Source: a virus. From it: a stretch of 29,377 nt of DNA. Made by a program: the position numbers and the translations under genes. Every line of letters begins with the position of its first letter. Within the stretch, counting starts at the first letter, position 1. Of the stretch, positions 1 through 29,377 are shown piece by piece. Location of the stretch: positions 1 to 29,377 of the IMG/VR virus record IMGVR_UViG_3300042691_044542. The stretch is one strand, 5' to 3'. The notes under the pieces are model-generated. The model saw nothing but the letters and a program-made list of their open reading frames with translations. It was not told where the DNA came from and made no database searches.

Positions 1-1586
1 TACACCCACGCGAACTCAGGAGGTATCCCCATCGGCCGCGAGTGTCCGCGCAGCACGCGATCTCGGTTTGTCTCTTGTTGGTGTTTGTTTGATATTACGT
101 CGTTTGAGGCACCATTAAATTGCTTGTTCTTAAAACCCATCGCGGCAAGCATTGCATTGTTTAACTTATCTGAGTCCTTACCATAGTCATTTGATGCATC
201 ATAGAGCCAAGTTCCGATGGCGAGCGAGAGAATAAGATCGTCGTTCTCTCCCTTCATTGCCTGTGCTTTGTTCTCATTCCAGACAAATGTCTTCAACTCT
301 TCATAGAAACGAGACGAGTATATTAGAAGCTGTTTGTTTCTGATGACCTCTTCGAGCTTTGTGAGGATCTGGTTTCTTGACTTGCCGCTCGTTGTAAAAC
401 CTGCCAGCTCTGTCTCAGCAGGTGGAACATAGTCGCCGATGTAGACAGACTTGTTCTTGTTATAGTACATCTTTGGGTAGCCTAGATCTTTAAGCTTGAC
501 TATGGTTGCATATCCAAATGAGTTATTCTCAGGGCACATTAGCGCCTTATTGTACAGCAAACCATACTCATTTAAGAGTTCACCAAACTTATCTGGTGCA
601 ATCTTACCCTTGTACTCAGCGACTACTTCACCTTCAGTGCAATCGATGACGTGAAAAGTTGAGTAATCTTTCCCATCGCCTCTTGCAACGTCAGCAGAGA
701 CGATGTACTTGTGCTCTGACAGCGCGTGTTTCCAGATCCAGACATTTCTATCTGGCCCGCCGCGATCAATTGGAGGTCGTATAATCTTGCTAATCCACTT
801 GATGTCGTCGTCATTGAGGAACGTCTCACCTGACGCAGCGAAGTCACACAAGTACTCCTGAGCGATCTCTTTAGCGGATAGATTTCTTGTCTCTTTCTCG
901 AACCACGCCTGATCACGTTCAGGATGAACGTCCCAGTTCAGCCTGATGGCCTTAAATTCGTTTAAGCCCGACTCAGCCTCAGTGAAAAGCTTGTAGTATT
1001 GTCCACCCACACCGTTAGGTGTTGAAAGCACAATAGCACGACCACCAGTTGAGATCGTTGGATATAAGCCTGTCCATAGCTCATCAAAGTTTCTAACGAA
1101 TGCTGCCTCGTCGATGATCAGCAGCGACAACGACTCAGAACGACCTGCGTCTTCTGATGTGGGAACAGCCTTGATCGAAGATCCATGACTAAATTCGATC
1201 ATCTGCCGGTTGTTGAGAGTGATCTGCGGGAGCACCATCCACGGCGGAAGGTTACTCACCATTGTCTTCACTTTCTTAATGAAGTTCTGGGCAACACCCA
1301 GCTTAGTTGCGATGATGAGGATATTCTTGTCTTTCTGGAAGAGCGCAAGCCAAACAGAATATGCAGCAACAAGAGTTGACAAGCCAAGCTGCCTGCTCTT
1401 GACAATGACTGTAAATCGATTTTCTATGAAGTCATTGACGCAGTCATCTTGAAATGGGAACGTCTTAAATGGGATCGTTCCCTTAGTTGGATGCTGGATC
1501 TTTACGTAGTTATTGAAAAAATACGCCGGATCTTTGCCACAGCGTATAATCTCAGATACTTGTCTTGACTTGTTGCTCGTGTTCAT
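1..1586 (-). CDS. terL: Terminase large subunit (TerL, T4 gp17-like), 3' end beyond window
   Basis: DNA-packaging motor: an ATPase that pumps DNA into the prohead plus a nuclease that cuts the concatemer. The visible 528 residues start MNTSNKSRQV. The ATPase part has a deviant P-loop KSRQLGLST (residues 63-71), in which the basic residue precedes rather than follows the glycine, Walker B LLIIDEA (155-161) with D159/E160, and the coupling motif STPNG (188-192). The RNase H-like nuclease part shows SADVARGDGKD (D299), PENN (E353) and NDDL (D449/D450), the usual three acidic positions. The ATG overlaps the stop of the preceding gene as ATGA and has no Shine-Dalgarno of its own, so translation is probably coupled. 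The C-terminus runs off the window just after IPPEFAWV. Identity is near certain from motif order and spacing. Confidence 0.95.
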   Translation of the reverse strand, partial: MNTSNKSRQVSEIIRCGKDPAYFFNNYVKIQHPTKGTIPFKTFPFQDDCVNDFIENRFTVIVKSRQLGLSTLVAAYSVWLALFQKDKNILIIATKLGVAQNFIKKVKTMVSNLPPWMVLPQITLNNRQMIEFSHGSSIKAVPTSEDAGRSESLSLLIIDEAAFVRNFDELWTGLYPTISTGGRAIVLSTPNGVGGQYYKLFTEAESGLNEFKAIRLNWDVHPERDQAWFEKETRNLSAKEIAQEYLCDFAASGETFLNDDDIKWISKIIRPPIDRGGPDRNVWIWKHALSEHKYIVSADVARGDGKDYSTFHVIDCTEGEVVAEYKGKIAPDKFGELLNEYGLLYNKALMCPENNSFGYATIVKLKDLGYPKMYYNKNKSVYIGDYVPPAETELAGFTTSGKSRNQILTKLEEVIRNKQLLIYSSRFYEELKTFVWNENKAQAMKGENDDLILSLAIGTWLYDASNDYGKDSDKLNNAMLAAMGFKNKQFNGASNDVISNKHQQETNRDRVLRGHSRPMGIPPEFAWV

Positions 1587-1966
1587 ACATCGATTTCATA
1601 TGTCGTATTAAATCTATAGTATGCAACTTTACGTGGATTGTAAGGTGACATACTGATCAGCTCGATGCCGTTGTCAGACGTCTTCTTCTTGAGATTGAGT
1701 GTCTTACCTTCAATTCTCTTGAAATCTTTCTCAACTTGATCAATCGACTTCTTAGTAAGCTGAACTGCAGCGCGCTCCAGCTCTTTTGACTGCTCTCTCA
1801 TGGATTGCTCGGAAGCAAAGTGAACCAGCGTTGTGTACTTAACGATGAGAGAGTTGCCTTGGAGCGTCATCTTTATTGACACCGTCGGTGCATTTGTTGT
1901 TGAGCTTTTACCGAAAGTTGTGTCGATAAGCTGCCCGAGTGTATTTACTTGTTGCATTGAAAGCAT
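1583..1966 (-). CDS. Conserved-looking phage protein of unknown function, directly before terL
   Basis: A 127-residue protein I do not recognise. The N-terminal half looks beta-rich (TVSIKMTLQGNSLIVKYTT, about residues 28-46). The middle is strongly helical and charged (EQSMREQSKELERAAVQL and on to about residue 85), and the end is basic and aromatic. No signal peptide or membrane segment is visible. The chosen ATG has GAGG about eight bases upstream, better than the ATG three codons later. It follows the preceding stop by four bases and overlaps terL by four. Small terminase genes often sit here, and the helical segment could oligomerise, but the beta-rich start does not look like gp16, so I do not call it TerS. 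Confidence 0.82.
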   Translation of the reverse strand: MLSMQQVNTLGQLIDTTFGKSSTTNAPTVSIKMTLQGNSLIVKYTTLVHFASEQSMREQSKELERAAVQLTKKSIDQVEKDFKRIEGKTLNLKKKTSDNGIELISMSPYNPRKVAYYRFNTTYEIDV

Positions 1967-1970
1967 GCGA

Positions 1971-2213
1971 CTATCCTCTTAGTATATCTATTTCGTTAAG
2001 TATGTGCGATCTTCTATTAATAATTTCAGCATCCACTTCATCTCTGTTAGGACGCCATCCCATCAACCATTGTGAGCGGTTCGTCTCGGCCCACTTCATG
2101 CCACACTCCGTGCAGCACTGAAACAGCCTGTGGTAGTCAACATCATCTTGCCCAACCATCACTGTCTCACAGACAAGACAGAATAACGGAGTGACATCAG
2201 GAGTATCTGACAC
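1971..2213 (-). CDS. Small zinc-ribbon-like protein (GTG start)
   Basis: An 80-residue protein with a probable zinc site: CLVC at residues 12-15 and CCTEC at 33-37, followed by a Trp-rich stretch ending WLMGWRP and an acidic helix. Function unknown; a DNA- or protein-binding role is only an inference from the Cys pairs. The reading frame stays open upstream to an ATG at 2273, but that segment lies entirely over the 3' end of the upstream nuclease gene. The GTG at 2213 is preceded by GGAGG with five bases of spacing, an excellent ribosome binding site, so I take it as the start. The gene then overlaps the upstream stop by 17 bases. Small proteins with two Cys pairs followed by a GWRP motif seem familiar from myoviruses, but I cannot name a family. 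Confidence 0.8.
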   Translation of the reverse strand: MSDTPDVTPLFCLVCETVMVGQDDVDYHRLFQCCTECGMKWAETNRSQWLMGWRPNRDEVDAEIINRRSHILNEIDILRG

Positions 2214-5200
2214 TTGCGCCTCCGTCGATCCAGTTGATCTCAACAAAGTTGTCAACTGCATCCTTGATTGCATCTACGTGTGAGATGATGAGGATCTGGT
2301 TGAAGTGCTTCTTCAGCGACCGCAGCAGGCGCGAGCATGCTTCAAGATTGGTGTCATCAAGTGCGCCAAACCCTTCGTCAATGATGAAGATGTTGGATTT
2401 AGGCAAAGATGACATATTAATGAGAGCAACTCTTGTCGCAATTGCAGAGATCATCTTTTCCATTCCCGATCCTAGCTCAATTATCCGTCGCTTGTCACCG
2501 TAGTTAATGTAAACTTCAAGTGAGTTCGACTCCTCATCAACCTCAAGCTCGACTGTGAAATTGCAGACACCGAGTAGAATGTTCTGGATCTCAGCATTGA
2601 CAAGAGGAAGTAGTTTAGAGATTAGGCGAGAAGGGAGGCCCTTCTTTGACATGGCGACGTTGAACAACTCAAAGATCTCGAGGTCAGCAAGATCTCGCTC
2701 AAGCGTCTCCTTCTCACTCTGGAGCGTTGTGATCGATGTCTCATGAGCACCGACGTTCTTTGCATTTGTGAGCTGCAATTTACGTGTCTTCTCAAGCTCT
2801 TCTTCTACTTCCTTGATGCTGTCATAGACACCGCATAGGCTGTCTGAGTCGTTGACTACCGCACTTAGACGATCGATCTCAAGATTACATGTAGCAAGAT
2901 CTACATTGACAGTTTTAAGTGATGCCTCTGCATGCTCGATCTTCATATCAAGCTTGCTAACATCAAACTGGAGTGTTCGCTCTTCCTGGAGCATTACGTC
3001 GTATTTCTTGACCTTTTCGTCAAGATTTTGCTCGGCTATTTCGTTAATATCAGCTTGAAGCTGCTTGATGTACTTCCGCTGCTCTTCAACTTCTAGCTGC
3101 TCCTGGCCAATCTTTGACTTGCTCTCAAACGCCTTCTTGATGAATGGACACGTTGGAAATTCGTCGCCGCATGGAACAGTCGATAGAATTCCAACATCTT
3201 CATTCAGCCTTCCTAGAGATTTAAGGTGCTGTTGTAGCTCTCTATTTGCAGCTTCGAGCTTTGTCTCTAGCGACCTTTGTGATTGAACTTTCTGTCGAAG
3301 CTCATCAATAGGAAACTTTTCCTTCAGTGCACTGAACTTCTCAAGGCGAACTGTATGCTTAGCGCGCAGTGCGGAGGCATCCTCAATTTGAGATGTATAC
3401 TCCTTATGCTTCTCAGCAAGACGATCCCTGCGCTGCTCGAGTTCACGCAGCTTGACAGCTGCCTCGACTGATGTATCACCATTGATAATGACACGTAGAT
3501 CTGCTAACTTCCTAGTAAGATCACTGTGTGCATTGTCAAGTTCAGAAGTTTTCTCTCTCTCAACTGCAAGCATCTTTACAGCATCAGAAATTTTTGCATC
3601 AATCTGCTGCTTGTCTCGGCGACCTCTAAACGAGGCACGGAGAGGTACAAGATCCTCTCGTGACCGCTCATAAAGTGAGTCAAAGATGTCAAGATTAAGA
3701 AACTTTCCAATGATCTGCTTGCGGGCTGTCGACTTCTCCTCAAAGAACTTATTGAGGTTTCCTTGAGCTGCAAGCGATGTCATGAAGAAGTCATCTGCAG
3801 TTCCAATTAGCTGTCGCAGCACCTTCTCTGTCTCACGACGCTGTTCATCTGAGACGTCACTTAGCTGCATATCAGTGTCGAGTTTAGTGATGCCTAGCGT
3901 CGTGTTGACGTTGACGTCACCCTTCTTATTGACTGTCTTCTTAGTTCTGCGAGAAATCTTGTACTTGTCACCCTTGACTGTAATGTCTGCTTCAGCATCA
4001 CATGTGTCCTCCTTGTCATTGATGATGTGGAGGTTCTTGAGAGATCCTCTATCTGAGGTGTTGAAGAGACAGTAGACAAGGCTGCCAATGATGGATGACT
4101 TTCCAGCACGGTTCTTGCCAAAGATGCCTGTGATGCCAGATGACTTGGTAAAGTCAATCTCGTTATCACCGCGGAATGCAAACGTGTTCCTAAAAGCCAG
4201 CTTGTCAAGTGACCAGCTGTAGTTTCGATCCTCATCACCACCCAAATCAAGTGACTTCATGTACCTGTCGACGATTGCATCAACACGCTCAAACTTGTCT
4301 TTTGGCAACGCTGAGTCGCTGTAGAAGTCACGGATCAACTCTTTGATTGTGCTAGGCTGCCTGAGATCTGTGACGGGTGTTCCGCTTGTCTTTGCCAGGC
4401 TTTTGCCAGCGTCTAGATCTGCGATCTTATAGACAATCTCTTTAGGTGACTTCTCAGCTTGCAGCTTCGATTCAATGAGGTGCAGCGTTGTAGGTGGCAC
4501 CGGAACATCGGAGCCAATGCGGACACGTGCACCCGTAGGAGCGCTATCGATCATCTGGTAAGTTTCATCAAGATCACCGCGGTAACCGATCGTTACAAAT
4601 GGTGAGTCGTTGATGATGTGGATGAACTTACAGCTGTAATCAACTGATGACTTAATATCCCACAGCAGGCAGCCCTTGATGACATCCTCACCGTAATCCT
4701 GCTGGATGAACGACCCAGGATAGGAGATGACACCGTTGCCTGTGACATTTTGACGCTTGTGAATGTCACCCAGGAATGTGTAGTCAAACTCATCAAAGAA
4801 GCTTGCTGTCACTTCACCGTTGATCTTCCAGTCGGAGTCAGTCGATGACCCACGAACGGCACCGTGGAAGCAAGCGATGTTGATCTCACCCTTGACAGGC
4901 TTGACATCGTCCCACCCCTCCTCGTCAAAGCACGAAAAGACGCACCAGTTGATGCCAGGCAGGCCCGTCGGATAGACACCCGACTTCTTGTACAAGTAGA
5001 TGCGCTTGTTTCCCAGCGCGTTGATGATGGGTGTGATCGCATCTTGTCGGCTCTTGTTGTGGATGAGACCGTCATGATTACCCAGGATCATGTGGACAGG
5101 CGCGATCTCTGCCATCGTCTCAAAGCACCAAGTCAGAATATCAATCAGCTCTGGTGTGATGCCCTGTGTCTTGGAGTGAACGATGTCGCCACCGACGAAG

Positions 5201-5316
5201 AAGACATCAGGCTTCTCCTTTCGAGCGATGTCGAACAATCTAGTGAAACACTTCCTATACTCGTCATGTCGAGACAGGCCTCTAAAATGGATGTCTGAGA
5301 TATGGAACGCTTTCAT
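2197..5316 (-). CDS. Single-chain SbcD-SbcC (Mre11-Rad50, T4 gp47-gp46) nuclease/ATPase fusion
   Basis: One uninterrupted 1039-residue frame joins two proteins that are normally separate. Residues 1-230 are a calcineurin-like nuclease with all metal motifs: SDIH (D8, H10), GGD (D44), GNHD (N80, H81), FHG (H151) and GDIH (D184, H186). About 235-345 would be the SbcD accessory region. From about 367 comes a Rad50/SbcC ATPase with Walker A GIFGKNRAGKSS (near 397-408), two coiled-coil arms of roughly 170 residues each flanking C716/C723, a signature ELGSGMEKM, Walker B IFIIDEGFGALD (D980/E981) and switch ISHVD (H1013). The expected role is processing of DNA ends for recombination-dependent replication, and host DNA degradation. 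The ATG begins the family's usual MKxFHISDIH; its Shine-Dalgarno is weak. Nothing suggests a frameshift. Confidence 0.93.
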   Translation of the reverse strand: MKAFHISDIHFRGLSRHDEYRKCFTRLFDIARKEKPDVFFVGGDIVHSKTQGITPELIDILTWCFETMAEIAPVHMILGNHDGLIHNKSRQDAITPIINALGNKRIYLYKKSGVYPTGLPGINWCVFSCFDEEGWDDVKPVKGEINIACFHGAVRGSSTDSDWKINGEVTASFFDEFDYTFLGDIHKRQNVTGNGVISYPGSFIQQDYGEDVIKGCLLWDIKSSVDYSCKFIHIINDSPFVTIGYRGDLDETYQMIDSAPTGARVRIGSDVPVPPTTLHLIESKLQAEKSPKEIVYKIADLDAGKSLAKTSGTPVTDLRQPSTIKELIRDFYSDSALPKDKFERVDAIVDRYMKSLDLGGDEDRNYSWSLDKLAFRNTFAFRGDNEIDFTKSSGITGIFGKNRAGKSSIIGSLVYCLFNTSDRGSLKNLHIINDKEDTCDAEADITVKGDKYKISRRTKKTVNKKGDVNVNTTLGITKLDTDMQLSDVSDEQRRETEKVLRQLIGTADDFFMTSLAAQGNLNKFFEEKSTARKQIIGKFLNLDIFDSLYERSREDLVPLRASFRGRRDKQQIDAKISDAVKMLAVEREKTSELDNAHSDLTRKLADLRVIINGDTSVEAAVKLRELEQRRDRLAEKHKEYTSQIEDASALRAKHTVRLEKFSALKEKFPIDELRQKVQSQRSLETKLEAANRELQQHLKSLGRLNEDVGILSTVPCGDEFPTCPFIKKAFESKSKIGQEQLEVEEQRKYIKQLQADINEIAEQNLDEKVKKYDVMLQEERTLQFDVSKLDMKIEHAEASLKTVNVDLATCNLEIDRLSAVVNDSDSLCGVYDSIKEVEEELEKTRKLQLTNAKNVGAHETSITTLQSEKETLERDLADLEIFELFNVAMSKKGLPSRLISKLLPLVNAEIQNILLGVCNFTVELEVDEESNSLEVYINYGDKRRIIELGSGMEKMISAIATRVALINMSSLPKSNIFIIDEGFGALDDTNLEACSRLLRSLKKHFNQILIISHVDAIKDAVDNFVEINWIDGGASVRYS

Positions 5317-5354
5317 ATGTTCTAATCTTAGACAAGAAAAGCTAGATTTATATT

Positions 5355-5714
5355 TTAGTTCCTAAAGGCTTTGAGCTTGTTGCTGAAGTGCTCGATCTCA
5401 GCAATCATCTCGTCGCTTATCTGGTCGGCATCATCGTACTGGTCGTACACACCAATCGCATCTTCGATGATCTCATAGAGGCTTCTCTTGAAGAGCGCAG
5501 TTGCTGTGATTGTTCCGCTCTTCTTGCCGCCGCAGCCTCCCGGTGCTCCACCGCAACCGCAACCGCAGTCGCCGCCTTCATCTACTGTCTCGTCGCCTAC
5601 GTCACCAACGGGCGAGTCGTCTTGTGGGGTCTGCTTTGTGAAGAGTGCATCATCTGCGAGCACATCGGCCATCTCTTTGAGAATGAATCGACGAAGTTTT
5701 AGATTACTAGGCAT
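5355..5714 (-). CDS. Small acidic protein with Gly/Cys-rich linker, unknown function
   Basis: A 119-residue protein in three parts: a basic-amphipathic N-terminal helix (NLKLRRFILKEMADVLADD), an acidic stretch leading into a Gly/Cys segment (GDCGCGCGGAPGGCGG, residues 48-63, Cys 50, 52, 54, 61), and a long C-terminal helical region from about 71. Four closely spaced cysteines could bind a metal or Fe-S cluster or form disulfides, but no known cluster motif matches. The C-terminal helices faintly recall small helical domains of other phage virion proteins; that is impression only. The gene sits between primase and SbcD-SbcC, 15 bases after the primase stop, with no clear Shine-Dalgarno before its ATG. 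Its coding character is supported by an open frame filling the gap exactly. Confidence 0.82.
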   Translation of the reverse strand: MPSNLKLRRFILKEMADVLADDALFTKQTPQDDSPVGDVGDETVDEGGDCGCGCGGAPGGCGGKKSGTITATALFKRSLYEIIEDAIGVYDQYDDADQISDEMIAEIEHFSNKLKAFRN

Positions 5715-5729
5715 GCAGTTAAATATCTG

Positions 5730-6692
5730 CTATAGAATAGATCCACTTGATATCTTGCTAATTTTGTGCAGCATGCTGATCTTTGGATGCCACGCTTTTG
5801 CATCTGCTATACACTGCTTAGCAACGTCACGCGGCATCTCACCGATGTCTTTAAAACCTGTGATGTCTGCTTGACGGACCTCGACGCCGAACTTGTACAG
5901 ATCACCTGCAATCTTATGCATCTTATCCTCAACGTCGGGGTCGAGTGCCAACGTCACCGGAATATTGTTTGCCACAATCTTGGCAAAAAGTGCTGCTGAT
6001 TGCGGTAGGTACGATCCAAGTATTGGGATTGCATTCTGACCAACGTTGATCGCATCAAAGACGCCCTCGACGATCACGACGGGCTTTGACCAATCAACCA
6101 TTAAATCGTTGAAGATGATCTCTGTCTTGTTTGCTTTTGAATTGACATAGCGAGGTTTTGTGTCCTTATCAATCGAACGTGAGACGTAGTAGTTAAGATC
6201 ACCATCAGAGTCAAATGAGGGTATGATGACGCGTCTTGTAAAGCTATTCTCACTGCTGACACACATCTTCCAATACCACAGGTCGCGCTCAGTTAGGCCG
6301 CGCCGCATCAGATAGTTGTATGTCGCTCTGAAATTAGGGTTCTTAGAGTTTGCCACGAGTGCAACAGGTTGCAAACCGTCAGGCAGTGTCACAACCTCTA
6401 CAACAGGAACCTCAGATGCGTCATCGTCACTAATGCCGAAATGCTCTCTAAAAGCGACAACAACTTCGGGTGAGTAGTACTGCTTAAAGAGCGATCGAAG
6501 ATTTCCACCTTTGACACCACATACCCAGCAGTGGTACTTCCACGTCTCAACGTTGATCGACAGCTTCTTCTTGTCAGGTGTCTTACAGTTTGGGCACGGA
6601 ACAGCACAATCGTTGCCGTCTCGTGAAACTTGGATGTCACGAAATATGCCGCGCAGAAATCTTATCTTCTCGGTCGAAGTGACAGTCGTCAT
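5730..6692 (-). CDS. DnaG-type DNA primase (T4 gp61-like)
   Basis: Makes RNA primers for lagging-strand synthesis, normally together with a replicative helicase that is not in this window. The 320 residues contain an N-terminal zinc-binding domain, CPNC (33-36) and HCWVC (54-58); a catalytic core with RRVIIPSFDSDGDLNYYVSRS (about 153-173), a typical primase core stretch; and a TOPRIM fold with VVIVEGVFDA (E209) and LALDPDVED (D251, D253), then KDIGE. It is short, like phage primases, and lacks a bacterial C-terminal helicase-binding domain. The start agrees with the beginning of the zinc domain; the ribosome binding site is poor. It follows the resolvase gene by 20 bases in the same direction. 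Confidence 0.91.
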   Translation of the reverse strand: MTTVTSTEKIRFLRGIFRDIQVSRDGNDCAVPCPNCKTPDKKKLSINVETWKYHCWVCGVKGGNLRSLFKQYYSPEVVVAFREHFGISDDDASEVPVVEVVTLPDGLQPVALVANSKNPNFRATYNYLMRRGLTERDLWYWKMCVSSENSFTRRVIIPSFDSDGDLNYYVSRSIDKDTKPRYVNSKANKTEIIFNDLMVDWSKPVVIVEGVFDAINVGQNAIPILGSYLPQSAALFAKIVANNIPVTLALDPDVEDKMHKIAGDLYKFGVEVRQADITGFKDIGEMPRDVAKQCIADAKAWHPKISMLHKISKISSGSIL

Positions 6693-6712
6693 ATCTTAAT
6701 AGTAAGATACGT

Positions 6713-7273
6713 CTACTCTTTGTTCAACCAGCCTGCTCGAGCCAGCACATATGCATCTGACATATCATAGCACGATGTCTGGACGCCACCCGTCTTTGTG
6801 GTGGGCCACTCAATGTCAATTTGAGGTTTGACGAACTCGAAGATCTGCTGCTTCGTGGACACTTCTGACTTTCGGTCAAGCTTGATACCCAGCTTCGACC
6901 TTGCTGACGTGGCATTGAGAAAGACGGGTTTTGTCTTGCAAACTTCGTAAGAGATCAGAGACGCTGCGCCATTAAAACGAGCGAGTGTATTGATCGTCTT
7001 AGCAGATGACATGCCTGGCCGGAATGCTTGCAAGTTCTCCTCGATGCAGATCTTCTTGATGCCCACATGCCTTGCAAAAACTGCCGAGAGTGCGGTCCTA
7101 TAAGCATCACACTTATCGAAGAAGTCATCAAGCTTGTCAAGCTTAAAATTTCCTACCTCAACTACTCTGCCCACATCTGTCGTCACAATCGCGTAGCCTG
7201 TGCATGACGTCGAGATGTCGAGGCCGAGGATCGTATCACATGTCGTACTTAATTCTAAAGAGAAACTCTTCAT
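6713..7273 (-). CDS. RuvC-like Holliday junction resolvase
   Basis: Cleaves four-way DNA junctions. The 186 residues show the RNase H-fold pattern of RuvC: ILGLDISTSCTGYAIV (D19) on the first strand, KICIEENL (E78/E79), and the C-terminal pair YDMSDAYVLARAG (D170, D173). Length is close to bacterial RuvC. T4 uses the unrelated endonuclease VII (gp49) for branched DNA, so this phage would use a different nuclease for the job. The start ATG lies 38 bases inside the end of the preceding tail gene, with AAGAGG four to five bases before it; the next in-frame choices would cut into the first strand. The location in the late-looking structural operon suggests it clears junctions before packaging. 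Confidence 0.88.
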   Translation of the reverse strand: MKSFSLELSTTCDTILGLDISTSCTGYAIVTTDVGRVVEVGNFKLDKLDDFFDKCDAYRTALSAVFARHVGIKKICIEENLQAFRPGMSSAKTINTLARFNGAASLISYEVCKTKPVFLNATSARSKLGIKLDRKSEVSTKQQIFEFVKPQIDIEWPTTKTGGVQTSCYDMSDAYVLARAGWLNKE

Positions 7274-9638
7274 CGGGCCTCTTGAGCACTGGTTGTGCCA
7301 GGTTCGCTCTCATAATAACGTTAAAGTTGTCGTCGTGAATATTGATGCCCGTGATGTACACGAAGTTATCTGCCGTTTCATTCTGTTCATTTGTAGGTGG
7401 GAATGATAGGTAACTCGGATTAGATGATGAGTTGATCTCTCCAGCTGGACAAATAACATCGATAGTATATGTGTGGATATTCTGCGACCCATTGAACGAG
7501 ACAGAGAAATTGTCCTTACCGAAGTAGTAGAGGTGAGGTGACTTGATGATCGCAAGACCCTCATCGTAGAAGAGGTTACCTACAGTCGCCCAAGTGGGCG
7601 GAGGTGTGACTGCATCTGCGCGGTAGAGACCCCCAAAGCCGTTATCCTTAAGCGTGATGTTAATCTTATCACCCGAGCCTGTCAGTGCTGTAGATGATAA
7701 TGTAAATGACTGCGGGAATATCTGATTACCGTAATAGAGATTGCTAACTTGATAGATCGTCGACAGGTTGCTTGATCTATCAGCAAATGATGACGTTGTG
7801 TTAAAAGAAAAGAGTGATGTGACTGTCCCTTGATAACCGCGCGAGAAGAGGCTGTAGTAGCTCGTGTCAAAATTGAAGTTTGTTGGAGTTAAATAATTTT
7901 CAATTCCTGACCTTGCTATCGATCCCGTTCCCTGCGATGTAGGTTCAAGTGTTGTGTCTATGTTAGACAGTGATATGCTGTCTTTTACTTCATCTATTCC
8001 AAGTGAAAATTGTCTATATAAACCTTCTGCTGTGTCTGTTATCAAGCTTATAGACGGCGAGATGAAGCCATTGTCACATGGCAAAATTGTGTACGCACGC
8101 TTAGCAAAAGCAGGATCTTTGAGCAAGTGATCGACAGCAAATGTGTCAACAACGGTTGTATTGAGCGATCCTGTTAGGCGATAAAGGCGCGGTGCGTAGT
8201 TTAACCCACTTGATGCAAATTGAGCTGGTGAACTTGAAACTTGATCAAATAGAAAATTTTGAAGATTAGGAGAAAAAACTTGACAAGCAAAAGCAAGTGG
8301 TATGTTGAAAGGCGTAACATTTAACTTTGCGGCGGGCTTACCTGCTATCTCACTTAATTTACCTATTGGTGTGACAAAATCTTCCTGCTGTTTTACAGCG
8401 TAGTTTGTAAAAAAGGGAGGCAAGTAAAAAATCAATCCAGAAGTACTGGCGGTGGCGCCATTTGTTCTGTAGTAACTAACTTCTGTATCTGTCAAAACTC
8501 TATTGAAAATTTTAACTTCATGTATTTCGGCATTGAGTGGGCTTGAAAACGTGAAACCTGCTGGGTCGCTTGTGCCTCCGTCGAGTTGCGTTACACCTTC
8601 ACCTGTTGTTGTGTTAGCAACTACGCTGTTGAAGAACTTTGCCGTCGTATCACTTCCAACATACTGATTTCCCAAGATCAATGTTTCTACATTTGCTGTG
8701 TCTGTAATTGAGCTGCTTGGGTAGTAGAAAGAAGATGTCGTAGCATCAATTGTGAAAGATCCTGATCCGTTGTTGTATGATGCGCCCCAACGAATTGAAA
8801 CATGATGCCAGTTGTTATGCTTTAAGAGATTATCATCGCTGACGTAGATTAAATCTTGCGGATATGATCTTGAACCATTTGCCTGCGTAACATCAATACT
8901 GTTAAGTGGCACATTCGCACTGTGCTGAAAGCCTACTGCAAGACGAAATTGATCAACTTGACCGTCTGCATTCTTGTGTGATCCTGTGTGTAGTGACACA
9001 CAAATTGATGACGACATGTGCAGGATAGCACCTGCATTAAAGCTAATACCTGCGTCTGCTAAATACCTCGGATTGATGTAAAAATCAAAGCTAAAAGCAT
9101 CTGTCAGTGTGTATTGGTCATCAATGTTTGGATAGATGATTGCGCTATCACTAGGCACCGTCGATGCTGTGAAGAAGTTGATCGTGTGGTAGTTCTTATA
9201 AGAGTAGTCACAATCTGCGTAGACAGATCGGTACTGTGGCATCATGACATTCTTGATGATGCTTTTAGTGAATGAGTTGCGATCAAATTCGATCGACTGT
9301 GTTATACGCTGCACCGGGATGACGATGTCATTTTTCCTACTCTCAGCTAGGAGATTTACAAGACGAATGTACTCATCTAGCAGAGCAGGACGATCTGTAG
9401 TGTTAGCAATTATGTCCTGCCTCAGTGACTCGATGTATGCAGGTCCTGTAGGATCTTCTACAAACGTCGTCGTTCCTCTAGTGCCTATGGCAATTTCTTC
9501 CTTAAGATAGGCACTCGGCCGTTCTATCAACCGAACTGATCCTGTGATCCCGCTTGAAGACGACACAAACTCAGCGCGTGGCCGCAGTGTGAGAGAGAAC
9601 GTGTCGAAGTTCTCAGGCTGCAGCTTGATGAATGACAT
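7236..9638 (-). CDS. Tail structural protein with LamG-like domain (probable adhesin/fibre component)
   Basis: An 800-residue virion-type protein. The N-terminal 60 residues begin MSFIKLQPENF and contain a Ser-rich GITGSV turn. Residues about 175-395 form a concanavalin-A/LamG-like sandwich: FSFDFYINP at the start, NNWHHVSIRW near 275-284, and the diagnostic end EIHEVKIFNRVLTDTEV (371-387). The last 115 residues, from VGNLFYDEG, match the end of the product of 10626-11819, including SSNPS and a final FRIKYDM. LamG folds commonly bind glycans, so a role at the tail tip or fibre in contacting the host surface is plausible but inferred. The start has GAGGGG about five bases upstream. The stop lies inside the resolvase gene. 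Confidence 0.86.
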   Translation of the reverse strand: MSFIKLQPENFDTFSLTLRPRAEFVSSSSGITGSVRLIERPSAYLKEEIAIGTRGTTTFVEDPTGPAYIESLRQDIIANTTDRPALLDEYIRLVNLLAESRKNDIVIPVQRITQSIEFDRNSFTKSIIKNVMMPQYRSVYADCDYSYKNYHTINFFTASTVPSDSAIIYPNIDDQYTLTDAFSFDFYINPRYLADAGISFNAGAILHMSSSICVSLHTGSHKNADGQVDQFRLAVGFQHSANVPLNSIDVTQANGSRSYPQDLIYVSDDNLLKHNNWHHVSIRWGASYNNGSGSFTIDATTSSFYYPSSSITDTANVETLILGNQYVGSDTTAKFFNSVVANTTTGEGVTQLDGGTSDPAGFTFSSPLNAEIHEVKIFNRVLTDTEVSYYRTNGATASTSGLIFYLPPFFTNYAVKQQEDFVTPIGKLSEIAGKPAAKLNVTPFNIPLAFACQVFSPNLQNFLFDQVSSSPAQFASSGLNYAPRLYRLTGSLNTTVVDTFAVDHLLKDPAFAKRAYTILPCDNGFISPSISLITDTAEGLYRQFSLGIDEVKDSISLSNIDTTLEPTSQGTGSIARSGIENYLTPTNFNFDTSYYSLFSRGYQGTVTSLFSFNTTSSFADRSSNLSTIYQVSNLYYGNQIFPQSFTLSSTALTGSGDKINITLKDNGFGGLYRADAVTPPPTWATVGNLFYDEGLAIIKSPHLYYFGKDNFSVSFNGSQNIHTYTIDVICPAGEINSSSNPSYLSFPPTNEQNETADNFVYITGINIHDDNFNVIMRANLAQPVLKRPDEEFLFRIKYDM

Positions 9639-9662
9639 GTACCCCTCTTTTTACCTTTATAA

Positions 9663-10565
9663 CTATAAACATGTTTTATTATCCTTAAATTCATCGCCTC
9701 GAGCGTGCGTCAATCCTAAATCGGCTTCGGTTACGATCCTGTAGCTAATTCCCAGGTCATTGCAAAATTTTATTGCTGCACTTGTCTTTACAGACACTTC
9801 ATCAGATGAAACCAGAGTGCAAGGTTTCACTTCAATAATCTCTTTTTTACCATCGCGATATTCTACTAAGAAATCTGGAATGTAGTTCTTTCGTCTTTCA
9901 TCATGTGTGTAGGGTATCTTTAATGGTTCGGATGTAAATGTTACTACATCGTTGTCATTATCAAGTTGCCTTGCAAAAACACTTTCGTAAGATGACCGCA
10001 GAAAAATTCTGCCTGCTTTCTTAGATACGTACCACTCTGTCTTAAAGCCCGTATGTGTCCAAAGACCGTCGACAATCTTTTGAGAGATGGCATCTGATAC
10101 TTTTTCAGAATTTCTTTTGACACGATCGTCTGTATAAGCTGTCAATCCGCTGTTCCAAGCAGGTTTTCCAAACCTGTGATTTGCTGCACCTCTACAATGA
10201 TAGAATGCATTTCTTTCACCTAAATTTGCGCATGATTTAGAGCAAAATCGTCGAGCTCTATTGATAAACGTCGTCTCAAAATTGCTTCCGCAGCCTTCGC
10301 AAGAAATGATTATAGGCCCATCAGGTCTCTGATAAAGATGATCGTAAGCACATTTCTGTGTGCAAAATCTAGCATCTTCTGCTCTAAACTTTATGACATC
10401 AAATTCCGTGCCGCAGTGCTCGCACGTCTTCGTGACGCGTTGGCGTTTTGTTCCGGAGTTGGAGCAAGCTTTTGAGCAATATTTTGAGCTTCTCGATCTA
10501 TAGGGAACCTGCCAGATCTTTTGGCAGAACTGGCAGGTGACTTGAACTGGTGCAAATTTCGTCAT
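9663..10565 (-). CDS. Free-standing homing endonuclease: zinc-finger triplet, NUMOD3, PD-(D/E)XK nuclease
   Basis: A 300-residue mobile-gene product unlike its virion-protein neighbours. It has three tandem Cys4 fingers: C11/C14/C30/C34, C48/C51/C68/C72 and C89/C92/C108/C112, each of form CxxC, 15-16 residues, CxxxC with an aromatic residue before the third Cys. Then comes a NUMOD3-type DNA-binding motif FGKPAWNSGLT (132-142). The C-terminal nuclease shows RSSYESVFARQL (E194), YIPDF (D231) and IIEVKP (E245, K247), a PD-(D/E)XK core. It would cut an allele lacking the gene so that repair copies it in. It fills a gap between two tail genes and does not interrupt either. The ribosome binding site is poor and lies in a possible hairpin (10569-10595). 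A non-mobile repair enzyme of TnsA or Vsr type is the main alternative. Confidence 0.86.
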   Translation of the reverse strand: MTKFAPVQVTCQFCQKIWQVPYRSRSSKYCSKACSNSGTKRQRVTKTCEHCGTEFDVIKFRAEDARFCTQKCAYDHLYQRPDGPIIISCEGCGSNFETTFINRARRFCSKSCANLGERNAFYHCRGAANHRFGKPAWNSGLTAYTDDRVKRNSEKVSDAISQKIVDGLWTHTGFKTEWYVSKKAGRIFLRSSYESVFARQLDNDNDVVTFTSEPLKIPYTHDERRKNYIPDFLVEYRDGKKEIIEVKPCTLVSSDEVSVKTSAAIKFCNDLGISYRIVTEADLGLTHARGDEFKDNKTCL

Positions 10566-10568
10566 GAT

Positions 10569-10595
10569 GCGCTCTATAGATTAAATATAACGCGC
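10569..10595 (-). promoter_or_regulatory. Imperfect palindrome covering the endonuclease translation start region
   Basis: Three bases upstream of the endonuclease ATG is a 27-base imperfect inverted repeat: outer arms GCGC/GCGC, a two-base mismatch on each side, inner TATA/TATA pairs and a seven-base loop. As RNA it would bury the region where a ribosome binding site should be. The AT-rich centre resembles a promoter -10 or T4 late-promoter core. In T4, hairpins of this kind silence I-TevI and some late genes on long transcripts. The stem is short, so this is a candidate only. Confidence 0.35.
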
Positions 10596-10625
10596 ACTTT
10601 AAAAGAGAAGAACGACAAAAAAGAT

Positions 10626-11819
10626 TTAAAAATCTAATCTTACTCTAAATGTCAAATCCTTCTCATCATTCTTCTCGATTGGACGACTCATCTTGGCAAC
10701 TGCCAGCAAGTTATCGTTTGCATCGTAGAGACCCACCGTTGTGATGTAGCTGAATGTTCGATCAGACGTAGGATCATCGATGACAATGATATTACCGTCT
10801 GCGTCAGTGAAAGTGGGATTTGACGAGTAGTTGAACTCATCCGACGTGGCACGACAGAACACCAAGGTTGAATTGATGTTGGTGACATTCTGGAACGTCA
10901 GCGCTGTGAGAGAGCCAGAGCTAAATCTGCAGGATGCAAGATGGTCAACGATGTCATCGATCGATCCTGATACAAAGAAATCAGGGATAAATTTGGCATT
11001 TGGATTTCCACTTGCACTTCCAATTACTGCTGTACCGCCTGATGACATAGCGTCAATTGTTCCCGACACATGTTGCGTCCCTGATAGAACCTTCTTGGCG
11101 TCTAGAACTATGATGCCTTGATCGTAGAAGAGATTACCTACGACATTAGATGACAGCGTGGAGAATGCAATATCGCCAACTTGGCCACCGAAACCAAACT
11201 GCGTCCCTTGTCCTGCATCTGTCAAAATGGCTGATCCTGACGTTGATGTTCTATCAATATTTGAATAGGCAGGCTGACCTGACGTTGTACTATCAACGAC
11301 GCCAGTCGTGTAGAACTGCATCGCAAATGTCTGTGGTTTGACGCGGTCACGTGCGAATAGGCGCTTGATGTTGACGAATATTGCCTCGTCAATGTAGTCA
11401 GTTGTTGCAGGATTGCTGAACGGTGCCGAGAATTGAGCATCTGCATCACCGAGCAGTGTCTGTGCGAACTGTCGGTAGACGTTGATCTTCTCTCTCATCA
11501 TCAATGACTGTGATGGGAAAAGAAGCTTGCCTGCCGAATCGACGCCAGTTGTGCTACCAGCAACTGTTGAGCTACCTGAGAAGAGGCCTACTGTTAGGTC
11601 AAGCACCTCATTTGCCGTCTGAAGAGTGTAATCCTGGTCGAAAACTGTCTGAAACAGCGACGATGTGACGCCAGGCCCTATACCGCCTGTGACGAACACT
11701 TGATACTTCTTGCGCGTATCTGAGCTCGAGATGTCGTTCTGGATGACGTCGACCAGCTGGTTGAGCGCTGATCTGCTAGTCTTGATATCTGCAGCAGTTA
11801 TCTCTTTAAATGTGGGCAT
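10626..11819 (-). CDS. Tail/baseplate structural protein sharing a C-terminal domain with the 7236-9638 product
   Basis: A 397-residue structural protein without a named family that I can assign. The N-terminal 45 residues look helical and then reach a Gly-rich VTGGIGPGVTSS turn. A helical stretch REKINVYRQFAQTLLG lies near residues 110-125. The C-terminal 171 residues, from VGNLFYDQG, align with the end of the product of 7236-9638: both have VGNLFYD, SSNP, a YIT strand followed by DxxDN or DDNF, and a final FRVRLDF or FRIKYDM. The shared domain suggests that both proteins occupy equivalent places in the tail or baseplate. The start has AGGA about seven bases upstream and lies eight bases after the previous stop. 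Confidence 0.85.
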   Translation of the reverse strand: MPTFKEITAADIKTSRSALNQLVDVIQNDISSSDTRKKYQVFVTGGIGPGVTSSLFQTVFDQDYTLQTANEVLDLTVGLFSGSSTVAGSTTGVDSAGKLLFPSQSLMMREKINVYRQFAQTLLGDADAQFSAPFSNPATTDYIDEAIFVNIKRLFARDRVKPQTFAMQFYTTGVVDSTTSGQPAYSNIDRTSTSGSAILTDAGQGTQFGFGGQVGDIAFSTLSSNVVGNLFYDQGIIVLDAKKVLSGTQHVSGTIDAMSSGGTAVIGSASGNPNAKFIPDFFVSGSIDDIVDHLASCRFSSGSLTALTFQNVTNINSTLVFCRATSDEFNYSSNPTFTDADGNIIVIDDPTSDRTFSYITTVGLYDANDNLLAVAKMSRPIEKNDEKDLTFRVRLDF

Positions 11820-11827
11820 TTTTTATC

Positions 11828-12532
11828 CTAGCTGATCCTTACTTCAAATTCTTTGACGGCACCAGAGTTGATGCCTGTAATACGAACGTATGTTCTAACA
11901 ACATTGAGGCCACTTGACTTGTATGTGTCGAACAGTGTCTGAGAGAATGTCTTGAGGCGCAGCGTGAACTGTCCGGATGCTTCACTTGCGCTTGACAGTG
12001 CTGACGACCTGTCAACAAGGTAGGTTGCATTGTTGCTTGCATCAACTGAGTCGGGCACGAGGTTCTGGAGGCCTAGGAAAAGGTCGTTGACTCGAACTTC
12101 AAATGCATTATCAATGAGCTCAGGTGAGACAAAGTTACCTTGCGTGATCGACTGCTTAACAGTGATCGTGAGGGATGGGTTCTGTGTGAGGCGTGAGATC
12201 GACACGACATTAGAATTAACGATCGCTGATCCGTAATCAAGTGTGAGGGATGGGAGCAATGTCAAGGCAGGATTTGAGATGCTTACCAGCTTGTACTTGA
12301 GCGCAATGTTTGCATTAGTTGAAGCTTCAAACACTGGTGTGTTCTTCTCGATCTTGTCTTTTCCAACAAGACGACCGTACTGCTGTATGACCGTGTAGTC
12401 AACTTCATTGTCAGCTAGTGCGAACTTAACGATGTTGAAACTACCATCATTTCTCGCGAGAAACTGTCGACCCAGGTCAGTTAAAACTGCGTCAACGATG
12501 ATGTTGTTTGTTGTTTGATTGAGAAAACCCAT
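11828..12532 (-). CDS. Phage structural protein with GR-LA N-terminal domain
   Basis: A 234-residue protein whose first 50 residues carry a pattern seen again in the 20494-21507 product: Gly-(F/I)-L, a Thr, an Ile-Asp pair, VLT, GRxxLA, and a Phe-rich end (here GRQFLA, FALADNEVDY). I recall this start from structural genes of several large uncultured phages, without a named function. The rest alternates beta strands with Ser/Asn turns and ends VKEFEVRIS. No membrane segment or signal peptide is visible, as expected for a virion protein assembled in the cytoplasm. AGGTG lies about six bases before the ATG. A 49-base gap separates it from the previous gene. Confidence 0.84.
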   Translation of the reverse strand: MGFLNQTTNNIIVDAVLTDLGRQFLARNDGSFNIVKFALADNEVDYTVIQQYGRLVGKDKIEKNTPVFEASTNANIALKYKLVSISNPALTLLPSLTLDYGSAIVNSNVVSISRLTQNPSLTITVKQSITQGNFVSPELIDNAFEVRVNDLFLGLQNLVPDSVDASNNATYLVDRSSALSSASEASGQFTLRLKTFSQTLFDTYKSSGLNVVRTYVRITGINSGAVKEFEVRIS

Positions 12533-12581
12533 TTGTACACCTGTTTCTAAATATTCTTTGCTTGAAGTTATAAGTTAAATA

Positions 12582-14402
12582 TTACGTGGGCCTAAAGACA
12601 CGGGCTGTCGAAGGCGTGATAACTGGAGGTTCAACATAACTATCGTTGATCTTAATATCAAGCGTTTGGCTCTGCTGGAAGTCAGTATTAACAACAAGTA
12701 GTTTATAACTGTTATCATCGCCGCGATTATTGTTGAAGACAACGTGCTCTTGATCATCGCCAGTTGCATCTGTGATGCTGATGTACTCAGGATCAAAATA
12801 AATGTTGAGGCGTGTGTAGCCTGACATCTTCATGGTATCGACAAATGTGTCACGGTTAAGAAAAATGTTAGGGTATGGCTTAGGCGCATCGGATCTAGAG
12901 ATGACACGCGTGTTAATCCTATTGCGGTATCTATCGTAAGATGCTTCAAGCTGCACTGAGTAGTTAGACGTGTAGCCGTGCGCGTCGATGGCACACACTG
13001 CATAGATGAACCTACTGTTCTTAGTGAACTCTGTGTCTCTGTGCAGCGTAGTGGGTAGCAAGCTACGTGTTATCAGGCGTTCTGGTACACGCTCTGGATC
13101 TGGTGTCTTGACAACTGAGTCGTCAAAATCGTACATTCTAAGTAACTGAAATGGCTCAGAAGTCGAGCTTCTCCGAAAAACTTGAATTTTCTTAATGTCA
13201 GCTTGCAAGTTGATGGGAAAATTCCACGTAATGTTTAAGCCTGTATTGTCAGCTCGATATCTAAATGCGAGATCAACGGGTGGAGGAGGTGCAATGTACT
13301 CTTCGCAGACGACGGATGCATCTGATCCTCTTGATGCAAACAGGGCATACCTGGTCACAACTTTATCTTCTTCGGTTCCAAATGCTGTTGTCACTTGCTG
13401 GTTCATCTGAAACTGACATGCATACAGAGAGATCACTCTGTACTTGTAACTTCTTCCGTATGCGATCTCAGGATCGATGAACGAAGTTGTATTTGGATTG
13501 AGATCAAGCTTCTCACTAAAGATGTCGACTGTTCCATCGTCACGTGTGCCAAACTTTTGAATGATGTAGCCGATTAAATTATTCTTGAGTGTCGGTGAGA
13601 CAATGACAGCATCATCAATAAAATTAAAATCTGCTTCATAGTCAGATGTTCTGAGAACGTATGGCCTGCTCCCAGCAACAGATTGATCTTCCACTTCATT
13701 CAATTCCGTTTGTGTACTAGAGATCTCATCTGCATAAACATTCTTCGGTGAGCTTAGGCTGGCATCTGCAACTGTTCCTGCAACAGTAGGTAGAAAAGAA
13801 AAGCCAAACTCAAGCCCACGTAGTGTCTCTTCAACAGCACTAACTTTGATTTGACGCATATCAGACACTGCGTATCTGTATCCGTCGGGCTGTATGCTAT
13901 TCACGACGGCATCAAGAATTCTTCTTGATGCGCTGCTAGTTTCTTGATCTTGGAGAGCAGTGATTGACCCTGACAGGATACGGTAAATTGTCTTGTCCAG
14001 CGTTGTGTCAATAATGCTGACACCTACTCTTCCAAACACATTAAGCGCAGCTTCTCGAGCAACATTTCCCTTTATATCTGTTCTACTAATTGATAAGTTT
14101 CTATCAATTGCGACAGGAGGCTTTGTGATGGTTATTCTGTTAAATCTGGGATAGACAGCGTTGCGTCCATAAAACGCTCTGAGTGTTTCATTTTGTATGT
14201 TCGATGTACCGATATTATCTGTATACGTTGATGTTGTTAGATCAACGTCGGTCGATGTAAAACCGACGCTACCGTACACATTAGACGTCTCGTTAGTACG
14301 CTCATCGGACGTAAAAAAGTTGTAGACGAACTTTGCTTCTATGCTGCTGACTTCGGGAAGATCAACTAACAAAGCAGGTTTTGATATGACTGTCTCGGTC
14401 AT
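12582..14402 (-). CDS. Structural protein with two Ig/FnIII-like domains
   Basis: A 606-residue protein. The N-terminal 250 residues are of unknown fold, with an acidic beginning and Thr/Ser-rich strands. Two FnIII-like repeats follow: about 255-370, with the YKYRVISLYA strand, and about 371-487, opening APPPPVDL and with LNITWNFP, IKKIQVFRR and FIYAVCAIDAHGYTS, the usual strand order of a fibronectin type III domain. Such domains decorate tail and baseplate proteins of many phages. The start is convincing: AGGAGGT about nine bases before the ATG, which overlaps the preceding stop as ATGA. Exact position in the virion cannot be inferred. Confidence 0.85.
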   Translation of the reverse strand: MTETVISKPALLVDLPEVSSIEAKFVYNFFTSDERTNETSNVYGSVGFTSTDVDLTTSTYTDNIGTSNIQNETLRAFYGRNAVYPRFNRITITKPPVAIDRNLSISRTDIKGNVAREAALNVFGRVGVSIIDTTLDKTIYRILSGSITALQDQETSSASRRILDAVVNSIQPDGYRYAVSDMRQIKVSAVEETLRGLEFGFSFLPTVAGTVADASLSSPKNVYADEISSTQTELNEVEDQSVAGSRPYVLRTSDYEADFNFIDDAVIVSPTLKNNLIGYIIQKFGTRDDGTVDIFSEKLDLNPNTTSFIDPEIAYGRSYKYRVISLYACQFQMNQQVTTAFGTEEDKVVTRYALFASRGSDASVVCEEYIAPPPPVDLAFRYRADNTGLNITWNFPINLQADIKKIQVFRRSSTSEPFQLLRMYDFDDSVVKTPDPERVPERLITRSLLPTTLHRDTEFTKNSRFIYAVCAIDAHGYTSNYSVQLEASYDRYRNRINTRVISRSDAPKPYPNIFLNRDTFVDTMKMSGYTRLNIYFDPEYISITDATGDDQEHVVFNNNRGDDNSYKLLVVNTDFQQSQTLDIKINDSYVEPPVITPSTARVFRPT

Positions 14403-17400
14403 CTGTTATTACCTCCTAGGCGTCCACCAAATCGATTGCTTGTCTCTACGACAGCATTTATTCCTACACTATCAATGCCTTGTGACCTAACATCTGTTTC
14501 CACAAATGTTGTCAAAGCATTCTGGAGCGCATTTGAGTAGCTTCTACGTGTTGTTGCTGCCTCAAATGAGACGGGTGGCTGACTTGCTTCAAGACGAACC
14601 TTGGCAACGACATCTAAAAATGCAATGTCTTCTCTGCTGATCTGGAGTTGCTCAATAACTTCACTGACGTCGACAGGTATCACATGTATCCTTTCAAACG
14701 TCTTTGACACCATCATTGATGTCTTGTGCTGATCGGGTGCAAGCTGTATTGACCTCGATAGATCGCGAAGTACACGCTCCTTGTTGAGCTGGCCTTCCGG
14801 TGTATCTGGATAGTTGACTGCAATTCGATCAACTATTGTCGTGTAATTAGCATCCTGTGCAGCATCTGGGTAGCGTCTACCTTGTGGGATGAGATCAAAA
14901 ACCTCCTCATCAAGTGTTATACCTGCCGTCGTCTTCAACAATAGCTTTGCATAATGGCTCATGAGATGGTTATTGACAATTTTACTATCTCCCAGGATGC
15001 TCTCAAGGTCAGTAATTGAGATATCACGATAGTTTCCTGCATCATCAATAATTTTGTACTTTGTAGCACCATAAATCTGACTGTAATTTTTTAGTTCACT
15101 TGCTCTAGTGTCAGCTCCACCTGTTTGCTGCGCGCCCTCATTAATAAAGACACGTGTTGAAAATGTGTACCCTTTTGTCACAAACGACTCAAGTGTACGT
15201 GTATCTTCTTCATCCTGTGTAACCTGGATGTTCTTAAATACTAGATCAATGCTATAAAGGTGCTCTGATGTTGACACAGTATTTTGATATCTTAGTGTCT
15301 CCATTAGGCCCGTTGGCAACCCAACAGCTACTAGGAACTGTCTAGTCACTATGTCGCTAATTGGGTCGTTCAAATCTGGATGAGTTGCGACCGCTGTCTT
15401 TGTATTCAATGCTTGACCCACATTGTGATCTATCGCAGTTGGAAGATAAGCTGCACCTCGTAAGAGGTTTGTGTATCGATCAACAATATTTCTCTTAAGA
15501 AAAGCTTGCTCTGATTGAATAGCGTTGAGAAGCGACTCAGTGCTCTGGAGCTGATTAGATCGTTGCAGGCGCGCGACATTTTCAACTTTTGTCTTGAAAT
15601 CTTGAGCCTGATTTTTGATCTGTTGCGCATGATTGACCAAAAGATTTACTAGATCGAGACAAACTTGATTTTGCTGGTTGATCTTTTGAACTATTGAATT
15701 GAAGTAGGTGCTCTGTAAGTACCGGACACTATCCTTGAATTTTTGAACTCTATTGCTATTGACAAAATCGGTTGAATTTGCCAGATATTGATTGATAGTT
15801 GTATCTAAATCAGAAGGTGATAGTTCGGCATTCTCTATAGAAAGTTTTAGTGCTTTAAATTGATCTGGATAGTACTTGACAGTCATTTTTTGATCAGTGG
15901 GTGAGTAATCAACAGTTATATTCATCTCTCTAAAGATGCTTAAGAAGAGATTTAAAATGACAAATGCACGTGCATCTCTAGTAAGTGTCAAACCAAAAGA
16001 TGTCCTTGCATCAAAAAACCTTTGAAAGTTTCCTATGTCATCAATCAAAACTCTTTCTGTTTCTCTAACAACATTGTGAAATGTTTGAAATGACGAGTCA
16101 TCATCTTGCATGTAAGAGAACACTGTTGAGTAATTTACGCTTTGTATGACACGCTCTGCTTGTGCACCTAGAATTGTGACATTTCCGTCACCAGTTTCAG
16201 CATTTCTTTTACTAAAAATATCATCAGCCAATTTTAGGCGCGCAGCGCTTATTTCTTCTTGATTTAAATCATCATCATTTATCTTCTTATCAAGTGCACA
16301 TATCAGTCTAAAAAGGCGCGTCATAGTTTTATCATCATTTGCAGCCATGACAAAGCATGCAATTCTGAATGCACTTCCACTGCTGCTTATTTCATCTGTA
16401 TTGATCTCTGATCCTCGTATAAAACTTAAAAAGTAATCTTTTATCTTGTCAACAATTGCGCTCTGGTTCTGCACTATCGTGTTAAAAACAAGATCGTTGA
16501 TCTGTCTTGCGTAAAGATCATACTGTTCTGATGAATTCAAGAGATTAGAAAATTCTAGTGATGAGTTTGATCTTGAAAGATCGTCGTAGATTAAGTAATC
16601 AATACCTTTGACAACATCAAATTTACCATATCCAATTCCACCCGAGTCGACGGTAACGAGAGCATCACGAAATCTCTGTGATGACGAGGCTCTTGTTTCT
16701 GACCGAAAACCTACTACGGCATCAGATGTCTCTAAGATCTCATTAATATTTCTATATCCAATTGACACAACATCACGATCTTCAGAAGTTGCGCGCTCAT
16801 AATCCTTGATCTGTGTGTACAGCGATGTGTAATTTCCCAGTACATCTAGAGCTGTAACATCTGTTGTACTTCCCGTTATTTCAAATTGCTCGTTTCTTAA
16901 ACCATGAATTGTTAAATCTCTCTGAATTAGGCGAACAAGGCTTGTAATTTTGTCTGCATTCTTGAATGGTTCAAATCCAAATATTGGGCTGCCATTATCA
17001 TACAGCTGAACTGATCTAACGTTTGTGTCATCAATTGACACGATTTCAGGTACAATTTTTCTAAGATTTCTAATCTGATTAACATAAAATTCACTCAAGT
17101 ACCCATCTACTATTCCTTCTTTAGCAGCTGCATAGGGTCCGTTTAAAGAATAATTTTCAGTGAAAGACAGCTCGCCAAATAAGAAATAAAAATATACTGT
17201 CTTCAGTATTTGAGCAATTGATTGTGTATTTGTACCAACTTCAAACACATTGATGTTGTAATCTTCATTTATGTTCTTCAAATAATCTGTAATGCTGCTT
17301 ACACTTCTTAGATAGTCGTAACGTTCTCCAATTAAATTAAACGATCTAAAGTAAGAATTCTGATTTGTGTCAACATTTGCAATATTTAGAAGCCTGATCA

Positions 17401-18076
17401 GCTTATCTTTCGAAATTGCAGTTTGTAAGCATAGATCTGAATATTGCCTTGCAATCTGCACATTCTGATCATATTGGGTAGTTGTAAGCTGCAGTAATGC
17501 CGTGTTTTGATCAAGTGCTGCTTTGACGTCACTCTCAACTGTCTTCTTGACTTCATTATTGAGATCAATAATGAACGGTGTTGTTGTCAATCCAGAGCCT
17601 ACATCTACAACTTTAGCCGTTCTAGGTGTCGTCAATAGAATTGCTGGATACTGTGACGTCAATCCATGTGAGGCGGTGAGGTAAACATCACGCGATGAAG
17701 CATCTAGCAAGTTATAATCTTGATCGTCTTCAAGCATTTGTTGTAGCATGCTTCCATAGTTCTGGCGCTGCTGCACGCTGCCTCGCACTGCGCCTGTTGT
17801 TGACCTTGACCCAAAACTCGGCCCTCGCTGGCCCAATCGAGATGCAAGCGCGCCTGCGGCTGTTCCTCTATCATTTATTGTCGGTCCGGGCGACCCAAAA
17901 CTCGGCCCTCGCTGCGCTAATCGTGCTGTAATGTCTTCAGCTGTTGTTCCTCTGCTGCCTGCTTCTTCTCTTGCTGATTGTGCATCAGAAAATGCATTAG
18001 TTGCAGTATCTGCTGTTCTATTGCGCTGTGCTTGAACCTGCAAGTTAGATAATGTACTTCTATAATCATAAGGCAT
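14399..18076 (-). CDS. Very large structural protein of unknown family (1225 residues)
   Basis: No recognisable enzymatic or lectin domain. Residues 1-100 are low in hydrophobics and rich in Arg, Ala, Gly and Thr, and include two 28-residue repeats (42-69 and 70-97) with QRGPSFGS in each, so this part is probably disordered. The remainder is long and mostly helical, with many Asp/Asn/Gln. A stretch near residues 825-890 (QQIKNQAQDFKTKVENVARL region) has coiled-coil character. The start ATG at 18076 shares one base with the preceding stop (TGATG) and has GAGGT seven bases upstream; a GTG directly before it is a poorer choice. Its size and place between FnIII-type genes suggest a tail or baseplate component. 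A tape-measure role is conceivable but unsupported by membrane segments. Confidence 0.85.
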   Translation of the reverse strand: MPYDYRSTLSNLQVQAQRNRTADTATNAFSDAQSAREEAGSRGTTAEDITARLAQRGPSFGSPGPTINDRGTAAGALASRLGQRGPSFGSRSTTGAVRGSVQQRQNYGSMLQQMLEDDQDYNLLDASSRDVYLTASHGLTSQYPAILLTTPRTAKVVDVGSGLTTTPFIIDLNNEVKKTVESDVKAALDQNTALLQLTTTQYDQNVQIARQYSDLCLQTAISKDKLIRLLNIANVDTNQNSYFRSFNLIGERYDYLRSVSSITDYLKNINEDYNINVFEVGTNTQSIAQILKTVYFYFLFGELSFTENYSLNGPYAAAKEGIVDGYLSEFYVNQIRNLRKIVPEIVSIDDTNVRSVQLYDNGSPIFGFEPFKNADKITSLVRLIQRDLTIHGLRNEQFEITGSTTDVTALDVLGNYTSLYTQIKDYERATSEDRDVVSIGYRNINEILETSDAVVGFRSETRASSSQRFRDALVTVDSGGIGYGKFDVVKGIDYLIYDDLSRSNSSLEFSNLLNSSEQYDLYARQINDLVFNTIVQNQSAIVDKIKDYFLSFIRGSEINTDEISSSGSAFRIACFVMAANDDKTMTRLFRLICALDKKINDDDLNQEEISAARLKLADDIFSKRNAETGDGNVTILGAQAERVIQSVNYSTVFSYMQDDDSSFQTFHNVVRETERVLIDDIGNFQRFFDARTSFGLTLTRDARAFVILNLFLSIFREMNITVDYSPTDQKMTVKYYPDQFKALKLSIENAELSPSDLDTTINQYLANSTDFVNSNRVQKFKDSVRYLQSTYFNSIVQKINQQNQVCLDLVNLLVNHAQQIKNQAQDFKTKVENVARLQRSNQLQSTESLLNAIQSEQAFLKRNIVDRYTNLLRGAAYLPTAIDHNVGQALNTKTAVATHPDLNDPISDIVTRQFLVAVGLPTGLMETLRYQNTVSTSEHLYSIDLVFKNIQVTQDEEDTRTLESFVTKGYTFSTRVFINEGAQQTGGADTRASELKNYSQIYGATKYKIIDDAGNYRDISITDLESILGDSKIVNNHLMSHYAKLLLKTTAGITLDEEVFDLIPQGRRYPDAAQDANYTTIVDRIAVNYPDTPEGQLNKERVLRDLSRSIQLAPDQHKTSMMVSKTFERIHVIPVDVSEVIEQLQISREDIAFLDVVAKVRLEASQPPVSFEAATTRRSYSNALQNALTTFVETDVRSQGIDSVGINAVVETSNRFGGRLGGNNR
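17786..17953 (-). repeat. Two tandem 84-bp repeats inside the 1225-residue protein gene
   Basis: Two in-frame units of 28 codons encode related segments, the first with RLAQRGPSFGS and the second with RLGQRGPSFGS. Within them a 23-bp block is identical at 17808-17830 and 17892-17914, exactly 84 bp apart. The flanking parts have diverged, so the duplication is not brand new, yet the core is conserved at the nucleotide level. Confidence 0.85.
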
Positions 18077-20493
18077 CACACCACCTCGAATTGACGCGTT
18101 GTTGTCTCATTTAGCGTTGTTCCATCGTACTTGACAGGAGTGACGACATATGCAATCTGCCCCGTCCTCAACCTCGTCTTGTCATCAAGGAAATTTTGTC
18201 GCACACTATCGTCAACGTAGTGACACGTTCCAACGATAGATCTCACGCCGCCCTTGATCGTTGAGATGATAAAGAAGTCGATGACTTTTTGTGCGGTTGT
18301 GCTGGTTACATCAAATGATATGAGGCGGCGGCCTTCATCAACTGTGACGAGTTCAAAGTTATTGATATTTGTCGATCCAGCTGTTTGATTTACAGCAAAT
18401 ATATCCGTGATACCTAGACGCCCTTGCAAGAAACCTGATGTGTCGACATCGGTAACTTTTGTGTTGCCATACGACAAAGTTCCCCGCAGCGTAGCCTTCT
18501 TGGACAGGAACTTCTGTGTGAAGTTAACTTTTGAAAGTTGTGGTTTTGACGTCAAGTTTGACGACACAATTTGACTTCGCTGGAGAGCATCTCTCGGATT
18601 GAAAACACGGGGTGACGTCTTATCTGCACCTATCTCTTCAAAAAGATCAGCTTGGCCTCGTAGGAGGCCCTCAAAGATGTAGACGACATTCTCAGTCGCT
18701 GTATCAGTAAAATCTCCAGGTGTCACAACACCCAGATCTTTGATCTCACCTGTGTCGAGCGATACCCTTCTAACATTCACCTTTGTGATGGAAGACAGAT
18801 CGCCCGACAACTTTAACGTCTCTTCTTCAAAGTAGTTATCAATTCCCTGCTCTTTCGTCGCGTTTAGGATTGCTGTTGTATCACTATCCTTAGTAAGTGT
18901 AACAGACACATTGAATGTTGTTGTGGTGCTCGCACCGCTGACATTTACACTCTTCTGCGTAACACTAATTTCCGTGCCTGATGTGTAGTCAGTAACTCTA
19001 ACCACGGATGTTGTTCTTGCACGCTTAATATTACCGTAAGTGTCCTGCAGGAAGGCAGCATACTCATATGTGCGCTCAGTGTTGACTGTCAAATCTTCAA
19101 TTGTAGCGATCCCGGCACCTATCTTTAGTGGTGTCTGTATGTTATCCCATTGCTTCTGTTTCTTGTCGATAGATCGACGCACAAACTGGACGTACTTGTA
19201 ATTTGCAGGAGCACCGAACAGCTCAATGGTCACATTTCCTTTGTTCGCAGTTGCGACAACTGTACCCGCGACAAGTTCATCTCTCACAGACAGCGTTTTA
19301 CTCTCAAAATTGCCTAGCACAATGCCAGATGTAAGCACAGGCACAGCACGAATGATCTTATTTGTTGTTGACTTGATCGGTAACTTTCTCGTGATTGCCT
19401 GCTGGCGCCAATCTGCTGGAAGTGTTCCAACGACCTTGAATGGTGCTTGCTGGGCCACAGACTGATAGGTGGGAACGTCTCGATTGTAGATCCTAATCCC
19501 AGTCACTCGAGGATCTTTGTTGAAGACATTGACTTGTGCAGTCGTCTTAGACACAAATTGGACGCCGATCGCTGGAAGCTGACTTGGTACGCTATTTTTG
19601 ATGAGCTGGCGCGCATGATTAATTGTAAAGTCAATCTTCTGGACAAGGTCACCATTTGCCTTCCTGATCGTGCATATGATGGTAAATTTACCGCTGGGCG
19701 GTGTCAAAGATGCTGGGATTCGAAATGTGTGCGGTAGCAGCACGTCTGTTGATACTTTCTGACGCTTCTGTGCTGTTAAAGTTGCAGGAAGGAGGTTGTT
19801 CCTGTTGCCCTGGAGTGCTGTTGTTGTGAACGCACCCCCGATGGTGCGCTGCTGCTGTTGTGCTGCACCCATTCCCTTGCGAGCAATCTCAGCATCTTCA
19901 ACTAGGCTTGCACCCACAATCTGCTTTGCAGGATCTCTGCCTGACAAAGTTAGATTTGAGTACACGTTGACGCCGCTGGACGACGTAGCCTCGGGAGGTG
20001 TGTTCTTGATAAGATCAGATGCGATGATCTTTGATACTTGACTAGAGGGCAAGCCTGCAACGGGCTCAAATGTGCTCTCAATGACTGCAAGATCAACAAA
20101 TCTTGAACCTTGCAGACGAAAACGACTCACTTTCCTTGAGCGTGAGAAAATGTCTGCTCGTCGGGTCGTGATGGTGTTATCTAGCTGTTCTTTATCACGA
20201 TCATTGACGAAATCTCTTCGGATCCTTTTACCGCCGAGGATCTGGTTGTTGATATCGCTCGTTGTTGCGAAAGTTCTTCCACCAAGAAGCGCGAATGTCT
20301 TGCCCACACGCTTGTAAGCAATATCAACACGCATCGTCCTAACATTTGCAGCATAAGCTGCAATCTGGTCGACCAAGAAGCTGACTGTGTACTCATAGAA
20401 CTGTCTATCGTCAACGGTCACAGTTTTGAGGTCAATGCTTGACTGTGGGAGATCTTTGATGATCGTGATCAGATCGCTGTTGACTGTGTTCAT
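18076..20493 (-). CDS. Structural protein with Ig/FnIII-like domains
   Basis: An 805-residue protein. The first 90 residues include a hydrophobic-basic stretch ending in LLGGRTF, then a basic segment RRADIFSRSRKVSRFRL. A Gln-rich linker lies near 210-216 (AAQQQQ). From about 250 on, the sequence is beta-rich: an Ig-like unit at 255-395 and an FnIII-like unit at about 410-500, with VTIELFGAPANYKYVQFVRRS and TYEYAAFLQDTYGN. At least two further strand-rich units run to the C-terminus, which ends TRQFEVV. The order of domains resembles the 12582-14402 product and both probably belong to the same tail substructure. The ATG directly follows the preceding stop (TAAATG) with GGAG about five bases upstream. 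Confidence 0.85.
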   Translation of the reverse strand: MNTVNSDLITIIKDLPQSSIDLKTVTVDDRQFYEYTVSFLVDQIAAYAANVRTMRVDIAYKRVGKTFALLGGRTFATTSDINNQILGGKRIRRDFVNDRDKEQLDNTITTRRADIFSRSRKVSRFRLQGSRFVDLAVIESTFEPVAGLPSSQVSKIIASDLIKNTPPEATSSSGVNVYSNLTLSGRDPAKQIVGASLVEDAEIARKGMGAAQQQQRTIGGAFTTTALQGNRNNLLPATLTAQKRQKVSTDVLLPHTFRIPASLTPPSGKFTIICTIRKANGDLVQKIDFTINHARQLIKNSVPSQLPAIGVQFVSKTTAQVNVFNKDPRVTGIRIYNRDVPTYQSVAQQAPFKVVGTLPADWRQQAITRKLPIKSTTNKIIRAVPVLTSGIVLGNFESKTLSVRDELVAGTVVATANKGNVTIELFGAPANYKYVQFVRRSIDKKQKQWDNIQTPLKIGAGIATIEDLTVNTERTYEYAAFLQDTYGNIKRARTTSVVRVTDYTSGTEISVTQKSVNVSGASTTTTFNVSVTLTKDSDTTAILNATKEQGIDNYFEEETLKLSGDLSSITKVNVRRVSLDTGEIKDLGVVTPGDFTDTATENVVYIFEGLLRGQADLFEEIGADKTSPRVFNPRDALQRSQIVSSNLTSKPQLSKVNFTQKFLSKKATLRGTLSYGNTKVTDVDTSGFLQGRLGITDIFAVNQTAGSTNINNFELVTVDEGRRLISFDVTSTTAQKVIDFFIISTIKGGVRSIVGTCHYVDDSVRQNFLDDKTRLRTGQIAYVVTPVKYDGTTLNETTTRQFEVV

Positions 20494-21507
20494 TTACTCC
20501 GCCACGATTGTAAAGAGATTGACGAAGGCAGGTGCCTGAAAGTTATCCTCGCTGTCAGCAGCATAAACCTTGCCGACGAAAAATACGCGCTTGAACGGGC
20601 GCTGCCTGTCATTCTCATCTTTAAACTCACCAAAGTCAATGCAGTCAAGTTTCTTGAGCATCTCAACACCTGTGCTGTCTGTTGTTGAGCCTTCAAAGAT
20701 CTGCATGAAGACGTTACTCGCAAGAGATGTCTCAGCAAAGTCAACAGTTATCTTCTCCTTGAGAGAAACTTGAGGATCTGATCCGACAAGATTGCGCATT
20801 AGCTCATCATAAGTTAGTGGTTCTACTTCAGAGATTGGCAGGTACGTACCCAAATTTTGCTGGATGTCAGTATCATCTACGTAGACAGGTGCTAAAAACT
20901 GAAAATTATCTAGATGAGAGAGTTGACGGTCAATCATGAAAGGATCAAGTGATCCAATCTGACCTACAGGCTGCGTTCCACGAAATGGGACAAAGTTGTT
21001 TCTTCGGAAAGTGATAGATCCTGTCGTCAGCTTGAATTGACTGTAGATCTCGTAGGGTAGTGACGTCTGTATGAGTTGCTGCTCAGTCAGACTGTCAAGG
21101 ATGGATCCGCTGACCAGCTCAAACATGGATGCAAATGAGCTCGTCACAGGTGCATAGTTAACGCGATTGTAAGTTCCCGCTCCGCCTGGTGATGCCAGTG
21201 TATCGATAGATGCGGAATAAACTCGGCCATCAGACGAAACTCTTGTCGTACTGCCGTCATAAGGAACCAACAAGCCACTGTCGTCGTTCTCGATGACGAT
21301 CTGATCCTGGACACGATTGCCTGCTTCAAAGTAGATGTATGAAGATGCATCATCTGAACCACTCACAGCATCTTTTGCGTAGAAAACGTGTCGATCTGTA
21401 AAAGATGCGAACTGTGGGACAAATTTTCCTGCAGCGAGCTGGCGACGGCCCTCAACAGTGAGAACGACGTCCATGATGCGTGTTTTTGAATCGAGAATAC
21501 CAGACAT
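20494..21507 (-). CDS. Phage structural protein with GR-LA N-terminal domain (second copy)
   Basis: A 337-residue protein starting MSGILDSKTRIMDVVLT, then GRRQLAAGKF and a Phe-rich FASFTDRHVFY. This start aligns with the first 50 residues of the 11828-12532 product, with two small gaps, while the remainder differs. A segment PYEIYSQFKLTTGSITF and an acidic C-terminal part (FGEFKDENDRQRPFKRVFFVGKVY) suggest a folded virion protein, but no known domain is evident. No Shine-Dalgarno precedes the ATG; instead an extended -10 promoter-like element ends nine bases upstream. A tail or baseplate location is inferred from the neighbours only. Confidence 0.84.
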   Translation of the reverse strand: MSGILDSKTRIMDVVLTVEGRRQLAAGKFVPQFASFTDRHVFYAKDAVSGSDDASSYIYFEAGNRVQDQIVIENDDSGLLVPYDGSTTRVSSDGRVYSASIDTLASPGGAGTYNRVNYAPVTSSFASMFELVSGSILDSLTEQQLIQTSLPYEIYSQFKLTTGSITFRRNNFVPFRGTQPVGQIGSLDPFMIDRQLSHLDNFQFLAPVYVDDTDIQQNLGTYLPISEVEPLTYDELMRNLVGSDPQVSLKEKITVDFAETSLASNVFMQIFEGSTTDSTGVEMLKKLDCIDFGEFKDENDRQRPFKRVFFVGKVYAADSEDNFQAPAFVNLFTIVAE

Positions 21508-21516
21508 GCTATTCTA

Positions 21517-21545
21517 ATTATAACAGTGTCATCATGTCTTGAAAA
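21517..21545 (-). promoter_or_regulatory. Candidate sigma-70-type promoter with extended -10
   Basis: On the minus strand a perfect extended -10 (TGTTATAAT) occupies 21517-21525 and a weak -35 match (TTTTCA) lies at 21540-21545 with 17-base spacing. Initiation would fall almost at the ATG of the gene starting at 21507, giving a nearly leaderless message, in line with the absence of a Shine-Dalgarno. It may be a chance match in an AT-rich 24-base gap. Confidence 0.35.
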
Positions 21546-23868
21546 TGTTGGTGATCGGAATGAAGGGATTATTCTGCGTTGTTGTGTACGGGCCGCGTGA
21601 AGTTGATGTTCCAACATCATCAGCAAATGGAAATGTTCCTGTCATGTATGGGCTAAGATTGTTACATTGTGTCAGTGATGCTGACACAGGTATATCAGAT
21701 GATGACAAGACGAATTTGGCGTATGCGGGCCCTTGTTCTTCAAATCCTCCACTTTTTTTGTAGATGGTTTTGTTGAATATTCTGTAATCTTGTGCCTGCT
21801 CAATCATGTCTCTAAAATTACCGTATCGATCGTATCTAAAATAATTCTTTGGTTTCGTGAGGCCGCTGTAAGGAACAACAAAAGAAAACGCGTAAGGTGG
21901 AATTCCAAGTGTTACTGTTCTTGGTCCTACTCGGTAATAAGACTTCTCTTCATCTACTAACATAACTTGACGTGTAAATGATCCCGATAGAAATGGTGGG
22001 TCATTTGTCAAGCTAGCATAAACACGACGTGTGCCATCTAATATCGAACCTTCCACGTAGTTATCAATGTAATTACCATAGAAAGTTTTCTTCTCGGCCA
22101 CGTCAAACTGGTCGCTATCATCTTGTAGATTTGCAATGATCTCGTGCACTGCAGGTGAGATTAAATTTTGGTTAAGGCTGTTGTGTGTCTTAGAGATGCC
22201 GCTCTGTATGAGTGATCCGAATAGCGTAACTTGCGCTTTCTCTGCAAGAAGCTTGAAGAATGATCCTGTTTGGCTTAAAAACGATTCGTCATAACCAGCT
22301 GGAGATACCAGAGAGCCTGTAGGCAGAACTGTGCAGACATCTGACTCAATTCCAAATATTAACTGATCTGTAGGAAGGAGAAGGTAAGGTGAGCTGCCTG
22401 TCTGTGGTAGGTCATTGCTTATAATGCCACTTGATGGTATTAAAGATCCCTCGACTCTTTTCAGTAAGCGTGTGTCTGTTGAGACAAAACCTTTAAATCT
22501 TGTGTCTGCGTAATCATCTCCTGCTACAGGTGCGTTGCTAGTTCTGTAGACATAAAACCCGGCATTATCAACATCAGCTACGGTAGATGCTGTTACAATA
22601 TTCTGCACGCTACCTGGCCAAAAATTCATAGTTTCAACAAGATAAGTTGTAGCGCTGTAACCCGAGTCTGATGAGAATGACGAAACGCCTCCAAACTGTG
22701 TTGGATAGTCTTTCGGGTAAATTGAGAATGTAACTGAACCTGTAAAAGTACTTGCAACTATAGACGTTAGTGGAATATTATAGTCATAGCTAAATTCTGG
22801 ATTATGTGTTGTAAAGCTGACTGCTTCATTAACTTTACTATTATAGAATGTAAGTGACCCATTTGTGATGAGAAAACGCTGGCTTGCGATTTGAGCTCCG
22901 TCTGGATGATCACTTGGAGGCTGTGTCTGTCTATAGAGAAAAAATACAAGGTTATCAACATCTCGATAAGCACCATCTTTTATATTTGATGTGAATGGTT
23001 GTCCTGGATGTTTTCTTCTTGCGACAAATGGCAAAGTTACATCAACTCTTTCGAGCATGAACGGTTGATCAATGTAGTTTGACAGAGACAATGCCTGACT
23101 ACCCGTTGCGTAATACCTTCTAGCGTTTGGCGCGTCAAAGAACATTGTAGGTGAACCAATATTTTTGTATCCTACAGCAGTCATTGCATTTTGACTGGAT
23201 CCGTATGCATTGGTTATATGGGCAAGGTTTGATGTTCCCTGGAACTGTGCCATAAAATAGAGGTGACCTGTAAACTTACCCATATGTCCGACGTAAGTGG
23301 GTGCATATCCAAAGCCAATATCTTCCCAACGCTTTAAATCAAAATTAAAATAGCAAAATCCTGTGCTTGGCTTGCCGTAAAACTCACTGTTAGGATTTGT
23401 ATTTACTTCTCCCGATCTCAGGCGACAGAGAAGCTTTTCTTGGGTGGGTGTAATATCAATCGGTATTGCAATCTTGTTACGTGCTGCAGACGTGAAGCCG
23501 TATGCTAGAGAAGACGTTGTTGTATATTCACTTGTTCCTGGAATACTGAAAAGGCTCTCATTGAAAGGCTCAAGCCCCTCCACGCTGCCTGGTAGCTGCA
23601 CACTCTGTTCAACAGCGGCGGCGTCAATAACAACATTTGCGCTGATTGAACTAGAAGGTAGCGTTGTTGATCCAGCGGGAACCATCGCAGGAAATGTCGT
23701 ATTGTTTGTTGAGAATACGATTGTCCTATTATCTAAAAACTTTAAGTTACTGTCGATACCGTTATCAAGCGGATCTGATGATCTGATCAGCTTGGGATAC
23801 GCATCTTGGAACTGGTCGTTGTCTCTTATAATGCGCCTTACAGTTTTTCTAAGAAATTTAGTTGACAT
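21532..23868 (-). CDS. Large structural protein of unknown family (778 residues)
   Basis: A beta-rich, Ser/Thr/Tyr-rich protein without enzymatic motifs. The N-terminus is a short basic helix (FLRKTVRRIIRDND), which could anchor it to the assembly. The middle is rich in aromatic and GS-containing turns. Towards the C-terminus are YYRVGPRTVTLGIP and FRYDRYGNFRDMIEQAQDY, a pair of segments that I recall from structural proteins of other large phages, though I cannot name the family. A segment PFNES (near residue 100) is repeated at the start of the product of 23871-24599. AAAGG lies about seven bases before the ATG, and only two bases separate it from the previous stop. Confidence 0.85.
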   Translation of the reverse strand: MSTKFLRKTVRRIIRDNDQFQDAYPKLIRSSDPLDNGIDSNLKFLDNRTIVFSTNNTTFPAMVPAGSTTLPSSSISANVVIDAAAVEQSVQLPGSVEGLEPFNESLFSIPGTSEYTTTSSLAYGFTSAARNKIAIPIDITPTQEKLLCRLRSGEVNTNPNSEFYGKPSTGFCYFNFDLKRWEDIGFGYAPTYVGHMGKFTGHLYFMAQFQGTSNLAHITNAYGSSQNAMTAVGYKNIGSPTMFFDAPNARRYYATGSQALSLSNYIDQPFMLERVDVTLPFVARRKHPGQPFTSNIKDGAYRDVDNLVFFLYRQTQPPSDHPDGAQIASQRFLITNGSLTFYNSKVNEAVSFTTHNPEFSYDYNIPLTSIVASTFTGSVTFSIYPKDYPTQFGGVSSFSSDSGYSATTYLVETMNFWPGSVQNIVTASTVADVDNAGFYVYRTSNAPVAGDDYADTRFKGFVSTDTRLLKRVEGSLIPSSGIISNDLPQTGSSPYLLLPTDQLIFGIESDVCTVLPTGSLVSPAGYDESFLSQTGSFFKLLAEKAQVTLFGSLIQSGISKTHNSLNQNLISPAVHEIIANLQDDSDQFDVAEKKTFYGNYIDNYVEGSILDGTRRVYASLTNDPPFLSGSFTRQVMLVDEEKSYYRVGPRTVTLGIPPYAFSFVVPYSGLTKPKNYFRYDRYGNFRDMIEQAQDYRIFNKTIYKKSGGFEEQGPAYAKFVLSSSDIPVSASLTQCNNLSPYMTGTFPFADDVGTSTSRGPYTTTQNNPFIPITNIFKT

Positions 23869-23870
23869 TG

Positions 23871-24599
23871 TCAGCCTTTAAGCCCGCCGAAGGCGATTGA
23901 GTCGCGGTCATTGCCTGCATACACAAAACCTCCTGCCGCATATCGATCATACAGATTTACATTCTGGTTTAAAATATTGATACCAAATCGATCCGTGTCG
24001 TCGTGCCTTAGATCTTCGAAGGGCTTTAGAAGCTGGTCATTCATGGACAAGATTGCAGGAACTGTTATTCCTAAAATCTCCTCTTGACCGTCTAGAAAAT
24101 CATCTAGCCCGTCGAGCAGCTGGTATTTGCTATCTAGCAATTGTGTGCCTATATACTCGTTCTCTCCGTTGAGGCTTCCCTTGAAACCACGTGAAGAGAA
24201 GGGAACTTCAATACCACTGGGATCAAAAATGCTGATTTGACCATCATTTTTCTCATCAATCACTTGCCGTGTGGCAAGCTCACTGAGAAAGCTCTCTGCC
24301 AGATCTCCCTGGATGATCTGTGCGGGTGTCCAGCGTTCTGTGGTATCCACATACGCGGTTGTTGATGCTTTGACATCCTGCCCAAGATCGTTGATCTCTA
24401 TTGATTTATCTATCAGCCCTTGCTCATCGACTCTGATCGACCGCATTCCCATGTAAGGCAGCAAGCCTTTTCTCAGGCGTAGTGGATCTCTGATCTCATT
24501 GCCCTGGAGCAGCTGGCTTACAGGAGTTATGTCTATGCCATCCTGGTTGGAATTGCCTCTAATGACGTGAAGGCTCTCGTTAAATGGTGTGTATGACAT
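23871..24599 (-). CDS. Structural-module protein of unknown function (242 residues)
   Basis: I do not recognise a family. The protein is acidic and polar, with MSYTPFNESLHVIRG at the start, a repeated Leu/Asp-rich part (KYQLLDGLDDFLDGQEEIL, about 156-174) and a Gly-rich end (AFGGLKG). There is no signal peptide or transmembrane helix. It lies between the baseplate-like 1131-residue protein and the 778-residue protein with gaps of eight and two bases, so it is probably part of the same assembly or a chaperone for it. No Shine-Dalgarno is evident before the ATG. Confidence 0.82.
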   Translation of the reverse strand: MSYTPFNESLHVIRGNSNQDGIDITPVSQLLQGNEIRDPLRLRKGLLPYMGMRSIRVDEQGLIDKSIEINDLGQDVKASTTAYVDTTERWTPAQIIQGDLAESFLSELATRQVIDEKNDGQISIFDPSGIEVPFSSRGFKGSLNGENEYIGTQLLDSKYQLLDGLDDFLDGQEEILGITVPAILSMNDQLLKPFEDLRHDDTDRFGINILNQNVNLYDRYAAGGFVYAGNDRDSIAFGGLKG

Positions 24600-24607
24600 G
24601 GTAATAA

Positions 24608-27600
24608 CTATGTGATGATGCCAGTTTCAAAGCCCACACCTGTCTCATTCTGGACAGCGACGGTGCCCAGTGTGTACTGCTGGTCGTAGAGGTAGCGCAT
24701 CCTATGACGCTCAAGCATGTGCGACTCGATTGTGTAGTTGATCCCGAGAAATTGTGTCTTCTTGGGCATCAAAGAGCTGACAAGATCTGTGTAGGACGTG
24801 TCGAACCACTTGAAGAGATCGAAGAACACTTTATAGTTGAGCTTGTCAGTTAGACGATTGAAGTAGATCTTCCGAAGCTGTTCAATGTCTGGGTAGTATT
24901 CATCGTAGAGGTAAGATGGTTTTCCCAAACCGTTGTTGAAGAAATCAAGATCTGCCAGGAGGCGGATGATATCCTCGTTAAGCGCTTTAACAACTGAGTA
25001 CTCGATGAGGAAACGGCGATCATCTTCTGGTTCCTCGCTTCTAATGACGTCGTAGACAGGTGCGAGGCGTGCCGTGTTGATGTCATATTCCTCAGGACGC
25101 TGCAAACTCCTCACGCGCACTTTATTGGTCGTCGTACTCTGGTCAAAGTTAGGTGCTAAATGAGAGTAGTAGAATGTCTCTGGCTTGATAACTCTTGCGT
25201 TTACCTCAAATCCAAGGCCCGACATGAACAAATTGTTCTGGCTAAAGTCAAAGATTTGAATTTGTCCACTTCCATCAGCGCCTGTCGTAAATTGATCTGT
25301 GCTTGTGTCAACACGAAGACGCTCAAATGTGCCTGTTGTCTCTGTATCAAATGAGAAATTGATCTTAGGGTCATCAACACCGAGTGACTTGAAGTTGCGA
25401 ATGTGCTCACTAAACTCTGTGTCTGTTAGTGCCTTTGACCATGTTCTGAGCTGTGCAACTCGCCCGGTAAAATTAGTGACCTTGGCATCTGCTGTGTAGC
25501 TGTTCAAGAATGATGCACCTGATGCCAGGCTCTGCGATCCGATGACGACAAATGCTCCTGATGCATTGTAATTGCTGCTGACATTTTGGAGGACGTTGGT
25601 CGTGCCAAATGTGTCTTCATCATAAAAGTAAGATGATGTCTGGAATGTAACAATTGTCTCAGTGTCGATATTTTTGCCAACACGCAGGAAGTAGGATGAC
25701 GATGCGTGTCCTATCTGATCGCTGCGCTGGCGGCCAAATGCGATGTTCCACTTGTCACCATCAAAGACGTTGACACCTGTTAGCTGCAGCGTGATGACAT
25801 TTGTTGAAATACCCTGCAGCGGTCGACCGTAAAGTGTCAGTGAATAGTCACCTTCTTCACTTCCTGACGACGCAATGATGTTGAATAGCGTACCATGTGC
25901 GTCAGACGGTGCCGACGTTCCTGTAACATGAAGACGCATCAAGCTCTCTGACGCAAAGTGAACTTGACGATCCAGGTACTTGTAGATGCCTTCAAATGTA
26001 AATGATCCTGACGTGAACAAACCGTCTGATGGAGTTCCAGCAACTGTAGGATATCCTGGCTCGACACGCGATCCCGAGAGGAAGGAGCCTATAATGTGAG
26101 GCTTTACGGAAGAAAATCCTTGAGAGTTGAGTGTGCCTGGTGTTAGATTTAAGCTACCGGAGAAGTCGAGCATTGTGGCAATTTCTGTCTTATTCTCTCT
26201 ACGTCCTGTAAGAAAGTTCTTCTTTGGGCCACCAAACTCTCTAATAGTGAAGAAATTCTCAGGTATGATGCCTGCTGCGTTGAAGAGTGATCGAACAGAT
26301 GCATTCGTTCCTTTTTCACGCATGATGCTTGACATGTTTATCAACAGACGACGCCAAAGCTGCTTTCTCACGTAGTCAAGATTTTGTGCCAATTTCTCAT
26401 CATTCTGGGTGATGTTTCTACCATCGTAGAACTGCTCACCAAGAGCTGTCTTAAAGAAGGAAGGCACCTCAAACCCATAATAGTTTGCAAGGAATGGCAG
26501 AAACTTGTCGCTGACAGACACGTCTTGGTCATAATCAACGTGGACAAGATTTGAGAAATGATCCACGAACATCTTTAGCTCGTCAAAGAATTTTGCGTAG
26601 ACGAGAAGCATTGCCGTGATAATCTGGGGTGAACCTATCTCACCTGTTCCTGGGATTGATGTTCCCGTAAAGTCATTGCCGATTGTTCCATCTTCATCAG
26701 CAAATCCTTGACTTACCAAGCCCTCTCTAAGGTAGTGTGCAGGTATGATCTTTGTGATCAAGTTAGGATTAACTGCATCAAAGTCGCGGGCATCTTCCAG
26801 TAAAGTTTGATTGTAAGCCAGCGTTGCCGGATAATCTGCGAACAGAACAGGGCAGCGATCAGGATCTTCAGCGACCATCGGGTTTGCAATACTTGCTCCA
26901 GCACGCAGTGCATCACTGTAGTTTGTGATGTAAGAATGCAGAGAATTGCCTGAGTAGTCGAGGACAACATCGCTTGCTGCGTAAGATCCTGTCGGCTCAT
27001 TGAACTTGAAATACAGTTTCAAGGGTGCAGTTGCATAAATCTCTTTCTTCCAATTGTATTCAAGATCTGCCAGCGACCTTGTATCATGGAAAAATCTTAA
27101 TTCATCTATAGCACCCGACAGATGCTGCTGTGGGATGAATGTGTATGCACCCGCTGTATGTGACGATCCTGTTCCAATTAAAAGATCTGCAGAGCTAAAA
27201 TTTAAGTCGTCAAATACGACAAAATCTGACTCGGGTGATGCAAGTTCAAGATCTCGATAGATGGTAAGCGATGATGATGATGCAAGTGCGCTGTACTCAA
27301 AGTAGAGGTGATTGAACTCACCCTTGTTGACAGCTGCTGACGCTGTCACATACATGCTTCCCATCGAGACAATAAAGAGAGCATCACATGTCGTCGTTGA
27401 TGCTGATTGGGACAGCGCAAGTGTAATTGCTGTTGTCGCATCTTTTCTCTTCTGCAAGATGATCTGATTATCATTTGACTGTGCTGCAGGATAGCAAAAT
27501 AACTCAAATGAGAAGCTATTTGTCCTTGGATCAAGAACTCCTAAGCCTGTGTCATTCTTTGATACAGTTGGAAAATTGATACCTGCTGCATCAGTGACTG

Positions 27601-28003
27601 CAATGTGTGATGTGCCATCAAACAGTAAGAAGTTTCTACTCTTGGTGAACTGAGAGAGAATGTACCTCTCATAACCGGTCAAGCTGTCTTCAAAATCTTG
27701 TATCTCTTGGATGCTACCGTCAAATGGGTAGTTATTGATTATCCTATCAAATGCAACGTTAACTTTTGCAACTGCTGAATTGAAGAAAGTGTGATTTTCA
27801 AGCTGTGTGTAATCGATGTTGAGTTCTTGTGTCGACTTTAATGCAGCTCCAATCTGGTCGTATCTAAAGGAACCCGTATTGCCAATATTTGAAGCTTCTT
27901 GGTTGCTGATTGTGACGTCATCGTATCGATTAGACAGGGACGCAAGCTTCAAATTTGAAGTAAAAACTGTGGGGCGATTGGTTCTAACAACGCTTGCTGC
28001 CAT
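24608..28003 (-). CDS. Baseplate/tail protein: P2 gpI-like core flanked by two LamG-like domains
   Basis: A 1131-residue protein with at least four parts. An N-terminal region of about 160 residues precedes a first LamG-like domain (163-316: NSFSFELFCYP to GAIDELRFFHDTRSLADLEY). A helical region with a P2 gpI/Tail_P2_I-like stretch follows (about 495-580: FLPFLANYYGFEVP, WRRLLINMSSIMREKGTN, RSLFNAAGI). A second LamG-like domain (about 665-872) ends GRVAQLRTWSKALTDTEF, and an aromatic C-terminal part of about 250 residues closes the protein. P2 gpI is a baseplate wedge protein at the fibre attachment site, so this protein may present lectin domains directly at the baseplate edge. The ATG lies two bases after the preceding stop, with GGTGGA upstream. 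The gpI similarity is by pattern only. Confidence 0.87.
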   Translation of the reverse strand: MAASVVRTNRPTVFTSNLKLASLSNRYDDVTISNQEASNIGNTGSFRYDQIGAALKSTQELNIDYTQLENHTFFNSAVAKVNVAFDRIINNYPFDGSIQEIQDFEDSLTGYERYILSQFTKSRNFLLFDGTSHIAVTDAAGINFPTVSKNDTGLGVLDPRTNSFSFELFCYPAAQSNDNQIILQKRKDATTAITLALSQSASTTTCDALFIVSMGSMYVTASAAVNKGEFNHLYFEYSALASSSSLTIYRDLELASPESDFVVFDDLNFSSADLLIGTGSSHTAGAYTFIPQQHLSGAIDELRFFHDTRSLADLEYNWKKEIYATAPLKLYFKFNEPTGSYAASDVVLDYSGNSLHSYITNYSDALRAGASIANPMVAEDPDRCPVLFADYPATLAYNQTLLEDARDFDAVNPNLITKIIPAHYLREGLVSQGFADEDGTIGNDFTGTSIPGTGEIGSPQIITAMLLVYAKFFDELKMFVDHFSNLVHVDYDQDVSVSDKFLPFLANYYGFEVPSFFKTALGEQFYDGRNITQNDEKLAQNLDYVRKQLWRRLLINMSSIMREKGTNASVRSLFNAAGIIPENFFTIREFGGPKKNFLTGRRENKTEIATMLDFSGSLNLTPGTLNSQGFSSVKPHIIGSFLSGSRVEPGYPTVAGTPSDGLFTSGSFTFEGIYKYLDRQVHFASESLMRLHVTGTSAPSDAHGTLFNIIASSGSEEGDYSLTLYGRPLQGISTNVITLQLTGVNVFDGDKWNIAFGRQRSDQIGHASSSYFLRVGKNIDTETIVTFQTSSYFYDEDTFGTTNVLQNVSSNYNASGAFVVIGSQSLASGASFLNSYTADAKVTNFTGRVAQLRTWSKALTDTEFSEHIRNFKSLGVDDPKINFSFDTETTGTFERLRVDTSTDQFTTGADGSGQIQIFDFSQNNLFMSGLGFEVNARVIKPETFYYSHLAPNFDQSTTTNKVRVRSLQRPEEYDINTARLAPVYDVIRSEEPEDDRRFLIEYSVVKALNEDIIRLLADLDFFNNGLGKPSYLYDEYYPDIEQLRKIYFNRLTDKLNYKVFFDLFKWFDTSYTDLVSSLMPKKTQFLGINYTIESHMLERHRMRYLYDQQYTLGTVAVQNETGVGFETGIIT

Positions 28004-28005
28004 GA

Positions 28006-29377
28006 TTAATCCACCCTAAATTTTGCTGCAACGTCTTTGAACACAACTTCTGAGCCCTCTCTCAAGATCTTAAAGTCAAAAGTGTATGTGCGCCCGCGCG
28101 GAAGAGATGTCATATTGAAGTCAAAGTAGTGGCTTGACGTGTCATTTGACACAGCTGTTCCTGGATCGTGGAATGGCACAATTACCTCATTCAAATCGGT
28201 GTCACGAACTTGGTAGTAGATGTCCTCAACAAATATTCCCTTGTTCTCGTAAGGCAGCTTCTTAGCTATAAACTGCCTTGTGATGTCCTCTATAAAGATC
28301 CTAAATCTGTACTGCTCATTTTGCTGGTATGACGTCCGCATATTTGTCATGCTAATTGTAAGACGTTCAAGGTCAACATGATACTGCTCTGTATCGGGAC
28401 GATAGACAGTGAGTGATCCTGTTAAATAACCTACCTTGCCGTCATTGGATCCCCATATCTCTGTGAAGTCAACCGATCCTGAGCTCATTAGGTGATTGTA
28501 GACAGTTGTATTCTCGAAGCTGTTTAGGATAGCGTCAGATGTGTAGACACCTGTGATAAAGTTCTGACCATAGCTTAGCTGTGAGACATTGAATTGCTTA
28601 GTAAAAGATCCTGTCGCTAGTGTCAAGATCATGCAATTTGTGCCTGTTATGGGAGTGAGAAGTGTTCCAGACAGGATGTTTCTAGGAATTCCTCTAACGT
28701 TGTTTGACAGGAGAAGCGTGCCTGTCTCATTGAAAAAGAAGTTATTGTGGTTGTCGCGGACGAGATCATTGTAGGTGACAACAATTCCGGGTCGCTTGCC
28801 TACATTTGTGGCATTTCTAGACGTAAATCTCTTCACAAATCTCGTGAATTCATCTGTCTCTTGCGATCCTGAGAAGGATATTCTAAAACCATGATCAGGA
28901 ATGAGGCCTGCAAGCGTTCCTGATACAATGTCTGTTATATCAACTCTAAGATCTTCTTCGCCCGACGCAAAGATCTGCTCTTTCCAAAGATTGACAACAC
29001 CATTTCCGTCATTTAAGTTGCCACTTGAGATGATGTCGATGTCAGAAGATCCTAGCAGCCCTTGCTTATTAGCACCTGTCACATACCACTTCTCAACTTG
29101 TCCTGTTGAGACAGATGCAGTCAAAAAATTGCAGACATCAATGTCCCTATAACCGACAACGTCTCTGCCCACGCCCTCATCAAAGCTTCTTGATAGTGGG
29201 AAAACAATTAGTTTAAAGTTAGTGGGCGTTGGTTGGCCACCATAGACATCCTTTAGAACTAACTCACATTTGAATGAAGCGTCATTTGTGTTCAGCTTGG
29301 TAGCAAGGAGTGCTGTGAGAGGGGAGTAATCAAACTTTATAAGAATTCTGGAGAGCTCAATTGGATTTGTCTCTCCG
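28006..29377 (-). CDS. Structural protein with DNRLRE-like domain, 5' end beyond window
   Basis: The frame stays open to the right edge, so the true start is outside; 456 residues are visible. The first visible part (ELSRILIKFDYSPL, then LIVFPLSRSFDEGVGRDV, LRVDITDIVSG, FRISFSGSQ and a final RPGIVVTYND) follows the strand pattern of DNRLRE-type beta-sandwich domains of surface proteins. The C-terminal half has more beta-rich units, with PDTEQYHVDLERLTISM and IYYQVRDTDLNEVIVPFHDP, and ends AAKFRVD. A GTG at 29172 could be mistaken for a start, but it lies inside the domain and the reading frame continues upstream without a stop. A role in the tail or baseplate is inferred from the neighbours. 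Confidence 0.83.
   Translation of the reverse strand, partial: GETNPIELSRILIKFDYSPLTALLATKLNTNDASFKCELVLKDVYGGQPTPTNFKLIVFPLSRSFDEGVGRDVVGYRDIDVCNFLTASVSTGQVEKWYVTGANKQGLLGSSDIDIISSGNLNDGNGVVNLWKEQIFASGEEDLRVDITDIVSGTLAGLIPDHGFRISFSGSQETDEFTRFVKRFTSRNATNVGKRPGIVVTYNDLVRDNHNNFFFNETGTLLLSNNVRGIPRNILSGTLLTPITGTNCMILTLATGSFTKQFNVSQLSYGQNFITGVYTSDAILNSFENTTVYNHLMSSGSVDFTEIWGSNDGKVGYLTGSLTVYRPDTEQYHVDLERLTISMTNMRTSYQQNEQYRFRIFIEDITRQFIAKKLPYENKGIFVEDIYYQVRDTDLNEVIVPFHDPGTAVSNDTSSHYFDFNMTSLPRGRTYTFDFKILREGSEVVFKDVAAKFRVD

Follow-up and report, generated by a model that had tools for sequence, protein, structure and literature searches.

Fusion of the Mre11 nuclease and the Rad50 ATPase was described by Yoshida, Claverie and Ogata in 2011 for the Mimivirus protein R555, together with twelve further fusions in bacteria, plasmids, eukaryotes and one Bacillus phage, 0305phi8-36 (PMC3175470). 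The same authors calculated that a linker of at least 9-12 residues is needed to bridge the gap between the two parts, and inferred the fusion to be abundant in aquatic viral metagenomes, many copies being phage-borne (PMC3175470). A literature search returned no other reports of the fusion beyond this paper. In T4 (gp46/gp47) and other phages with an SbcCD pair, the same two domains are encoded by two genes. The apex of the Rad50 coiled coil bears a CxxC motif (PMC5093744).

The window analysed here is the whole stretch of 29,377 nucleotides, positions 1 to 29,377 of the IMG/VR virus record IMGVR_UViG_3300042691_044542. The first-pass annotation had placed all nuclease and ATPase motifs in one frame of 1039 residues, and the ORF, Pfam, PHROGs and the motifs themselves agree; its coordinates stand, and the strand, which it did not state, is minus, with the ATG start at window position 5316 (Table 1). 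Domain searches likewise bear out its identification of a Mre11-like nuclease joined to a Rad50-like ATPase in a single chain. Pfam assigns residues 1-187 to Metallophos (E=2.6e-13), 384-1028 to SMC_N (5.7e-12) and 373-638 to AAA_23 (7.5e-8), while PHROGs assigns 1-356 to the SbcD-like phrog_100 (8.3e-27) and 370-1037 to the SbcC-like phrog_77 (1.7e-52). Based on these matches, a calcineurin-like phosphoesterase of the Mre11/SbcD type makes up the N-terminal third, and a Rad50/SbcC ABC ATPase the remainder. In a PDB profile search, a profile of 48 fused sequences hit E. coli SbcC (2.8e-34) and the Thermotoga Mre11 and Rad50 structures.

Table 1. Features of the fused gene and its conserved neighbours (window coordinates; residues are those of the fusion protein)
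Feature	Position	Strand	Basis
Fused Mre11-Rad50 protein gene, 1039 aa + stop	2197..5316	-	ORF/translation; Pfam; PHROGs; frame intact in relatives
Mre11/SbcD-type phosphoesterase nuclease core, residues 1-232	4621..5316	-	Metallophos (E=2.6e-13); motifs in 46 sequences; model
Capping-like domain (putative), residues about 237-300	4417..4608	-	Secondary structure of model and length match to Mre11 (PMC3175470)
Helix-loop-helix, residues 321-355	4252..4356	-	Predicted helices 321-331 and 339-355
Inter-domain linker, residues 356-366, 11 aa	4219..4251	-	Model; purifying selection
Rad50 ATPase head, N-terminal half, residues 367-560 (Walker A 400-408)	3637..4218	-	AAA_23, SMC_N; SbcC PDB profile match
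Antiparallel coiled coil, residues about 569-889	2650..3612	-	Model helices
Apex C716-x6-C723 (CGDEFPTC), in place of CxxC zinc hook	3148..3171	-	Invariant in 46/46; apex loop 714-723 between two helices (model)
Rad50 ATPase head, C-terminal half, residues 890-1038 (SGME 950-953, D980 E981, H1013)	2203..2649	-	Domain, profile and motif matches
T4-type terminase large subunit, conserved downstream neighbour, runs off window	3..1586	-	Terminase_6N (E=2.4e-17); beside fusion in most loci
DnaG-like primase, conserved upstream neighbour	5730..6692	-	phrog_47 (E=1.5e-39); in 82 related loci
RuvC-like Holliday junction resolvase, conserved upstream neighbour	6713..7273	-	phrog_159, phrog_827; in 71 related loci

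All motifs of the Mre11 phosphoesterase set (DxH, GDxx[DH], GNHD, H, G[HD]xH) are present, as D8xH10, G43-D-I-V-H47, G79NHD82, H151 and G183DIH186, with motifs II and V in the variants of the R555 type. The bipartite ABC ATPase set around the coiled coil is also complete, comprising Walker A (400-408), the signature S950GME953, Walker B (D980E981) and the H-loop (H1013); the signature is SGME instead of SGGE. In an alignment of 46 relatives the catalytic motifs are invariant or nearly so.

As judged from its published description, R555 has the same architecture as the window protein, with Mre11 at the N-terminus and Rad50 at the C-terminus of one chain, joined by a helix-loop-helix region and a short linker; it is longer (1351 aa) and has a longer coiled coil. 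Both proteins have GDxxH in motif II (Asp to His) and GDxH in motif V, in which Asp replaces the first His of GHxH (Mre11 His206 to Asp), a substitution also reported for R555 (PMC3175470). These two positions differ from the motifs of SbcD-family proteins and of P. furiosus Mre11 (PMC3175470), and might be taken to indicate a structural, tethering SMC-like protein whose nuclease has been inactivated through the altered motifs II and V. We regard this as very unlikely, given that the altered residues are conserved in relatives and were reported for R555 (PMC3175470). In addition, two phages with separate genes, Goe3 and A511, have GDxxH, and a third, RHph_N2_6, has both GDxxH and GDxH; thus, the substitutions are not exclusive to fusions. 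The residues that have been substituted into motifs II and V are still able to bind metal.

An AlphaFold2 model of the fusion was generated from 46 alignment rows, two rows from the phages collection having been left out. Mean pLDDT is 83.7 and pTM is only 0.48, so that the placement of the domains relative to each other is unsure; residues 301-313 form a low-confidence stretch. The first-pass annotation had set the linker at about 345-367. The model retains about 356-366 of this and assigns 345-355 to the predicted helix-loop-helix, leaving 11 residues, in agreement with the 9-12 calculated by Yoshida et al. By analogy with Thermotoga Mre11 (PMC3175470), the helix-loop-helix is expected to dock on the root of the coiled coil. 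Foldseek matches the model to solved Mre11-Rad50 and SbcCD complexes and to SbcD, and several giant-virus fusions are among the best structure matches. Near full-length matches (E 6e-59 to 2.5e-42) were obtained with predicted DNA repair proteins of Tupanvirus, Yasminevirus, Harvfovirus and the Tenacibaculum phages pT24 and PTm1, which have 1310-1389 aa and are 15-21% identical to the window protein. Tupanvirus, Yasminevirus and Harvfovirus are giant viruses that infect eukaryotes, unlike the window phage.

The fusion is not an assembly error, and chance and a frameshift, the latter raised by the first-pass annotation as grounds for discarding it, are excluded. The single frame is intact in independent contigs from other metagenomes at 96-100% protein identity, and is kept in every complete relative retrieved from the same group, at identities as low as about 32-36%. 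It exceeds 1000 aa in 77 of the 82 loci examined. Among the five exceptions, two are cut off by the ends of their contigs, and three are distant hits on genome contigs. Synonymous and non-synonymous changes were counted against seven close copies. In nearly every domain comparison, including the linker, pN/pS was about 0.1 or less (the highest value, 0.18, results from 3 changes), and the junction is therefore translated and under selection. An artefact of this kind, in which a sequencing or assembly frameshift joins two overlapping genes, is probably real in Listeria phage LMTA-57, where a single ORF is one nucleotide shorter than the separate genes of close relatives. For the window gene its probability is negligible in view of the independent contigs, the 77 loci and the linker.

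The LMTA-57 gene (KJ591605.1, 59521-62550) is annotated as one 1009-aa recombination exonuclease, and its product is present in BFVD as a fused model. In about 50 close records of Listeria phages the nuclease and ATPase genes occupy different frames, only LMTA-57 having a full-length single ORF, and this pattern suggests that the ORF is probably a sequencing frameshift.

A conserved internal start for a separate Rad50 was sought in the linker of the 46 relatives and none was found; in 22 of the 46 there is no internal ATG or GTG with any score in the linker region. The 1:1 stoichiometry of nuclease and ATPase proposed by the first-pass annotation is thus to be expected from a single ORF that lacks a conserved internal start. 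At the level of sequence, these comparisons establish that one translated polypeptide contains an entire nuclease, an entire ABC-ATPase head and a coiled coil, and that selection has kept them fused. Since stoichiometry and nuclease placement are fixed, the compact chain of 1039 residues may lend itself well to structural work on the complex.

An IMG/VR scan identified at least 584 stretches encoding relatives of the fusion. Among plasmids, 298 records match, none of them covering 80% of the query. The novelty implied by the first-pass annotation does not hold, as fusions have been described since 2011 (PMC3175470) and that of the window phage belongs to this described kind. The annotation had allowed that a survey might find the fusion common and already characterised. 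It is common, and it has been described by sequence; as to biochemical characterisation, the literature search found no study of a Mre11/Rad50 fusion. The inference that Yoshida et al. drew from short reads is now shown with assembled contigs and a conserved gene order: abundant aquatic tailed phages carry the fused Mre11-Rad50 as a standard gene, and it is no giant-virus curiosity.

Based on both fusion protein and terminase, the nearest cultured relative is Microcystis phage Mel-JY01. Its 'AAA domain containing protein' (WWT39521.1, 1066 aa) is the same fusion, 29-30% identical over the full length, and is adjoined by a primase as in the window, with the terminase elsewhere in the record. 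Flavobacterium phage immuto, which has a related terminase, was considered as a case of a split fusion beside the primase and rejected, none of the three candidate genes reading as Mre11 or Rad50.

Two-gene phage SbcCD, such as T4 gp46/gp47, resembles the window protein in its two domains and compact coiled coil, and is expected to carry out the same reaction. It differs in having two genes where the window has a single ORF, GHxH in motif V, an S-x-GE signature and a CxxC apex. In trees of both half-proteins, the phage fusions that were sampled cluster together and are separated from eight two-gene phages (support 99/98 and 100/99), a result that is compatible with one fusion origin among the sampled phages, within the limits set by long branches and small sampling.

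Seven of these eight two-gene phages (T4, S-SSM7, Goe3, a Klebsiella phage, A511, RHph_N2_6 and LP65) have a CxxC apex. The eighth, Moorella phage MTATph1, lacks CxxC and has cysteines at 361 and 369 (C-x7-C). Other fused phages have CxxC, namely Mel-JY01 (CKHC), LR756508 (CEYC) and LR756501 (CVTC). By contrast, the window protein has no CxxC zinc hook; the pattern of its clade is CGDxFPxC, both cysteines and their spacing being invariant in 46/46 sequences. We tentatively suggest, at rather less than even confidence, that the fused enzyme of this clade uses a different apex hook, which might be another metal site, a disulfide or some other joining of two molecules, perhaps co-adapted to the single chain. 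No paper on a CX6C hook was found in the literature search, which is weak evidence as subscription journals lie outside its coverage; this detail is possibly unreported. With its invariant C-x6-C apex, the clade offers a way to test if a zinc hook depends on the CxxC geometry.

The conserved gene order is RuvC-like resolvase, primase, fusion, two small genes and T4-type terminase. In about 100 loci, many of them incomplete themselves, the terminase is matched in 95 and the primase in 82. All 12 large records searched (63-289 kb, completeness unproven) contain a terminase and one strong SbcC match, which is the fusion; one of the 12 has a second, marginal SbcC match. The owners of the fusion are tailed phages, an abundant lineage of large aquatic ones.

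We consider it very probable that the gene product is a single-chain Mre11-Rad50 (SbcDC) enzyme of the R555 type that acts in this phage lineage as follows. Two chains would dimerise via the ATPase heads and the coiled-coil apexes into an M2R2 shape, each supplying a nuclease to the M2R2-like clamp, with the helix-loop-helix docking the nuclease on the coiled-coil root. ATP binding and hydrolysis would control the access of the nuclease to DNA ends or hairpins. The fusion would be the phage's only gp46/gp47 equivalent, a separate copy elsewhere being conceivable if the records are incomplete, and together with the neighbouring primase and RuvC-like resolvase it would make recombinogenic ends for recombination-dependent replication and repair. 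This role in replication is inferred from the T4 analogy and from the neighbours. The SGME signature and the C-x6-C apex are departures from the canonical forms that count against the reading as a whole.

T4 gp46/gp47 are annotated as needed for the degradation of host DNA as well as for recombination, and some SMC-type complexes act in immunity (PMC10586767). The fusion might therefore serve mainly to degrade host or competitor DNA, or act in inter-phage conflict, instead of in phage replication. This appears unlikely, since the fusion lies in a conserved replication/packaging neighbourhood (primase, RuvC, terminase), as expected of a core gene and not of an accessory gene.

The 3' end of the fusion gene is overlapped by 77 nt by a 100-aa ORF (1971-2273, minus strand), which has matches in 78 related loci and, with its CLVC and CTEC pairs, may be a small zinc protein. 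At 14399-29172 (minus strand), seven ORFs (242-1226 aa) have no PHROG match at 1e-3, and are presumably virion proteins of an uncharacterised lineage.

Two relatives of the fusion gene are broken or split. In a 484-kb uncultured phage (LR756508.1, 5935-10160) the gene is interrupted directly behind motif V (GDIHKRQ). The interrupting stretch of about 1 kb holds a 305-aa ORF whose product has a TnsA-like nuclease domain, and is likely a homing-type insertion. In the window, a 300-aa ORF (9663-10565, minus strand) has a TnsA-like nuclease domain (E=3.2e-16) and HNH-endonuclease PHROG matches. It is matched in only 5 related loci, one match being the insert in LR756508.1 (23% identity), and is thus probably a mobile endonuclease. 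In a Prochlorococcus single-cell contig (QCKH01000004.1, 4992-8859) the nuclease core (272 aa) is encoded apart from a 793-aa ORF, which starts with a part resembling the cap and helix-loop-helix and continues with Rad50, a 220-aa coiled-coil-like ORF lying between the two halves. Because the break falls inside Mre11, fission of an earlier fusion is suggested.
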